Below are positions 1 to 64,000 of a stretch of DNA of 64,000 bases, one piece after another. The translations under genes and the position numbers were made by a program. The DNA is from Synechococcus sp. CBW1004 (lineage in GTDB: Bacteria > Cyanobacteriota > Cyanobacteriia > PCC-6307 > Cyanobiaceae). The stretch is from the NCBI RefSeq assembly GCF_015840715.1, contig NZ_CP060397.1, positions 2,872,686 through 2,936,685 on the forward strand. The letters run 5' to 3'. Every line of letters begins with the position of its first letter. Within the stretch, counting starts at the first letter, position 1. The notes beneath the pieces were generated by a model that made no database searches, had not been told where the DNA came from, and saw only the letters and a program-made list of their open reading frames with translations.

Positions 1-10
1 CCGGCGCCCC

Positions 11-838
11 GTGGCCGTTTCCCCCTCCCCAGCCTCGGCTGCCGCTCCCGCTGACCGCACCGAACCGGTGGCGGAGATGCGCGAGGTGACGGTGCGCTGG
101 GGGAGCAAGCCGCCTGTGCTCGATCAGGTGTCACTCGACCTCCAGGCCGGCGAGCGCCTGGTGGTGGTGGGACCCTCCGGCGCCGGCAAGTCGACGATCC
201 TTCGCGTGTTCTCCGGGCTGCTGCTGCCGAGTGCCGGCAGCCTGCGCATCCATGGGGAGGAGCAGCGCTATCTACGCCTTGATCAGCGCCATCCCCCGGA
301 TGTGCGCCTGGTGTTCCAGAACCCGGCTCTGCTGGCCTCGCTCACCGTGCGCGAGAACGTCGGTTTCCTGCTGTATCGCCACAGCCGTCTCAGCGAGCGC
401 GAGATCCGCGAGCGGGTGGGCCGCGCCCTCGAGGCGGTGGGACTGGCCGGAATCGAGGAACTGCTGCCCGGCGAGCTCAGCGGCGGCATGCAGAAGCGGG
501 TCAGTTTCGCCCGCGCCCTGATCGACGATCCGGCCACCGCCGGTGGTCGCGTGCCGTTGCTGTTGTTCGACGAGCCCACCGCTGGGCTCGATCCGGTCGC
601 CTGCACGCGGGTGGAGGATCTGATCGTGCGCACCACCGAGCTCACCCAGGCCTCGTCGGTCGTGGTCAGCCATGTGATCAGCACGATCGAGCGCTGTGCC
701 GAGCGGGTGATCCTCCTGTATGGCGGCCGGTTTCGCTGGGTCGGCACGCTCGCGGAGTTCCGCCGCAGCGACAATCCCTATGTCGTGCAGTTCCGGAGCG
801 GTAGCCTGCGCGGGCCGATGCAGCCTGCGGAGCTCTGA
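11..838 (+). CDS. MlaF-like ABC transporter ATP-binding protein
   Basis: This is the ATPase of a Mla/MCE-type lipid transporter that moves phospholipid or other hydrophobic molecules across the envelope. It shows Walker A GPSGAGKST near residue 55, the signature LSGGMQKR near 160, and Walker B LLLFDEPTAGLD near 185. The LSGGMQKR form of the signature is typical of MlaF-class ATPases. An MCE-domain (MlaD-like) gene begins 6 bases downstream, so the two are probably one operon; a permease gene would be expected upstream, outside the window. The GTG start at base 11 gives 275 aa, but the frame is open to the window edge, so the true start could lie further upstream. The family assignment is firm; the transported lipid is unknown. 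Confidence 0.9.
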   Translation: MAVSPSPASAAAPADRTEPVAEMREVTVRWGSKPPVLDQVSLDLQAGERLVVVGPSGAGKSTILRVFSGLLLPSAGSLRIHGEEQRYLRLDQRHPPDVRLVFQNPALLASLTVRENVGFLLYRHSRLSEREIRERVGRALEAVGLAGIEELLPGELSGGMQKRVSFARALIDDPATAGGRVPLLLFDEPTAGLDPVACTRVEDLIVRTTELTQASSVVVSHVISTIERCAERVILLYGGRFRWVGTLAEFRRSDNPYVVQFRSGSLRGPMQPAEL

Positions 839-844
839 ACGCCC

Positions 845-1864
845 ATGCGCCGCAGTGTCCGCGAAGCTCTCGTCGGTTTTTCCCTCCTGGCGGCGATCAG
901 CGGTGGTTTCGGCCTCTGGTTGTGGCTGCGGGGCGTGTCGATCGGCCGCAGCACCTGGACCGTGACCGCCAGCTTCGCCGATGCTTCCGGCCTGGCCGAA
1001 CGCTCGCCGGTCTCCTATCGGGGCGTGCTGGTGGGCAGCGTCCGCTCGGTGAAGATCACCAATCGCGCCGTTCTGGCGGAGCTGGAGATCACCGATCCGA
1101 GCCTGCGGCTGTCCAGGCCCGTCGTGGCCCAGGTGGGCACCTCCTCCCTGCTCGGAGGTGATGCCCAGGTGGCGCTGCTCAGCAGCGGGCCGCCGCTGCC
1201 GGAGAGTTCTCCCGGTCCGCGGGACCGCGGCTGTGACAGCCGCCGCATGCTCTGTCAGAACGGTCAGGTGCCCGGTGTGGCCACCGCCTCGCTCCAGACG
1301 GTCACCGACACGGTGCAGAAGCTGCTCGATCAGGCCGATCGCGACAAGCTGGTGGAGAAGATGGTGGCGGCGACCGCCAGTTTCGAAGCGACTGCTCGTG
1401 AGGCCGAGAAGCTGAGCAAGGAGGGCCAGGTGTTCGTGGCCGAAGCCAACCGGCTGGTGGGCACGCTGAACCGCTCGGCCGGCAAGATCGATCCGATCCT
1501 CTCCAACGCCAACAGGGCCAGCGTTGACGTCGCCCAGGCGAGCCGCCACATCCGCAATCTTTCGGCGGCCCTCGACAACCCGCGCACCGTGGCGGACCTG
1601 CAGGCCACCCTCACCAACGCCAAGCAGCTGACCGACCGCTGGAGCGCCGTCGGCGGCGACGTTCGCAAGCTCACCGACGATCCCAGGTTCATGGATGGGA
1701 TTCGCAGCGTGTCGGTGGGGCTGGGGCGCTTCTTCGAGGAGCTCTACCCCGCCCAGACCGCTGCCGCCAGGGAGCGCGACGAGCGCAGGCGAGCCGAACG
1801 CCAGAGGGCGGTCGACAGTGCAGGCAGCGGCCCGGCTGCAGGGGCGGCGTCAGCCTCTCCCTGA
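845..1864 (+). CDS. MlaD-family (MCE domain) lipid-transport protein
   Basis: This is the substrate-binding, membrane-anchored partner of the ATPase just upstream. One N-terminal hydrophobic helix (about residues 8-30) is followed by an MCE domain containing SYRGVLVGSVRSVKI (about residues 59-73). A long, probably helical Ala/Lys/Glu-rich region covers about residues 150-300, and the tail is Ala/Ser-rich and probably disordered. This order matches cyanobacterial MlaD proteins (339 aa here). A MCE ring would sit in the periplasm and carry lipid between membranes or to thylakoids. The 6-base spacing to the ATPase gene supports translational coupling. Confidence 0.88.
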   Translation: MRRSVREALVGFSLLAAISGGFGLWLWLRGVSIGRSTWTVTASFADASGLAERSPVSYRGVLVGSVRSVKITNRAVLAELEITDPSLRLSRPVVAQVGTSSLLGGDAQVALLSSGPPLPESSPGPRDRGCDSRRMLCQNGQVPGVATASLQTVTDTVQKLLDQADRDKLVEKMVAATASFEATAREAEKLSKEGQVFVAEANRLVGTLNRSAGKIDPILSNANRASVDVAQASRHIRNLSAALDNPRTVADLQATLTNAKQLTDRWSAVGGDVRKLTDDPRFMDGIRSVSVGLGRFFEELYPAQTAAARERDERRRAERQRAVDSAGSGPAAGAASASP

Positions 1865-1993
1865 CCCCACGTTCGGCTTGTCACGGAGGTCACGGAGCCG
1901 GCAGAGCATCGTCCCCTGGCTCCTTGTGCGACAGGGTGGGCGCCTCCCGGTTGCGTGGGTCCAGCGGTCGCAGAGGGGGCACGACACCCCTGC

Positions 1994-2512
1994 TCAGTCC
2001 GAGCCGCCCCAGCTCCACACCGGTTGTCCCTGGCTGACGCCCGCGTTCAGGATCACCGGCGTGTAGCCGTTGGGGTCGCGCATGCCGGTCATGTCGAGGA
2101 TCAGCTGCGCCCGGCCGCCGCTGAAGCGCATCCGCAGGTAGGAGTGATCCCGATAGGGCGTGGTGTCGGCGCGCAGGATCCCGGCGGCGGCGGTGCAGCG
2201 CTGATAGGGGGCGCCCAGCTGACCCACCCAGGTGGCGCTGAAGCCATCCCGACCGACCAGCCGCCAGCCCGTGGCGACGCTGGACAGGGCTGCGCGGCCA
2301 TTCACGCCGTAGCTGCCCTCGTGATAGGGCTGCAGGGTTTCGATCAGGGTGATCGTCGTCGGACAGGGGCCGCTGGGGGTGCGGCTGATCAGCGGGGCCA
2401 CCTTCAGCTCCAGGGTCCCGGCACGGCCGGTCTGGGGAACGCCTGCTGCCAGCAGCACGCCGCTGCAGGCAGCCAGAGCCGCAGAGAGGGCACCGGATCC
2501 GGGGCGGGTCAT
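1994..2512 (-). CDS. Small exported hypothetical protein
   Basis: I do not recognise a named family. The frame is open further upstream, but the ATG at 2512 gives about 172 aa and places a hydrophobic Ala/Leu-rich segment right at the N-terminus (about residues 5-22), as expected for a Sec signal peptide. The mature part is about 140 aa and compact, with two cysteines (around GPCPTT and QRCTAA) that could form a disulfide. It lies convergent with the mlaD-like gene and upstream of the chlD 3' end, with no operon partner. Probably a periplasmic protein; function unknown. Confidence 0.6.
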   Translation of the reverse strand: MTRPGSGALSAALAACSGVLLAAGVPQTGRAGTLELKVAPLISRTPSGPCPTTITLIETLQPYHEGSYGVNGRAALSSVATGWRLVGRDGFSATWVGQLGAPYQRCTAAAGILRADTTPYRDHSYLRMRFSGGRAQLILDMTGMRDPNGYTPVILNAGVSQGQPVWSWGGSD

Positions 2513-2657
2513 GCGGGCGTCCAGCCTGGATGCTGGCAGCGTATCCAGGGGGCGCTCCGCAGACAGCAATGGCCGGCTGGGTCGGAGCCGTGTGTCCCTG
2601 ACGGGCACCGGCGCCGTTCGGTGCGGGGGAGCACGATCGCTCCGATCAGCAGGCGCC

Positions 2658-4781
2658 TCAGATCCCGGCGATCGCCTCGAGGGCGACCGCGGCGATCGCC
2701 TGGTCGCTGGCCTTGGGCAGCTGCACGTACTTGCCGCCGGCCGCTTCGGCGAGCTCCTTGCCCATGCCGCTGCCGATGAACTTGCGCTCGGTGTCGATCA
2801 CCAGCAGCTTGATGCCCAGGGCCCGGTAGCGGGCGGCGACGCCCTTGACCTCCTCGCGCAGGTCCACCGGTTCCTCGCCCTCCAGCGGCGGTTGCCCCAG
2901 TGAGCGGCTCAGCGGCACATTGCCACGTCCGTCCGTGATCGCCACCACCACCACCTGGCCGAGATCGCCGCTGGCCAGAGCGTTGGCACCCACCCGCGCC
3001 GCCTGGGTGAGCCCGTGGGCCAGCGGCGAACCGCCGCCGCAGGGCATGGCTTCGAGCCGGCGGCGGGCCGCGGTGATCGAGCGTGTCGGCGGCAGCAGGA
3101 CCTCGGCCGCTTCGCCCCGGAACGGGATCAGCGCCACCTCGTCGCGGTTCTCGTAGGCCTCGCTGAGCAGCCGGATCACGGCGCCCTTGGCGCTCTGCAT
3201 GCGGTTCAGCGCCATCGAGCCGCTGGCATCCACCAGGAAGATCACCAGGGCACCGGCCTTGCGCTGCAGCTGCTTGGCGCGCAGGTCGCCCTCCTCGACG
3301 ATGACGCTCCGCTCCGGCTGGCGCGCACGGCGGGCTTTCTGATACGGGGCGGCGGCCCGCAGCGTGGCGTCGACGGCGATGCGTTTGACGGGGCCGCGGG
3401 GCAGCATCGGTTTGACGTAGCGGCCGCGGCTGTCGCTGAGCACCACCGAGCGGCTGCCGCTGCGGCCGGCCTTCGCACGGGCGGCGGAGAACAGCAGCAG
3501 GTCGGGGTCGATGGCGGTGGCCTCCGGATCCAGCAGGAACTCCTCGGGGACCTGTGGGGGCGCCTCGTCCTCGGGGGTGTCCTCTTCGGGCTCGTCCGGG
3601 TCTTCCTCGGGCTCGTCGGGCTCCTGTTCGTTCTCCGGCGGTTCAGGTTCCTCGGGGGGCTGCTCGCCCTGGGGCGGCGGCGGCGGTTCCAGCGGCTGGT
3701 CCGGATCGGGGGGCGGCAGCTGCAGCGCCCTTGGCGCGATCACCAGCCGCACGGCCACCTGCAGGTCCTCGGCCTCCACCCGGTCGCGGCCGCTGAGGGC
3801 GGCGTGGGCGCGGGCGACGCGCACCGCGTAGAGCTCGCTGCGGTGCCCTTCGACGCCGCCGCGGATCGCCTCGTTGACCAGATAGGCGATCTGCTCGGAG
3901 CTGATGCGCACATCCGGCAGCCACTGGCGTGCCAGCAGCAGCTGGGTGGCGAGGGCGTCGTTCTCCTCCTGCCAGCGCTCCTGGAAGGCGGTGGTGCTCT
4001 CGGCGTGATCGAGCACGCTGCGGGTGATGGCGACGCGTTGGTCGAGCTCCAGCACCTGGTTGGCGCTCAGACAGATGGCGAAGCGATCGAGCAGGTGATC
4101 GCGCACCGCTCCCTCCTCGGGGTTGAAGGTGGCGATCAGCAGGCAGCGGCAGGGGTGCGAGAGGCTCAGCCCCTCACGCTCGATCCGGTTCTCGCCGCTG
4201 CCGACCGCCGCCAGCACGAGGTTGGTGATGTTGTCGTCAAGCAGGTTGATCTCATCGATGTAGAGGACACCGCGGTGCGCCTCGGCCAGCAGGCCCGGCT
4301 GGAACACCGGGGCGCCGGCGGCCAGGGAGGCGGCCACATCGACCGAACCCACAAGCCGGTCCTCGGTGACGCCCAGCGGCACCTGCACGAAGGGGGCCGG
4401 GATCACCCTGGTGGGCAGCAGAGCGGAGGTGTCCGCACCGGTGGGATCGGCTCCGAGGGCGGAGAGCCTGACGCGGGTGGGTTCGTCCCACTCGTCGGGA
4501 CGCTGGGGGTCGAGGTTGAGGCCGGCCGGGGCCGGCTGTCCTGGCGGCAGGGTGCCGAGATCAAGCACGTCGATCGGCGGCAGCAGGGCGTGCAGGCCGC
4601 GGGCCAGCACCGATTTCCCGGTGCCGCGGCCGCCGGCGATCACGACACCGCCGAGGCCCGGATCGACGGCCGCCAGCAGCAACGCCAGCTTGAGCGTGCC
4701 GTGGCCGGTGATCGCTGCCAGGGGAAAGGCCCGCGCCGCGGCGTCGCTGCTGCTGGGACTGCCGGACGCGGTGGCGACCAT
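2658..4781 (-). CDS. chlD: Magnesium chelatase subunit D
   Basis: ChlD works with ChlI and ChlH to insert Mg2+ into protoporphyrin IX, the first committed step of chlorophyll synthesis. The N-terminal AAA+ domain has a P-loop (GGRGTGKS, about residue 43) and [13 protein letters not shown] (about 150-170). A Pro/Glu/Asp-rich acidic linker covers about 385-450. The C-terminal von Willebrand A domain has the MIDAS motif DASGSM (about 520). This three-part order is diagnostic. The ATG at 4781 gives 707 aa, normal for cyanobacterial ChlD; the frame stays open upstream but that part has no family features. The gene is monocistronic and divergent from a fumarylacetoacetase-family gene. Confidence 0.96.
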
Positions 4782-5087
4782 GGGAACGGGGGAGCCCTGA
4801 TGAGCGAGCAGTCTCGCCGATGGGGGATGGCACGCTGCTTCCCACGGGGGGCTGGGCCTCCACAAGGGGGTGGTGGGCCGAGAGGACCCAGATGGCGCGA
4901 GGGCGGGCTGAACGGCCTGGCGCTGTGCCTGCCGTGCTGGCCTGCAGATGGCGACTGCGCTTCGCTCGATCACGCCCGGGGCGTTGGCATGCGCCCTGAT
5001 GCGAGCAGCATGGCCATGCGGCGACCGAAGGGCCGCAGCAGGCTTGCCCTGACGAGATCCCCTGCCGTACGCGACGGCTCTCCCCCC
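4782..5087. other. Divergent intergenic region, chlD / FAH-family gene
   Basis: These 306 bases separate the chlD start from the divergent hydrolase gene and should hold both promoters. I see no convincing sigma-70 boxes, hairpin or small gene in this GC-rich stretch. Both flanking frames stay open across it, but the translations lack family character. Confidence 0.4.
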
Positions 5088-5924
5088 ATGCATCTCTTCC
5101 GCTACAGCGATCCGAATGGCGCCGTTCACCTCGGCCAATGGCATGCCGACGGCGGCCGTGAGCGGCTGGAGGGCGACCTGTGGGGCGAGCTCAGGCCCAG
5201 CGGCCAGGCCGCCGAGGTGGCGACCCTGCTGGCGCCGCTGGAGCCACGGGCGATCCTCTGCATCGGCGTCAACTACCGCCGCCATGCCCTGGAATTCGGC
5301 TCACCGATCCCGCAGCGGCCGGTGCTGTTCCTGAAGTCCCCCGGCACCGTGCAGCATCCCGGGGCACCGATCGAGCTGCCCACCGCCCTCCCCAGCGCTC
5401 AGGTGGACTACGAGGGGGAGCTGGCGGTGGTCATCGGCCGCGCCTGCAGGAACGTCAGCCGCGGGGAGGCCCTGGCCTGCGTGCTGGGCTACACCTGCGC
5501 CAACGACGTCAGCGCCCGCGACTGGCAGAAGCGCCCCGAGCTGGGCGGCGGCCAGTGGTGCCGCGGCAAGAGCTTCGACACCTTTGCGCCCCTGGGCCCG
5601 GTGCTGGCCACAGCGGCCTCCATCCCCGATCCCAATGCCCTGAGCCTGCGCACCTGGCTGAACGGTGAGCTGGTGCAGGACGCCAACACCGACGACATGA
5701 TTTTCGATGTGCCGGATCTGATCAGTTTTCTGAGCGGCAGCACGACGCTGCTGCCGGGCACCGTGATCCTCACCGGTACCCCCAGCGGTGTCGGCATGGC
5801 GGCCGATCCGCCGCGCTGGCTGCGGCCCGGCGATGCGGTGGCGATCGAGATCGAGGGCATCGGCCGCCTGGAGAACCCGGTGGTGGCCGAGGAGGCTGCG
5901 GCTGTCAGTCCCTGGTCGCCCTGA
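5088..5924 (+). CDS. Fumarylacetoacetate hydrolase (FAH) family protein
   Basis: This belongs to the FAH/2-hydroxyhepta-2,4-diene-1,7-dioate isomerase superfamily, metal-dependent enzymes that cleave, decarboxylate or hydrate keto-acids. It shows the FAH core pieces [16 protein letters not shown] (about 60-75), [18 protein letters not shown] (about 80-97), the metal-ligand region [12 protein letters not shown] (about 105-116), and [16 protein letters not shown] (about 133-148). The C-terminal [13 protein letters not shown] is also typical. The ATG at 5088 gives 278 aa, the usual length. Acylpyruvase or oxaloacetate decarboxylase activity is common in such stand-alone bacterial members, but the substrate cannot be read from sequence. 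Confidence 0.92.
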
Positions 5925-5938
5925 GTGGGGGATTGGGT

Positions 5939-6562
5939 TCAGAGGGGCTCGTCCACTGGGGGGCGCATGCTCTCGATCAGGGTCAGGAAGTCCTGGAGAC
6001 GCTCCCGGTTGGCGGCTGAGGGATCGAGCTGGACACGGGCGGAAAGCAGCGCTGCCTGATCAAGGCGTTCAAGGCTCTCGCTCTGGCGTTCGAGGCTTTC
6101 AGCCTGACGTTCTCTTGCCTCAGCTGCTCGGTGTCTTTCTCGATCTGCAAGATCTCGTTCTCGATCCGCCCGATTTCTTTCTCGACCTGCACAATATCGT
6201 TCTCGATCCGCTCTCTGTCGATCCGCAAGGCGTTCATGCGCCGCTCGTAATCGGGATCGCGTCGCCAATTGAGCATCGATAAAAATTGTCGCCACCGAGG
6301 CAAGGATGAAAACGATGCCCCATTGCTGCTGGAGGGGGATCCGGTGGCCGCCGAGTGAGATGTGGTCATAGGAGGTGAACAGGGCGATCAGGCCGAGAAC
6401 AAGGCCACTCAGGGCCTGAGTGAGGCCGGGCCGGTCGAGGCGAAGGGGGCCATGGGCATCAAGGCCAGGCGAGGGACGCACAGATGGGTTCGATTCTGGC
6501 GGTGCTGAGGGCGGCTCGCTGTCGCTGTCTGCTCCTGCAGAGGCGCTGGTGGGTGGCGGCAT
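5939..6562 (-). CDS. Membrane-anchored coiled-coil hypothetical protein
   Basis: This 207-aa frame has a Pro/Ser-rich N-terminus and two hydrophobic segments (about residues 50-66 and 83-100). A charged region of heptad-like units such as ADRERDL and SLERQSE follows (about 105-170), then a short C-terminal helix. It would be an inner-membrane protein with a cytoplasmic coiled coil; no named family is recognised. The coding DNA contains 21-base tandem units, and a second minus-strand frame (5983-6369) is open across it and also encodes a heptad-rich peptide. The 207-aa frame was chosen because it carries the membrane segments and a sensible C-terminus; a frameshift between the two frames is possible. 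Confidence 0.55.
   Translation of the reverse strand: MPPPTSASAGADSDSEPPSAPPESNPSVRPSPGLDAHGPLRLDRPGLTQALSGLVLGLIALFTSYDHISLGGHRIPLQQQWGIVFILASVATIFIDAQLATRSRLRAAHERLADRQRADRERYCAGRERNRADRERDLADRERHRAAEARERQAESLERQSESLERLDQAALLSARVQLDPSAANRERLQDFLTLIESMRPPVDEPL
6137..6220. repeat. Four tandem 21-base units in a coiled-coil gene
   Basis: Four consecutive 21-base units each begin TTCTCGA (6137, 6158, 6179, 6200). A period of 21 bases equals seven codons, one heptad of a coiled coil. More diverged 21-base periodicity continues to the left, starting near 6069. Confidence 0.75.
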
Positions 6563-6702
6563 CGGTGGATCTCAGGGAGGGGATGCGCAGAGCCCCCATG
6601 ACTCAGTTCCACCGTCGGTACTGGGTTGTCCCAGTTGCCTGCCGCCGTCTGCCCCCCAGTAGCTCCCGATGCTGGGATAGGGCCAGCGGATCTGAGTTCG
6701 GG

Positions 6703-7299
6703 ATGACTGTGCCGCCGCCGATGGCACCCGGAACCGACATGCTGGCGGTGGCCCTGGGAGCCAACCTGGGTGATCCCGCCGCCATGCTGGTGGCCGTGCG
6801 GCCGCTGCTGGCGGAGCTCCTGACGCCGCTGGCGGTCTCATCTGTGGTGGCGCCTTCCTCGCGTCTGCGCTGGTCGCCGCTGTTCCGCACGGCGCCCGTG
6901 GGTGGTCCTCCCGATCAGCCCGACTACCTCAATGCGGTGGCGCTGCTGGAGGGGGTGCGGCCCGACCCGGATCCGCTGGCGCTGCTGCTGGAGCTGCAGG
7001 AGCTGGAGCGCCGCTTCGGGCGGGAACGGCGCGAGCGCTGGGGGCCGCGGCTGCTTGATCTCGATCTGCTCTGGTGCGGCGAGCACGTCTGTCGGCAGGG
7101 GGAGCTGGAGCTGCCCCATCCGCGCCTGGCCGAGCGGGCCTTCGTGCTGGCGCCGCTGGCAGCGATCGATCCGGCGCTGGTGCCGCCTTTACCGGATCAG
7201 CTGCCCCGCTGTTGCGGTGATCGCCTGGCGGACCTGCTGACCGCCGGGGGTGAGCCTCCGCCCGAGCGGCTGGCGCCGCGGCCTGGCTGGCCGGAGTGA
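6703..7299 (+). CDS. folK: 2-amino-4-hydroxy-6-hydroxymethyldihydropteridine pyrophosphokinase
   Basis: HPPK transfers pyrophosphate from ATP to 6-hydroxymethyl-7,8-dihydropterin in folate synthesis. The diagnostic pieces are ALGANLGDP (about residue 17), SPLFRTAPVGGPPDQPDYLNAV (about 57-78) and ERRERWGPRLLDLDLLW (about 106-122), the family signature with its metal-binding Asp pair. The C-terminal region HPRLAERAFVLAPLAAI is also standard. The ATG at 6703 gives 198 aa; an ATG at 6721 (192 aa) is equally plausible because neither has a clear Shine-Dalgarno. The NUDIX gene follows after 55 bases on the same strand. Confidence 0.94.
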   Translation: MTVPPPMAPGTDMLAVALGANLGDPAAMLVAVRPLLAELLTPLAVSSVVAPSSRLRWSPLFRTAPVGGPPDQPDYLNAVALLEGVRPDPDPLALLLELQELERRFGRERRERWGPRLLDLDLLWCGEHVCRQGELELPHPRLAERAFVLAPLAAIDPALVPPLPDQLPRCCGDRLADLLTAGGEPPPERLAPRPGWPE

Positions 7300-7354
7300 G
7301 CCCGGCGGGGGCGGCCCTGCGCCAAGCTGGCCGGCAGTGCTGCATCCTTCCCCG

Positions 7355-7915
7355 ATGGCGCCGCTGCCCGCCCCTGAGCCCTCGCGCCACCTGGAGACCA
7401 CCGCCAGCCTCGAGGCCCGCAAGCTGCGCTTCGAGGTGAACCGCATCGAGCTGCCGATGGGGGTGCAGGGCACCTTCGGGATCATCCGCCACCCCGGCGC
7501 GTCCCTGGCGGTTCCGGTGCTCGAGGACGGCCGGGTGGTGCTGCTGCGCCAGTACCGCTTCGCCGTGCAGGCGCGATTGCTGGAGTTCCCGGCCGGCACC
7601 CTCGATCCGGGCGAGACGCCGCTGAGCACGATGCAGCGCGAGCTGCAGGAGGAGGCGGGCTACAGCGCCGCGCGCTGGGATCCGCTGGGGGCGATGCTTC
7701 CCTGCCCCGGCTACTCCGACGAGGTGATCCACCTGTTCCTGGCACGGGAGCTCACCCCCTTGCAGGAGCAGCCCGCCGGCGACGACGACGAGGATCTGGA
7801 GGTGCTGCACATGGAGCCCGCCGATCTGGATGCGGCGCTGGCCAGCGGCGATGAATACCTCGACGGCAAGAGCATCACCGCCTGGCTGCGGGCCAAGCAG
7901 CTGCTGGGGCTGTGA
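7355..7915 (+). CDS. NUDIX hydrolase, ADP-ribose pyrophosphatase type
   Basis: A NUDIX enzyme hydrolysing nucleoside diphosphates linked to another moiety. The Nudix box is perfect: G, five residues, E, seven residues, then RELQEEAGY (about residues 81-103). The context (VPVLEDGRVVLLRQYRF before the box, LEFPAGTLDPGE at its start) matches the ADP-ribose/NADH pyrophosphatase subgroup. The ATG at 7355 gives 186 aa. Its stop codon overlaps the GTG start of the following photolyase gene by four bases, so the two are translationally coupled. A link between nucleotide recycling and DNA repair is only an inference from that overlap. Confidence 0.92.
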   Translation: MAPLPAPEPSRHLETTASLEARKLRFEVNRIELPMGVQGTFGIIRHPGASLAVPVLEDGRVVLLRQYRFAVQARLLEFPAGTLDPGETPLSTMQRELQEEAGYSAARWDPLGAMLPCPGYSDEVIHLFLARELTPLQEQPAGDDDEDLEVLHMEPADLDAALASGDEYLDGKSITAWLRAKQLLGL

Positions 7916-9417
7916 GCTCATCCCGCTGGTTGTTCTGGCATCGCCGCGATCTGCGCCTGGCCGACAACCTGGGCCTGGCCGATCTGGCGGCCGTCACCCC
8001 GGCTGTGACCGGTGTGTTCGTGCTGGATCCGGCGATTCTCAGTGATCCGGATATGGCGCCGGCGCGGCTGTGGTTCCTGCGCGAGAGCCTGTTGGAGCTG
8101 AGCGAGCGCTGGCGGCAGGCGGGCAGCCGGCTGCTGCTGCTGCAGGGCGATCCGGCGGACCTGCTGCCGAGGCTGGCCACAGCCCTTGGGGCCGAAGGGG
8201 TGGCCTGGAACCGCGATGTGGAGCCCTACGGCCGCGATCGCGACCGGCGCGTGCAGGCGGCCCTCAAGGCCAGTGGCCTCAGGCTGCAGGCGGACTGGGA
8301 CCAGCTGCTGGTGCCGCCCGAGCTCCTCAGGACCGGCGGCGGCGACCCCTATCGCGTCTATGGGCCCTATCTGCGCAGCTGGCGCAAACACCTCGCGGGC
8401 CGGCCCGCCGCCGAGCTGACGCCCCGGCCCGCCCCCAGCGCTCTGCTGGACATCGATCCCGAAAGCCTGTCGGCTGAGCGCGCAGACCTCTGGCAGAACC
8501 TGCCGCGGCTGGAGCGGCTGCCCGCCGCCGAGGACTTCGGCCCGCGCTTCGCGGGCGCCTCGCTGTGCCCCTGTCGGCCCGGTGAGGCGGCGGCGCTGGA
8601 GCAGCTGCAGGCCTTCTGCGACGGGGAGAGCGGCGGCGGCCGCGGCATCCCGTTGTTCGGCTATGAGCCGGGCCGAAACTTTCCTGCCAAAGCGTTCACC
8701 TCCGGTCTGAGCGCGGCGCTCAAGTTCGGCACGCTCAGCCCCCGCCAGGCCTGGCAGGCCGCCCAGCAGGCTCGCGCTGTGGCAGCTGATCTCGGCGGCG
8801 CCGAAGAGGCTCTGGCCTCGATCGAGGTGTGGGAGCAGGAACTGGTGTGGCGCGAGTTCTACCAGCAGGCGTTGTTCCATTTCCCCGAACTGGCGGACGG
8901 GCCCTATCGCCCCCAGTGGCGCCATTTCCCCTGGGAGAACGACGAGAAGCGCTACCAGGCCTGGTGCGAGGGGCTCACCGGCATGCCGATCATCGACGCG
9001 GCGATGCGCCAGCTGAATGAATGCGGCTGGATGCACAACCGCTGCCGCATGATCGTCGCTTCGTATCTGGTGAAGGATCTGATCTGCGACTGGCGCCTGG
9101 GCGAGCGGGCGTTCATGCAGCGGCTGGTGGATGGCGATCTGGCGGCCAACAACGGCGGCTGGCAGTGGAGCGCCAGCAGCGGCATGGATCCCAAGCCGTT
9201 GCGCATCTTCAATCCCGCCACCCAGGCCTCGAAGTTCGATCCCGAGGCGCATTACATCCGCACCTGGCTGCCGGAGATGGAGCATGTGAACACGGCCGAT
9301 CTGATCTCCGGCGAGATCGCCCCGCTGGAACGGCGCGGCTACCCGGCGCCGATCGTCAGCCACAAGCGACAGCAGGCGCACTTCAAGGCGCTGTATGCGC
9401 AGTTGCCGCGGGGTTGA
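7912..9417 (+). CDS. phr: Deoxyribodipyrimidine photolyase (class I)
   Basis: A light-driven enzyme that splits cyclobutane pyrimidine dimers in DNA. Domain order is the usual one: an N-terminal antenna alpha/beta domain beginning WLFWHRRDLRLADNLGL, then the helical FAD domain from about residue 200. FAD- and DNA-contact signatures include ELVWREFYQQ, GWMHNRCRMIVASYLVKDL (about 364-382) and NNGGWQWSASSGMDPKP (about 413-429). The length of 501 aa is normal. The GTG start at 7912 overlaps the NUDIX stop. A second, domain-permuted photolyase homologue lies at 15.5-17 kb, so this copy is probably the canonical CPD repair enzyme. Confidence 0.95.
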   Translation: MSSSRWLFWHRRDLRLADNLGLADLAAVTPAVTGVFVLDPAILSDPDMAPARLWFLRESLLELSERWRQAGSRLLLLQGDPADLLPRLATALGAEGVAWNRDVEPYGRDRDRRVQAALKASGLRLQADWDQLLVPPELLRTGGGDPYRVYGPYLRSWRKHLAGRPAAELTPRPAPSALLDIDPESLSAERADLWQNLPRLERLPAAEDFGPRFAGASLCPCRPGEAAALEQLQAFCDGESGGGRGIPLFGYEPGRNFPAKAFTSGLSAALKFGTLSPRQAWQAAQQARAVAADLGGAEEALASIEVWEQELVWREFYQQALFHFPELADGPYRPQWRHFPWENDEKRYQAWCEGLTGMPIIDAAMRQLNECGWMHNRCRMIVASYLVKDLICDWRLGERAFMQRLVDGDLAANNGGWQWSASSGMDPKPLRIFNPATQASKFDPEAHYIRTWLPEMEHVNTADLISGEIAPLERRGYPAPIVSHKRQQAHFKALYAQLPRG

Positions 9418-9442
9418 GGGGGGCGGGCCAGGACAACGGGCC

Positions 9443-10678
9443 TCAGCCCACCGCCACCACCTCGGGGCTCTCACTGGCGGCAGGCGTGAGCACCTCGCGC
9501 AGCACCTCGATCACCCGCTGCTGCTGATCCTCGGCCAGCTCCGGGAAGATCGGCAGGCTCAGCACCTCGGCGCACAGTCGCTCGGTCACCGGCAGGGAGC
9601 CCGGGCCGTAGCCCAGCTCGGCGTAGGCCGGCTGGCGGTGGATCGGGATCGGGTAATAGATGATCGTGTTCACACCGGCCTGTCGCAGGCGCTCCTGCAG
9701 CCAGTCGCGGCAGGAGGCCTCGGGCAGGCCGAAGCTGGCGCTGTCGGCCGAGGGGCTGCAGGGCTGGTCGCAGCCGCTGCTGCAGGCCCTGGCCTCGGCG
9801 AGGCAGGCGGGCACCCGCAGCACGAACTGATTCCAGGTGTGGCCTTCGCAGCCGGAGGCCGGCAGCTGGATGCCTTCCAGCGCCGCCAGCTCCCGCTGGT
9901 AGCGCTCCGCGATGCGGCCACGGGCCTCCACCCAGCGGGGCAGGTGGGGCAGCTTCACGTTGAGCACCGCCGCCTGCAGGGCATCGAGGCGGCTGTTGTA
10001 GCCGAGAGAGGTGTGCAGATAGCGGCGCGGCATGCCGTGCACCGCCAGCTCGCGGATCCGCTGGGCCAGCTCCGGATCGCGGCAGGTCACGGCGCCACCG
10101 TCGCCGGCACCGCCGAGGTTCTTGGTGGGGAAGAAGCTGAAGCAGCCGGCGTCGCCCCAGCTGCCCACCGGCCGGCCGTTCCAGCTGGCACCGGTGGCCT
10201 GGGCGCAGTCCTCCACCACCTTTAGGCCATGGGCCCGGGCCAGGGCGGTGATGGCGTCCATGTCCACCGGCCGGCCGAACAGGTGCACCGGCAGCAGGGC
10301 GCGGCTGGCGGGGGTGATCGCCGCCTCGATCTGATCGAGGTTGATCAGATAGGTCTCGGGATCCACATCCACGAACACCGGCGTGGCGCCCACGGCGCTG
10401 ATCGCCTCGGCGGTGGCGAAGAAGCTGAAGGAGCAGGTGATCACCTCGTCGCCGGGCCCGATCCCCAGGCCTCGCAGGGCGAGGATCAGGGCGTCGGTGC
10501 CGCTGTTGCAGCCGATCGCGTGGGGCGTGTCGGTGGCGGCGGCGAAGGCGCTCTCGAACGAGGCGATCGTCGGACCGCCGATGTACTGGCCGCTGCGCAG
10601 CACCTCGAGCACGGCGGTATCGAGCGCCTCTCCGAGCTGCCGCAGTTGCTCGCCGAGGCTGAAGGGGGGCACTTGCAT
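9443..10678 (-). CDS. DegT/DnrJ/EryC1/StrS-family PLP aminotransferase
   Basis: A PLP-dependent sugar aminotransferase-fold enzyme, usually making amino sugars for surface polysaccharides. It shows GGPTIASFESAFAA and HAIGCNSGTDALILAL (about residues 35-75), PVHLFGRPVDMDAI, VVEDCAQATGA (about 160) and the PLP-lysine loop FSFFPTKNLGGAGDGG (about 182-197). The C-terminal YYPIPIHRQPAYAEL is typical. The ATG at 10678 gives 411 aa. A roughly 30-residue segment rich in Ser, Ala and Cys (about 285-315) interrupts the usual C-terminal region. It converges with the photolyase gene 25 bases away. The sugar substrate is unknown. Confidence 0.92.
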   Translation of the reverse strand: MQVPPFSLGEQLRQLGEALDTAVLEVLRSGQYIGGPTIASFESAFAAATDTPHAIGCNSGTDALILALRGLGIGPGDEVITCSFSFFATAEAISAVGATPVFVDVDPETYLINLDQIEAAITPASRALLPVHLFGRPVDMDAITALARAHGLKVVEDCAQATGASWNGRPVGSWGDAGCFSFFPTKNLGGAGDGGAVTCRDPELAQRIRELAVHGMPRRYLHTSLGYNSRLDALQAAVLNVKLPHLPRWVEARGRIAERYQRELAALEGIQLPASGCEGHTWNQFVLRVPACLAEARACSSGCDQPCSPSADSASFGLPEASCRDWLQERLRQAGVNTIIYYPIPIHRQPAYAELGYGPGSLPVTERLCAEVLSLPIFPELAEDQQQRVIEVLREVLTPAASESPEVVAVG

Positions 10679-10756
10679 GGCGGCCACCTTACCGCTGAGG
10701 TGAGGATTCCCGAACGTCCCCACTGAACCGTTCGGCGGGCTGGTCACAGGCCCGGC

Positions 10757-11341
10757 TCAGCGGGCCCAGGCCGGTTCGTGGCCGGGATGCCACTTGATGT
10801 TGCAGCCGATCGAGGGGAACTGCTCCGCGGCCGGTGCCTCGCCGGCCAGCACGGCGTCGAGGGCGGCACGCAGGTCGCGGCCGTCGCAGGGGATGCCGTT
10901 GCCGGGGCGGCTGCCATCGAGCTGGCCCCTGTAGGCCAGGCGGTGCGTGGCGTCGAACAGAAAGGGATCGGGGGTGCAGGCCGCCTGCAGGGCTTTGGCC
11001 ACCGCCTGGTCCCTGTCCTGCAGGTAGGGGAAGCTCCAGCCTTGCTCCCTGGCCTGCCGGCGCATCCCCTCCGGCCCGTCCTGGGGATGGGTGCGCGTGC
11101 TGTTGCTGTTGATCGCCAGGATCGCCACCCGGTCGCCATAGTCCCGCGCCAGCCGCACCAGCTCCGCCTGGATGTGGTGCACGAAGGGGCAGTGCGGGCA
11201 GATCACCAGCAGCAGCACGGGCTTTGCAGCGAGCTGCGATGGCTCGAGCGGCCCGCCGCAGACGGGTGTCAGCCGCTCCTGCAGCAGCTTCAGCGGCAGG
11301 GCCGAGCCCAGGGGCAGCATCGTCGAGGGGGTGAGGGCCAT
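10757..11341 (-). CDS. Thioredoxin-fold (AhpC/TSA-like) protein
   Basis: A redoxin-family protein. The active-site motif CPHCPF follows the strand LLLVI (about residues 40-51), and ILAINSNST and FPYLQD follow as in ResA/AhpC-like thioredoxins. A later conserved region (CTPDPFLFDA and YRGQLDGSRPGNG) carries the cis-Pro. The ATG at 11341 gives 194 aa. No signal peptide is evident, so it is probably cytoplasmic. The protein is common in cyanobacteria, where it likely reduces peroxides or disulfides; the exact reaction is unknown. Confidence 0.85.
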   Translation of the reverse strand: MALTPSTMLPLGSALPLKLLQERLTPVCGGPLEPSQLAAKPVLLLVICPHCPFVHHIQAELVRLARDYGDRVAILAINSNSTRTHPQDGPEGMRRQAREQGWSFPYLQDRDQAVAKALQAACTPDPFLFDATHRLAYRGQLDGSRPGNGIPCDGRDLRAALDAVLAGEAPAAEQFPSIGCNIKWHPGHEPAWAR

Positions 11342-11612
11342 TGCGGGCACCGCCCCGCCGCGGGGCACGGTGGCAGGGAACGGCCCCGATCATGGCGGCA
11401 GCCGAAGGCCCTCCGAGGTGCGCGCCCCCGCTGTCGTCTCCGTGTTGCTGAGGCTGCGTCCGGATGGGGGGCGGCACGACGGCTCGCAGGCTCGCCGCAG
11501 CCGGACAGCCCCGCAGCCGGGGCCCCGGGCCTGCTGGTCGGTTGCGCCAACGGGGCCCGCAGCCAGGCCCTCGCAATGGCCGTTGGTGGGATGGAATGGC
11601 GCGGCCGGGATC

Positions 11613-12200
11613 GTGGCGGCTGGCTACCCCCGAGTGCGGCGGGCGCTGCCGGCGGCGTCGCTGCTGGCGGCGCTGGCCCTGACGGGCTGCCAGCCGGCGG
11701 AGCGGCGCAGCAGCGGCCGGGTGTTCGCGCTGCCTCGCCAGCATCCCGATGACGCCCTGGCGGTGGTGACGCGGCCCGGCGGCGAGGGTCTGCAGATCTG
11801 GATCGATCCCGACACCACCTCGCCCGGTGTCTGCAGGCCCCGCTGGAATCCCGATGCGGCCCGCCTCACCGGTGGCGATGGACCCCGTCCCAGGGCCACG
11901 GGCCGGGCACCTCGCGCGGAGTTCTACGCGGCCATGGCGCGGGGAGAGGTGCGCTGGCAGCTGCGGCGTCTGGCCGCCTCCGTCTGCCGCCGCGTCGCCC
12001 CCGAACGGGCCTTCCGCTGGAGCGAGCCGCCCCGCTCCGCCGCCGAGTTCCGGCCGCCGGCGCCGCTGAAGCTGGAGGATCGGCACCTGCTCAGCCATCC
12101 CAACGCCATCCGCCGCGCCGAGAAGCGCCTGCTCGGCGAGCCGCTCACCCCTGAGGACCTGATTGATCGGGAGCTGCCGCCGGAGCCGCCGGGGCCGTGA
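11613..12200 (+). CDS. Hypothetical lipoprotein
   Basis: An N-terminal Arg-rich then hydrophobic segment ends in the lipobox LALTGC (Cys at about residue 26), so it should be a lipid-anchored protein. The rest (about 170 aa) has one WIDPDTTSPGVC stretch and many Arg/Pro residues, and belongs to no family I recognise. The GTG at 11613 gives 195 aa; the GTG at 11634 (188 aa) would also keep the signal peptide. It converges on the phosphopantetheinyl transferase gene, 17 bases away. Confidence 0.65.
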   Translation: MAAGYPRVRRALPAASLLAALALTGCQPAERRSSGRVFALPRQHPDDALAVVTRPGGEGLQIWIDPDTTSPGVCRPRWNPDAARLTGGDGPRPRATGRAPRAEFYAAMARGEVRWQLRRLAASVCRRVAPERAFRWSEPPRSAAEFRPPAPLKLEDRHLLSHPNAIRRAEKRLLGEPLTPEDLIDRELPPEPPGP

Positions 12201-12217
12201 GGGGTGGCGCTGGCCCC

Positions 12218-13063
12218 TCAGGACGCCTGCAGCGGGGCGAGGGCAACGGCGGCCTGGTAGCCCGATGGCACCGCCACATCCCAGAGCAGTTCCCAAGGCG
12301 CCGCGGTGCCGCCGATGCGGCGGTCGGGATCGCCCGGGAGAGCCGCCGCCTCCGCGCCGTTTCGCGCCGCGCCGCACGTCATGTCGTCCTGGCTGCGCAG
12401 CCGCTCCAGCCCGGCCAGGCCGTCGCCGCGGGCCTTGAGCCGTGCCTCCAGGCGGCACCAGGCGGCCAGGAAGCCCTCGGGGCGCTCGGGCTCAGGCAGG
12501 GCCTCCAGCGCCTGCCGTTCCCGCTCCGGCAGCATCCGGCCGCCGATCGCCTGCCAGTCCAGCTCGGGCCGCAGGCGCTCCACATCCACCCCCACAGGCC
12601 GGCTCGCGTGGACGGCCAGCAGGATCAGCTCACCGGAATGGCTGAGGTTGAACGCCGGGCCGCCGGGGCAGTGGGGCTTCCCGTGGGCTCCGCTCTCCAG
12701 CGGTACCGCCTCGGGCGCCAGGTCCAGCCAGCGCCCCAGCAGCTGCCGCAGGCCGCCGCGGCCGAGCAGAAAGCGGTCGCGGTCGTCGGCGAGGCGGTAC
12801 GCCTGCAGGCGCTGGCGTTCGGCGGCCGACAGGCTGGCGGCCAGGTCTGCCCGCACATCCGCGCCGATGGGCTGGCGGCGGTCGAGCAGCAGCAGCCAAG
12901 GCGGTTCGCTGCCGTTCGCCTCCGTGGACAGGGCATCGGCGCCGACGGGCAGGGCCTCCGCAGCGGCTGACCCCTCCTCCAGCCGCCAGTTGCGGGGTGT
13001 CAGCCAGCCAGCGGTGGCGGGGCCAGGCTGCGGGCGCGGCAGGGGCGGATCCGGGGCGCTCAT
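12218..13063 (-). CDS. Sfp-type 4'-phosphopantetheinyl transferase
   Basis: Transfers phosphopantetheine from CoA to a serine of carrier domains. Signature pieces are GKPHCPGGPAFNLSHSGEL (about residues 130-148), the Mg-binding VGVDVERL (about 159-166) and AAWCRLEARLKARGDGL (about 205-221). In the last motif the usual W-x-x-K-E-A reads WCRLEA, so the Lys is shifted or missing, while the Glu is kept. The ATG at 13063 gives 281 aa. The frame is continuous, without a stop, with the methyltransferase upstream. In cyanobacteria one Sfp-type enzyme often serves both fatty-acid and secondary-metabolite carriers. It is the obvious activator for the six carrier domains (one in the starter protein, four in the synthetases, one in the remnant) at 19-39 kb. 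Confidence 0.88.
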   Translation of the reverse strand: MSAPDPPLPRPQPGPATAGWLTPRNWRLEEGSAAAEALPVGADALSTEANGSEPPWLLLLDRRQPIGADVRADLAASLSAAERQRLQAYRLADDRDRFLLGRGGLRQLLGRWLDLAPEAVPLESGAHGKPHCPGGPAFNLSHSGELILLAVHASRPVGVDVERLRPELDWQAIGGRMLPERERQALEALPEPERPEGFLAAWCRLEARLKARGDGLAGLERLRSQDDMTCGAARNGAEAAALPGDPDRRIGGTAAPWELLWDVAVPSGYQAAVALAPLQAS

Positions 13064-13074
13064 ACGGGTTCTTG

Positions 13075-13190
13075 ATGACCCAATGTCGCTCCGCAGCTCA
13101 GTCATGGGCGACCAACCCTGGCTCCCAGATGCGAGCGTCTGCCTACCCGTACAGGCAAGGGCGGCACCACCAGAGTGTTGTGGGTCATCG
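13075..13190 (-). repeat. Dispersed repeat, copy 1
   Basis: Read on the minus strand, this segment aligns without gaps over about 84 bases to the intergenic segment near 52310-52395. It includes an identical 11-mer GTAGGCAGACG and, 34 bases later, an identical 19-mer CTGAGCTGCGGAGCGACAT. It lies exactly where the methyltransferase homology stops and the transferase homology has not yet begun. Confidence 0.7.
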
Positions 13191-14026
13191 AGTGCGGGTT
13201 TGTGCCCGACCGCGAGCAGGGCCGGAATCGGCAGGTGGATGCGTGCGCCCTGGCGGCATGCCAGTGCCCCCGCCACGATCGCCTCCTCAATGCGGCGGCG
13301 GTCGGCCTCGCTCTGCTGGGCCAGCAGCAGCGACACCCGCGGTGAGGTGGCAGCCAGCTCCAGCACGGTCTCGGGCCTGTCGAGCTCGAAGGCGAGCGGC
13401 AGCTCATGCACCCGTGGGTTCTCGAAGCCGGCCGCCAGCAGCAGCTCGGAACAGCTTTGCGGCTCCCCGAAGCGCAGCCGTGGCGCCGGCGTCATCACTG
13501 GACTGGGCAGGTCGCTGCGGCCATGGGCGGCGATGGCCTCCTGCACCAGCGTGTGGAACGTCGAGGGGCCCGGCGGGCACCACATGCTGAAGGTGAAGCG
13601 GCCACCCGGCCGCAGGAGGCGCAGCACCTGCGCCACGGCGCGCTCCTGATCGGGCAGGTGGTTGAGCCCGAACAGACAGCAGGCGGCATCGAACTGTCCC
13701 GCCTGGAATCCCAGCTCGTCGGCATCGAGCGCCTCGGCATCTCCCACTTGAAAGCTCCCAGCTGGGCAGTGCTGGCGGGCCAGGGCCACCATCGCTGGCG
13801 CCAGATCGAGGCCACAGGCCTCGACGCCCCGCTGCAGGGCCGCCGCCACGGTGTGGCCGGTGCCGCAGCAGAGGTCGAGCAGCCGCGATCCGGGCTGCAG
13901 CTCCAGGGCCTCGAGGGCCGGGGCGATGGCGGCGCGGGTGACGGCGCCGAACAGCCGGTCATAGGCGGTGGCACCGCGCTGCCAGGTGTCGAATTCCAGG
14001 TTCTTGAACGAGGGCATCGGCGCCAT
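13191..14026 (-). CDS. Class I SAM-dependent methyltransferase, fused in frame to the next gene
   Basis: A UbiE/ArsM-like methyltransferase domain. Motif I is LLDLCCGTGHTVAAAL (about residues 46-61), with the acidic motif GLDLAPAM, VGDAEALDADELGF, and RLLRPGGRFTFSMW after them. The ATG at 14026 (or 14017) starts it. No stop codon separates it from the phosphopantetheinyl transferase: the frame runs from 14026 to 12218 (602 codons). Methyltransferase-like sequence ends near LLAVGHKP, where the 3' end is drawn here at about 13191; a low-homology linker containing a dispersed repeat follows. Either a repeat removed the native stop, or the two are made as a fusion. Substrate unknown. Confidence 0.75.
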
Positions 14027-14217
14027 GCCTGGGGCTGCAGCAGGAGTGTGGCGCGTCGCCAGCCGCCTGAAGGAGGGCCGGGTGGCTTCCTGCCGGCGCG
14101 TCTTGGAGAGCACGGCGCCAGCCCATGCCGGCTGAAGCCCTGGTCATCGCTGCGGCCTGAGCCATGAGGCTTGCGGCGCCGCGGCAACACGGCGCCTGGC
14201 CCAGGCACGCTGCCGGC

Positions 14218-15489
14218 TCAGCGCAGCACCGGTCGGCCCGTGGCGATCGCCTGCTCGACCAGGTCGGCCGCCTGCTGCACCCCTCCCGAGCCCTGGATCG
14301 CCCGCTGCAGCCGCAGGGCGTTGTGGCGATAGCTCCCGTCCGCCAGCACCCTGTCGATCGCCTGCCGCAGCCGCGGCTCCGACAGGCGCTTCAGAGGCAC
14401 CACGGCGCCGCTGCCACTCCAGGCGACGCGGGCGGCGACGCCGGGCTGGTCGTTGGCGATCGGGATCGCCACCATCGGCACCCCCTGCGCCAGTGACTCG
14501 AGCACGGTGTTCAGCCCCGCGTGGGTGATCGTCAGCGCGGCCCGCTGCAGCAGCTCCAGCTGGGGCGCATAGCCCACCACGAGTGGTGATCCCGGCAGCG
14601 GCGGCAAGGCCTCAGGCCTGCAGCCCCCGCCCAGGGCGATCACCAGCTGGGCATCGAGCTGCTGGCAGGCGGCGGCGATCGTCTGGAACATCCCCAGCTG
14701 GCGGTTCTGGATCGTGCCCATCGAGGCATAGATCAGGGGCTGGCCCGTCAGTCGCTCCCAGGGAAAGGGCGCCGGTTCGCGGCTGGCCGGATCGGTGAGC
14801 GGGCCGGTGAAGTGCAGGCAGGTCGGCAGCTGCCGCCGCGGGTATTCGAGCGCCGCCGGTTGCTGGCAGAGCTGCAGGAGCTGGGAATAGGCCTGGGAGG
14901 GATCGCTCAGGGGCGGCAGACCCTGCTGGCGGCGATAGTCCACCACGATCTCGGTGATCGGGCGGGCCAGCCGGCCCAGGAGCTCGTAGCCCAGCCGGTT
15001 GCGCAGCCGTGCCCACCACACCTGGCGGTAGCGCCAGCCGGTGTTCACCGGAGGGACATCCGGATCCTGGTTGAGCAGCAGAGCGCAGCTGACGCTGACG
15101 AACGGCAGCTCCAGGGCCTGGGCGATGCTGGCGCCGCCGAAGGAGGTCTGGTCGACCAGCAGGGCGTCCACCCCCAGCTGACGCAGGGCCGGCGGCGCAT
15201 CGCGCAGCACCACCCGCGTGGCCTGCTGGAAATGGGCCACGGTGGCCCGGAAGGCGGCCGCGCCGCTCAGCTCCCCCAGGCGTGCAAACAGCGCCCTGGT
15301 GCTGCCCTCGGGATACTCGGAGGCTCCGATCGGGGCGAACTCCAGTCCGGCCGCCAGGGCCTTGGCCTGGCCATCGGCGATGGTCAGCAGCGTCACCCGG
15401 TGACCGCGCTGACGCAGCGCGTGGCCCAGAGTGGTCATCGGGTTGAGATGGCCGCTGGCGGCGGGGCAGAGCAGGCCGAAGTGGCTCAT
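14218..15489 (-). CDS. UGT/MGT-type glycosyltransferase (CrtX-like)
   Basis: A GT-B glycosyltransferase of the UDP-glucosyl/macrolide family. The N-terminus MSHFGLLCPAASGHLNPM and PMTTLGHALRQRGHRVTLLT are typical acceptor-domain motifs. The C-terminal donor motif VVGYAPQLELLQRAALTITHAGLNTVLE (about residues 308-335) includes the conserved THAGxNT and continues with GVPMVAIP and DQPGVAARV. Length 423 aa. The nearest functional class is zeaxanthin glucosyltransferase (CrtX), which would fit carotenoid chemistry in a phototroph, but acceptors in this family cannot be predicted reliably. Confidence 0.88.
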   Translation of the reverse strand: MSHFGLLCPAASGHLNPMTTLGHALRQRGHRVTLLTIADGQAKALAAGLEFAPIGASEYPEGSTRALFARLGELSGAAAFRATVAHFQQATRVVLRDAPPALRQLGVDALLVDQTSFGGASIAQALELPFVSVSCALLLNQDPDVPPVNTGWRYRQVWWARLRNRLGYELLGRLARPITEIVVDYRRQQGLPPLSDPSQAYSQLLQLCQQPAALEYPRRQLPTCLHFTGPLTDPASREPAPFPWERLTGQPLIYASMGTIQNRQLGMFQTIAAACQQLDAQLVIALGGGCRPEALPPLPGSPLVVGYAPQLELLQRAALTITHAGLNTVLESLAQGVPMVAIPIANDQPGVAARVAWSGSGAVVPLKRLSEPRLRQAIDRVLADGSYRHNALRLQRAIQGSGGVQQAADLVEQAIATGRPVLR

Positions 15490-15522
15490 TGGCCCCTCCG
15501 GGCGCCTGGCATCCCCTGCAAC

Positions 15523-17049
15523 CTATCGACACTTGCCGGCAGCGTTCGGCCGTGGCCGCCGCCCACGCTTCAAGGAGCCCTGAGCCGTCTCGCCCCACAC
15601 TCGCGGCTCCGCCTTGCGCCAGTAGCGGCTGAAGCGCCCCAGATCCGGGGAGCCCGGCCCCTGCAGGGGCAGGTCCACGAAGGGCTCCGGCTCGAGGATG
15701 CGCAGCGGCAGAGCCGCCGCCAGGCGCTCGGCGATCACGCCGAAGCGCGGATCCACCGCACGGCTGGTGACCAGACCATCGCAGCCGTGGGCCGCAGTGG
15801 CCGCCAGCAGTTCGGCGGCCACATCGCCTTCGCGCACCTCCACGGGCAGCTCCGCGACGCACTCCCGCAGGAAGCGCAGCCGCCCGGGGGCCAGGGGTGC
15901 CGGCTCCACCTCCCGGTCGCCTGCCCTGGTCCGGCCGCCGGTGGTGGCGGTGTGTCCTGCGATCAGCTCGCGGTCAAACACGAACAGCGCCGGGGCCTCG
16001 GGATGGGCGCGCAGGGCCGGATTGGCGGGGCCAAGCGCTTCGCCATGCACCCACACCAGGGGGCGCAGCAGGGCGGGAGTGCCCGGTGGCGCCCCGGCCG
16101 CCCCACCGGCGTTGCCGGAACCGGCCATCCGCTGGCCACCGCCCGACCAGGCACCGCGCTCAGCCTCAGCGCTTTGCGAGCGGATGCCCTCGCGGTCAGC
16201 CGGCAGGGTCCCGCTGTCCGGCGCCGCGCCCTGGGGCCGGAACAGCCGCGCCTGCAGGGCCTCATAGCTCGCCTCGAACGGGCAGCCCCCGGCGCGGGAG
16301 GCGCCGCCACCCCGGGCCTTCGGGCAGCCGTCGCAGTAACGCCCGGAGCTGAAGCGCTCGAGGTTGGCGCGATTGAAGAGGTAGGGCTTGTGGCTGAAGG
16401 CGCTGGCCACCCACTGCCAGCTGAGGTTGTTGCTGGCCGGATCGCCGTCGAGCAGGTGCATCAGGAACCAGCGGGCGCCGGCCTGCCAGCGCACCCGCCG
16501 CCAGTGCACCACGTAGGCCGCCAGCCACATGCGGGCGTGGTTGTGCAGCCAGCCCGTCTCCATCAGCTCGCGGGCGAAGCCATCGATGCAGGCCAGACCG
16601 GTGGCGGCGGCGGCCAGATCGGAGGGTAGCTCCGCGGCATAGCTGGCGGCCGCATGGCCGGTCTTCAGGGGTTCGCGCTCCTCCCAGATGCCGTCGCCCA
16701 GCTGGAGCCAGAGCCGCTGCCAGTAGTCGCGCCAGCCCAGCTCGTTGATCAGCTTCTCGCCGGCGCGGCGCTGGGCAGGACTCCAGCGGCGGCCTGGCTC
16801 CGCGTCGGAAAACAGCTCCCCCTGCAGCGGTCCTTCGCGCTCCCCCATCGCCTCCAGCCGCGCGAACACCGCGTCGCGCACCTCGGCAAGGGTCAGCACG
16901 CCGTGGCGGATGTACGGCGACAGCCGCGTCACGGCGCCGTCGAGATGGTTGCGCGTGGCGGCGTAGCGGGCCGGGTCGATGGCCGCCAGGCGGGCCTCGG
17001 CGGCGCGGCGGCCGCCGGGCAACACCGGATCAGGGGTTGTTGTGGCCAC
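15523..17049 (-). CDS. Photolyase/cryptochrome-like protein with reversed domain order
   Basis: The N-terminal half (about residues 1-285) is a photolyase FAD-binding domain: LSPYIRHGVLT, INELGWRDYWQRLW, CIDGFARELMETGWLHNHARM and DGDPASNNLSWQWVASAFSHKP. The C-terminal part (about 325-495) looks like the antenna alpha/beta domain normally found first: PLVWVHGEALGPANPAL, FVFDREL and RLRFLRECVAEL. Between them are a Cys cluster (CDGCPKA, GGCPFEA) and a Ser/Gly/Ala-rich linker. Normal photolyases have the opposite order. The N-terminal half resembles the short photolyase-like proteins of marine microbes. The GTG at 17049 gives 508 aa; an upstream ATG at 17142 would give 539 aa. Whether it repairs DNA or senses light is unknown. 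Confidence 0.85.
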   Translation of the reverse strand: MATTTPDPVLPGGRRAAEARLAAIDPARYAATRNHLDGAVTRLSPYIRHGVLTLAEVRDAVFARLEAMGEREGPLQGELFSDAEPGRRWSPAQRRAGEKLINELGWRDYWQRLWLQLGDGIWEEREPLKTGHAAASYAAELPSDLAAAATGLACIDGFARELMETGWLHNHARMWLAAYVVHWRRVRWQAGARWFLMHLLDGDPASNNLSWQWVASAFSHKPYLFNRANLERFSSGRYCDGCPKARGGGASRAGGCPFEASYEALQARLFRPQGAAPDSGTLPADREGIRSQSAEAERGAWSGGGQRMAGSGNAGGAAGAPPGTPALLRPLVWVHGEALGPANPALRAHPEAPALFVFDRELIAGHTATTGGRTRAGDREVEPAPLAPGRLRFLRECVAELPVEVREGDVAAELLAATAAHGCDGLVTSRAVDPRFGVIAERLAAALPLRILEPEPFVDLPLQGPGSPDLGRFSRYWRKAEPRVWGETAQGSLKRGRRPRPNAAGKCR

Positions 17050-17183
17050 GGTCTCCGGTGCCCGGGTCCCCGGGGCTCGCTTGAAATGCTGGCAACCAGC
17101 CTGTCGCAGGCCCAGGGGGATTCCCAGCTGAGCCGGAATCATCCGCGGTCGTCCGGCCCAGTGGATCGCTTTACGCTGCCAGG

Positions 17184-17573
17184 ATGGCCCCGCTCGACCC
17201 CCATCACGCCGTGCTGCGGCGACAGTGGGCTGCCGAAGTGCGGCAACTCGAGCAGCGTCGGCTGCAGCTGCTCAGCGCCGCCGCCGAAGCGGCAGGGTGC
17301 CTGAGACGCCGATGGCCTTGCCTCAAGGAGGTCTGGTTGTTCGGCTCTGTCCTGGAGAGCAAGCGTTTCCGCCGCCACTCCGACATCGATCTGGCGGTGG
17401 AGGGTCTGGCCCCCGCGGATCAGAGCGAAGCGATGGGGCTGGTGGAGCAGGTGCTCGATCGCAACCTGGAGACTGCCGGAGAACCGGGTTGTTCCATCGA
17501 TCTGGTGCGCCTGGAGGACCTCGATCCGCACTGGCGTCAGCGCATCCGTCAGCGTGCACTGCAGCTCGCCTGA
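17184..17573 (+). CDS. mntA: MNT-domain nucleotidyltransferase, antitoxin of a HEPN/MNT pair
   Basis: A minimal nucleotidyltransferase. The Pol-beta motif reads VWLFGSVLESKRF then HSDIDLAVEG (about residues 49-73), giving G-S and D-x-D metal ligands, with a third acidic strand SIDLVRLEDL (about 104-113). Length 129 aa. In characterised cyanobacterial HEPN/MNT pairs the MNT protein AMPylates a Tyr of the HEPN toxin and so silences it. A HEPN-like gene follows after 30 bases, supporting that role. The N-terminal 40 residues are an Arg/Glu/Leu-rich helix. Confidence 0.85.
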   Translation: MAPLDPHHAVLRRQWAAEVRQLEQRRLQLLSAAAEAAGCLRRRWPCLKEVWLFGSVLESKRFRRHSDIDLAVEGLAPADQSEAMGLVEQVLDRNLETAGEPGCSIDLVRLEDLDPHWRQRIRQRALQLA

Positions 17574-17603
17574 TCTCTGCCCGTCCCAGTCATCCCTGCA
17601 GCC

Positions 17604-18083
17604 ATGGTGGCCCCCTCTCCAGACCAGCTGAATGATCTGTCCCTCGATCTGCGGGTCGAGCTGAACAAGCTGGAGCGGTTGGTGGAGGGCATTGACAGCC
17701 TCGGCTCGGTGGCCTCTGACCCATTGCGGGTGGATGCCGCAGCGCTGCGTCTGCAGAGCCTCTACACCGGCATCGAACGCTGCCTGGTGCAGATCACCCG
17801 GGTTCTCAATGGAGGGACCTCGGATGGCGCCGAGTGGCACCGCCGCCTGCTGGAGCGGATGGGTCAGAGCACCGATCAGCGCCCCGCCGTTCTCAGCGCC
17901 GCCTGCATCGCTGAGCTGCAGGAGCTGCTGCGCTTTCGGCATCTGGTTCGGCACCTCTATGCCTATGAACTGCGACCCGAGCCGGTGGAGCGGCTGCGGC
18001 AAATGGCCGTGCTCCTGTGGCCGTCGGTCCGGGCGGAGCTGGAGAGGTTCCGGGACTGGTTGTCAGCGGCGGCTGGCGACTGA
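17604..18083 (+). CDS. hepT: HEPN-like toxin
   Basis: A 159-aa all-helical protein with the HEPN active-site motif R-x4-H-x-Y, read as RHLVRHLY (about residues 114-121), preceded by ELLRFRH. HEPN proteins of this class are RNases, and the motif Tyr is the site modified by partner MNT enzymes. The gene lies 30 bases after the MNT gene on the same strand, in the order antitoxin then toxin. The N-terminal helices (DLRVELNKLERLVEGI and LRLQSLYTGIERCLVQI) match the HepT fold. The gene could also be a mobile defence module; no transposition marks are visible. Confidence 0.85.
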   Translation: MVAPSPDQLNDLSLDLRVELNKLERLVEGIDSLGSVASDPLRVDAAALRLQSLYTGIERCLVQITRVLNGGTSDGAEWHRRLLERMGQSTDQRPAVLSAACIAELQELLRFRHLVRHLYAYELRPEPVERLRQMAVLLWPSVRAELERFRDWLSAAAGD

Positions 18084-18168
18084 GTTGCTCTCTGGCGCGC
18101 CGAGGGCAGGTGGCCAGCCCACCGCTGCGGGAGAATCTCCCGAGTGAACCGTCGGTGGCCCTCCTCCC

Positions 18169-18951
18169 ATGCTCCTCGATCTGCAAGGCAAGAAGGCCCT
18201 CGTCACCGGCATCGCCAACAACAAGTCGATCGCCTGGGGCATCGCCCAGCAGCTGCATGCGGCCGGCGCCGAGCTGGGCGTCACCTACCTGCCCGATGAG
18301 AAGGGGCGCTTCGAGAGCAAGGTGCGCGAGCTCACCGCGCCGCTCGCCCCCACCCTGTTCGAGCCCCTGAACGTGCAGGAGCCGGCCCAGATCGAGGCGG
18401 TGTTCAGCACGGTGAAGGAGCAGTGGGGCTCGATCGACGTGCTGGTGCACTGCCTGGCCTTCGCCGGCAAGGACGAGCTGATTGGCGACTACAGCGCCAT
18501 CAGCCCTGAGGGCTTCGCCCGGGCGCTGGAGGTGAGCGCCTATTCGCTGGCGCCCCTGTGCCGCTGGGCCAAGCCCCTGTTCAATGCCGGCGGCAGCGTA
18601 ATCACCCTCAGCTACCTGGGCGCTGAGCGGGCCATCCCCAACTACAACGTGATGGGCGTGGCCAAGGCGGCCCTGGAGGCGTCGGTGCGCTACCTGGCCG
18701 CCGAGCTGGGCCCCGAGAAGCAGGTGCGCGTGAACGCGATCAGCGCCGGCCCGATCCGCACACTCGCAAGCAGCGCCATCGGCGGCATCCTCGACATGAT
18801 CCACAACGTGGAGGCCAAGGCCCCCCTGCAGCGCACCGTGACCCAGGAGGAGGTGGGCAGCACCGCCGCCTTCCTGGCCAGCCCGCTGGCCTCCGGCATC
18901 ACCGGCCAGGTGATCTACGTGGATGCCGGCTACTGCATCACGGGGATGTGA
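18169..18951 (+). CDS. fabI: Enoyl-[acyl-carrier-protein] reductase (NADH)
   Basis: FabI performs the last reduction in each fatty-acid elongation cycle. The 260-aa sequence starts with the FabI-type SDR nucleotide motif LVTGIANNKSIAWGIA (about residues 9-26). It carries the catalytic Y-x6-K as YNVMGVAK (about 159-166) and the C-terminal NDIxG-equivalent AGPIRTLAS and GQVIYVDAGY. The stop at 18951 lies inside the end of the convergent NRPS gene, so the two coding regions overlap by 22 bases tail to tail. Housekeeping gene; not part of the peptide cluster. Confidence 0.96.
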   Translation: MLLDLQGKKALVTGIANNKSIAWGIAQQLHAAGAELGVTYLPDEKGRFESKVRELTAPLAPTLFEPLNVQEPAQIEAVFSTVKEQWGSIDVLVHCLAFAGKDELIGDYSAISPEGFARALEVSAYSLAPLCRWAKPLFNAGGSVITLSYLGAERAIPNYNVMGVAKAALEASVRYLAAELGPEKQVRVNAISAGPIRTLASSAIGGILDMIHNVEAKAPLQRTVTQEEVGSTAAFLASPLASGITGQVIYVDAGYCITGM

Positions 18952-21900
18952 ACTGGCGAGGGCTCCGAGGGGCTCTGCTCCATGCACTGGAGGGTGGCTT
19001 CAAGGGCCTGAGCCAGTTGTGTTGCCAGCTCAGGTCTGTAAAAGTCGTGATGATTCTCGAAAAGCGGCGTGGAGTGCACGCCAGCGATCGCGTAAAACTG
19101 CCAGAGCCGTCTGAGCGCTGGCAGGTGCATCTTTGGGGCGAACAGGTGAACCATCAGGGGTAGCCGAGGCGGCCGGTACCCCTGCGCCAGAAGTTGGATG
19201 AAGGGCTCTTGGGCAGGAGGATCTATCCCCTGCAGATGTCGCTTGATGACCTGGGGTCCTGGCACGCGGACGTGCAGGTACTGCGCAGCACGCGCATTGG
19301 CAGTCCGTAGCCGGTTCAGCACGTAGAGCCAGCGGCTCTGCCCCACCGGTGGGCTCAGAATGCCATGCAAAGTCGGCAGGAAGCGCGCTCTCAGCATCTG
19401 GCTGAAGAGAGTCATTCCGAGGCGCCGATGAACGCGTGCAGTGGCATGGGTATCCAGGATGGCCAACAGGCCAAGCGGGGCCTTGCGCTCCAGTAATGCC
19501 GCAGCTACTGCATAGGCATACCAGCCTCCTGCGGAATAACCCAACAGATGGATCGGCCCGCCCTTGTGGGAGGCCAGGATCTCTGCGGCATAAGCATCAG
19601 CCAGTTGGGTCACGCTCGCTCCCTGCGGCGGTGATCCGTCGGCGCTGGCCTGCAGGCCCAAGACGGGGCGATGTGGAGCCAGGGCACGGGCCAGATGTGT
19701 GAATCCACCAACCCGGCCGCCCCATCCGTGCACCACATGGAGTGGTGGTCGGGGACCCATCGGCTGCAGGGTCACCAGATGACCTGGTGATTGGGATGAC
19801 GATGGCAAAGAGGGCTGCAGCAGCCAGTTTGCCTGCTCACTGATGGTGGGGAAGCGGAAGATGGCCTCCACGGGGATGGATCTGCCGAGCTGCTCTCCGA
19901 TCCGTGCGACAAGCCCAGCAGCTGCCAATGAATGACCGCCAACGACCCAGAAGTTGTCGGTGATGCCGAAATCGGCCTGACCGAGCACGTCAGCCCAGAT
20001 GGCATGGAGCTGACGCTCGAGATCGGTGCAGGGAGCAACGCGCTGCTTGAGATCGCCGGCAAAGGAGGGAGCCGGAAGAGCCTTGCGATCGAGCTTGCCG
20101 TTGGTGGTGAGGGGGAGAGCCTCCAGGGCAACAAAGGCACTTGGCACCATGAGGTTGGGAAGACGCTGGGCGAGGAACGAGCGAAGCTGTTCGGCGCTTG
20201 GACGATCAGCCGTGGTTGGCTGCGCAACCCAGTAGGCGATCAGCTGTGGATTGGCGGGATCGTCGCGTCGAAGAATCACAGCGGCCTGAGCAACGCCAGG
20301 GTGAGCGAGGAGATTGGCCTCGATTTCACCGGGTTCAATGCGAAAGCCGCGCAGTTTGATCTGCTGATCGATACGGCCATGGAAGGCAAGGGTGCCGTCG
20401 GGATTCCAGGAGCAGAGATCTCCCGATTTGTAGAGACGCGCCGCAGGATCGTCTGAGAAGGGATCGGGAATGAATGCCTCAGCGGTGAGCTCAGGATTGT
20501 TGAGATAGCCGCGGGCCAGGCCGGCACCACCGATGTGGAGCTCGCCTGGGATACCGATGGGGCAGGGATGGCCGGCGGGGTCGAGAACCCGCACCGTTGT
20601 GTTGGCGATCGGTGTGCCGATCGGCACCTCGGCCATCGTCAGTGGCGTGTCAGATCCAAGTTGCTGGCAACAGGTGAAGGTGGTGTTCTCGGTGGGTCCG
20701 TAGCCATTGATCAGGGTGTGTCCCGGAGGGGAAGCCGCCAGCAGGCGCCGTACGGAAGCGGGATGGAGCACATCGCCACCGGCCAGCACCTGGGGCACAC
20801 CGGCCAGAGACTCCAGCTCGGCGTCCACCATCGCGTGGAACAGACCGGCGGTGAGCCAGAGGGTGGTGATGCGGTGGTGGTGAAGGCAGGCAGCCAGGTC
20901 TGCCAGGGATGGGGTGCCTGCAGGAGCCAGCACGAGGGTGCCGCCATGGAGCAGGGGGCCCCAGATTTCGAAGGTGGCAGCATCAAAGGCCACCGGCGCG
21001 AGCTGCAACACCGCTGCACCGTCGCCGAGGTGGAAGCCATTGATCGGATCCACCAGGCGCAGGATGGCCTGGTGCTCGATGGCTACACCTTTGGGAGTGC
21101 CGGTGGAGCCGGAGGTGTAGCTGATGTAGGCCAGGGGCCGCAACGTTGGCGTTGACAGAGCGGCGGCAGGCTTGCTCAGGAGCTGCACACCATCTGCCGT
21201 GATTAGACCAGCGCAGCCAGATGCATGGAGCAGCAGCGTGTGGCGCTCCTGAGGCCAGTCGGGATCGAGCGGCAGATAGGCCCCCCCAGCTTTGAGGATG
21301 GCGAGTAGGGAGACGATGAGCTCAATGGATCGCTCAAGGCAGACCGCGACGATGACGTCTGGGCCTACGCCGAGATCAATCAGGTGGTGGGCAAGCTGAT
21401 TGGCCCGGGAGTTGAGTTCTTGATAGGAGAGCTGCTGATCCTCAAAGATCAGAGCGATGGCATTAGGAGTGCGCTCCACCTGCTGCTCAAAGAGCTGATG
21501 CACGCAGAGATCAGGAACGTCGATGGTGGGCCCGTGCTGCCAGGATTCGATCAGCTGTCGCTCGCTTTCAGGAAGGAGCGTGAGCAAGTCTGCTGGTGCA
21601 TCAGGGGATTGGAGTGCTGCGGCCAGCAGGGTGAGCAGATGCTCTGAGAGGCGTTGGATGCGATCGCCGCAGAAGAGATCGGTGGCATAAACCAAAGTTG
21701 TCTTGATGCCGCCACTTTGATCCCGCCGCAAAAAGAATTCCAGATCGAACCTTGAGGCATTCAAACTCGATCGCAGTGTTTCAACCTCAAGGCCATCGAG
21801 GTTGCTGAGCGAGGCTGGCGGCAGCTCGATCAGCTGCAGCATCACCTGCACCAGTGGATTGCGACTGGTGTCGCGCTCGAGGTTGAGGGCCTCCACCATC

Positions 21901-24900
21901 TGCTCAAAGGGCAGCTCCTGGTGGTCGTAGGCGTTGATGGAGGTGGTTTTGACCTGGGCGAGGAGCTCGCGGAAGGAAAGATCCTTTGAGAAATGGGTGC
22001 GGATCGGCAGGGTGTTGACGATAAAGCCGATCAGCGACTCAAAATCCGGGTGGTTGCGCCCCCAGATGGGGATGCCGATGGCGAGGTCGTCCTGCCGGCT
22101 GTAGCGATGCAGAAGCAGGGCCAGCAGTGCGAGCAGGCCCATCTGGAGAGTGGCGCCTTCTGATCGGCAGAGCTCCTCCAAGGGAGCCAGCAGTGCGGGC
22201 TCGATCCAGAAGGAGAGGCTCTCGCCCTGGTGGGAAGGCGTGGCTGGCCTGGGGTGATCGGTTGGCAGCTGTAGGGGTTCGAGGCCCGTGAGCTGGGGGA
22301 TCCAGTAGTCGTGGAGGTTCTGGAGGTGAGGACCGCTGAGGCGCTGTCGCTGCCAGACGGCGTAGTCCTGGTAGAGGACGTTCAGGGGCTGGAGCTGAGC
22401 AGGTTGGCCGTTGCGGTGGGCGTTGTAGAGCGCGGTGAGATCGCGGCTGAGGATGGAGCGCGACCAACCATCGGAGGCGATGTGGTGGTAGTTGATCAGC
22501 AGCACATGCTCATCTGCCGCAACCTGAAGCAGGCGTGCGCGCAGGAGTAGGCCGGAGGTGAGATCAAAGGGTGTGGAGGCTTCCTGCTGCTGCCAGTTCT
22601 GGATCACCGTGTTCAGGTCACGATCACCCAGGGGTTCGACTTCCAGCTGAAGAGGAGCCGGTGGATGGAGGAGTTGGAGTACCTCGCTGCCATGGAGCTG
22701 GAAGGAGGTGCGCAAGGTGGGATGGCGCTCGATCAGAGCCGAAAGGGCTTGTGAAAGGGCGTTGAGGTTGAGCTCACCCTTGAGCTGCCAGAAGGCAGGG
22801 AGGTGATAGGCGGTGAGATCGGGCTGGAGCTGATGGAGGAACCAGAGGCGGGATTGGGCATAGGAGGCAGGGAACACCTGGCAGCCCTCGGGCCAATCGC
22901 CAGCCAGAGGCTGGGCTGTGGGGATTGCTGCTGGAGCTGATCGATCGTGATCAGCTGCAGCAGACTCTGAAAGCAGGGGTGAGAGCCCTGCAATGGAAGG
23001 GTTTTGGAAGAGAGCGGCTAGTGGAGGGGAGAAGCCGAGGGCCTGATCGATGCGTGAAACCAGGCGTGAGGCGGCAAGGGAATGGCCGCCGATGGCAAAG
23101 AAGTTGTCGGTGATGCCGAAGTCGCTGTGGCCGAGGACCTCAGCCCAGATGGCATGCAGCTGCCGCTCCAGATCAGTGGAAGGCTCAACGCGTTGATCGA
23201 GAGCACCGGCAAAGGAGGGAGCTGGCAGGGCCTTGCGATCGAGCTTGCCGTTAGTGGTGAGGGGCAGGGCCTCCAGCGCCACAAAAGCACTGGGCACCAT
23301 GTAGTCGGGAAGACGCTGGGCGAGGAAGGAGCGGAGCTGATCAGAGCTTTGGCGATCACTCGCCAATGCGTGCGCATCCGGGTTCTGTGCAACCCAGTAG
23401 GCGATCAGACGCGGGTTGGCGGGAGCATCGCGGCGCAGCAGCACAACGGCCTGAGCAACGCCAGGGTGCGCGAGGAGATTGGCCTCGATTTCACCGGGTT
23501 CAATGCGGAAGCCGCGCAGTTTGATCTGCTGATCAATGCGTCCATGGAAGGCGAGGGTGCCATCTGGATTCCAGGAGGCGAGATCACCGGATTTGTAGAG
23601 GCGAGCGCTGGGATCGGTTGAGAAGGGATCAGGGATGAACTTCTCAGCGGTGAGCTCCGGGTTGTTGAGATAGCCGCGGGCCAGGCCGGCACCACCGATG
23701 TGGAGCTCGCCGGGGACGCCGATGGGGCAGGGATGGCCTATAGGGTCAAGAACATGTAGCGATGTATTGGGAATAGGCTTGCCCAAGGGAATCCCTTTCT
23801 CGGCTTGGCTCTCCGCTCTATTTCCTGCCTTGATTTCTACATCGAAGAATGCACAGGCTAGGCAGGTTTCAGTTGCGCCAAAAGAGTGTATCAAGCGTCG
23901 TGCTGAGGCCTCCTTGATCTGCTCGGCCAGCCAGGGAGATAGTTGCTCACCTCCTGCGGTTACCGTTGCCAGCCCCAAGAGATCTCTATCCAAAAGTGTG
24001 CTTAACCGACTTGGGGTTGCGGCCAAATGAGAACAATTCTTTTTGCGCGCTAAAGCGATAAGTAAAACTGGGTCTTTCTGTTGCTGATCACTGACTAGTA
24101 CCACACACGCCCCGCAGGACAGGGGGAGCAGCCATTCCCGAATCGAATTATCAACCCAAAACTCACTTTGTGCTAGCACGCGGCTTTGGTTGTCGATATC
24201 CCAGACTTGTGGGTAGGAAATACACCGGTTGACGATGGCTTTATGATCCACTTCTACACATTTTGGCGTCCCGGTTGTACCTGATGTGCTTAGTACATAG
24301 GCCAAGTTGGCGGGATCACAAATGAGTCCTGGATTGCTATCTTTTGACTTTGCATTGAGCAGGTCAGGGGTCAACACTAGGGAACTCTCTGCCGCAATAG
24401 CACCTGTAAGCGATTCGGCCTGCCGGTCGGAGAGCAGAATTAGATTGCTGCCTGATCTGTCAAGAAAGGTTTGTACGCGGGGGCTTGGGTCATTGATGGG
24501 CAAGGGTTGATAAGCGCCCCCTGCTTTGAGGATGGCGAGTAGGGAGACGATGAGCTCAATGGATCGCTCAAGGCAGACAGCAACGATGACGTCTGGGCCT
24601 ACGCCGAGATCAATCAGGTGATGGGCAAGCTGATTGGCCCGGGAGTTGAGTTCTTGATAGGAGAGCTGCTGATCCTCAAAGATCAGAGCGATGGCATCGG
24701 GCGTGCGCTCCACCTGCTGCTCAAAGAGCTGATGCACGCAGAGATCGGGAACGTCGATGGTGGGCCCGTGCTGCCAGGATTCGATCAGCTGTCGCTCGGT
24801 TTGTGGAAGGAGCGTGAGCGAGTCTGCTGGTGCATCGGGGGATTGGAGTGCTGCGGCGAGCAGGGTGAGGAGATGCTCTGAGAGGCGTTGGATGCGCTCA

Positions 24901-26384
24901 GCTGAAAAGAGGTCTGTGGCGTAGGTGATGGATCCATTGAGGCCTTGATCGGCGGAGCGGCGCAGATAGAAGGACAGATCCAGCTTGGAGGATGTGCCGC
25001 TGGTGGAGACCTGCTCAACCTCAAGGCCATCGAGGTTGCTGAGCGAGGCGGGCGGCAGCTCGATCAGCTGCAGCATCACCTGCACCAGTGGATTGCGGCT
25101 GGTGTCGCGCTCGAGGTTGAGGGCCTCCACCATCTGCTCGAACGGCAACTCCTGGTGGTCATACGCCCCGATCGATCGCTCCCTCACCTGTGCCAGCAGC
25201 TCCCGGAAGCTCTGGCCGGCCTGAAAACGGGTACGCACCGGCAGGGTGTTGATGAAAAACCCGATCAGCGGCTCGAGATCGGGATGGTTGCGGCCCCAGA
25301 TGGGCACCCCGATCGCAACGTCGTCCTGGCGGCTGTAGCGGTGCAGCAGCAGCGCCACCACCGCCAGCAGCCCCATCTGCAGCGTCGCCCCCTCGCTGCG
25401 GCAGAGCTCCTCGAAGGGCGCCAGCAGCTCCGCATCGATCTGGAACGACACCCTGCCGCCCAGATGGGAGGGCAGGGCCGGACGGGGGCGATCCGCCGGC
25501 AGCTCCAGCGGCTCCAGGCCCTCGAGCTCCTCAAGCCAGTACTCGCTCAGCTCCTCGAGACACTCCCCACTCAGCCGCTGCCGCTGCCAGGCCGCATAGT
25601 CCTGGTAGTGCACAAGCAGCTGCGGCAGCCCGGGGGTTCGGCCCGCGCGATGGGCGTTGTAGAGCTCCGTCAGATCACGGGCAAGAACAGAATGCGACCA
25701 CCCGTCGGAGGCGATGTGGTGGTGGTTCACCAGCAGGACATGCTCCTGGGGAGACACCTGGAGCAGTCGCGCACGCAGCAGCAGTCCGGAAGTCAGATCG
25801 AAGGGCGTGCAGCGCTCGTGCTCCAGCCACTCCTCGATCACCCGCTCGCAATAGCGATCACCAAGGGGTTCGGCTGACAGGCAGAAGGTAGCCGGGGGAT
25901 GAAGGATCTGCAGCACCTCGCTCCCCTCCAGCCGGAAGGAGGTGCGCAGGGTGGGATGGCGCTCGATCAGGGAGGAGAGGGCGCGGGCCAGGGCGGGAAT
26001 GTCCAGCTCCCCCCGCAGCCGCCACAGAGCGGGCATGTGGTAGGCCGTGAGGTCGGGCTCCAGCTGATGCAGGAACCAGAGGCGAGCCTGGGCGTGGGAA
26101 GCGGGAAAGACCTGGCGGCCTTCCTGAACATCAACGCAGAGAGGCTGTGCCCGGGGGATCCTGCCGCCGCCTGCTCGCGCAGCCGGAATCGTGGTTGGCT
26201 GATCCTCTCTGCTGCCCAGCAGGCTCAATAGCTCGGTTTTGCGGAGCTTGATGCATTCACGCAGATCCGGGCTCAACTTTTCGAGCGGACCTTTGATGAC
26301 AAGATCATGACCCTTGGCTTGCATGGAAAGCCCCAGTTGCTCAACATGCGCCAGGAGTTCCGTGGCGGAGTCAGGGGTGTCCAT
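18930..26384 (-). CDS. Nonribosomal peptide synthetase: TubC docking-C-A-T-C-A-T-TE
   Basis: A 2484-aa two-module terminal synthetase. Residues 1-55 resemble a TubC N-terminal docking domain, so it probably receives a chain from another protein. C1 (about 90-520) and C2 (about 1165-1600) both carry HHIASDGWS. A1 (about 550-1060) and A2 (about 1630-2110) carry TSGTTGTPK and TSGSTGTPKG. Carrier serines lie in GGHSLAAS (about 1095) and GGHSLAAA (about 2148). The thioesterase (about 2200-2470) has GYSAGG, LDTHA and ENHHDF. Manual specificity codes: A1 D-N-R-A-V-A-S-L-A-K (unusual, with FGATE for YGPTE); A2 D-A-F-W-L-G-G-T-F-K, one residue from a valine code. The A1 core is AT-rich compared with its flanks. 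The ATG at 26384 was chosen because it begins the docking domain. Confidence 0.95.
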   Translation of the reverse strand: MDTPDSATELLAHVEQLGLSMQAKGHDLVIKGPLEKLSPDLRECIKLRKTELLSLLGSREDQPTTIPAARAGGGRIPRAQPLCVDVQEGRQVFPASHAQARLWFLHQLEPDLTAYHMPALWRLRGELDIPALARALSSLIERHPTLRTSFRLEGSEVLQILHPPATFCLSAEPLGDRYCERVIEEWLEHERCTPFDLTSGLLLRARLLQVSPQEHVLLVNHHHIASDGWSHSVLARDLTELYNAHRAGRTPGLPQLLVHYQDYAAWQRQRLSGECLEELSEYWLEELEGLEPLELPADRPRPALPSHLGGRVSFQIDAELLAPFEELCRSEGATLQMGLLAVVALLLHRYSRQDDVAIGVPIWGRNHPDLEPLIGFFINTLPVRTRFQAGQSFRELLAQVRERSIGAYDHQELPFEQMVEALNLERDTSRNPLVQVMLQLIELPPASLSNLDGLEVEQVSTSGTSSKLDLSFYLRRSADQGLNGSITYATDLFSAERIQRLSEHLLTLLAAALQSPDAPADSLTLLPQTERQLIESWQHGPTIDVPDLCVHQLFEQQVERTPDAIALIFEDQQLSYQELNSRANQLAHHLIDLGVGPDVIVAVCLERSIELIVSLLAILKAGGAYQPLPINDPSPRVQTFLDRSGSNLILLSDRQAESLTGAIAAESSLVLTPDLLNAKSKDSNPGLICDPANLAYVLSTSGTTGTPKCVEVDHKAIVNRCISYPQVWDIDNQSRVLAQSEFWVDNSIREWLLPLSCGACVVLVSDQQQKDPVLLIALARKKNCSHLAATPSRLSTLLDRDLLGLATVTAGGEQLSPWLAEQIKEASARRLIHSFGATETCLACAFFDVEIKAGNRAESQAEKGIPLGKPIPNTSLHVLDPIGHPCPIGVPGELHIGGAGLARGYLNNPELTAEKFIPDPFSTDPSARLYKSGDLASWNPDGTLAFHGRIDQQIKLRGFRIEPGEIEANLLAHPGVAQAVVLLRRDAPANPRLIAYWVAQNPDAHALASDRQSSDQLRSFLAQRLPDYMVPSAFVALEALPLTTNGKLDRKALPAPSFAGALDQRVEPSTDLERQLHAIWAEVLGHSDFGITDNFFAIGGHSLAASRLVSRIDQALGFSPPLAALFQNPSIAGLSPLLSESAAADHDRSAPAAIPTAQPLAGDWPEGCQVFPASYAQSRLWFLHQLQPDLTAYHLPAFWQLKGELNLNALSQALSALIERHPTLRTSFQLHGSEVLQLLHPPAPLQLEVEPLGDRDLNTVIQNWQQQEASTPFDLTSGLLLRARLLQVAADEHVLLINYHHIASDGWSRSILSRDLTALYNAHRNGQPAQLQPLNVLYQDYAVWQRQRLSGPHLQNLHDYWIPQLTGLEPLQLPTDHPRPATPSHQGESLSFWIEPALLAPLEELCRSEGATLQMGLLALLALLLHRYSRQDDLAIGIPIWGRNHPDFESLIGFIVNTLPIRTHFSKDLSFRELLAQVKTTSINAYDHQELPFEQMVEALNLERDTSRNPLVQVMLQLIELPPASLSNLDGLEVETLRSSLNASRFDLEFFLRRDQSGGIKTTLVYATDLFCGDRIQRLSEHLLTLLAAALQSPDAPADLLTLLPESERQLIESWQHGPTIDVPDLCVHQLFEQQVERTPNAIALIFEDQQLSYQELNSRANQLAHHLIDLGVGPDVIVAVCLERSIELIVSLLAILKAGGAYLPLDPDWPQERHTLLLHASGCAGLITADGVQLLSKPAAALSTPTLRPLAYISYTSGSTGTPKGVAIEHQAILRLVDPINGFHLGDGAAVLQLAPVAFDAATFEIWGPLLHGGTLVLAPAGTPSLADLAACLHHHRITTLWLTAGLFHAMVDAELESLAGVPQVLAGGDVLHPASVRRLLAASPPGHTLINGYGPTENTTFTCCQQLGSDTPLTMAEVPIGTPIANTTVRVLDPAGHPCPIGIPGELHIGGAGLARGYLNNPELTAEAFIPDPFSDDPAARLYKSGDLCSWNPDGTLAFHGRIDQQIKLRGFRIEPGEIEANLLAHPGVAQAAVILRRDDPANPQLIAYWVAQPTTADRPSAEQLRSFLAQRLPNLMVPSAFVALEALPLTTNGKLDRKALPAPSFAGDLKQRVAPCTDLERQLHAIWADVLGQADFGITDNFWVVGGHSLAAAGLVARIGEQLGRSIPVEAIFRFPTISEQANWLLQPSLPSSSQSPGHLVTLQPMGPRPPLHVVHGWGGRVGGFTHLARALAPHRPVLGLQASADGSPPQGASVTQLADAYAAEILASHKGGPIHLLGYSAGGWYAYAVAAALLERKAPLGLLAILDTHATARVHRRLGMTLFSQMLRARFLPTLHGILSPPVGQSRWLYVLNRLRTANARAAQYLHVRVPGPQVIKRHLQGIDPPAQEPFIQLLAQGYRPPRLPLMVHLFAPKMHLPALRRLWQFYAIAGVHSTPLFENHHDFYRPELATQLAQALEATLQCMEQSPSEPSPVHIPVMQ
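21291..21660. repeat. Near-identical NRPS repeat, copy A (module 2 C/A junction)
   Basis: About 370 bases covering the end of the C domain and the first A-domain motifs of module 2. It is nearly identical to 24525-24894 in module 1, with only scattered differences. Such similarity far exceeds normal divergence between modules and suggests recent duplication or gene conversion. Confidence 0.85.
23745..24524 (-). other. AT-rich A-domain core of NRPS module 1 (probable specificity swap)
   Basis: About 260 codons between AGGAY (start of the core) and DPIGHPCPIG (end) are visibly AT-richer and use different codons from either flank. The flanks are almost identical to those of module 2 while this core is not alignable to it at the DNA level. 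The core keeps A-domain motifs but with unusual forms (TPKCVEV, FGATE). Confidence 0.65.
24525..24894. repeat. Near-identical NRPS repeat, copy B (module 1 C/A junction)
   Basis: Partner of 21291-21660. The identity stops abruptly at about 24524, exactly where the AT-rich A-domain core begins, which marks a likely recombination boundary. Confidence 0.85.
25193..25340. repeat. 148-base identical NRPS repeat, copy A
   Basis: By eye, all 148 bases are identical to 31741-31888, in the C domain of the other synthetase gene. Both code for the C-domain stretch around GRNHPDLEPLIGFFINTLPV. Confidence 0.9.
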
Positions 26385-26992
26385 GCCGGCTGCCTGAAGG
26401 CTCCCTTGGTGACCCAATGCCGGCTTGAGAAGGCTTTTACGGTGATCACTTTACCGTAAGCACGAGCAAACTCCTGGATGAATCCCGCACCGCCGATGCG
26501 GGTACTCCACCCACGCAAAGGTTGTCGGGGCAGGCCGACATGGCCGCCAATGGCGGGGAGAAAGAAAGAGAGCTCGACTCTCCGTTGATTGCACTGGAAT
26601 CAACGGTGCCTGAGCCATTGCGTTGTCTTCACTGGATCGCCTGACTGGAATGCATACCCAAGGCAGCAGCCCCAGAACCATCCTCGCTGCCATGGGCGCC
26701 GAAGAACCCTTCAGAGGGAGGCATGTCATCCCTCAGCCCTGCTCAGCAGGGGACTCCTGCCACTTACTTTCTCGCAGGGAAGGAACATCCGCCCGGATAA
26801 ATGATGGTCTGAGCTCGATGAGCAAGATCCATTCCCCTACGAATGCAGGCTTACAAGAAAAGTGATTGCCTGAATCGCTCAGAGATCTCGTCGCCTGAGG
26901 GATCATCCAAAAGCATGGCGGGGCTCTCGAATCGAGATCAGTGGCTCCGAAAGTGGTATGTTTGGAAATAGGGAGCTTGTTCAATCTTTTTC
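26385..26992. other. Divergent intergenic region between NRPS and methyltransferase
   Basis: About 600 bases should contain the promoters of the leftward NRPS and the rightward methyltransferase. It is AT-richer than the housekeeping DNA. Small inverted repeats are visible, for example CCCTGCTCAGCAGGG near 26742. I find no convincing coding frame and no transposase remnant. Confidence 0.45.
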
Positions 26993-27835
26993 ATGGAGGC
27001 AGTGCAAAATCCGGAGATACCAGGCCAGTGGCCCAAAATGGCGGCACGTTGGCAACTGCTTGGTCCCCCGCTGCGCCCTTCGTGTCAGGACCTTGAAATC
27101 ATCAGCAAGGCGATCAGCCGATGGGCTCCGCCGCCGCCCACAGCCCTGAGAATTCTGATCCTCGGCGTCACGCCTGAGTATCCGGCTCTTGATCTGGATA
27201 GGCAGGTTGATTTCCAGGCGCTTGATCGAACACGTTCAATGATTGAAGCCGTATGGCCCGGGCCCCGGGAGTCGGCCGCTTGTGGCGACTGGTGTTCCAT
27301 GCCATGGTGCCAGCCACTCTTCGATGTTGCTCTTTGTGACGGAGGGCTGCAATTGCTGGTCAATCCTTCAGGCGTAGCAGCCGTTGCGAAGGAGCTGCAA
27401 AGGGTCATGAAGGCTGGGGGGCTCTTCATCGTGCGGTTATTCTGTCCTCCAATGCCAGGAGAAACGCCGGAACAGGTAGTGAGCCAGCTTCTCGCCGGTG
27501 GGATCACCAATCTGAATGAACTGAAGCTGCGACTCAATCCTGCGCTGCAACTCGATCCGGAACGTGGCGTCCCTCTGGCCAGCGTATGGCAATATCTGCA
27601 TGAGCGCCTGGGTCCATGGAGCGAGCTGGCTGCACGCCTCGGGTGGAGCCTGGAACATCTTCAGGTGATCGATGCCTACCGCGAGAACAATGCCAGGATG
27701 CATTTCTTCGACGTCTCAGAGGCGATCAGGCTTATCACAGCTGCCTCTGATCTGGAGCATCTTGAGACCGTCACGGCAAACTACCGAATGGCTCTCAGTT
27801 GTCCAACCCTGATCTTTCGCCGCCCATCGCCTTGA
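26993..27835 (+). CDS. Class I SAM-dependent methyltransferase in the NRPS cluster
   Basis: A 280-aa protein with a Rossmann-like SAM motif LRILILGVTPEYPALDL (about residues 52-68) and the acidic-loop partner QALDRTRSMIEAVWPG. Motif IV-like FDVALCDGGLQLL (about 109-121) and RVMKAGGLFIVRLF (about 135-148) follow. The LGVTPE form of motif I is found in a subgroup of bacterial methyltransferases. It sits between the two synthetase transcription units but on the opposite strand, converging with the monooxygenase gene (14 bases apart). Possible tailoring O- or N-methylation is an inference from location. Confidence 0.75.
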   Translation: MEAVQNPEIPGQWPKMAARWQLLGPPLRPSCQDLEIISKAISRWAPPPPTALRILILGVTPEYPALDLDRQVDFQALDRTRSMIEAVWPGPRESAACGDWCSMPWCQPLFDVALCDGGLQLLVNPSGVAAVAKELQRVMKAGGLFIVRLFCPPMPGETPEQVVSQLLAGGITNLNELKLRLNPALQLDPERGVPLASVWQYLHERLGPWSELAARLGWSLEHLQVIDAYRENNARMHFFDVSEAIRLITAASDLEHLETVTANYRMALSCPTLIFRRPSP

Positions 27836-27849
27836 ATCGAGGAATCGGG

Positions 27850-29361
27850 TCATCTCCAAAGCAGATAGCGCAGACGGCCTCTCAATCCGGCTTTGACAAC
27901 ATGATTGAACCTGCACACGGGAATTTTGTTTAAGATCGCACGAGCTTCCTGAGGCTTGCTACCAGGTCCACGCAGTCGGAACTGGGTGGCCTGGGTTGGT
28001 CCGTAGACCATCCGCAGCCATAGCCTTGGCTCAAGGAAAAATGAGCGGAGCAGGGGAGGTTCGCATCCGATCAGATTTGCCATGCTGTCCATGTAATTGT
28101 GGTAGTCGACAAGATTCCTCATCCGTTCGGCGTTGTGGCCAAATTGCGAAAGGTAACTGGCTGCATCCGCATCGATTGTGGTGCGTATCACATCCTGTTC
28201 CGGAAGCCGAAGCTTGCCACTCGTGAGCAGCGCGAAATAGCGGGCCTGCATCTCCATGATTGGGAACTGGCTGCCGAAGCCAGGCCGGGCAGCACCGATC
28301 CAGGCCAGCGAAGAGCCCTCGTCTGGATCCAGCATGTGCTTGAACAGTCTGCGCGGGTCGGCGTCCTGTAATGGCGCAGGCAGAAATGGTGTATGACCTC
28401 TGTATCCTGTGCAGAACAGTACAAGGTCGATATCGTCCAGCCACAGTCCATCGCTGTGGCAAAGACGACGCCCACCATGGTCCACATCTGTGATTTCCCC
28501 GATCACCTGACAACCGTGGTGGACGATGGCTTCCGGCAGGGAAAAATTCTTCGTGCCAAAGGTGCTCCAGATTCCGTAGGGACCGGAGATCCGTCGATTG
28601 AGAACAGCCGCCGCTGTGTTCACAGGATCGTTCTCAAGTTGCTCATGCGCAAGAATCAGCTCTGACAGTGTCGATCCAAAATCGCGGGGTAATCCGTAGA
28701 GCCCACGATGGGTGGCGATGTCAGCAGCCATGCTGCCGCGGTGGCGTGGCAGGATCCACCCCGGGGCTCGCCGCAGGCTCACCCAGGTGCGCTGGGCGAC
28801 CCGGGCGATTTCCAGGGTGATGTCAGCGGCCGATTCGCCGCCACCCACCACCAGCACCCTGCGTCCAGCGAGGGAGCGGGGGTTTCGATAATCCTTCGAA
28901 TGCATCCATTCCACTTCCGTCAGTCGCGAAGCCCAGTCGGGCAGATTCGCAAAACGGTTGTTGCCTGTCGCCACCACAAGGCGCTGGCAGTGAATGGTCT
29001 CTCCCCCAGCCAGATCCAGACGCCAGCCGTGTCCGTCCCTATGGGCACGCATCACGTCCACGTCAAAGCGCAGGTGATCAAGCACCCCGAACCGTGTCGC
29101 GTACTCCCGCCAGTAGGCCACAACCTCATCCTTCGACCAGAAATGGTGCTCCTTCCCGTCTCCGATCCAGTGATCGGAGAACATGCTGAAGACGCTGGAG
29201 GATGTCAGGGTAAGACTGTCGTAGGAGCCGGCGAAAATACCACCAAGGGAATGACTCCTCTCAAAACAGACAACATCGGAAAGACCATGCTCAATCAATT
29301 CCTTTGTGGCCACGATTCCTCCAGGGCCAGCTCCAACAACCACGCAGGAATAACTGCTCAT
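27850..29361 (-). CDS. Flavin-containing monooxygenase (tailoring enzyme)
   Basis: A 503-aa class B flavin monooxygenase. It shows an N-terminal FAD motif VVVGAGPGGIVATKELI (about 6-22) and FERSHSLGGIF, an FMO-type fingerprint reading EWMHSKDY (about 151-158), and an NADPH motif VLVVGGGESAAD (about 169-180). The ATG-like C-terminal motif FCTGYRGHTPFLP is near 315. Such enzymes N-, S- or Baeyer-Villiger oxidise small molecules. The gene lies 112 bases downstream of the C-A-T-C-A-T synthetase on the same strand and is probably cotranscribed. Its target could be a residue side chain or the released peptide. Confidence 0.88.
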   Translation of the reverse strand: MSSYSCVVVGAGPGGIVATKELIEHGLSDVVCFERSHSLGGIFAGSYDSLTLTSSSVFSMFSDHWIGDGKEHHFWSKDEVVAYWREYATRFGVLDHLRFDVDVMRAHRDGHGWRLDLAGGETIHCQRLVVATGNNRFANLPDWASRLTEVEWMHSKDYRNPRSLAGRRVLVVGGGESAADITLEIARVAQRTWVSLRRAPGWILPRHRGSMAADIATHRGLYGLPRDFGSTLSELILAHEQLENDPVNTAAAVLNRRISGPYGIWSTFGTKNFSLPEAIVHHGCQVIGEITDVDHGGRRLCHSDGLWLDDIDLVLFCTGYRGHTPFLPAPLQDADPRRLFKHMLDPDEGSSLAWIGAARPGFGSQFPIMEMQARYFALLTSGKLRLPEQDVIRTTIDADAASYLSQFGHNAERMRNLVDYHNYMDSMANLIGCEPPLLRSFFLEPRLWLRMVYGPTQATQFRLRGPGSKPQEARAILNKIPVCRFNHVVKAGLRGRLRYLLWR

Positions 29362-29473
29362 AACCAGGATCTAAAATCGGCCTTACTCATACCAGAAAAG
29401 ACGGCCATACACAATAGCTGACAGGGCCTCGCCTCTTCCTGGAGATGGCTTTAAAACAACAGGAAAGGGACAT

Positions 29474-32400
29474 TCAGATCACCAGCACTCCATGTTCAGG
29501 AGCACGTGCCAGGTAGTCAGCAAGCGACTGAATGGTCGAGGACGAGAAAAGATCCGAGACTCGACATTGGCATTCTGCCATTTGGTTGATGCGGTTGGCG
29601 AGGCGGGCGGCGGCCAGCGAATGGCCACCGATGTCAAAGAAGTCGTCTGTGATCCCGAAGTCACCATGGCCAAGGACCTCAGACCAGATCGCATGGAGCT
29701 GCCGCTGCAGATCAGTGGTGGGGGCAATCCATTCCTGGGACACACTGCCGACCGATGCAGCGGGCAGTGCCCTGCGATTGAGCTTGCCATTGGCAGTCAG
29801 TGGCAGGTCCTCCAGTTCCATGAAGGCCGCCGGTACCATATAGCCTGGCAGCATATCCATCAGGAAGGAACGGAGATCGGCAGGGGTGGCAGAGTTTTCG
29901 CCGCCGTTGGAGGAATCGGGAACCCAGTAAGCGATCAGGCGCGGATTGGCCGGGTCCCTCTCCTCCAGAATCACGACGGCCTGACCGACTGCAGGATGCT
30001 GCAGAAGGATGGACTCGATTTCACCGGGTTCGATGCGGTGACCGCGAAGCTTGATTTGCTGATCGATGCGGCCAAGAAACTGGATCTTGCCCTTGTTCGT
30101 CCAGATGCCGACATCGCCGGTACGGAGCAGGCGGGCCCCCTCGCCATCACCGAACGGATCAGGAAGAAACCTTCCCTCTTCTTCCTTGGGAAGCTGCACA
30201 TAGCCGCTGGCGACTCCCGCTCCTCCAATGTGGATCTCTCCTGGAACGCCAGGAGGCAGCAGGTTCAGCTCCTCGTCGAGGATGTAGACCGCCGCCCCTG
30301 GGATCGGAGCGCCGATGCAGCTGCGGCGTGAGGCGAAGGTGGCGATCTCCTCTCGCTTCAACAGAAGTGCCGTGGAAAATCCCGCTGCTTCAGTGAGGCC
30401 ATAGACGACGAACAGGTGGCTCAGTTCGGGAAACTCCTGGAGTCTGCTGCAGAGATCGGCTGGAATCGGCTCGGCGCCCATTCCGATCACCTTGATATTC
30501 CGCGGCACCAATCCCTCAATAATCATTTCCCGGATTGATGTCGTTGTACCGGAAACCGCCGTGATCATGCCGGCATAGGGTGAGCTGGCAAGCTCTGAGA
30601 TCGTGTCGAGCATGAGCAGGCATCCACCCGCGGCAAGCACAGTGAAAATCTGCGCGACGCTGGCATCAAAAGCGATGGATCCGTAGAAGGGAATCAGGCG
30701 GCAGGTCCAGGGCGGCGTGAGTTGATCGAGGCGGCAATGCAGCATCTGCAGTGCAGAGCGGTGGCTCACTTCCACTCCCTTTGGCCTGCCGGTGGAACCG
30801 GAAGTGTGAATAAAGTAGGCAGGTTGATCATCACTGATCGAGGGGAGCGTGATTTCGGCAAGTTTCCCTTCCAGAGGATCAACGTAGCCTGGTGTGGGGT
30901 CGTTGGAATCGTTCAGGGAAAAGAGAAGCACCCTGCTCGGCCTGAGGCGTTCCGCCATGGGCGGGGAGGTGATCACCAGCTCCACGACTGCATTATCGAA
31001 AAGCATCGCGATCCGTTCATCCGGATAGGCAGGATCCATGGGCACATAGCAACCTCCTGCCGCGAGCACAGCCAGCATAGCGACGGGAAGCTCCGGTCGT
31101 CTCCCCAGCAGAATCCCCACCCGCTGGCCGGGTCTTACTCCCTGCTCCACAAGCCTTCGCGCCAGCCTGTCGACATGGCGCGCCAGATCTCCATGACTCA
31201 GCACGGAATCCTGGTGCCTCACCGCGGGAGCCGCCGGTGCCTGGTGTGAACCCTGCGCAGCGAACTGGTGCACCAGAACGCCCGCCGCTGGACGGTCCGA
31301 CGGATGGCTCCAGGTCAACAGCTGCTCCATCTCTTCCTTCGGCAGAAGGTTGAGTCGGCTCGCCGGCAGATCCGGTTCGGTGCCCATCCCCTCAACCAGC
31401 GAGCCGAGCAGGGTGACCAGGTGCCTGCTGAGCCGCTGGATGCGATCGGAGTCGAACAGATCGGTGGCGAAGGTGATGGTTCCGCTGATGCCCTGGTGAG
31501 AATTTCTCTGGAGCTGGAAACCGAGATCGAGCTTGGAGGATTCGTTGCTGATGCCAATCTGCTGCACCTGGAGGCCCGTAAGGCCCGTCAGCGCGGCCTC
31601 CGGCAGTTCAATGAGCTGAAACATCACCTGCACCAGGGGATTGCGGCTGGTGTCCCGCTCGACGTTGAGGGCCTCCACCATCCGCTCGAAGGGCAGCTCC
31701 TGGTGCTCGTACGCACCGATCGACCTGTCCCTCACCTGCGCCAGCAGCTCCCGGAAGCTCTGGCCGGCCTGAAAACGGGTACGCACCGGCAGGGTGTTGA
31801 TGAAAAACCCGATCAGCGGCTCGAGATCGGGATGGTTGCGGCCCCAGATGGGCACCCCGATCGCAACGTCGTCCTGGCGGCTGTAGCGATGCAGCAGCAG
31901 CGTCACCACGGCCAGCAGGCCCATCTGCAGCGTCGCCCCCTCGCTGCGGCAGAGCTCCTCGAACGGAGCCAGGAGGTCCGCACCGACCTGGAACGACACC
32001 CTCCCGCCGCGGTGCGAGGGCAGCGCCGGACGGGAGTGGTCGCTGGGCAGCTCCAGGGGCGCCAGGCCCTCCAGCTGCCCAAGCCAGTACTCCCTGAGCT
32101 TCTGCAGGCGCTCACCGCTCAGACGCTGCCGCTGCCAGGCCGCGTAGTCCTGGTACTGCACCCGCAGCGGCGGCAGCCCGGGGGTTCGGCCCGCGCGATG
32201 GGCGTTGTACAGCTCCACCAGATCGCGACCCAGAACCGAACGCGACCAGCCGTCCGAGGCGATGTGGTGGTGGTTCACCAGCAGCACATGCTCCTGCTCT
32301 CCGACCACCAGCAGCCGTGCACGCACCAGAACCCCTGAGGTCAGATCAAAAGGCGTGCAGCCCTCCTCCTCCAGCCAACCCACGATCACCTCCTCTTCTT

Positions 32401-35400
32401 CCCGCTCCCCCAGGAACTCGACCGCCAGAGCGAAGGCCTCCGGCGGATGGATGAGCTGCACCACCTCGTTCCCTTCCAGGCAGAACGACGTGCGCAGCGT
32501 CGGGTGACGCTCGATCAGATCCGCCAGCGCCCGCTCCAGCGCAGCACTGTTGAGATCTCCCCGCAACCGCCACAGTGCGGGTAGGTGGTAGGCCGTTAGC
32601 TCCGGCTCCAGCTGCTGAAGAAACCACAGCCGCGCCTGGGCGTGGGAGGCGGGATAAGCCTCGGCACCCCTTGGCCGTTCACCGGGCAGCGATTCGGCGA
32701 CAGGAAAGGCTGTCTGAAGTGCGGACGTCACGCCATCCGCATCTGGGGCAACGACCAGAGGGGCCAGCCCCGCAATGGTGGGGTTCTGGAACAGCGCCGC
32801 CAGTGGAGGGGCACTGCCAAGCGCCTGCTCGATCCGGGAAACCAGCCTCACTGCCGCCAGCGAATGCCCCCCGATGGCAAAGAAGTCATCGGTGATCCCG
32901 AAGTCGGAATGACCGAGCACCTCAGCCCAGAGGGCATGGATCTGCCGCTCCAGCTCTGTGCCGGGTTCCACCCGCCGCTCCAGGTCGCCGGCGAACGACG
33001 GCTCCGGCAGCGCCCTGCGGTCCAGCTTGCCGTTGCTCGTCAGCGGCAGGTCCTTCAGTTCCACCAGGGCCGCCGGAACCATGAAGTCGGGCAGTCGTTC
33101 GGCCAGGAAGCCCCGCAGCTCCTCCGCTGAGACCGTGACTCCAGTCACGCCGACCCAGTAGCCGACCAGGCAAGGATTGGACGGGTCGTCGCTGCGCAGC
33201 ACCACCACCGCCTGCGCCACAGCCGGGTGGTCCAGCAGGTTCGCCTCGATCTCGCCGGGCTCGATGCGGAAGCCGCGCAGCTTGATCTGCTGATCGATGC
33301 GGCCATGGAAGGCCAGCGTCCCGTCCGGATTCCAGCTCGCCAGATCACCGGATTTGTAGAGGCGGGCGGTGGGATCGGCGGAGAAGGGATCGGGGATGAA
33401 CCTGTCGGCGGTGAGCCCGGGGTTGTTGAGGTACCCGTGCGCCAGAGTCGGGCCGCCGATGTGCAGCTCACCGGGGATCCCGATCGGGCACGGAAGACCA
33501 TTGGGTTCAAGGATCCATGCTCGAGCATGAGGAATCGGTCTCCCCAAAGGAACCCTACTCTGGAATCGCCAAGAATCACTCAGGTCTTGACAGGCAACTT
33601 CAACAGTGGTTTCTGTTGGGCCGTAGGTATTCAAGAGGCGTGTATGATTTGCCTGTAAAGGCTCCCAGAGTCGTAAATGATGCAAATGCATCGCCTCTCC
33701 ACCAACGATCAAGAGCCTTAGGTCGTGGGGAATAATGAAATTGCTCTGGGCACATTCGCGAACTAGCCCTGCCCAGAAAGCTGTCGGAAGGCTCGCGATT
33801 GTAATCTTATATTCTTCTAGGAAATTGAGAAATCTTTTCGTGCTGCCAGTTGCTTCTTCGTTGCAGCAGACGATTGCCGCACCAGCTGAAAGTGCAGGAA
33901 AGATCTCCTCGATGCAGGCGTCAAAAGTTAGCGAAGAAAATTGCAGAACCCGATCGACGCTGGTGATGTTGAATTCGTGAGTCGCCCAGTTCGAGAACGT
34001 GTCGAGTGCGGTTCGATCAATGAGCACGCCTTTGGGCTTGCCTGTAGAGCCTGATGTGAAAATAATGTACGCAATGCTGTTGTCTACAAGGCTGTTGTCT
34101 GCAAGGCTGTTGTCTACAAGGCTGTTTGTCTGGCCATAGGCTTCACCCAGTGTCTCCGTTTCAATCCGCAGCTCTGAGTCTTCTGAGAGTGATAAATAGA
34201 GTGTTGTCCTCTCGGTCAGATCCTTACGGACCGTTGAGGAGTGCAATGCCTTTGTCGATATAATTGGGGCATGGCCGATTTCACTGAGAATATTTCTGAT
34301 TCGATTGACGGGTAGCCTTGAGTCGATAACCACAAACGCCTTGCAGGCAAATAAGCATGAGACCATGCAGAGTATCGCCTCCAGCCTTGGATCCGCCAGC
34401 AGGATGACGACATGATCAGATGGGGTGCAAAGAGTTGCAATGTGCCTCGATAGGGTGTCAGTAAGCTCCAGTAACTTCTTGTAGCTCAATCGCCTGACTC
34501 CATCCGATAGGGCGGTGTTGTCGGGGTATAGGTGGGCTAAGTCTTCAATTTTTTTGGTAACCGCACTCTGCTGTGTAGATGATGTCTTGCCAGCGCGGAG
34601 ATCATGATCGTCGATCGACTGATTGCTATTTCTTTCGCCTCCATCTGGTGCTGAGACGGCAGCACTCCAGTTTACGATCTGCTCCTCTTCAGAGTCAGTA
34701 AGCAAAGAGTGAGATGCAATTCTCGCATCAGGCGACTTGACGATGGATTTGAGCAAAACCAACAGGTGTGCGGCGAGTCGGTCGATGCGATCAACGCTGA
34801 ATAGATCGGACGCATAGATGATGAAACCGCGTAGTCCTTGTCTTGCAATACGGTGAAATGAGAAGGCAAGATCAAATAGCGAGGAAGTGCTTGCAGTGAT
34901 TAATTCTGCTTTAAGTCCGTCAAGATTCTCGAGAGAAGGATAAGATATTTCCGTCAGCTGGAGCATCACCTGATAGAAGGGGTTGCGACTTGTATCGCGT
35001 TCCATCATGAGGGCCTGGACGATCTGTTCAAATGGGAGCTCCTGGCGGTCGTAAGCGGCAAGAGACGTGTCTTTGATCTGAGCCAAGAGCTGCCGAAAAG
35101 ACTGCTCCGCCTCAAACTGCGTGCGGATCGGTAATGTGTTGATGAAGAATCCGATCAGCGATTCAAGGGCGGGATTATTGCGGCTCCAGATCGGTACTCC
35201 GATCGCAAAATCATTCTGACGGCTGTAACGATGCAGCAACAGCGCCACTGCCGCCAGCAGCCCCATCTGCAATGTCGCTCCCCCCTTCCGGCACAGCTCC
35301 TCGAAGGGCTCCAGAATCTCGGCCTCGATCTGGAAGGTGACCCTGCCGCCCCTGTGGGAGGGTACGGCCGGTCTGGGTTGATCGCTGGGCAGCACGAGGG

Positions 35401-36124
35401 GATCGAGCTCTCTGAGCTGCGAGATCCAGTACTCCTTCAGTTCCTGCAGGCGTGGGCCGCCGAGCCGTTGCTGCTGCCAGGCGGCGAAGTCCTGGTAGTG
35501 AACAGTGAGCGGTGGGAGCTGAGGAGGGCGTCTGGAATGGAGGGCGTTGTACAGCTCCACCAGATCGCGAGCCAGAACCGAACGCGACCAGCCATCGGAG
35601 GCGATGTGGTGGTGGTTGATCAGCAGCAGATGCTTCTCGGGAGCAACCCGGAGCAGACGGGACCGCAGCAGCACTCCTGAGGCCAGATCGAAGGGCGTAC
35701 TGCGTTCCTGCTCCAGCCACCCCTCAATCACCTGGTCGGTATCGCGATCACCGAGGGGTTCAACCAGCAGAGTCACGTCACCTGGAGGGTGGATGATCTG
35801 CAGAACTTCGTTCCCCTGCAGTTGGAAGGCGGTGCGCAGGGTGGGATGCCGCTCGATCAGCGCAGCCAGCGCCTGCTCAAGAGCCCGCACATCCAGCTCC
35901 CCCTGCAGCCGCCACAGCAGCGGCAGGTGGTAAGCGGTGAGGCCTGGCTCCAGTTGCTGCAGAAACCACAGTCGCGCCTGTGCGTAGGAGGCGGCAAACG
36001 CCTGGCAGCCCCGTGGCCACTCACCGGGCAGGGGCCTGGCAGTTGGGATACTGTAAGTTGTGCTTTCGGAGCGGAGAGTCCTGAGCCTGGCGACGCGGCT
36101 GGCCAGCGAGTTCGCTGTGTTCAT
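29474..36124 (-). CDS. Nonribosomal peptide synthetase: C-A-T-C-A-T
   Basis: A 2216-aa two-module synthetase. C1 (about 40-480) and C2 (about 1155-1600) keep HHIASDGWS. A1 (about 535-1050) carries FTSGSTGKPKG and NTYGPTETT; A2 (about 1620-2120) carries HTSGSTGRPKG and VYGLTEAA. Carrier serines are in GGHSLAAV (about 1082) and GGHSLAAA (about 2161). There is no thioesterase or epimerase, so the chain must pass to another protein. Manual specificity codes: A1 D-A-E-S-I-G-T-V-E-K, close to the lysine-type code; A2 D-A-A-S-I-M-V-G-F-K, not recognised, with Gln replacing the usual Glu after position 239. The A1 core is AT-rich. The ATG at 36124 overlaps the upstream lyase stop by four bases. Confidence 0.95.
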   Translation of the reverse strand: MNTANSLASRVARLRTLRSESTTYSIPTARPLPGEWPRGCQAFAASYAQARLWFLQQLEPGLTAYHLPLLWRLQGELDVRALEQALAALIERHPTLRTAFQLQGNEVLQIIHPPGDVTLLVEPLGDRDTDQVIEGWLEQERSTPFDLASGVLLRSRLLRVAPEKHLLLINHHHIASDGWSRSVLARDLVELYNALHSRRPPQLPPLTVHYQDFAAWQQQRLGGPRLQELKEYWISQLRELDPLVLPSDQPRPAVPSHRGGRVTFQIEAEILEPFEELCRKGGATLQMGLLAAVALLLHRYSRQNDFAIGVPIWSRNNPALESLIGFFINTLPIRTQFEAEQSFRQLLAQIKDTSLAAYDRQELPFEQIVQALMMERDTSRNPFYQVMLQLTEISYPSLENLDGLKAELITASTSSLFDLAFSFHRIARQGLRGFIIYASDLFSVDRIDRLAAHLLVLLKSIVKSPDARIASHSLLTDSEEEQIVNWSAAVSAPDGGERNSNQSIDDHDLRAGKTSSTQQSAVTKKIEDLAHLYPDNTALSDGVRRLSYKKLLELTDTLSRHIATLCTPSDHVVILLADPRLEAILCMVSCLFACKAFVVIDSRLPVNRIRNILSEIGHAPIISTKALHSSTVRKDLTERTTLYLSLSEDSELRIETETLGEAYGQTNSLVDNSLADNSLVDNSIAYIIFTSGSTGKPKGVLIDRTALDTFSNWATHEFNITSVDRVLQFSSLTFDACIEEIFPALSAGAAIVCCNEEATGSTKRFLNFLEEYKITIASLPTAFWAGLVRECAQSNFIIPHDLRLLIVGGEAMHLHHLRLWEPLQANHTRLLNTYGPTETTVEVACQDLSDSWRFQSRVPLGRPIPHARAWILEPNGLPCPIGIPGELHIGGPTLAHGYLNNPGLTADRFIPDPFSADPTARLYKSGDLASWNPDGTLAFHGRIDQQIKLRGFRIEPGEIEANLLDHPAVAQAVVVLRSDDPSNPCLVGYWVGVTGVTVSAEELRGFLAERLPDFMVPAALVELKDLPLTSNGKLDRRALPEPSFAGDLERRVEPGTELERQIHALWAEVLGHSDFGITDDFFAIGGHSLAAVRLVSRIEQALGSAPPLAALFQNPTIAGLAPLVVAPDADGVTSALQTAFPVAESLPGERPRGAEAYPASHAQARLWFLQQLEPELTAYHLPALWRLRGDLNSAALERALADLIERHPTLRTSFCLEGNEVVQLIHPPEAFALAVEFLGEREEEEVIVGWLEEEGCTPFDLTSGVLVRARLLVVGEQEHVLLVNHHHIASDGWSRSVLGRDLVELYNAHRAGRTPGLPPLRVQYQDYAAWQRQRLSGERLQKLREYWLGQLEGLAPLELPSDHSRPALPSHRGGRVSFQVGADLLAPFEELCRSEGATLQMGLLAVVTLLLHRYSRQDDVAIGVPIWGRNHPDLEPLIGFFINTLPVRTRFQAGQSFRELLAQVRDRSIGAYEHQELPFERMVEALNVERDTSRNPLVQVMFQLIELPEAALTGLTGLQVQQIGISNESSKLDLGFQLQRNSHQGISGTITFATDLFDSDRIQRLSRHLVTLLGSLVEGMGTEPDLPASRLNLLPKEEMEQLLTWSHPSDRPAAGVLVHQFAAQGSHQAPAAPAVRHQDSVLSHGDLARHVDRLARRLVEQGVRPGQRVGILLGRRPELPVAMLAVLAAGGCYVPMDPAYPDERIAMLFDNAVVELVITSPPMAERLRPSRVLLFSLNDSNDPTPGYVDPLEGKLAEITLPSISDDQPAYFIHTSGSTGRPKGVEVSHRSALQMLHCRLDQLTPPWTCRLIPFYGSIAFDASVAQIFTVLAAGGCLLMLDTISELASSPYAGMITAVSGTTTSIREMIIEGLVPRNIKVIGMGAEPIPADLCSRLQEFPELSHLFVVYGLTEAAGFSTALLLKREEIATFASRRSCIGAPIPGAAVYILDEELNLLPPGVPGEIHIGGAGVASGYVQLPKEEEGRFLPDPFGDGEGARLLRTGDVGIWTNKGKIQFLGRIDQQIKLRGHRIEPGEIESILLQHPAVGQAVVILEERDPANPRLIAYWVPDSSNGGENSATPADLRSFLMDMLPGYMVPAAFMELEDLPLTANGKLNRRALPAASVGSVSQEWIAPTTDLQRQLHAIWSEVLGHGDFGITDDFFDIGGHSLAAARLANRINQMAECQCRVSDLFSSSTIQSLADYLARAPEHGVLVI
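31741..31888. repeat. 148-base identical NRPS repeat, copy B
   Basis: Identical to 25193-25340 in the other synthetase gene. Similarity continues with scattered differences on both sides. Confidence 0.9.
33510..34980 (-). other. AT-rich C-end/A-core segment of NRPS module 1
   Basis: The DNA here is clearly AT-richer than the sequence on either side, which returns to high GC at the GELHIGG motif (left) and at the C-domain core (right). It covers the end of C1 and the whole specificity-determining part of A1, consistent with a transferred substrate-specificity segment. Confidence 0.6.
34076..34120. repeat. Three 15-base tandem repeats inside an A domain
   Basis: Three consecutive copies of GCTGTTGTCTACAAG (the middle copy has one change) plus a partial fourth. 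On the coding strand they give five-residue units of the type SLVDN/SLADN just before the A-domain motif FTSGSTGKPKG. Being in frame, they lengthen a surface loop rather than break the gene. Confidence 0.85.
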
Positions 36125-36984
36125 GATCCGCCCGCCCTCCTCAGATTGGCTTCCAGCACCGCGTTGCAATGGGAGAGCTCCCGCGGCGCTGCCAGAGCAA
36201 CGGAGAGTTCCGCTTCCTCATGCTTCAGACCTTCCAGGGCCTGCTCAATGGCCCCATGGGCAGCGAACAGACAAGGGGTGCTGTAGATCAGTCCCTGCAC
36301 GCCGTGATCGGCAAGATCCCGGCGGCTGCAGGCCGGCACTTTGCCACCACCGATCACGTTGCAGAACAACGGACAGGATATCGCTGCCCGCAGCCTCGGA
36401 AAGAGAGCCAGATCCTTGATGCCATCGGCCAGCACCGCATCACAGCCGGCCTGCTCGAACGCCTGGATGCGCTCAAGGATCTCGTCTGGATCACTGGCAT
36501 CCGTGCGGGCCACCACCAGCAGGGAAGTGCATTCCCGCAGCACGGCTCCGAGCTTGTTCAGGTAGTCCTGCAGGGGGAGCAGCCGTTTGCCGTCGAGGTG
36601 GCCGCAGCGGCGCGGCCTGGCCTGATCCTCGAGAACCACACCGGAGGCTCCACAGCGCTCCAGGGTGCGGGCGACATGGCTGGCCACGGCGGGGTCCCCG
36701 AAGCCATCGTCGATGTCCACCAGCAGGTGGTGATGGGGCAGAAGAGCCCGCAGGCGACTGGTGCTGGTGGTGAGATCACCCCAGCCGACGAAGCCGATGT
36801 CGGGAAGCCCGTACATGCTGGCGGCAAGCCCGAAGCCACTGAGGAACATAGCTTCGAAGTGTTCGGCCGCCAGGGAGGCGCTGAACAGGTCGTAGATCCC
36901 CACGAACGGCAGCACTCGCTGCTCGGCTTGAGCTGTCTGAAGGGCTAGGCGCAGCTGGGCGCCAGGGGGGAGTGCCTCGATCAT
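36121..36984 (-). CDS. Isocitrate lyase/PEP mutase superfamily enzyme
   Basis: A 287-aa (beta/alpha)8 enzyme of the superfamily containing methylisocitrate lyase, oxaloacetate hydrolase and phosphoenolpyruvate mutase. It has the metal-binding strand LVDIDDGFGDP (about 88-98) and the gating loop VVLEDQARPRRCGHLDGKRL (about 115-135). The loop Cys-Gly-His favours a lyase or hydrolase; the PEP-mutase loop (D-K-x3-K-x-N-S) is absent. It overlaps both neighbours by four bases: its start overlaps the stop of the adenylation-carrier gene and its stop overlaps the start of the synthetase. Such tight coupling implies a direct role in making the peptide, perhaps supplying a small carboxylic acid starter; that is inference. 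Confidence 0.85.
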   Translation of the reverse strand: MIEALPPGAQLRLALQTAQAEQRVLPFVGIYDLFSASLAAEHFEAMFLSGFGLAASMYGLPDIGFVGWGDLTTSTSRLRALLPHHHLLVDIDDGFGDPAVASHVARTLERCGASGVVLEDQARPRRCGHLDGKRLLPLQDYLNKLGAVLRECTSLLVVARTDASDPDEILERIQAFEQAGCDAVLADGIKDLALFPRLRAAISCPLFCNVIGGGKVPACSRRDLADHGVQGLIYSTPCLFAAHGAIEQALEGLKHEEAELSVALAAPRELSHCNAVLEANLRRAGGS

Positions 36985-38795
36985 GGCAATTCCTCTAGCT
37001 GCGCGAGGGTTTCATCCAGGAGCTGATCAAGCTTCTCCGCAAGGGTCCGCACGGTTGGGACGGTGAACAGCAGCGTAGGCTGAAGATCAAGACTGAGTTG
37101 CTCGGCCAAGCGGGTGATGACCCGTGTGCCGGCAAGGGAATCACCGCCAATCTGGAAGAAGTTGGCTTCCCGGCTCGGTAGCTCTTTTAGCTCAAGCACT
37201 TCGCTGATCACCGAAGCCACAAGCTCCTCCAGCTCGCCGACCGCCGGCTCCTCTGCGGGACGGAGCGCATCGGCCAAGCGCTCCGCCAGGCCAATGCGCT
37301 GGAGTTTGCCGGTGACGCCGCGGGGGAGCTCCTCAAGAATCAAGATGCGGGAGGGCACCTCATGGGGGGCCAGAACTGAGAAGGCGTGCTGTCGCAGCTG
37401 CTGTTCCTCAAGGTTCAAGCCGGCCCGAAGCACAACGGCGGCGGCGAGGTCCTCTCCCAACGTGGGATGGGGCACGGCAAAAGCCAGGGCCTGATCCACA
37501 CCCGGATGGAGAAGCAGTGCTTCATCCACACGGCGAGGGATCACTTTTTCGCCGCCGCGGTTGATCATTTCCTTGAGACGCCCCGTTAGGAACAGGCGCC
37601 CCTCCTGATCCAGATAACCTTCATCACCGGTGAGGAACCACGACTCCCCATTGAATGCGGTGACCCAACCGCTCAGATCAGCGGCTTCATAGCCGGCAGT
37701 CACGTTGGGACCACGGATGGCGACTTCGCCGCTCTCGCCGGCTGGCAGTGGACGGTGCTCGGGCCCGAGCACCATCACCTCGGGCCCGACGGCGGGGCCG
37801 ACACTGCCCGGCAATGGCGTGGGTCCTTCGCCGGGCAACCGGTTGCTGCAGATCTGGTGGGCGGCTTCCGTCATGCCGTAGGCCTCGAGCACCGGCACCC
37901 CGAAATGGTGCTCCAGCCGCTGCTGCAACACCGGAGACAAGGGCGATGAGGAGGAGCGTAGGAACCGTAGGTGATTGAATCCTGGTGGTTCACCCTGCTG
38001 GTTGGAGTTGTTGAGCAGGGCCTGCAGAAGGGTTGGTACGGCTGATAGGTATGTCGCCTGAAGGTGATGGATTGCAGCCAGCAATTGTTCCGGATCGCTG
38101 CTGCGGCAGCAGATCACGCTGCCACCGGCAAGCAGTGGCGCGAGCAGGGAAGCCACGATGCCGTGAATGTGAAACAGCGGCATGGCGGCTATGGAGCGAT
38201 CGGTTGGCGAGAGCTTCAGGGTGGTGGCGATGTTGCCGGCGGAGGTGAGAAGGTTGGCGTGGCTGAGGGGTACCACCTTGGGGCGAGAGGTGGTGCCTGA
38301 TGTCTGCAACAACAGGGCTAGATCACCTGATTCAGGCGTAACGGCAATGCCGCTCAATTCGTCTGGCACCATCAGAGATGGCAGGCTCAGAACAGGAAGG
38401 CCCAGTTGGCCGGCGGCTTCAAGAAAAGTGGCGGGCGGATTCTCGTCCACCAGCACATGGGTCGCGCCAAGCCGTCTGAGGTCGTCGAGAATGATTGGAA
38501 GGGGGCTGGATGGCATCAATGGGGCCACGGCTGCCACCGCCATCGCGGCGAGGAGAGTGGCAGCCATGGCAGTGCCCGGTGTCATGACGAGAGCAAGGCG
38601 ATCATTGCGTTGCACCCCCTGGGAGCTCAGGGCGTTGGCAAGTGCATGAATCTGTGCCTGCAACTGTTCGCGCGTGGTGATCCGGCCGTCGGCATCCAGG
38701 AGGGCTGGCTGATGGCCAGCGGTCTCAATCCTGCTGGGCCACCACCAGGCATCGAGCAGGAATTCGACAGGGTGAACGACTGGATCGAGGCTCAT
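36981..38795 (-). CDS. Free-standing adenylation-carrier protein (acyl/oxalyl-CoA synthetase-like A domain plus PCP)
   Basis: A 604-aa ANL enzyme with C-terminal carrier domain. The A part resembles acyl-CoA synthetases of the Pcs60/AAE3 (oxalate-CoA ligase) type: LLQTSGTTSRPKVVPLSHAN (about 180-200), AMPLFHIHGIVASLLAPL, VLEAYGMTEAAHQICSN and GRLKEMINRGGEKVIP. These are more like CoA ligases than amino-acid A domains. The carrier serine lies in FFQIGGDSLAG (about 555). It is the first gene of a coupled operon with the lyase and synthetase, so it probably loads the starter. The ATG at 38795 is the likely start; earlier in-frame ATG codons exist at 38813 and 38855. A truncated paralogue lies just upstream. 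Confidence 0.9.
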   Translation of the reverse strand: MSLDPVVHPVEFLLDAWWWPSRIETAGHQPALLDADGRITTREQLQAQIHALANALSSQGVQRNDRLALVMTPGTAMAATLLAAMAVAAVAPLMPSSPLPIILDDLRRLGATHVLVDENPPATFLEAAGQLGLPVLSLPSLMVPDELSGIAVTPESGDLALLLQTSGTTSRPKVVPLSHANLLTSAGNIATTLKLSPTDRSIAAMPLFHIHGIVASLLAPLLAGGSVICCRSSDPEQLLAAIHHLQATYLSAVPTLLQALLNNSNQQGEPPGFNHLRFLRSSSSPLSPVLQQRLEHHFGVPVLEAYGMTEAAHQICSNRLPGEGPTPLPGSVGPAVGPEVMVLGPEHRPLPAGESGEVAIRGPNVTAGYEAADLSGWVTAFNGESWFLTGDEGYLDQEGRLFLTGRLKEMINRGGEKVIPRRVDEALLLHPGVDQALAFAVPHPTLGEDLAAAVVLRAGLNLEEQQLRQHAFSVLAPHEVPSRILILEELPRGVTGKLQRIGLAERLADALRPAEEPAVGELEELVASVISEVLELKELPSREANFFQIGGDSLAGTRVITRLAEQLSLDLQPTLLFTVPTVRTLAEKLDQLLDETLAQLEELP

Positions 38796-38888
38796 TGATT
38801 CCAAAACTCTCATGCTGTTTTGTCGGCGAAGACAGGTCTTTGCATATGTTGACAAGTGGACTCCCGATGGAGCGCAGGTTCCAGCGAC

Positions 38889-39345
38889 TCATCTCCCCAC
38901 CTCGAATTGCGCCAGAGCTTGATCGATCAGGGTCTCAAGCTGCTCGGACAGCGTGCGCACCGTTGGGGCGATGAACAGAAGCGTCGGCGGAAGATCAAGG
39001 CCGAGTTGAGCGCTCAGGCGTGTCATCACCTTTGTACCGAAGAGGGAATCGCCACCGAGCTGGAAGAAGTTGGCGTCCCGGGTGGGTGGTCTCTGGTTCA
39101 GCACCTCGCTGATCACAGAAGCCACGAGTTCCTCCACCTCCCCGACAGCGGGCTCTTCTGCAGCCGGTCCGAGAGCATCCTTCAGTCGCTCCGCCAGGTT
39201 GAATCGTTGCAGCTTGCCGGCGGCACCGCGGGGCAGCTTCTCGACAACAAGGATTCTCGTTGGAACTTCATGGGGCGCGAGAGCCGAGAAGGCATGGGAC
39301 CGCAGTTCCTGCTCGCTGAGCCTGGCACCGGCCTCAGACGAGCGG
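38889..39345 (-). pseudogene. Truncated second copy of the adenylation-carrier gene
   Basis: This open frame encodes only the end of an ANL domain (LSEQELRSHAFSALAPHEVP, then LPRGAAGKLQRFNLAERL) and a complete carrier domain with FFQLGGDSLFG, ending in 82 well-conserved residues. It aligns colinearly to the C-terminus of the intact neighbour, at roughly two-thirds identity by eye. Homology begins abruptly within the last bases of the vapC gene at about 39340, and there is no ATG start upstream. It is best read as a tandem duplicate whose first three quarters were lost when the vapBC pair arrived, although a free carrier protein from an internal GTG (39137) is possible. Confidence 0.75.
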
Positions 39346-39762
39346 GTTGATCAACCGCAGGCCCGGGAAGCGGCGAAAGTCGGCGTCACAGCTATGGACC
39401 GAGCCGCCGTGCTCGAGGGCCAGGGCGGCCAGGTGGGCATCCATGGTCAGATTGCCGGCGGTTCCGGCCTGGTCCAGAACCTCGGAGAGGATCTCCCAGT
39501 GCCGCGGTCCGGGCTCCAGCAGCAGCACGGTGGGGTGATCGAGCCAGGCCTGCGCTACCTCGATCGCCTGATGTGCGGTCAGCGCGTTGGGGAACAGCCG
39601 GGCATTGGTGCAGATCCGCATCACGGCAAGGATCACCACCCAACACAGAGCCAGGGGTTCCTCGCCAGACAGGCACTGCTCAAGCCATGACCTTGCCGCT
39701 GCGTGCTTGGGCATGTCGGCGTGCAGCGCATAGACCAGCAGGTTGGCGTCGACGACGATCAT
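39334..39762 (-). CDS. vapC: PIN-domain RNase toxin (VapC-like)
   Basis: A 142-aa PIN protein: [13 protein letters not shown] at the N-terminus supplies the first metal-ligand Asp, with MDAHLAALALEHG (about 105-117) and CDADFRRFPG (about 124-133) giving the others. It cleaves RNA when not bound by its antitoxin. It overlaps the upstream antitoxin gene by four bases. Its stop codon lies in the junction with the truncated adenylation-carrier copy, so the pair may have arrived at a recombination site. Confidence 0.9.
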   Translation of the reverse strand: MIVVDANLLVYALHADMPKHAAARSWLEQCLSGEEPLALCWVVILAVMRICTNARLFPNALTAHQAIEVAQAWLDHPTVLLLEPGPRHWEILSEVLDQAGTAGNLTMDAHLAALALEHGGSVHSCDADFRRFPGLRLINPLV

Positions 39763-40025
39763 TGGCCCTGCATCAACTGGGTCACGATCTCCTGGTCCTC
39801 CAGTTCGGCCGCCAAGGTGAGCGCTTTATCGAGATCGACAGGCCACTGGGGCTGGCCCATGGAGAAGGTGGGGCACACATAGCGGTGCCGCGCGGCCTCC
39901 ACAGGTTGCTGCAGTCCGGCCCGTAGGGTCTCGTTCACCACCTGCTTGAACGTCTTGCCGCTGTCGAGGGCTTTCTGGCGCAGCTGGCGCAGCAGGCCGT
40001 CGTCGATGGTCAGGGTGGTGCGCAT
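39759..40025 (-). CDS. vapB: Ribbon-helix-helix antitoxin (VapB-like)
   Basis: An 88-aa protein starting [20 protein letters not shown], a classic ribbon-helix-helix DNA-binding N-terminus, continuing [17 protein letters not shown]. The C-terminal half would bind and inhibit VapC. The ATG at 40025 was preferred to a start at 40046 because the motif begins there. Three TGGCATCA boxes (one across the start codon, two just upstream) look like its autoregulatory operator. Confidence 0.9.
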
Positions 40026-40063
40026 GGCATCAAGATGCGTCCGCACTTGGCATCATGGCATCA
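40025..40063. promoter_or_regulatory. Operator-like TGGCATCA boxes upstream of vapB
   Basis: TGGCATCA occurs at 40025-40032, 40048-40055 and 40056-40063. The last two are adjacent. Repeated short boxes at the start of a ribbon-helix-helix antitoxin gene are the usual form of operator bound by the VapBC complex. Confidence 0.5.
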
Positions 40064-40237
40064 ATCTTCCATTCGTCGCCGCAGCTTTCCTGCTGTGGGG
40101 TGGTCTCATGGGCGGCGCCACGGAGGCTTTTCAGAGGCGGCTCCGGCCGGGCGGCCGAGGATGACGCGGCTCCGCCTGCCCCGTTGGCTCCCTTGATGCC
40201 CGTTGGCGATGATCGGAACATCCGTGATCCGGCGCTA

Positions 40238-40903
40238 ATGGCCGGCCTTTCCATGCAGAACGGCACCGCCGCCGCCCCGTCCACCGGGCAGCCCCTGCGC
40301 ACCGGCACCATCCACCGCGTCACCAGCGAAACCGACGTGCGCGTGAGCCTCAATCTCGACGGCACGGGCCGCTGCCAGGCGAGCACGGGTGTGCCCTTTC
40401 TCGATCACATGCTCCATCAGATCAGCAGCCACGGCCTGCTCGACCTGGAGATTGACGCCACGGGCGACACCCACATCGACGACCACCACACCAACGAGGA
40501 CGTGGGCATCGCCTTCGGGCAGGCCCTGGCCCAGGCGTTGGGCGACCGGCGCGGCATCCACCGCTTCGGCCACTTCCTGGCGCCGCTGGATGAGGCGCTG
40601 GTGCAGGTGGCGCTCGACTGCAGCGGCCGTCCGCATCTGAGCTACGGCCTGGTGATCCCGGCCCAGAAGATCGGCACGTATGACACGGAGCTGGTGAAGG
40701 AGTTCTTCGTGGCGGTGGCCAACAACGCCGGCCTGACGCTGCACATCCGCATGTTGGATGGCGTGAACTCGCACCACATCGTCGAGGCCGGCTTCAAGGC
40801 CTTTGCCCGTGCCCTGCGCATGGCCACCGAATTGGATCCGCGCCGCAGTGGGTCGATCCCCAGCAGCAAGGGGGTGCTGGAGCGGGCCGGGGCCGCCGGC
40901 TGA
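40238..40903 (+). CDS. hisB: Imidazoleglycerol-phosphate dehydratase
   Basis: HisB removes water from imidazole glycerol phosphate in histidine synthesis. The two manganese-binding repeats are clear: [17 protein letters not shown] with [16 protein letters not shown] (about 55-100) and [16 protein letters not shown] (about 185-200). The C-terminus PSSKGVLE is standard. The ATG at 40238 gives 221 aa; the ATG at 40253 (216 aa) is also possible. The frame is open well upstream, but family similarity begins at [15 protein letters not shown]. Single-function form, as in other cyanobacteria. Confidence 0.95.
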
Positions 40904-40925
40904 GCAGTGGCCCCGCTGGAGCGCT

Positions 40926-41096
40926 TCAGCCGCGCAGGTGCCTGGAGAGGCTGGCGGGCGAGAACAGGAACCCTTCGGCCTTCGCCAGGTCTGCCACGGC
41001 GCTGGCATCGACGGCGGCATCCACCTTCTGCTTGAGGGCGGGATCCGCCTCCGCCTTGGCGAGGAAGGCGATCAGTTGAGCTTTTGACACGGGCAT
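40926..41096 (-). CDS. Nif11-like leader/domain peptide
   Basis: A 56-aa protein starting MPVSKAQLIAFLAKAEADPA, with KQKVDAAVDASAVADLAKAEG and then FLFSPASL. This is the pattern of Nif11-domain proteins, used in cyanobacteria as leader peptides of modified peptides (prochlorosin type) or as stand-alone small proteins. The tail after the domain is only a few residues (SRHLRG) and has no Cys or Ser/Thr-rich core, so a lanthipeptide precursor is unlikely. No LanM-type modifying enzyme is nearby. The ATG at 41096 is clear although a longer frame is open upstream. Confidence 0.8.
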   Translation of the reverse strand: MPVSKAQLIAFLAKAEADPALKQKVDAAVDASAVADLAKAEGFLFSPASLSRHLRG

Positions 41097-41213
41097 TTCC
41101 GATAAGTTCGATTTAACCCTAGGCCCGCCTGGTGGATCGGTCTGCCGTTGGGCCGGGGCGAGCGCTGGCGCGGCTGCTACACCGAGGGCAGCCACGCGTC
41201 CTTCTGCACTGCG

Positions 41214-42671
41214 ATGCCTGTGTTGGACCTTGGAGCTCAGGGTGCGGAGGTGCTGGCGCTGCAGCAGCAGCTGATCCGCCTCGGTTTTCTGTGGGGTGAT
41301 GCGGACGGAGTCTTCGGTCCGGCCACGGCCCTGGCGCTGCGGGATCTGCAGCGGCACCTGCTGCTGCGCCCGGATGGCATCGCCGGTCCGCGCACCCAGG
41401 CCGCGCTCGCCGGCCCCCCGCCCCTGCCCAGCAGCGCCTACGGACCCCTGATGCGGGAGGCGGATGCGCTCGCATCCCAGGACCTGGCGGATGACGACCA
41501 CCTGCCGCTGCTGGATCGGGGACTGGACGCCTCGCCATTCCGGGAGGAACCGCCGCGCTTCGCCGCCCGCCTGGCCGCAGCCCCCCCGGCGGCTGCCGAG
41601 CTGACCCCCTACCCCGCCCCGGCAGGTTTTGCCGCCTACCCGCCCCTCGGCGTGGTGCCACCGATCGTTTCGGGCCGGGAGGACAGGGGTGGCCTGGCCT
41701 TCCTCGGCGAGGCGGTGGCCCAGGCCTGCGTCTGCCTCGGCAGTTTCGCTGCCGATCAGCCCCTGAAGGTGCGCTGGTACGGCCGCCGCGCCCTGGAGGA
41801 CAACGTGCAGTTCTGGAGCGCCACCAAGTTCATCGCGCCGCTGCAGTTGGTCTGTCAGCTCAACCGCCGCCATCCCGGTATCCCGATCGCCGCCACCTCG
41901 GTGCGAAGCCTGGAGGGAGGCCACACGGAAGGCTTCGCGGAGCTGTTCCGCGACCTGGTGAGCTACGCCCCCAGGGCCGGTGAGCGTGACGGGGGTGGCT
42001 CCAATCGCATCGCCTACCTGTTCAAGCGCCTGCGACACGGCGACGAGCCTGATCTGCAGAGCTGGCTGCGGCAGGTCAGCGGCAACCCCCGCGCCCTCCT
42101 GCTCGGCTGGCATGGCCAGTGGGAGCCGCCACGGGACCGGCCGGATCCCAGCTTCCACAACCCCTTCCGACAGGGCGCCGAGCTGATCGGCCCAGGCGGC
42201 GTGCTGCTGCCCCATCGGTCGGAACCCCGCACCCGCAACCTCGTCTCGGCCTACGACCTGGTGCGGATGCTGACGCTGCTCGGCTGGCACCAGCAGCTCC
42301 AGCCGGACATCCGCCTGCCGGGAGCCCAGTGGAGCAGCCTGGCGACGCTGGTGGAGGGCCTGGGGCACGACACGGCCCGCTATCTCGATGCCGCCCTCGA
42401 GCAGCTGGGCCTGCTGGGGGCGGTGGATGAGCCCGTGATCCTCTCCAAGATGGGCTACGGCGCCGAGACGGGCGATCCCGACATCGACGCCCTCTGCTAC
42501 GCCGCCTTCGCCAGTTTCCGCGACACCCGCACCACCCCGCACCGGCAGCGCAGCTTCGCCCTGGCCCTGCGGGTGCCCACCAGGCCCGGCTTCGGCCTCG
42601 AGGCCGACGCCCGCATGGGTGCCGAGGTGACGGAGCTGGTGCGGCGGATCTTTGCCGAGGAGCTGGCCTGA
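41214..42671 (+). CDS. Peptidoglycan-binding protein with a probable serine hydrolase domain
   Basis: A 485-aa protein. The N-terminus (about residues 5-65) is a PG_binding_1 domain: VLALQQQLIRLGFLWGDADG and FGPATALALRDLQRHLLL. A Pro/Ala-rich linker follows. The rest (about 150-480) has FWSATKFIAPLQLV (about 199-212), whose S-x-x-K resembles the active site of beta-lactamase/DD-peptidase-type hydrolases. No signal peptide is evident, so its access to peptidoglycan is unclear. A role in cell-wall handling is inferred from the binding domain only. Confidence 0.75.
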   Translation: MPVLDLGAQGAEVLALQQQLIRLGFLWGDADGVFGPATALALRDLQRHLLLRPDGIAGPRTQAALAGPPPLPSSAYGPLMREADALASQDLADDDHLPLLDRGLDASPFREEPPRFAARLAAAPPAAAELTPYPAPAGFAAYPPLGVVPPIVSGREDRGGLAFLGEAVAQACVCLGSFAADQPLKVRWYGRRALEDNVQFWSATKFIAPLQLVCQLNRRHPGIPIAATSVRSLEGGHTEGFAELFRDLVSYAPRAGERDGGGSNRIAYLFKRLRHGDEPDLQSWLRQVSGNPRALLLGWHGQWEPPRDRPDPSFHNPFRQGAELIGPGGVLLPHRSEPRTRNLVSAYDLVRMLTLLGWHQQLQPDIRLPGAQWSSLATLVEGLGHDTARYLDAALEQLGLLGAVDEPVILSKMGYGAETGDPDIDALCYAAFASFRDTRTTPHRQRSFALALRVPTRPGFGLEADARMGAEVTELVRRIFAEELA

Positions 42672-42915
42672 GCCGGGGCCACGCGCTGCACGGATCGCGG
42701 CGGCGGCAAGCCTGGGGCCGCGCTGGCCTCCTCGTGGTCGCCGGCCGATCGGCGTGTCCTGTGGATCCGTCCGCGCCGGGGCCCTGGGGCATGCGCAGGG
42801 GCTGCCCTGGATGAAGCCCCCCAGGCCCTGGCGTGTCCTCGCTGCTTCACAGTCCGTTACGTGATGATGGATGGCACAGCGCCGATCGGCGCGCCCCCCT
42901 GCCGTGCCTCCCTCC

Positions 42916-44448
42916 ATGTCCGTCGCCACCACCGCCGCCGGCTCCGCTGCGGACGCCACCGCCGCTGACCCCACGGCCCAGCCCGGCGCCTACGACCGTG
43001 CCGACTGGGCCAGCGCTTTCCGCAACGTGGGCCTGGAGCTCGACGACGTGCCCCTTACCGCCGCCCGCGGCACCATCCCGGCGGAGCTGCAGGGCACCCT
43101 CTACCGCAACGGCCCCGGTCGGCTGGAGCGGGGCGGCCAGTGGGTGCATCACCCGTTCGACGGCGACGGCATGATCACCGCCCTGCGCTTCGAGGGCGGC
43201 CAGGCGACCCTGCGCAACCGATTCGTGCGCACGGAGGGCTGGCAGGCCGAGGAGCAGGCCGGCAGGTTCGTCTATCGCGGCGTTTTCGGTACCCAGAAGC
43301 CGGGCGGCCCGCTGGCCAACGCCTTCGACCTGCGGCTCAAGAACATCGCCAACACGCACGTGGTGCGCCTCGGCGATCAGCTGCTGGCCCTGTGGGAAGC
43401 CGCTGAGCCCCATGCCCTCGACCCCGACACCCTCGAGACCCGTGGCCTCTCTCGTCTCGATGGGCTGCTCAAGCCGGGTGAGGCGTTCAGCGCCCATCCC
43501 CGCTTCGATCCGGGACACCATGGCGCCAGGCGGATGGTGACCTTCGGCGTCAAGGCGGGCCCGCGCAGCACGATCCGGCTGATGGAGTTCGCCGCAGGCG
43601 ACGGCCCCGATGGGGTGAAGGCCGGCGATCTGTTGTGCGAGCGACGCGACAGCTTCAAGGGCTTCGCCTTCCTGCATGACTTCGCGATCACCCCCAACTG
43701 GGCGGTGTTCCTGCAGAACGCGATCGATTTCAATCCGCTCCCCTATGTGCTCGGCCAGCAGGGGGCGGCCCAGTGCCTGAAATCCAGGCCGGGCGGCATG
43801 GGCCAGTTCTGGCTGATCCCGCGCGAGAGCGGCGCCTTCGCCGGCCAGGAGCCGCAGATCCTGCCGGCGCCGGAGGGCTTCGTGTTCCACCACCTCAACG
43901 CCTTCGAGCAGGCCGATGGCACGGTGGTGCTCGAGAGCATCGTCTACAGCGACTTCCCCTCGATCGGCCCCGGCACCGATTTCCGCGAGGTGGATTTCGA
44001 GCGCATCCCCGAGGGCCTCCTGGAGCGCTTCACCCTCGATCCGGTGGCCGGCAGCGTCAGCCGCGAGCGGCTGAGCGAGCGCACCTGCGAATTCGCGATG
44101 GTGAACCCGCACAGGGTGGGGTTGGAAGCCCGTCACGCCTGGATGGCGGTGGCCGAGCGCGCCACCGGCAACGATCCGCTGCAGGCTCTGATCAGGCGCG
44201 ATCTGCAGACTGGCGAGGTGCGTGAGTGGAGCGCCGCGCCCCGCGGCTTCGTCAGCGAGCCGGTGATGGTGCCCCGCCCCGGCGGCACCAGCGAGCACGA
44301 CGGCTGGCTGCTGTGCGTGGTGTGGAACGGCGCCCGTTGCAGCAGCGATCTGGTGATCCTCGATGCCGCCTCGATGGAGCAGGTGGCCGTGGTGGAGCTG
44401 CCCCTGGCGATCCCGCATGGTCTGCACGGCAGCTTTGTGGAGGGCTGA
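42916..44448 (+). CDS. Carotenoid cleavage oxygenase (RPE65/NinaB family)
   Basis: A 510-aa non-haem iron dioxygenase with a seven-bladed propeller. LQGTLYRNGPGRLERGG (about 57-73), WVHHPFDGDGMI, the iron-His regions KNIANTHVV (about 135-143), FLHDFAITPNWAVF (about 251-264) and FHHLNAFE (about 325) and the final His at IPHGLHGSFV (about 498-507) match the family pattern. Cyanobacterial homologues cleave beta-apocarotenals or xanthophylls to make retinal or shorter aldehydes. The ATG at 42916 was chosen; a GTG/ATG-rich frame extends 45 bases upstream. Substrate is not predictable. Confidence 0.93.
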   Translation: MSVATTAAGSAADATAADPTAQPGAYDRADWASAFRNVGLELDDVPLTAARGTIPAELQGTLYRNGPGRLERGGQWVHHPFDGDGMITALRFEGGQATLRNRFVRTEGWQAEEQAGRFVYRGVFGTQKPGGPLANAFDLRLKNIANTHVVRLGDQLLALWEAAEPHALDPDTLETRGLSRLDGLLKPGEAFSAHPRFDPGHHGARRMVTFGVKAGPRSTIRLMEFAAGDGPDGVKAGDLLCERRDSFKGFAFLHDFAITPNWAVFLQNAIDFNPLPYVLGQQGAAQCLKSRPGGMGQFWLIPRESGAFAGQEPQILPAPEGFVFHHLNAFEQADGTVVLESIVYSDFPSIGPGTDFREVDFERIPEGLLERFTLDPVAGSVSRERLSERTCEFAMVNPHRVGLEARHAWMAVAERATGNDPLQALIRRDLQTGEVREWSAAPRGFVSEPVMVPRPGGTSEHDGWLLCVVWNGARCSSDLVILDAASMEQVAVVELPLAIPHGLHGSFVEG

Positions 44449-44490
44449 GCGAAGCCTGCGGTGGGTGGCAACAGTGACGCCGCACTGAAA

Positions 44491-44919
44491 TCAGGCGGCC
44501 TCCAGAACGCCCACCCCTGCGGCCCAGGCCGCTTCCGCCAGGGCGCCATCGCGTGTGGCGATCGGCAGCTGCCGTCGCAGCGCCAGCTCCAGGTAGGCCG
44601 CGTCGTAGCTCGTCAGGTCGTAGCGCAACGCCAGGCTCAGCAGGGCTGCTGGTGAGGGAGGCGTGGTGTCGATGCGGATCGGCAGCAGGGCCAGCTGATC
44701 CACGATCGTGTGGGCGTCCGCGATCCGAAGCGTCCCCCGCTTGCAGGCGGTGCGCAGCACATTGGTGAACTCGAGCTGCAGCAGCGCGGGGGCATGGGCA
44801 TCGCTGCGCTGGAGACGGTCGGCCACCGCATCGCCGTAGGTCGTGGCCTGGTCGGCCAGGAACCAGCCACACAGCACGGAGTTGTCGAGCACGAACCCTG
44901 GCTCAGCCGCTCCAGCCAT
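44491..44919 (-). CDS. vapC: PIN-domain RNase toxin (VapC-like)
   Basis: A 142-aa PIN protein: FVLDNSVLCGWFLAD (about 9-23), LLQLEFTNVL (about 46-55), LTSYDAAYLELAL (about 101-113) and IATRDGALAEAA carry the metal-binding acidic residues. The gene follows the antitoxin with one shared base (the A of its ATG is the last base of the antitoxin stop). Toxin activity would be RNA cleavage. Confidence 0.9.
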   Translation of the reverse strand: MAGAAEPGFVLDNSVLCGWFLADQATTYGDAVADRLQRSDAHAPALLQLEFTNVLRTACKRGTLRIADAHTIVDQLALLPIRIDTTPPSPAALLSLALRYDLTSYDAAYLELALRRQLPIATRDGALAEAAWAAGVGVLEAA

Positions 44920-45212
44920 CAGTCCAGCCCTTCCCTCGCGATGGCGCGCAGATCACCGTCGAGGGTCAGGTCTGCGCGCAGGGTCCGCAGACGCCCGATG
45001 GCCTGGGTGACCATCCGGGCCCGTTCCTCGCGGTCGTCCTGCCGCTGCGGATCAGGCACCAACCTGGCCACCGGCAGGCCCCGGCGGGTGATGGCGATCT
45101 CCTCGCCCTGTTCCACACGGGCGATCAGAGCCGAGAGCTGGTTCTTGGCTTCGGCCAGCGGTACCGCGGCGGTCGTGAGGCTCGCAGGGGCTCGGGTGCT
45201 CGGAGGGTGCAT
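44919..45212 (-). CDS. Phd/YefM-family antitoxin
   Basis: A 97-aa antitoxin with the Phd/YefM fold: VPLAEAKNQLSALIARVEQG then EEIAITRRGLPVARLVP (about 17-54). The C-terminal part is charged and would wrap the toxin. The ATG at 45212 is preferred to a TTG at 45236. It precedes and shares one base with the PIN toxin gene. A 12-base perfect palindrome sits just upstream. Confidence 0.88.
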   Translation of the reverse strand: MHPPSTRAPASLTTAAVPLAEAKNQLSALIARVEQGEEIAITRRGLPVARLVPDPQRQDDREERARMVTQAIGRLRTLRADLTLDGDLRAIAREGLD

Positions 45213-45235
45213 GGATCTATCCAGGCTGTACTCCA

Positions 45236-45247
45236 AGCTAGCTAGCT
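45236..45247. promoter_or_regulatory. Perfect palindrome AGCTAGCTAGCT upstream of antitoxin
   Basis: A 12-base self-complementary sequence centred about 30 bases before the antitoxin ATG, in the position expected for the autoregulatory operator of the toxin-antitoxin operon. Confidence 0.5.
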
Positions 45248-45357
45248 CAATGGCTCAAGATGCGAGCGGTTCGTCTCAGCGCCCAGGTGTCGAGGGCTCC
45301 CGCTCGGGCCCCCTTCCGGCGATGGCCTCCAGAGTGGTTCTCAGCTGAGCGGCCGCC

Positions 45358-45654
45358 ATGCCCTGGTTCATCAAGCAGGAGACCTTTCGGCGTCCCTACG
45401 CCGAACTGCGCCCGCACCTCGCCGCCCACCGGTCATGGGTGGAGGAGTTGCGCGCCCAGGACGTGCGGATCAGCAGCGGCTATCTGGTCGATGGCGACGG
45501 CAAACCGGGAGGCGGTGGCTTGCTGGTGCTTGAGGCCGCCGATCACGCCAGCGCTGAGGCGCTGATTCTTCAGGACCCGGTCGTTGCCAGTGGCCTTGTG
45601 GACTGGAACCTGTGCCAGTGGATCGGTGCCGTGGGCGATCTGGGAGTGGGGTGA
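45358..45654 (+). CDS. YciI-family protein
   Basis: A 98-aa single-domain YCII-like protein: MPWFIKQETFRRPYAEL, AHRSWVEELRAQDVRISSGYL, and GGGLLVLEAADHASAEALI with DPVVASGLVDWNL. These match the YCII fold (dimeric ferredoxin-like barrel) with its conserved His-Asp region. Biochemical role unknown in general; some members are small dehalogenase-like or muconolactone isomerase-like enzymes. It lies between two toxin-antitoxin pairs without an obvious functional link. Confidence 0.85.
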   Translation: MPWFIKQETFRRPYAELRPHLAAHRSWVEELRAQDVRISSGYLVDGDGKPGGGGLLVLEAADHASAEALILQDPVVASGLVDWNLCQWIGAVGDLGVG

Positions 45655-45712
45655 CGGGGGCGATCGGGGCCTTTCTCCGAAGGTGCCCCTGCCGGCGCAG
45701 CCGTGCCGCTTG

Positions 45713-45726
45713 TAGCAACGTTGCTA
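45713..45726. promoter_or_regulatory. Perfect 14-base palindrome upstream of antitoxin
   Basis: TAGCAACGTTGCTA is exactly self-complementary and lies about 40 bases before the likely antitoxin ATG, matching the usual placement of a Phd/YefM-type operator. Confidence 0.6.
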
Positions 45727-45766
45727 GCTTCGATGGAGCCCTGGGTTGATCCGCGTGGCCAAGACG

Positions 45767-46006
45767 ATGTCCAGCAGAGCCTTCAACCAGGACGCCGCCG
45801 GTGCCAAGCGGGCCGCGAATCAGGAGCCTGTGTTCATCACGGACCGTGGTGAGGCCTCGCATGTGTTGCTTTCGATCGCCGAGTACCGCCGTCTGGTTGG
45901 AGCGGAGCGTTCAATCGCCGACCTTTTCGCTTTCCCTGGGGTGGAGGACATCGATCTACCCCTGACCAGAGATGCTGCGTCTGCACGGGTGGCGGATCTG
46001 TCCTGA
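45767..46006 (+). CDS. Phd/YefM-family antitoxin
   Basis: A 79-aa protein: SSRAFNQDAAGAKRAANQEPVFITDRGEASHVLLSIAEYRRLV is the Phd/YefM pattern of N-terminal DNA-binding region and helix. The C-terminal segment PLTRDAASARVADLS would neutralise the toxin. The ATG at 45767 was used; TTG 45746 or GTG 45755 are alternatives. The toxin gene begins on the base after its stop codon. Confidence 0.88.
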   Translation: MSSRAFNQDAAGAKRAANQEPVFITDRGEASHVLLSIAEYRRLVGAERSIADLFAFPGVEDIDLPLTRDAASARVADLS

Positions 46007-46429
46007 ATGTTTCTCCTCGATACGAACACTGTCTCGGAGCTGCGCAAGCTGCGTGCCGGCAAAGCCGATCCGGGAGTGGCCGCCTGGGCTGGCCAGGTTC
46101 AGCCCAGCAGATTGTTCGTCTCCGTGGTCACGATGCATGAACTGGAGCTGGGTGTGCTGCTGAAGGAGCGTCGTGATCCTGCCCAGGGTGCTCTGCTGCG
46201 GCATTGGCTGGAGCAGGCCGTTCTGCCGGCCTTTGCGGGGCGAATCCTGCCCTTTGACCTGGCGCTGGCACGCCGCAGTGCTGCCTTCCACAATCCGGAT
46301 CCCCAGTCCTTCGCTGATGGCCTGATCGCCGCCACCGCCCTGGTGCATGGGTTGGTTGTCGTGACCCGCAATCTGGCTGACTTCAAGGCCAGTGGCGTGC
46401 CCTTGCTCAATCCATGGCTGGGAGGCTGA
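46007..46429 (+). CDS. vapC: PIN-domain toxin (FitB/VapC-like)
   Basis: A 140-aa PIN protein: MFLLDTNTVSELRKLRAG gives the first Asp, SVVTMHELELGV (about 39-50) the Glu, and FADGLIAATALVHGLVVVTRNLADF (about 104-128) the remaining acidic positions, with Asn in the TRN form common in FitB. It abuts the antitoxin gene directly. The third PIN toxin in this window; its C-terminus LNPW resembles FitB proteins. Confidence 0.92.
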   Translation: MFLLDTNTVSELRKLRAGKADPGVAAWAGQVQPSRLFVSVVTMHELELGVLLKERRDPAQGALLRHWLEQAVLPAFAGRILPFDLALARRSAAFHNPDPQSFADGLIAATALVHGLVVVTRNLADFKASGVPLLNPWLGG

Positions 46430-46717
46430 ACGGCGTCTGGGTGTTTCTGTCGTTCCTGCACGTCGATGGCTCAGGGAGGCGGATCCCGCAGCTCCCGCAG
46501 CAGCTCCACCGCTGACCCTGGCGGTCCCGGCTGATCAGCATGAAGGGCGCGCAGGTGGCTGATCCAGTCTGTGTGGTCGCAGGGCAGTATTGCTTCCCCG
46601 GCGGCTCTCTGGATGGGCTGGTTGCGCTGTCGTGCTGCTGATGCATTGCGGCAGCGTTCTGGATGGCCTTCATGTCATCAAGTCTCCTCTGCTGCATTCG
46701 CCTTCACCCCGCCCCCG

Positions 46718-48478
46718 TCATCCCACTGCTGCCCGCGCCGACCGCGCCAGCCACAGCCCCAGGCCGATCCAGAGCAGCACCAGAGCGAAACAGAAGCCAC
46801 TCCAGACGGGCAGGCCCCAGCCGGTCACCGCCAGCGGCGCCACCACCGTGATCACGCCGCCGGCAAGAAAGGGCTGCAGGATCAGCTGCTTGATCGAGAA
46901 CGGGGTGAGGCTGCCGTTGCGGTCCTCGGGATCGACCATGTTGAGCAGCAGCAGGCCGCTGGCGGCCACACCGGTGGCCTGGCCGAACTCGACGAGGCCA
47001 CGCTCGAACCAGCTCGCGGGAAGGATCCGCGGCGCCAGCAGCAGGATCACCGCCAGATTCCACACCAGCCCCACGCCCGCCAGCACGGTCAGCGGCAGCC
47101 AGTCGTGGGCCAGCAGCGACAGGTCCAGGCAGGCGGTGGCGGCGCTGATCAGCAGATCGGCGCTGAGGGTGCCGATACGCGCCTGCAGCTTCGGCCGCAC
47201 CAGGGCGCTTCGCCCCGTGCGTTCCAGCAGGAGCCGCATCAGCAGCGAGCCCAGCAGGGCCAGTGGGAATACCGGCAGGGCATCCACCACCATCGCCAGC
47301 AGGCCTCCCTGCCAGGCGGCCAGCCGTCGCAGGCCTTCCAGCATCAGCACCCCGATCAGCACGGCTGATCCGGTGAGGGCGAGGTTGATCGCCAAGCTTC
47401 TCGGGGTGAGCGGTGGGGGGGCAGCGGCCGGCGCCGCGACGGCGCTGGAGCTCGAGGCGCCTGGTTCCAGGCCCGAGGCCGCTGTCTGCATCGGCAGGGC
47501 GCTGACGGAAACGGCCTGACAGGCCGTCGCATCAGGCTCCGGAGCCTGGCCCGAAGCCGATCCGCGGTCCTCGCCTGGGCTGGCCGTTGCCACGGGGGCA
47601 GGCACCGCAGAGCCCGCCTGCAGGGCATGCGCTGACTGGATTGCCGCTGCAGGCTGCATGGCCGCGGCAGCCGGGTCGGGAACGTCGCAGCCATCCGCCG
47701 TGGGCACGTCGGTGGGCTCAGCTGCCGGCGCAACCGCCAACGCCCCTCCCCGCACCCAGGCGAAGCGGCGGCCGAGCAGCACCAGCAGGCCGCCCACCAT
47801 CGTCGAGGCCAGCAGGCCCACGGTGGCCAGGGCCAGGCCAAGGGCCTCGCCGCTCTCCAGCCCGAGGCGGGCGTAGGTGGGGCCCATCGCCGCCGCCGAG
47901 CCGTGGCCGCCTTCGTAGGCCACCTCGATCAGACAGGCCATCACCGACGGCGCCCCCATCAGCGGCTGCAGCAGCAGCAGCACCGCCAGCGCCGCCACCA
48001 GGTACTGGCCGAAGGCCAGGGTCAGAGCCAGCAGCATCTGGGCCGAGAGGGGCCGCCACAGGCCTCCGATCGCCGGCAGGGGCTTGCCGAGCAGCAGGCT
48101 GGCGAACACCAGCGTCAGCAGGATCAGCGGCAGCTGGTCCCACAACTGGATCACCTCCGGAGGGATCAGTGGCCAGACCCCGGCGGGGGCGATCAGCAGG
48201 CCGAGGCCACCGGCCAGCAGGGCCTCCGGAATCCCCCACTGGTGCGTGCCCAGAAGCCGCCCCAGGCCGGTGCCCAGCAGCAGCAGCAGCGCCAGCAGCG
48301 CCATGGACAGAGCCAGGGTGGGCACGCTGGAGCTCAGGGAGGACAGGACCGCGCTGATCCAGGCCATCGATGAGGCTCTGAGCTGCTCGAGTCCCGGCTG
48401 GAGCGCAGTGGGGAGGGCCAGCCCCGCTGAGGCAGGGTTCAGGAGAAGGGGCAGCAGGCTGGTGGTCAGGGCCGTCAC
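46718..48478 (-). CDS. gltS: Sodium/glutamate symporter (GltS, ESS family)
   Basis: A 586-aa membrane protein with about ten hydrophobic helices. The N-terminal half has LVAALAVLLLLQPLMGAP and EGGHGSAAAMGPTYARLG (about 188-205), the family hallmark of Na+-coupled glutamate transporters. A 110-residue Ala/Pro/Ser-rich segment (about 245-360), probably disordered, separates it from a second half with more helices. Typical GltS proteins are about 400 aa, so this linker is unusual. Function would be Na+-dependent glutamate uptake at the inner membrane. Confidence 0.85.
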   Translation of the reverse strand: MTALTTSLLPLLLNPASAGLALPTALQPGLEQLRASSMAWISAVLSSLSSSVPTLALSMALLALLLLLGTGLGRLLGTHQWGIPEALLAGGLGLLIAPAGVWPLIPPEVIQLWDQLPLILLTLVFASLLLGKPLPAIGGLWRPLSAQMLLALTLAFGQYLVAALAVLLLLQPLMGAPSVMACLIEVAYEGGHGSAAAMGPTYARLGLESGEALGLALATVGLLASTMVGGLLVLLGRRFAWVRGGALAVAPAAEPTDVPTADGCDVPDPAAAAMQPAAAIQSAHALQAGSAVPAPVATASPGEDRGSASGQAPEPDATACQAVSVSALPMQTAASGLEPGASSSSAVAAPAAAPPPLTPRSLAINLALTGSAVLIGVLMLEGLRRLAAWQGGLLAMVVDALPVFPLALLGSLLMRLLLERTGRSALVRPKLQARIGTLSADLLISAATACLDLSLLAHDWLPLTVLAGVGLVWNLAVILLLAPRILPASWFERGLVEFGQATGVAASGLLLLNMVDPEDRNGSLTPFSIKQLILQPFLAGGVITVVAPLAVTGWGLPVWSGFCFALVLLWIGLGLWLARSARAAVG

Positions 48479-48744
48479 CGGTCAGGGGTTCAAGGGAGGT
48501 GTGCAGACCTGGACCATCCCCGCCACTGTTGAAGCGCCGGGGCGGGGACTGGAGCGGCACCTCCCCTGTCGCCGGGGTCGCCAGGGCCGTTGCCGGTAAG
48601 GCTGCCATGGGGGCTGCGCGGCGGAGGGTTCAGCCTGAGGCCGCCCGACTCTGGAATCGTTCCAGGCCTTCCGAGATGGATGCGGGTGTCATCCGGAGGG
48701 CAGGCGGAGATGCAGCAGCTCTGTCCTGGCCTGAAGGTCCGCCT

Positions 48745-51087
48745 TCAGCCTCCTGCGCCCAACCCGAACCGCTCCCGGAAGAAGGCCTCGCTGCGCTCCA
48801 GCACCTGCCGCTGCACGGCCCCATCGCGGAAGCCGTGGCCCTCGCCTTCGAACAACTGCAGCTCCACAGGCACGCCGCGGGCTTTCAGCCGCTCCACCAT
48901 GGCGATGCTCTGCTGCGCCGGCACCACCGTGTCGTCGAGGCCGTGGAAGAACAGCAGTGGTGCGTGGATCCGATCCGCCTGCTGCAGCGGTGAGCGCTGC
49001 TCATAGATCGCCCGCGCCGACGGCCAGGGCCCTACCAGCGCATCGAAGTAGCGGGCCTCGAAGCGGTGATCGCATTCCGCCAGGGCCGTCAGATCGGTGA
49101 CCGGGTAGCGGATGGCACCGGCGCGCAGGGTGTCGCCGCGGGCCATCGCCGCCAGCACCGTGAAGCCCGAAGCGCTGCTGCCCTCCATGGCGATGCGGTC
49201 CGGATCGGCGTGGCCGGCCTCCACCACGGCCCGGGCGGCGCCGAGGCAGTCGTCCACGTCCACCACACCCCAGAGCCCGTCGAGGCGTTCGCGATAGGCG
49301 CGCCCGAAGCCGGTGGAGCCGCCGTAGTTCACATCCACCACGCCCCAGCCGCGACTGGTCCAGAACTGAATCGCCAGGCTCAGGCCGGTGCGGGCCATGC
49401 CCGTGGGGCCGCTGTGGCCGCGCACCAGCAGCGGCGAGGCGGGACCGGCTCCATCCCGGGGCGGGTAGTACCAGGCATGGGTGGGGCGGCCGCCATGGCC
49501 GGTGAACCGGAGGGGCTCCGGGCGGCTGATCTGATCCGGAGCCAGCAGGGCGGGCACGGCGGGTCGGTGTGTCCAGGCCACAGGGAGGTCCTCCAGCCAG
49601 GCCTCAGCAGGCTGCTGCAGGGCTTCTTCCGGAGAGTCCGCCAGCGTCTCCGCCCTCCGCTTCTGCCGGCACGGACGCTGGAGGGTCAGCTCCAGCAGGC
49701 CGGGACCGTCCACAGGGCCGCTGGCAATCGCCACCACCCTGCCGTCTTGGGCGTCGAGGGCGGCCAGATCGTCGAAGGGCAGCGGGATCGGCTGCCAGCG
49801 CAGCGCTCCCCTCAGCGCGCCGCTGGAGCTCGCTGGGGCGGGAGGGTCGCTGGGGCTCGCTGCTTCGCTGGCCCCGTCGCGCTGGCCAGGGTTCGTGGTC
49901 TCTGCCAAGGCCGCTGGGGTGTCGGCGCCTGGCGTGTCGGCAGCAGTGGCGGCACCATCGCCTGTGGGCACCAGCGCCCCCAGCTCCCAGCGGCCATCAC
50001 GGCAGCACGCCGCCACCAGCCTCTGGCCATCCCAGGCGGTGGTGCGCATGCCGTACACCCACTGGGGCATCGCGAACTCCGCCTGCATCGGCAGCAGCGG
50101 TCGCCACTCGGGCGCCGCCTCCGGTGACAGCGACACTGCGTTCTCAAGCATCTCCAGGTTCCACCAGCCGCTGCGGTCGCCCGCCACCATCAGATCCGGC
50201 CCGGCCCACAGGGGCTGGAACACCGAGATGGCCTGCCCCGGGCCTGGGGTGCTGCCGGCGATCGGCCGAACGTCCGTCAGCGCGCCGCCGGCATCGAAGC
50301 GCCCCAGCCACAGCACGCTGCGGTCCCAGGGCATGCAGGGCTGCTGCCAGCTCACCCAGGCCAGATGGCAGCCCGAGGGGCTGAGCACGGCGTAGCCGCA
50401 GAAATCAGGGCTCTCCCAGAGCACCTGCGGCGTCCCGCCGGCGAGCGGCACCGACACCAGCCGGTCGCGGTCGTTGTGCTCACACACGCCGATCCAGCGC
50501 TGCCGGGCCGGGTCGATCAGGCCATCGCCGAACAGGGCGGGCTCCCCGTCGTGCTGAGCATCCGAGGCCGGAGTGAGGCGCACGGGTGCAGGCAGGGGCA
50601 CATTGCCTGGATCATCGGGCAGATCCAGGCGCCATAGCGAACGCCCCCCCTCGGCCACCACCACCACCGTTGGGCCCTCAGTCCAGCTGCCCAGCGGCGC
50701 ATGGCCTGGATGCTCTCCTTCCGCAGGACGCTCGTCCGCCCGGAGGTCTGCCATGGACCGGCTGTCGTTCCCGCGTTCGTCAGCACCAGTGCCACCTCCT
50801 GCCGACTTTCTCGCGACGCAGTACACGCCCCCGCCATAGCCGTGGATGCGGCTGCGCAGATCCAGCTCCGGGGTGAGCTCCAGCTCCGCGCCCGTGCGGG
50901 TGCGCAGCCGCAGGGTGGTGCGACCGCGCTGCGCCGGCAGTTGCTCCAGCCAGAACAGCCGTCCGTCCAGCAGGCGGGGTTCCTTGAGCACCGGCGTCGC
51001 TCCCAGCACCAGCTCCGCCGGCAGGGGGCCGGTTCCGCCGGCCTGATCGGTTCGGTTCCGCCCGACTGCGTCCACCCCTGCCTCCAT
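48745..51087 (-). CDS. S9-family prolyl oligopeptidase-like peptidase
   Basis: A 780-aa alpha/beta-hydrolase peptidase with N-terminal beta-propeller. The catalytic Ser is in EGSSASGFTVL (about 629-639), the Asp in FHGLDDTVVP (about 715-724) and the His in GEGHGF (about 750-755). DVNYGGSTGFGRAYRE before the serine is the usual S9 stretch. Low-complexity Ala/Ser/Gly/Pro-rich stretches interrupt the propeller part (for example about residues 390-435). The ATG at 51087 was chosen because the frame upstream overlaps the divergent def gene and has no family similarity. Probably cytoplasmic, acting on peptides or acyl substrates. Confidence 0.88.
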   Translation of the reverse strand: MEAGVDAVGRNRTDQAGGTGPLPAELVLGATPVLKEPRLLDGRLFWLEQLPAQRGRTTLRLRTRTGAELELTPELDLRSRIHGYGGGVYCVARKSAGGGTGADERGNDSRSMADLRADERPAEGEHPGHAPLGSWTEGPTVVVVAEGGRSLWRLDLPDDPGNVPLPAPVRLTPASDAQHDGEPALFGDGLIDPARQRWIGVCEHNDRDRLVSVPLAGGTPQVLWESPDFCGYAVLSPSGCHLAWVSWQQPCMPWDRSVLWLGRFDAGGALTDVRPIAGSTPGPGQAISVFQPLWAGPDLMVAGDRSGWWNLEMLENAVSLSPEAAPEWRPLLPMQAEFAMPQWVYGMRTTAWDGQRLVAACCRDGRWELGALVPTGDGAATAADTPGADTPAALAETTNPGQRDGASEAASPSDPPAPASSSGALRGALRWQPIPLPFDDLAALDAQDGRVVAIASGPVDGPGLLELTLQRPCRQKRRAETLADSPEEALQQPAEAWLEDLPVAWTHRPAVPALLAPDQISRPEPLRFTGHGGRPTHAWYYPPRDGAGPASPLLVRGHSGPTGMARTGLSLAIQFWTSRGWGVVDVNYGGSTGFGRAYRERLDGLWGVVDVDDCLGAARAVVEAGHADPDRIAMEGSSASGFTVLAAMARGDTLRAGAIRYPVTDLTALAECDHRFEARYFDALVGPWPSARAIYEQRSPLQQADRIHAPLLFFHGLDDTVVPAQQSIAMVERLKARGVPVELQLFEGEGHGFRDGAVQRQVLERSEAFFRERFGLGAGG

Positions 51088-51102
51088 GGCGTGCCTTCTA
51101 GG

Positions 51103-51735
51103 ATGAACCCCTGTGATTCCGGTGATTCCTTGGCGCGCAGCTTCGCCCAGTTGGCTCGCGCAGCCGAGCAGGGCAACCGCACCGTTCAGGTGCCGAAGGA
51201 GCCCCTCGAAACGCCGCCGCTGCCGATCCACACACTCGGCTCCAGGGAGCTGCGCACCAGCGCCAGGCGGATCAGCAAGGTCGACGAGGGCATCCGTGAC
51301 CTCGCACGCGACATGCTGCGCAGCATGTACAGCGCCCAGGGCATCGGACTGGCGGCCCCACAGGTGGGCGTCCACAAGCAGCTGTTGGTGATCGATCTCG
51401 ACATCGAGGAGGCATCCACCCCACCGCTGGTGCTGATCAACCCCGAGATCACCGCTTTCGGCTCCTCGCTGAACACCTATGAGGAGGGCTGCCTCAGCAT
51501 TCCCAAGGTCTATCTGAACGTGGTGCGTCCCTCGATCGTGGAGGTGAGCTACCGCGACGAGCTGGGCCGGCCGAAGCGCCTCAAGGCGGATGGGTTGCTG
51601 GCCCGCTGCATCCAGCACGAGATGGATCATCTCAACGGCGTGCTGTTCGTCGATCGCGTCACCGATGAGTTGAGCCTCAACGAAGGCCTCAAGCAGCAGG
51701 GGTTCGACCGCCGCGACGTCCAGTCGATCCGCTGA
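51103..51735 (+). CDS. def: Peptide deformylase
   Basis: Removes the N-formyl group from new proteins. All three metal-site motifs are present: GIGLAAPQVGV (about 80-90), EEGCLSIPKV (about 127-136) and QHEMDHLNGVLF (about 168-179). The ATG at 51103 gives 210 aa; a TTG at 51130 would start at the commonly conserved ARSFAQLAR and is also plausible. It diverges from the S9 peptidase gene with only 15 bases between the two start codons, so their promoters must overlap or lie inside the neighbouring gene. Confidence 0.96.
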   Translation: MNPCDSGDSLARSFAQLARAAEQGNRTVQVPKEPLETPPLPIHTLGSRELRTSARRISKVDEGIRDLARDMLRSMYSAQGIGLAAPQVGVHKQLLVIDLDIEEASTPPLVLINPEITAFGSSLNTYEEGCLSIPKVYLNVVRPSIVEVSYRDELGRPKRLKADGLLARCIQHEMDHLNGVLFVDRVTDELSLNEGLKQQGFDRRDVQSIR

Positions 51736-51760
51736 GCCCCCCCTATTCGCTGAAACAGCC

Positions 51761-51958
51761 ATGGAGATGAAACCTCTGGCCGGGCTGTTCCTGGCCGTCG
51801 CCTGCGTGCTCGGCATCGCCGCCACCGGCTCGGTGTTCGAGCTGGCCTACGGCGATCCCGATCTCGGCGTGCAGACCACCCGCTGGATCCTGGGAGCGAG
51901 CCTGCCTGGCACCGTGATCGCGCTGCTGGTGGCGATTCGCATCAACAAGCCCGCCTGA
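51761..51958 (+). CDS. Small membrane protein, two transmembrane segments
   Basis: A 65-aa protein with two hydrophobic helices (about residues 7-28 and 43-59) joined by a loop containing AYGDPDLGVQTTR. No named family is recognised, but such small proteins recur downstream of def-like genes in picocyanobacteria as far as I recall. It begins 25 bases after def on the same strand and may be cotranscribed. Function unknown. Confidence 0.65.
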   Translation: MEMKPLAGLFLAVACVLGIAATGSVFELAYGDPDLGVQTTRWILGASLPGTVIALLVAIRINKPA

Positions 51959-52595
51959 AGATCCGGGACGTCCGCAGGAGCATCCGAGTCCGGATCCCAC
52001 GGTGCATCGGCGGAGGTCACCACGGTGATCGGCGCCATGGCCTGCGGCCCGGCGACCGCGAAGACGTGCCTGCAGGACGAGGCGCATCTTGCAAGCAACC
52101 CCTCCGGGGGCTCGGGGACGGCGCACGCGATGCGGATTCGCGATGGCTCATCCGCACTCCCTGAAGGCCGCTCCTGCCTCCGCGAGGCAGGACAGCTGCC
52201 CCTCGGAGCAGGCCGAGGGGAGCTCCTTCCAGAGCTCTGCTGAACCCAAGGGCTCATCCGGGTGGACTTGATTCATGCCGCTTTTTTGATGGCCTTAACC
52301 GCACCTGGGTGCCGCCCGTGCTGGTGGAAGTAGGCAGACGTTCCCCTCTGGGAAGGCAGGTCGGGACTCCGTGCCTGAGCTGCGGAGCGACATGGGTCAA
52401 ACCTGCCGAGCTGAGAGCTTCCGGCATCAGCAGCGGCATTGCCCTGGGCTTGTCGTCATGCCTTCGACCCCGCCCGTCGCGGGCCGCGTTCCGGGGCGGT
52501 GCCGGTCCGCAGGCCGGCCTCCCGCTCTCCGGCCGCGAGTGAGACCAGGCTCCGGTTTGCATACGATTCACCCTGCTCCTCACCCCGGCAGCGTC
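51959..52595. other. Long intergenic region with repeat remnant
   Basis: 637 bases without a convincing gene. It contains the second copy of the dispersed repeat (about 52310-52395). The right part holds the promoter and leader of the DUF3747 gene. No tRNA or terminator with a clear U-run was seen. Confidence 0.5.
52310..52395 (+). repeat. Dispersed repeat, copy 2
   Basis: Ungapped partner of the segment at 13075-13190 (opposite strand), including GTAGGCAGACG and CTGAGCTGCGGAGCGACAT at the same spacing. Roughly three quarters of about 84 positions match by eye. Here it lies in noncoding DNA, which suggests an independent mobile or palindromic repeat family rather than a shared protein domain. 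Confidence 0.7.
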
Positions 52596-53426
52596 GTGAC
52601 CCTCTCCCTGAGATCCGGGCGGCTGCGCCGCTCGCCCCTCGCCGCCCTCGCCCTGCTGCTGGGGCTGACCGCGGCGCTCCCCAGCCAGCGCGCCAGTGCC
52701 CAGCAGGCCCTCTTCGGGGCCCTCGAGGTGGAGCAGCAGCGGTTCGTGCTCGTGGCCGCGCCGATCGGCAGCAGCGGCAGCCGCTACCAGCTCAATATCT
52801 ACGAGCAGATCAACGACCGCCGGCCCTGTTTCGCCACCGGCAGCGCCCTGCCTGCGCCGGTCAACCCACTGCTGGCGACCTTCGACTTCACCGGCATCTG
52901 CGGCCGCTACATCGACGCCAACGGCTATTCCCTGCGGGTGGGCGGCACGGACCTGGCCACCTCCTACCGCCTGATGGTCCGCACCGATGCGACGGGCACC
53001 CTGCTGGTGGCCCTGCCCACCAAGTCCTGGGCCGGTCCCGAGATGATCGTGGCCCGCTCCGGCGGACCGATCGGCGGGTTCCACAAGCTTGAGCCTGAAC
53101 CGGGCTGGCGCCTGATGCGTCGCACCTATGGCGGCCGCAGGCTCGGCCATCTGTACGTCTACAGCGACAGCTGGCCGGTCGCCGCCATCGACGGCGCCGC
53201 CCCTGCTGCGGCATCTCCCCCTCGGGAGCGTCCCGCCGGCAGCCCCATGACTCCTGCCCCTGCCGCCGCGGGAACGGCCTCCCCGGCAGCCCTTGAGCCT
53301 GGGGGCGGTTCCGGCACCGCCGCCTCGCCCGGCTCTGCTGGGGCGATGGAGCCCCAGAGCGGCGCGCCCGCCGCGGTCGACGGTGGCCGGGCTCCGGCCA
53401 TGCCGACCCCGCCACCGAACCTCTGA
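52596..53426 (+). CDS. DUF3747 exported protein
   Basis: A cyanobacterial family of unknown function. A signal peptide (about residues 1-32, cleavage after SQRASA) precedes the DUF3747 domain: [19 protein letters not shown] (about 37-55), [16 protein letters not shown] (about 61-76), [20 protein letters not shown] (about 93-112) and [15 protein letters not shown]. The C-terminus after about 195 is Pro/Ala-rich and probably disordered. The GTG at 52596 gives 276 aa and starts directly before the signal peptide. Periplasmic or cell-surface location is likely. Confidence 0.9.
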
Positions 53427-53484
53427 GAGCGGGCGGTCGGGCGCTTGCTACATTTCCAGACTCCGCATCTCCCAGCAGCACTTC

Positions 53485-53655
53485 ATGACCCAGGTCACGG
53501 TCGGTGAAAACGAAGGCATCGAGTCGGCGCTGCGTCGCTTCAAGCGCCAGGTGTCCAAGGCCGGCATCTTTGCGGATCTGAAGCGACTGCGCCATCACGA
53601 GACGCCGACGGAGAAGTACAAGCGCAAGGCCCAGCAGCGCCGCCGTCGCCGCTGA
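53485..53655 (+). CDS. rpsU: 30S ribosomal protein S21
   Basis: S21 is a small basic protein of the 30S platform near the mRNA exit. The 56-aa sequence [20 protein letters not shown] is the standard N-terminus and the C-terminus ends in a run of basic residues (KAQQRRRRR). Start ATG at 53485; a perfect stem-loop follows the gene and probably terminates it. Confidence 0.96.
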
Positions 53656-53703
53656 GCCGCCGCCAGGCTTTCTCTGTCTGTACTCCCCATAAGCACTCCT
53701 TCA

Positions 53704-53737
53704 AGGGCCCTCCAGGTCACTTCGCCTGGAGGGCCCT
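53704..53737 (+). terminator. Stem-loop after rpsU
   Basis: Perfect 13-base inverted repeat AGGGCCCTCCAGG / CCTGGAGGGCCCT with an 8-base loop, 48 bases after rpsU. The downstream side has only GTTGCTG, so termination efficiency without Rho is uncertain, but no coding region overlaps. Confidence 0.8.
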
Positions 53738-54070
53738 GTTGCTGTCCGGACCCACGACGGGGTTCATGCGCCGTCCGGTGGACGTCCGGGACCGACTCCC
53801 CGGCCGTGACCGATTGGGTGCCCCGAGCATCAGCTGGGTCCGCTGGGCTGATCTTCCAGGTTCACTGCGCAGCTCTGGGGAAGGACTCCAGGACCCCGGC
53901 CCTGTCTGGGTGGCCTGCTCTCCCAGGTGAGTGCGGGCCCGGCCACAGAGCACGGCAGGTCCTGCGCCCCTGTCCTCCCGGGAGCGGAGCTGTCACAGCT
54001 GCGCGAGTCGCTGCCGAGGCGGCGCCGGAACCGGTGCTTCTACCTGTTCCCGATCCCTGACAGACGACCC
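53738..54070. other. Intergenic region after rpsU terminator
   Basis: About 330 bases before the small Arg-rich gene. The frame of that gene stays open back to 53927 with a possible earlier start, but the translation there has no character. Nothing else recognised. Confidence 0.4.
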
Positions 54071-54310
54071 ATGCTGATGGGACCCACGCGCGTCCAGGCC
54101 ATGGCCCAGGTCCCTGTCTCTCCCGGCGATTCCTCCAGCGCCGCCCTGCTCCGCACCGCCACCGGTACGGGCCTGGCAGGGTTCGGGGCCTGGCTGGCGG
54201 ACATGCTCAATCACGCCTTCGGCAATCCCCGTGAGGAGGCGGCTCATCAGCCGCCGCTGGTCGGAGTGCAGCCCTACCGCGACCGCCCCCAGCGCCGTCG
54301 CCGTTTCTGA
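54071..54310 (+). CDS. Small hypothetical protein with Arg-rich tail
   Basis: A 79-aa frame beginning MLMGPTRVQAMAQVPVSPGD, with an amphipathic segment TGTGLAGFGAWLADMLNHAFG (about 36-56) and the basic tail RDRPQRRRRF. No family recognised. It could be a small membrane-associated or RNA/DNA-binding protein. Lies between rpsU and the ComM-like gene without an operon partner. Confidence 0.5.
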   Translation: MLMGPTRVQAMAQVPVSPGDSSSAALLRTATGTGLAGFGAWLADMLNHAFGNPREEAAHQPPLVGVQPYRDRPQRRRRF

Positions 54311-54402
54311 GGGGTCTGCACCTGCGGATTCGCTTCTGTTCCCCACGTGTTCCTCGTTCTTCTGATCGCCCCCGCCGCTTCTGTGGTGGGGGTGTCGCGC
54401 CT

Positions 54403-56699
<2,297 letters not shown>

Positions 56700-56774
56700 G
56701 CGGTCCGCGGATCCACCCCAGCCGGCGCGTGCCGGGGCTCCAGCGGCGACAATGCCTGACATCCGCGTCCATCC

Positions 56775-58793
56775 ATGGCACCCCTGAAGGCGTTGCGTGA
56801 GCAGCTGGGCAAGCTGCAGCGCCTGGCTCAGCCCTATTTCCTTCCCCTCGATGGCGGCGGTGCCGGAAGCGGCTGGCAGTTTCTGCTCCTGATGGTGGCG
56901 ATGGTGGCGGTGGTGGTGGGCACCACCCTGCTCCTGCTCACCGGTGCGGTGGCCCTCAGCGGCGCCGTGATTCCTGAGCTCCAGGCCCGCTTCCTGCCCG
57001 GGGTGCCCGAGTGGGTGGCCGGGATCTGGGCCGGCCCCTTCGGCAAGGGGGTGATGGGCTGCTTCATCGCCGGCGTGCTGGCCTTCGTGCTGCTGCGGCA
57101 TCGGCTGCGTCAGGGCCGCTGGGTGCCGTGGCTGCTGCTGGCGCTGATCGTGCTGCTGATCCTGGTGATCAACGGCATCAACGTGGGCATCAGTTTCGTG
57201 GCCCGCAATATCGATAATGCCCTGGTCGCCTACAAGCAGGACGAGTTCTGGAAGATCGTCGCCATCTACGCCGGCTGTCTCGTCTTCGCCCTGCCGATCC
57301 GCGCCCTGCAGAGCTATCTGGTGCCCAAGCTCGGCCTGCTCTGGCGCCAGTGGCTGACCAGCCGTCTGATCGGCCGCTACCTGGAGAATCGCGCTTATTA
57401 CATCCTCAATCCCAACGACGAAAGCCAGGAGGAGATCGATAACCCAGACCAACGCATCTCTCAGGACGCGAATAGCTTCACGGCCCAGAGTCTCGCGTTC
57501 ACGGTGGGTGTGTTCGAGGCGCTGCTCACCTTCGTGAGCTTCGTGATCGTGCTCTGGACGATCAGCAGTCAACTGGCCTTGGTGCTTCTGTCCTATTCGG
57601 TGATCGGCACCGGCGTGATCGTGTTCGCCGGCCGGCGTCTGGTCTTCCTCAACAACCGCCAGCTGAAGCTCGAGGCCGACTTTCGCTATGGCCTGGTGCA
57701 CATCCGCGATAACGCCGAAGCGATTGCCTTCTACAAAGGAGAGGACGTCGAGCGTCGCGAGGCCGATCGCCGGCTCGGTGGTGCGATCGCCAACTTCGAC
57801 CGCCTGATCGTCTGGAGTGCCCTGATCACGGTGATTCAGCGCTCCTACGATTACTTCTCGCGCTTCCTGCCCTGGCTGGTGATCGCGCCCCTCTATTTCG
57901 CCAAGGAGAAGGATTTCGGGGTGTTCGGACAGGCGGGCATCGCCTTCTCGCAGGTGTTCTTCTCAGTCAGCTTCATCGTCAACAACATCACTGAGCTGGC
58001 CTCCTTCTCGGCCTCGATCAGCCGCCTTGAGGGCTTCCAGACCAAGGTTGAGAAGATCAGCGGCCTGATCAGTCGTGCGGAGGTCACGGCAGCGTCGCCG
58101 CCGGCGGCGGCTGCGGCCGGCCCCGCTTCGATCCTCGTCGAGCATGCCGATCTGGTGCCGCCCCGCAGCACACGGCGTCTGATCCACGACCTCAGCCTCA
58201 GCATCTCCCCGGACCAGCGGCTGCTGGTCGTCGGGCCTTCCGGTTGCGGCAAGACCTCCTTCCTGCGCCTGATCAGTGGGCTGTGGAGCCCCGAGAGCGG
58301 CCGGGTGCAGCGGCCTCCCGAGGGAGAGCTGCTGTTCATCCCCCAGAAGCCCTACATGCTTCTGGGCAGCCTGCGCGAACAGCTCTGCTACCCGCAGTCG
58401 CCCGATCGCTTCAGTGACGATCAACTGCGCCATGTCCTGGAGCAGGTGTACCTGCCGGATCTGGTCCAGCGCTACCCGGACCTCACCGTCAAGCAGGACT
58501 GGCCGCGGCTGTTGTCGCTCGGCGAGCAGCAGCGCCTCGCCTTCGCGCGCCTGCTGCTCAACGGTCCTCGCTTCGTGGTGCTGGACGAGGCCACCAGCGC
58601 CCTCGATGTCACCACCGAGAAGAAGCTGTATCAACTCCTGGTGCAGCGGGAGATGGCCTTCGTCAGCGTCGGCCACAGGCCCACGCTCACGGAGTATCAC
58701 GACACGGTGCTGGAGCTCGACGGCCAGGGCTCCTGGCGCCTCCTGCCGGCCGCCGGCTATAGCTTTGGCCTGGAGTCCGCCAGGCCAGGTTGA
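56775..58793 (+). CDS. ABC transporter permease/ATPase fusion (SbmA/BacA-YddA class)
   Basis: A 672-aa half-transporter, one polypeptide with membrane and ATPase domains. Several hydrophobic helices (about 35-60, 90-110, 117-140, 160-180, 250-290) contain DNPDQRISQDANSF (about 222-235), typical of the SbmA/BacA/ABCD class. The C-terminal ATPase has GPSGCGKTSFLRLISGLW (about 487-504), the signature LSLGEQQRLAFARLLL (about 577-592) and FVVLDEATSALD (about 597-608). Such exporters or importers carry peptides, vitamin B12 or lipids. It is a homodimer by family precedent. Confidence 0.93.
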   Translation: MAPLKALREQLGKLQRLAQPYFLPLDGGGAGSGWQFLLLMVAMVAVVVGTTLLLLTGAVALSGAVIPELQARFLPGVPEWVAGIWAGPFGKGVMGCFIAGVLAFVLLRHRLRQGRWVPWLLLALIVLLILVINGINVGISFVARNIDNALVAYKQDEFWKIVAIYAGCLVFALPIRALQSYLVPKLGLLWRQWLTSRLIGRYLENRAYYILNPNDESQEEIDNPDQRISQDANSFTAQSLAFTVGVFEALLTFVSFVIVLWTISSQLALVLLSYSVIGTGVIVFAGRRLVFLNNRQLKLEADFRYGLVHIRDNAEAIAFYKGEDVERREADRRLGGAIANFDRLIVWSALITVIQRSYDYFSRFLPWLVIAPLYFAKEKDFGVFGQAGIAFSQVFFSVSFIVNNITELASFSASISRLEGFQTKVEKISGLISRAEVTAASPPAAAAAGPASILVEHADLVPPRSTRRLIHDLSLSISPDQRLLVVGPSGCGKTSFLRLISGLWSPESGRVQRPPEGELLFIPQKPYMLLGSLREQLCYPQSPDRFSDDQLRHVLEQVYLPDLVQRYPDLTVKQDWPRLLSLGEQQRLAFARLLLNGPRFVVLDEATSALDVTTEKKLYQLLVQREMAFVSVGHRPTLTEYHDTVLELDGQGSWRLLPAAGYSFGLESARPG

Positions 58794-58934
58794 GCCCGGT
58801 CGTTCTCCAGCCCCCGCCCCCGGTGCCGTTCAGGGCCCAGGCCATCAGCATCGGGCACCGCAACACCGTTGAGACACTCCCTGTGAGAACGTCCCTCACG
58901 GTCACTCCACCCTCCCCCTTCCGGATCCCTGCGC

Positions 58935-59150
58935 ATGAGCGAGAGCGCCGCCCCTTCCCCGGCGACTCCTGACGGGAGTCACCAGCCCCCAGCCACCAGC
59001 GCCACCACGGGCGATGTGCCCGCCTTCGGCTGGAGTGCCTATGCCGAGCGCATCAATGGCCGTTTCGCCATGCTCGGCTTCGTGGCGGTGCTGCTGGTTG
59101 AAGCCCTCAGCGGCGACACCTTCCTCCACTGGGCCGGTCTGGTGCCCTGA
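58935..59150 (+). CDS. hli: High-light-inducible (Hlip) protein
   Basis: A 71-aa one-helix protein of the chlorophyll a/b-binding superfamily. The helix AYAERINGRFAMLGFVAVLLVEAL (about 35-58) contains the E-R-x-N-G-R chlorophyll-binding motif. The N-terminal 25 residues are Ala/Ser/Pro-rich. These proteins bind chlorophyll and carotenoid and protect photosystem assembly in high light. Confidence 0.93.
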   Translation: MSESAAPSPATPDGSHQPPATSATTGDVPAFGWSAYAERINGRFAMLGFVAVLLVEALSGDTFLHWAGLVP

Positions 59151-59214
59151 ACCGGCCAGGGCTCAGCTCTGCACGGCCTGGATGCTGCAGCCCCGGTCAG
59201 CGCCTGTCAGGGGT

Positions 59215-59275
59215 GTGGTGTGTTGAACAGCAACCCTCTGAGCGCGTCGCCTTCGGCCGCGTGAGGGTGCTCATC
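59215..59275. terminator. Possible stem-loop between converging hli and lipoprotein genes
   Basis: CCCTC near 59234 and GAGGG near 59261 flank CGCG pairs around a short loop, making a weak hairpin without a clear U-run. Converging genes here make a terminator plausible. Confidence 0.3.
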
Positions 59276-59921
59276 AGGGGAGCGTGATCAGGTCGAGTTG
59301 CCACAGTCCGTTGCGGCTCACCTCCACAGCCAGGGTGCGCCCCTCGGCATCCAGGGCCACGCGCCTGGGCACCCCATCGGGTTGCAGTGGAACCGGCTCA
59401 AGGCTGGCCAGGTTGCGCCGGTAGACCACCACCTCGGTGCGTCCCTGGCGATGCCGCACCAGCGCCAGTCGTTCGCCGCGGGCATCGCTGGCCACGCTCA
59501 GGGGCTGGGCGTCGGGTCGGTTGAGGCCGGGCAGGGGGATCGGCAGACGGCTGCGCAGATCCACCAGCACCACCTGTTGGCGGCCTCCCCGTCCGCTGAT
59601 CAGGGCCAGCACCGTTTCCCCCAGGGCGGGAGCCCGGCCGCTGCCCGCCTGCTCCACCGCCCGGTCCAGTTCCGGCAGGGGGCGGCCCGTCTCCGCCATG
59701 CAGCCGCCCAGGCCCAGCAGCAGGGCAGTGACCATGGGCAGGAGGGCCAGCGGCAGCAGGGCCGCGATCTCGCGCCATCCGCCCCTGTCGCCGAGCGTGA
59801 CATCCCAGCGGTGTGGCTGCTCCGGTGTTGTCAGCCCTCGGCCACCACAGAGGCCGTGCCGCCCAGCAGCAGCCGGCTGCTGAGGTCCTGAGGTCATCGG
59901 GGGGGCTTCGCTCTCGCTCAT
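59274..59921 (-). CDS. TolB-like lipoprotein, paralogue 1
   Basis: A 215-aa protein with a hydrophobic segment (about 53-72) ending in a lipobox-like LLGLGGC, then propeller-like repeats such as LDAEGRTLAVEVSRNGLWQLDLI at the C-terminus. The N-terminal 50 residues before the hydrophobic segment are Pro/Gly-rich, unusually long for a signal peptide, so the true start may be internal. It overlaps the next gene upstream by four bases, and the two share the same C-terminal pattern, so they look like a duplicated pair. Role unknown. Confidence 0.7.
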   Translation of the reverse strand: MSESEAPPMTSGPQQPAAAGRHGLCGGRGLTTPEQPHRWDVTLGDRGGWREIAALLPLALLPMVTALLLGLGGCMAETGRPLPELDRAVEQAGSGRAPALGETVLALISGRGGRQQVVLVDLRSRLPIPLPGLNRPDAQPLSVASDARGERLALVRHRQGRTEVVVYRRNLASLEPVPLQPDGVPRRVALDAEGRTLAVEVSRNGLWQLDLITLP

Positions 59922-60505
59922 GGCACCTGCGGGCCAGGCCCGCCTCCAGAGACCCGCAGGCCTCCAGGCAGGTCGGGCTCAAGCAGGCCGCTCAGATCGA
60001 ACAGGCGCAGGCTGGAGCGCCCGTCACGCCACACCTCGATCGCCAGGGTGTGGCCCTGCGGCGAGAGGCTGAGCCGTTCGGCCTCCTGGCCGGGCGGCAG
60101 GGGGAGGCGATGCAGCTGGCCACTGGCACGGTCCCAGACCACTGGCAGGGACCGCTGCCCCTGCTGGACGAGCAGGGCGAGGTAGCGGCCATTGCGGCTG
60201 AGCGAGGGGGAGCGATGCGGCGTCCAGCGGTTGAGCGGACCCATCGGCAGCAGGCGGCCGGAGGGCTGCTCCTGCAGCACCACGGTGGGCCGGCCCCCGC
60301 GCGGCATCACGCTGGCCAGGATCCGTCCCTGACCGCTGAGGGCGGGATCCTCCCGGTTCCGATCGCCCAGTGAGGCGGTGCCGGCATTGCGGCGCAGGCC
60401 GGGCCAGAAGCTGCAGGCGGAGAGGCTCAGGGTCAGGCCGACCAGCATCACGGCCAGGAGCATCCGGGCTGCCGGCGGGAGGCTCTTGGGGGCGCAGCGG
60501 CTCAT
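59918..60505 (-). CDS. TolB-like lipoprotein, paralogue 2
   Basis: A 195-aa protein. The signal region MLLAVMLVGLTLSLSAC (about 15-31) ends in a lipobox. The rest resembles short beta-propeller blades with RNGRYLALLVQQGQRSLPVV and LSPQGHTLAIEVWRDGR. It precedes and overlaps a paralogue by four bases (ATGA), so the pair is translationally coupled. The start at 60505 is preferred over a longer open frame because of the signal peptide position. Confidence 0.75.
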   Translation of the reverse strand: MSRCAPKSLPPAARMLLAVMLVGLTLSLSACSFWPGLRRNAGTASLGDRNREDPALSGQGRILASVMPRGGRPTVVLQEQPSGRLLPMGPLNRWTPHRSPSLSRNGRYLALLVQQGQRSLPVVWDRASGQLHRLPLPPGQEAERLSLSPQGHTLAIEVWRDGRSSLRLFDLSGLLEPDLPGGLRVSGGGPGPQVP

Positions 60506-60542
60506 GGTCTCTCCATGACAGGCCGCAGCGCGCGGGTGCGGC

Positions 60543-61535
60543 TCAGTCGTCGAAGCGGGAGCTGTTGTCGCGGCCGCTCTGAGCTGGCCCGGGCCGGGAT
60601 GCACCGGAAGCCTGGGTGGTGCTGCCGCCTTCCAGGGGTGAGAAGTCGGCATCTCGCACGCCGGACTCCGCGCGGCTCTCACGCCGCAGGGGTGTCCCCT
60701 GCGGAATCCCCGGGCGGCCATCATTGCGAGCGGTCTCGGCTCCGAGGTTCGAACGACTGGATGCAGAGGCGCCTTCCGAGGGCCGGCGCCCTGATCGTGA
60801 CATCACCTCGCTGCTCGGAACCGGACGGCTGCCGCGGCGAGGCTCAGGTCCGCTCTCCCGTTCCTGGCGTCGGGCCCCGAAGGGTGTGGAGCCGGATCTG
60901 GTGCCGCCGGCGCTGTAGCGGGACCCCAGGGAGCGGCTGTCTGCTGCCGCCGGTTCACCCCAGCCCGCAGAGCCACGGCCTCCGGGACCCCGGCCACCCT
61001 CCTCGGGGGGGAGATCGCGGCGGGGACCGTCCCAGTCCTCGGGTTCGCCGCGACGGCTGGCGGCACGTTCGGGGATGGCAGCTCGACTGGCGCGACGCGG
61101 GCGGTAGAAGTCCTCCTCCTCCTCCTCGCGGGAGCGGATCCGCCGTCGCACCGGTTCGCTCTGGTCGAGGCGCTCCCGATCCCAGTCCGAACCACCGCCG
61201 AGGCCGCCACGGGGCCGCAACGGCACTGGCTCTTCGTCTTCGAAATAGGCGGAACGGCGCGCCTGCTCGGTGGTGACGCCGCGCAGGCGCACACTTTCGT
61301 AGGCAAAGAAGACGGTGCTGCCGGCGAGCAGGAACTGGCCGAACTGCAGGATCGGGTCCAGGCGCCAGCCCTGGAAGAAGAGGATGCCGCCGCAGAGCAG
61401 GCCGACGGCCGCAAAGAAGACGTCGTAATCCCGGGCAAGCGCGGGCTTGAAGTTCCGCACGAAGTAGAGAACGGCCCCACCCACCGCCAGCACGATGCCG
61501 ACGATCGAGGCCCAGTTCAGAGCGGCATTGACCAA
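60543..61535 (-). CDS. ycf66: Ycf66-family protein
   Basis: A cyanobacterial and plastid protein of unknown function. The N-terminal 90 residues carry three hydrophobic segments (about 8-27, 40-57, 66-80) with the family stretch GGAVLYFVRNFKPALARDYD and FQGWRLDPILQFGQFLL. The rest (about 100-330) is a highly charged Arg/Glu/Gly/Pro-rich tail, much longer than plastid Ycf66 and probably disordered. The protein is presumed to be in the thylakoid or plasma membrane. Divergent from a noncoding region before psbX. Confidence 0.92.
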   Translation of the reverse strand: MVNAALNWASIVGIVLAVGGAVLYFVRNFKPALARDYDVFFAAVGLLCGGILFFQGWRLDPILQFGQFLLAGSTVFFAYESVRLRGVTTEQARRSAYFEDEEPVPLRPRGGLGGGSDWDRERLDQSEPVRRRIRSREEEEEDFYRPRRASRAAIPERAASRRGEPEDWDGPRRDLPPEEGGRGPGGRGSAGWGEPAAADSRSLGSRYSAGGTRSGSTPFGARRQERESGPEPRRGSRPVPSSEVMSRSGRRPSEGASASSRSNLGAETARNDGRPGIPQGTPLRRESRAESGVRDADFSPLEGGSTTQASGASRPGPAQSGRDNSSRFDD

Positions 61536-62006
61536 GGCGGACCCTCGTGGGCGATCAGCGATGGCTCACTCTAGGCCTGGCGTCGAGACGCCCTGGGTCG
61601 GTGGTTTCAGCGTCGCCGCCGGCATCGATGCTGCTCAGGCCCTGCGACGTCCGCCGTCGATGCCTCGGCGGATGAGAGACCAGGCGGGACGAGCCGCCTT
61701 CGGAATTGCTGAAGCGCTGGTGGTTCAGACCGTTCGCCCGGTTTTCGGATGGGGGCCTGAGGATGGCCTGTGTCGGATCCCCATCAGGGCGACAGGGCCT
61801 GATCCAGCACAGTGGTCCGATCCCGCTGCTGTCCGCTCCGGATCGGAGCCTGGGCTCCTGATTCCCCTGGGCTGGAGCCGGAACGGGTGGCGGCGGGTCA
61901 GGGCCTTGGCTGAAAAGCCCCGCTCCCCGGACCCCGACGCCGGGGGTCGGCAGGGAGGCGGGGCTGACGATCGGTGCGGCTGAAGCCGGGGTGGCCGGCT
62001 CGCCGA
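61536..62006. other. Intergenic region between ycf66 and psbX
   Basis: About 470 bases. Two overlapping long frames (plus 61495-61983, minus 61555-62262) are open, but neither translation has a recognisable domain, and both are Pro/Arg/Gly-rich in the way random frames of GC-rich DNA are. The right end contains a strong hairpin that likely terminates psbX. Confidence 0.45.
61916..61965 (-). terminator. Terminator of psbX
   Basis: An outer stem AGCCCCGC/GCGGGGCT encloses an inner stem GACCCC/GGGGTC. Read on the minus strand, the hairpin is followed by TTTT, 42 bases beyond the psbX stop. This is a good Rho-independent terminator for psbX. Confidence 0.7.
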
Positions 62007-62129
62007 TCAGAGGCGGCGGTCGAGCCGGTCGTTCTGGCTGATCAGAAAGAGGGCGATGCTGATCGGAATGACCACGATCACCGCACCCCAGACGAGACTG
62101 CTCAGAAAGTTGGCCAGGGAGGGGGTCAT
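62007..62129 (-). CDS. psbX: Photosystem II protein PsbX
   Basis: A 40-aa single-helix PSII subunit. It begins [20 protein letters not shown] and the helix continues [13 protein letters not shown] with the tail NDRLDRRL, matching picocyanobacterial PsbX. It sits at the PSII periphery near cytochrome b559. It is divergent from the YggT gene (85 bases between start codons). Start ATG at 62129, stop TGA at 62007; a strong hairpin follows. Confidence 0.92.
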
Positions 62130-62214
62130 GGCGCTCGATCGGGCGAGTGACTCGGGTGATCTTAGGCAGCACCCCCCTGCTCCCTACGATCAGGGACTGC
62201 CTGCTTAGAGCTTT

Positions 62215-62544
62215 GTGACGGCGCCGGTTCTCTCGCCTCAGGTCCTGCTGCCCGTGCTGCACAGCGCCGTGGGCCTGCTGCTGGGGGCCTGGACCCTGCT
62301 GTTCCTGTTCCGCATCGTGCTCACCTGGTATCCCCAGGTCGATCTCAGTCAGGGGGCGATGCGCCTGATCGGGGTGCCCACCGAGTTCCTGCTGGCCCTC
62401 ACCCGCCGTCTGATCGCGCCGATCGGCGGCGTCGATGTCACGCCGGTGGTCTGGGTGGGGCTGATCAGCCTGGTGCGTGAACTGCTGGTGGGCCAGCAGG
62501 GCCTGCTCACCCTGGCGCTGCTGCGCAGCCAGTCCCTGGCCTGA
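62215..62544 (+). CDS. YggT-family membrane protein
   Basis: A 109-aa protein with hydrophobic segments (about 10-32 and 70-95) and the family piece LLFLFRIVLTWYPQVDLS plus FLLALTRRLIAPIGGVDVTPVVW. YggT/YlmG proteins are involved in membrane or chloroplast-like division and nucleoid distribution in cyanobacteria. GTG start at 62215. It converges with accC, 9 bases between stop codons. Confidence 0.9.
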   Translation: MTAPVLSPQVLLPVLHSAVGLLLGAWTLLFLFRIVLTWYPQVDLSQGAMRLIGVPTEFLLALTRRLIAPIGGVDVTPVVWVGLISLVRELLVGQQGLLTLALLRSQSLA

Positions 62545-62553
62545 AACCGGGCT

Positions 62554-63897
62554 TCAGAGCATCTCCTGCTCGACGAACTTGGTGTGCACATCGCCCATCT
62601 GGAATTCGCGGCGATCGAGCAGCGCCAGGTGGAAATCGATCGTGGTGGGGATCCCGGTGACGGCGCACTCGGAGAGGGCGCGGCGAAGGCGTCGCAGGGC
62701 ATGCTCCCGGTCCACCCCCCAGACGATCAGCTTGCCGATGAGCGAGTCATAGAAGGGAGGGATCTCATAGCCGGTATAGACGTGGCTGTCGATGCGCACG
62801 CCGGGGCCGCCGGGGGGTAGCCAGCCGGTGATCCGACCGGGAGCGGGGCGGAAGTTGTGGGCGGGGTCCTCGGCGTTGATGCGGCACTCGATCGCATGGC
62901 CCTGGATCCGCACGTCCTCCTGGCGGAAGCTGATCGGCTCGCCGCCGGCGATGCGCAGCTGCTCGGCGATCAGATCGATGCCCGTGACCATCTCGGTGAC
63001 CGGGTGCTCCACCTGGATGCGGGTGTTCATCTCCATGAAATAGAAGGCGCCATGGCGGTCCACCAGGAACTCCACGGTGCCGGCACCCTCGTAGCCGATG
63101 CTGCGTGCGGCCGCCACGGCCGCCTCTCCCATGCGTCGCCGCAGTTCAGGATCGAGGCCGGGGCTGGGGGCTTCCTCGAGCAGCTTCTGGTGGCGACGCT
63201 GGATCGAGCAGTCGCGCTCTCCGAGGTGCACCACGTTCCCGTGTCGGTCGGCGAGCACCTGCACCTCGACGTGTCGGGGCCGCTCGATGAACTTTTCCAT
63301 GTAGAGGCCCGGGTTGCCGAAGGCCGCCTCGGCTTCGCCCTGGGCGCCGCGGAACAGGCTCTCCAGTTCGGCGGCAGACGGCACCAGGCGCATGCCGCGC
63401 CCACCGCCCCCGGCGGTGGCCTTGATCATCACGGGGTAGCCCATCCGCTCGGCCACCACCGCCGCTTCGGCGGGGCTCTCCAGCAGGCCCTCGCTGCCGG
63501 GAATGGTCGGCACCCCCACGCCCTGCATCGTCGCCTTGGCGGTGGACTTGTCGCCCATGGCCAGGATCGACGCGGGGGAGGGGCCGACGAAGGTGATGCC
63601 GTGATCGAGGCACTTCTCAGCGAAGTCGGCGTTCTCCGCCAGGAAGCCGTAACCGGGGTGGATGGCGTCGGCACCCCGTGAGGTGGCGGCCGCCAGGATG
63701 TTGGGCACGTTGAGATAGCTGCGGCTGCTGGGCGCGTCGCCGACACACACCGCCTCATCGGCGAGCTGCACGTGCAGGGCGTTGCGATCCACCGTGCTGT
63801 GCACCGCGACGGTGGGGATCCCGAGTTCTCGGCAGCTGCGCAGGATTCGCAGGGCGATTTCGCCCCGATTGGCGATCAGCAGTTTGCCGATGGGCAT
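62554..63897 (-). CDS. accC: Biotin carboxylase subunit of acetyl-CoA carboxylase
   Basis: Carboxylates biotin on AccB with ATP and bicarbonate, the first step of fatty-acid synthesis. The 447-aa protein starts [20 protein letters not shown]. It carries the ATP-grasp glycine loop [14 protein letters not shown] (about 155-168), [19 protein letters not shown] (about 200-218), [20 protein letters not shown] and [14 protein letters not shown] (about 286-299). All active-site regions are intact. Confidence 0.97.
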
Positions 63898-64000
63898 CCG
63901 TGCGCGTGCTGCCGTAGCTGAGACAGGCCGCCTGGGACTGTATCAGCGCTGTCACTGCGCTCCCTGGTGGGAGACCGCCCCGGGCCAGTGGGTATAGTGC
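63898..64000. other. Upstream region of accC
   Basis: Contains the accC promoter region on the minus strand; on the plus strand TATAGT near the very end resembles a -10 box for a gene beyond the window. No further support visible. Confidence 0.3.

Follow-up and report, generated by a model that had tools for sequence, protein, structure and literature searches.

The window (the whole 64,000-nucleotide stretch of Synechococcus sp. CBW1004 DNA analysed here) belongs to a 3.67 Mb genome in a single contig; the nearest named relatives retrieved with its lyase are Cyanobium (96% and 58%). Five minus-strand genes lie in the order ligase–carrier, lyase, NRPS 1, flavin monooxygenase and NRPS 2. The ligase–carrier (36981–38795) joins an oxalyl-CoA-synthetase-like adenylation domain to a PCP, as judged by ORF, Pfam and PDB ranking; its ORF (36981–38855) gives 624 residues counted from a TTG at 38855, with an in-frame ATG at 38795 as the likely start. 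The lyase (36121–36984, 287 residues) falls, by ORF, Pfam and tree, into a distinct subfamily of the isocitrate lyase (ICL)/PEP mutase superfamily. Pfam assigns NRPS 1 (29474–36124) the architecture C-A-PCP-C-A-PCP and NRPS 2 (18930–26417) a TubC_N-like docking domain (25.6 bits, slightly below the cut-off of 26) followed by C-A-PCP-C-A-PCP-TE; an FMO-like flavin monooxygenase (27850–29361, Pfam) sits between them. ATGA overlaps couple two junctions: the ligase stop with the lyase start, and the lyase stop with the ATG of NRPS 1 (36124). Upstream, adjoining a vapC-like gene, is a truncated second ligase–carrier copy on the same strand (38889–39335; ORF, Pfam and alignment), comprising the C-terminal 148 codons with the PP-binding domain. 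Read from a GTG at 39137, this remnant gives 82 residues, and it has 69% identity to the intact copy.

The ligase–carrier contains three Pfam domains—AMP-binding, AMP-binding_C and PP-binding, the last (residues 545–607; 37035–37223) bearing the motif GGDSL. A first-pass annotation of this DNA had likened the protein to Pcs60/AAE3, rather than to amino-acid A domains, from its FHIHG and NRGGEK(V) motifs. Both motifs are present, and structure-database ranking bears the comparison out: among the best 60 of 125 PDB matches, the top four are oxalyl-CoA synthetases/oxalate–CoA ligases (298, 293, 290 and 208 bits), which we take to be the grass pea, yeast and Arabidopsis enzymes, followed by a malonyl-CoA synthetase (189 bits) and then the first NRPS protein (182 bits). 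We rejected identity as an amino-acid A domain on this ordering. The score against the NCBIfam FadD7 family model NF004511 is 363.7 bits, below its cut-off of 650.

Ser289 and His319 of Arabidopsis AAE3 presumably contact oxalate, and alignment to that enzyme places window residues Ser303 (37947–37949) and His333 (within MTEAAH; 37857–37859) at the same two positions. Both are also retained in four of the six other NRPS-linked ligases (those of loci L035, L036 and L042 and the first copy of L037), in all nine other cyanobacterial ligases aligned and in the aligned Methylobacterium ligase. The two departures are the second ligase of Cyanobium ATX 6A2, where the pocket His is Ser, and a fused ligase of strain CZS25K, diverged at the pocket Ser position. 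The window protein thus shares best-match status, pocket and motifs (FHxHG and NRGGEK) with the AAE3/Pcs60 oxalyl-CoA synthetases (PDB 6qjz, 5ie0 and 8aff), but differs from them in carrying a PCP on the same chain and in being encoded within an NRPS operon. It belongs to the oxalate-ligase branch, and would be expected to load its own carrier rather than CoA.

Neighbourhoods of related ligases point the same way. Matches at E 1e-70 or better occur in 15 of 386 cyanobacterial genomes, that of the window included, and we read the gene surroundings in nine of the other 14. Eight of these nine loci hold a stand-alone ligase (by ORF length) and one a ligase fused to a carrier and thioesterase. A PanE/ApbA-family gene adjoins the ligase in four of the nine, called by Pfam in three and by N-terminus only in L133. 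A further relative was found in Methylobacterium, and a passage of PMC9485241 describes the Methylobacterium PanE as a reversible oxalyl-CoA reductase with glyoxylate as product. Genes of this reductase's family beside four of the nine relatives would fit oxalate as the ligase substrate.

The lyase carries the PEP_mutase and ICL Pfam domains and represents a full ICL/PEPM-fold enzyme. The superfamily and Cys-Gly-His loop assigned to it at first pass both hold; the loop Arg described below was absent from that account. It scores 151.7 bits against the 2-methylisocitrate lyase model TIGR02317 (prpB; cut-off 354.4) and 54.6 bits against the PEP mutase model TIGR02320 (cut-off 319.55). The low PEP mutase score and the retained lyase-type CGH loop led us to reject a PEP mutase/phosphonate route. 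Two outcomes had been named beforehand as counting against the starter proposal, clustering of the lyase with PEP mutases and a normal amino-acid pocket in the A domain; judged by these scores and the loop, and by the PDB ranking of the ligase, neither was seen. An AlphaFold model (pLDDT 76.6 overall but under 50 in stretches of the catalytic loop and the C-terminal region; pTM 0.80) matches a PrpB with Z 30 and oxaloacetate hydrolase (OAH) with Z 28. As MICL, CPPM, DMML, OAH and petal-death protein (PDP) all lie within ~3 Z units, fold comparison does not pick a substrate.

Active-site residues set the subfamily apart. We set 62 subfamily rows (60 loci, the window and L003, a duplicate of L036) against 32 homologues outside the subfamily, all taken from the phylum. 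In the catalytic loop R125-R-C-G-H129 (36598–36612), Arg replaces Lys two places ahead of Cys to give PRRCGH, at what we take to be the place of PrpB K121; Arg is found in 62/62 subfamily rows and Lys in 32/32 others. Four further changes are found in none of the 32: Asp for Glu where PrpB has E188 (62/62), DTG to DDG (61/62), loss of another Glu (62/62; Gly/Ala in 61, Cys in one) and Pro/Ala to Ser at position 235 (61/62, the exception, L092, looking frame-disturbed). Conservation of the DxD Asp pair and of the CGH loop ranges from 60 to 62 rows out of 62, Cys-Gly-His being intact except for one His in L086. The resulting active site is unlike that of all seven solved superfamily members aligned.

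Ser235 is encoded at 36280–36282. We aligned seven subfamily rows with 3lye (OAH), 1zlp (PDP, which we take to cleave oxaloacetate), 3fa3 (DMML), 4iqd (CPPM) and three MICLs; column 235 is the only one at which 3lye and 1zlp share a Ser absent from the other five, and all seven subfamily rows have Ser there. Two papers give an active-site Ser as the mark of oxalate-forming OAH: PMC3256194, in which it is numbered Ser281, and PMC8224569. We infer that Ser281 corresponds to column 235.

Phylogeny tempers this likeness. A 34-row tree unites the 16 subfamily rows in a single clade with support of 100/100, whose long branch lies apart from fungal OAH/DMML, from PDP and from MICL; the tool cautioned that long branches meet. 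The phylogeny proposed at first pass, of the lyase against oxaloacetate hydrolases and petal-death proteins, has come out divided: the AU test rejects a joint clade with fungal OAH (one fungal sequence used; p-AU 0.001) and, weakly, one with OAH plus DMML (p-AU 0.044), but not a grouping with PDP (p-AU 0.143). The lyase shares with fungal OAH (PDB 3lye, 3m0j and 3m0k) its superfamily, fold, marker-column Ser, CGH loop and DxD Asp pair, but departs from it in having Arg for the loop Lys, Asp for Glu, DDG for DTG and Gly/Ala for NxxE. PDP has the marker-column Ser yet keeps the loop Lys, and long branches lead to 1zlp as well as to the subfamily. Because of the changed loop Lys and Glu and the lack of grouping with fungal OAH, we do not file the lyase as an OAH; OAH-like activity, if present, would be convergent.

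A non-exhaustive locus scan with two short peptides found at least 60 lyase loci, 51 of the 60 in Streptomyces (by title). Lyase, ligase–carrier and NRPS occur together in four more genomes spanning two phyla: CZS25K (L035), LacPavin (L036), Cyanobium ATX 6A2 (L037) and a Thioploca MAG (L042). Every NRPS-linked lyase locus with upstream DNA (4/4) has a ligase–carrier. A fifth NRPS-linked locus, the acidobacterial L040, has its contig end inside the lyase, and no ligase match was found in that genome at E 1e-40. Within the window's own genus, the subfamily lyase is present in three of 42 genomes, its own included; across the 386 cyanobacterial genomes it is found only in its own, the rest matching at 36% or less. 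The cassette of lyase, ligase and NRPS is rare within Cyanobacteria. Since the three genes recur together in four further genomes, their pairing goes beyond chance, and such co-inheritance in distant bacteria lends support to the initial proposal that the lyase may supply, and the ligase load, a small acid starter.

The proposed route runs as follows. The substrate of the lyase would be a C4 acid of small size, with hydrolysis of oxaloacetate to oxalate and acetate the most likely reaction; the ligase would adenylate oxalate and form an oxalyl thioester on its own carrier; and the opening condensation domain of NRPS 1 would transfer oxalyl to the amino group of the initial residue, giving a peptide that starts with an N-oxalyl (oxamic acid) cap. 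Oxaloacetate as substrate, oxalate as product, and the loading and capping steps are what we infer from the genes described above. Oxalate is favoured because of the ligase pocket, the neighbours of its relatives, an enzyme resembling oxalyl-CoA decarboxylase (OXC) in one sister cluster and the lyase Ser, and the earlier opinion that the specific acid cannot be deduced seems too cautious on these same grounds. That the ligase loads oxalate, whatever the lyase does and whatever follows, we consider likely; the complete sequence, from lyase-made oxalate to an NRPS-built N-oxalyl peptide, is the best single reading and is held tentatively.

The strongest rival also has the ligase load oxalate, drawn here from general metabolism, and gives the lyase another task, such as cleaving a substituted malate or oxaloacetate for another precursor or clearing a by-product. 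The subfamily's long branch and several fixed active-site changes fit this reading, as does its distribution in actinobacteria. There, 55 lyase loci (by title; nine of them shorter than 20 kb) show no window-like ligase or NRPS even at E 1e-4, so the lyase has another role in those bacteria. Plasmid searches added lyases of more than 50% identity in five records from Streptomycetaceae; of the four examined, the one that is annotated, from Kitasatospora, lists no NRPS or ligase of the window type in its 30.8 kb. Conversely, the CZS25K genome encodes a diverged ligase–carrier homologue preceded by SDR and TPP genes, with no lyase noted in the stretch read; that genome's one subfamily lyase match at E 1e-50 lies elsewhere. 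Against a separate task stand Ser235, which matches only the two oxalate-forming relatives (the activity of PDP being our assumption), and the company of an oxalate-type ligase in all four NRPS clusters with upstream DNA. We judge it unlikely, though a serious competitor to a lyase that makes the loaded oxalate.

A different small acid might instead serve both enzymes: the compound loaded by the ligase would then be the pyruvate, glyoxylate, succinate or propionate that the lyase sets free. PrpB-type 2-methylisocitrate lyases (PDB 1mum and 9hra) are indeed closest overall to the window lyase by score and fold, and malonyl-CoA synthetases are the ligase's next solved relatives. Yet PrpB-type enzymes have Pro (Cys in 3eoo) rather than Ser at 235, the lyase falls well under the prpB cut-off, and the ligase pocket and its relatives' neighbours fit oxalate, making another acid distinctly improbable.

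Carrier-bound oxalyl could also be only an intermediate, decarboxylated, extended by a TPP enzyme or reduced, to leave a formyl, glyoxylyl or 2-hydroxyacyl peptide. This idea draws on the sister clusters. Cyanobium ATX 6A2 has ligase copies ~8 kb and ~1.4 kb upstream of its lyase, and a TPP-enzyme gene there overlaps the ligase–carrier gene by four bases; the best PDB matches of its product are oxalyl-CoA decarboxylase/2-hydroxyacyl-CoA lyase. In CZS25K, the fused ligase–NRPS has a short TPP enzyme ahead of it. The ATX 6A2 enzyme nevertheless scores 219.6 bits against the NCBIfam OXC model, under the cut-off of 557, and higher (248.4 bits, also below cut-off) against an acetolactate synthase model. 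It fits an oxalyl thioester and could also alter one. By tblastn, neither an OXC-like TPP enzyme nor ComA is found in the window, L035, L036, L040 or L042, leaving ATX 6A2 as the only cluster in which OXC-like and ComA-like genes were seen; the window's own genome has one TPP match, distant at 30% identity. With such an enzyme missing from the window, further conversion of the oxalyl group is a doubtful prospect there, a little more so than a different acid. A coenzyme-M-like sulfonate route, considered from the ComA-family gene of ATX 6A2, was rejected, as the window's own genome has no ComA.

That the lyase–ligase pair is decayed or together by chance, with no joint role, is very improbable: the truncated ligase copy beside the vapC-like gene and an in-frame TAG in the lyase of the LacPavin MAG could be read so, but the trio recurs in distant genomes, ATGA overlaps couple the genes in the window, and dN/dS between window and LacPavin (NG86) is 0.22 for both the lyase (0.145/0.670) and the ligase (0.322/1.487). 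In many of the remaining pairs dS exceeds 1 or could not be computed. For the close pair of window and CZS25K, the lyase gives 0.034/0.065 = 0.52. Ligase dS for that pair is 1.30 against the lyase's 0.065, which argues that the ligase gene has probably been exchanged between strains, with its pocket type unchanged.

A lyase that makes the oxalate loaded by its neighbour would extend known starter logic. EntE, PchD and FAAL–carrier starter ligases load aryl or fatty acids. The window system resembles these in using a dedicated ligase for the carboxylic acid that starts the peptide, and differs in that its ligase comes from the oxalate-ligase branch and is paired with a C–C lyase. In the dencichine (beta-ODAP) route of grass pea and engineered E. 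coli, AAE-activated oxalate is likewise put on an amine, there by a BAHD acyltransferase from free oxalyl-CoA, whereas the window cluster has a carrier and a condensation domain. One designed E. coli version, outlined in part of PMC9485241, takes oxalate from Oah and then uses AAE. Among the 6 to 15 best-ranked titles and abstract openings on each of four topics (oxalyl starters, PEP-mutase-family genes within NRPS clusters, NRPS products of Cyanobium, and OAH in bacteria), we found none that reports a starter of this type.

If the proposal is correct, the smallest dicarboxylic acid joins the NRPS starters, a sequence tag for locating N-oxalyl peptides is gained, and the subfamily, which Streptomyces too encodes as a gene on its own, becomes a candidate bacterial oxaloacetate hydrolase family. 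N-oxalylglycine serves as a 2-oxoglutarate mimic, according to PMC9418262, and by the same mimicry N-oxalyl products could inhibit enzymes. More broadly, it is possible, if less than even, that these clusters form an oxalate-starting NRPS line with its own oxalate source, in which the lyase subfamily (Ser235, PRRCGH, DDG and ADG/VDG) evolved oxaloacetate hydrolysis apart from the fungal enzyme and the CZS25K version (ligase–carrier, lyase and C-A-PCP-TE) yields an N-oxalyl amino acid.

The smallest version of the cluster is seen in CZS25K and the acidobacterium, each with a single C-A-PCP-TE module and a phosphopantetheinyl transferase downstream. First-module A-domain codes, at residue positions that we take from GrsA, are the same in the window and CZS25K, and in LacPavin and the acidobacterium as far as read, and differ in the others. 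The starter genes stay constant while the first-module codes vary between clusters.

The window segment 36121–38855, comprising the lyase and the ligase–carrier, shows 90% nucleotide identity to the CZS25K lyase locus (L035) across a 5.5-kb alignment that includes part of the ligase. Despite this, identity between the two ligases at the protein level is only 65% (dS 1.30). Because so diverged a ligase sits beside a lyase with a dS of 0.065, an exchange boundary probably falls within this ligase–lyase stretch.

The window also retains the C-terminal remnant of a second ligase–carrier, which together with its adjoining genes spans 38889–40046. The remnant is 69% identical to the intact copy and preserves its PP-binding domain. 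It is adjoined by a VapC-like PIN toxin gene (39334–39762), upstream of which lies a small ORF (39759–40046) with no Pfam match; the arrangement looks as if the 5′ part of this ligase–carrier had been replaced by these two genes.

Judged from sequence, a further gene set of the CZS25K genome (L106, 10132–18094) is a second use of the oxalate-type ligase branch. It encodes an SDR, a short TPP enzyme (lacking the middle domain) and a fused ligase–PCP–C–A–PCP–TE, with a 4-base overlap at each junction. In another cyanobacterium, genes for a sulfotransferase and a DegT aminotransferase come after an oxalate-type ligase–PCP–thioesterase (L135, 9347–14076).

The LacPavin MAG lyase (L036, duplicated as L003) is interrupted by an in-frame TAG, which may be either a sequencing error or early decay. 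A short ORF lies immediately 3′ of the actinobacterial lyase (L098, 15810–16277; also L099), and the DNA after the lyase matches it in 43 of the 55 actinobacterial loci from the pattern scan; lyase and ORF possibly form a two-gene unit.

In the Cyanobium ATX 6A2 cluster (L037, 5608–6761 and 6781–8598), ComA-family (phosphosulfolactate synthase-like) and VOC genes lie beside the second ligase–carrier, which has Ser in place of the pocket His (His333 of the window ligase). A MaoC-like dehydratase region is fused to adenylation and carrier domains at 2184–5159 (minus strand), on the strand opposite to the cluster.
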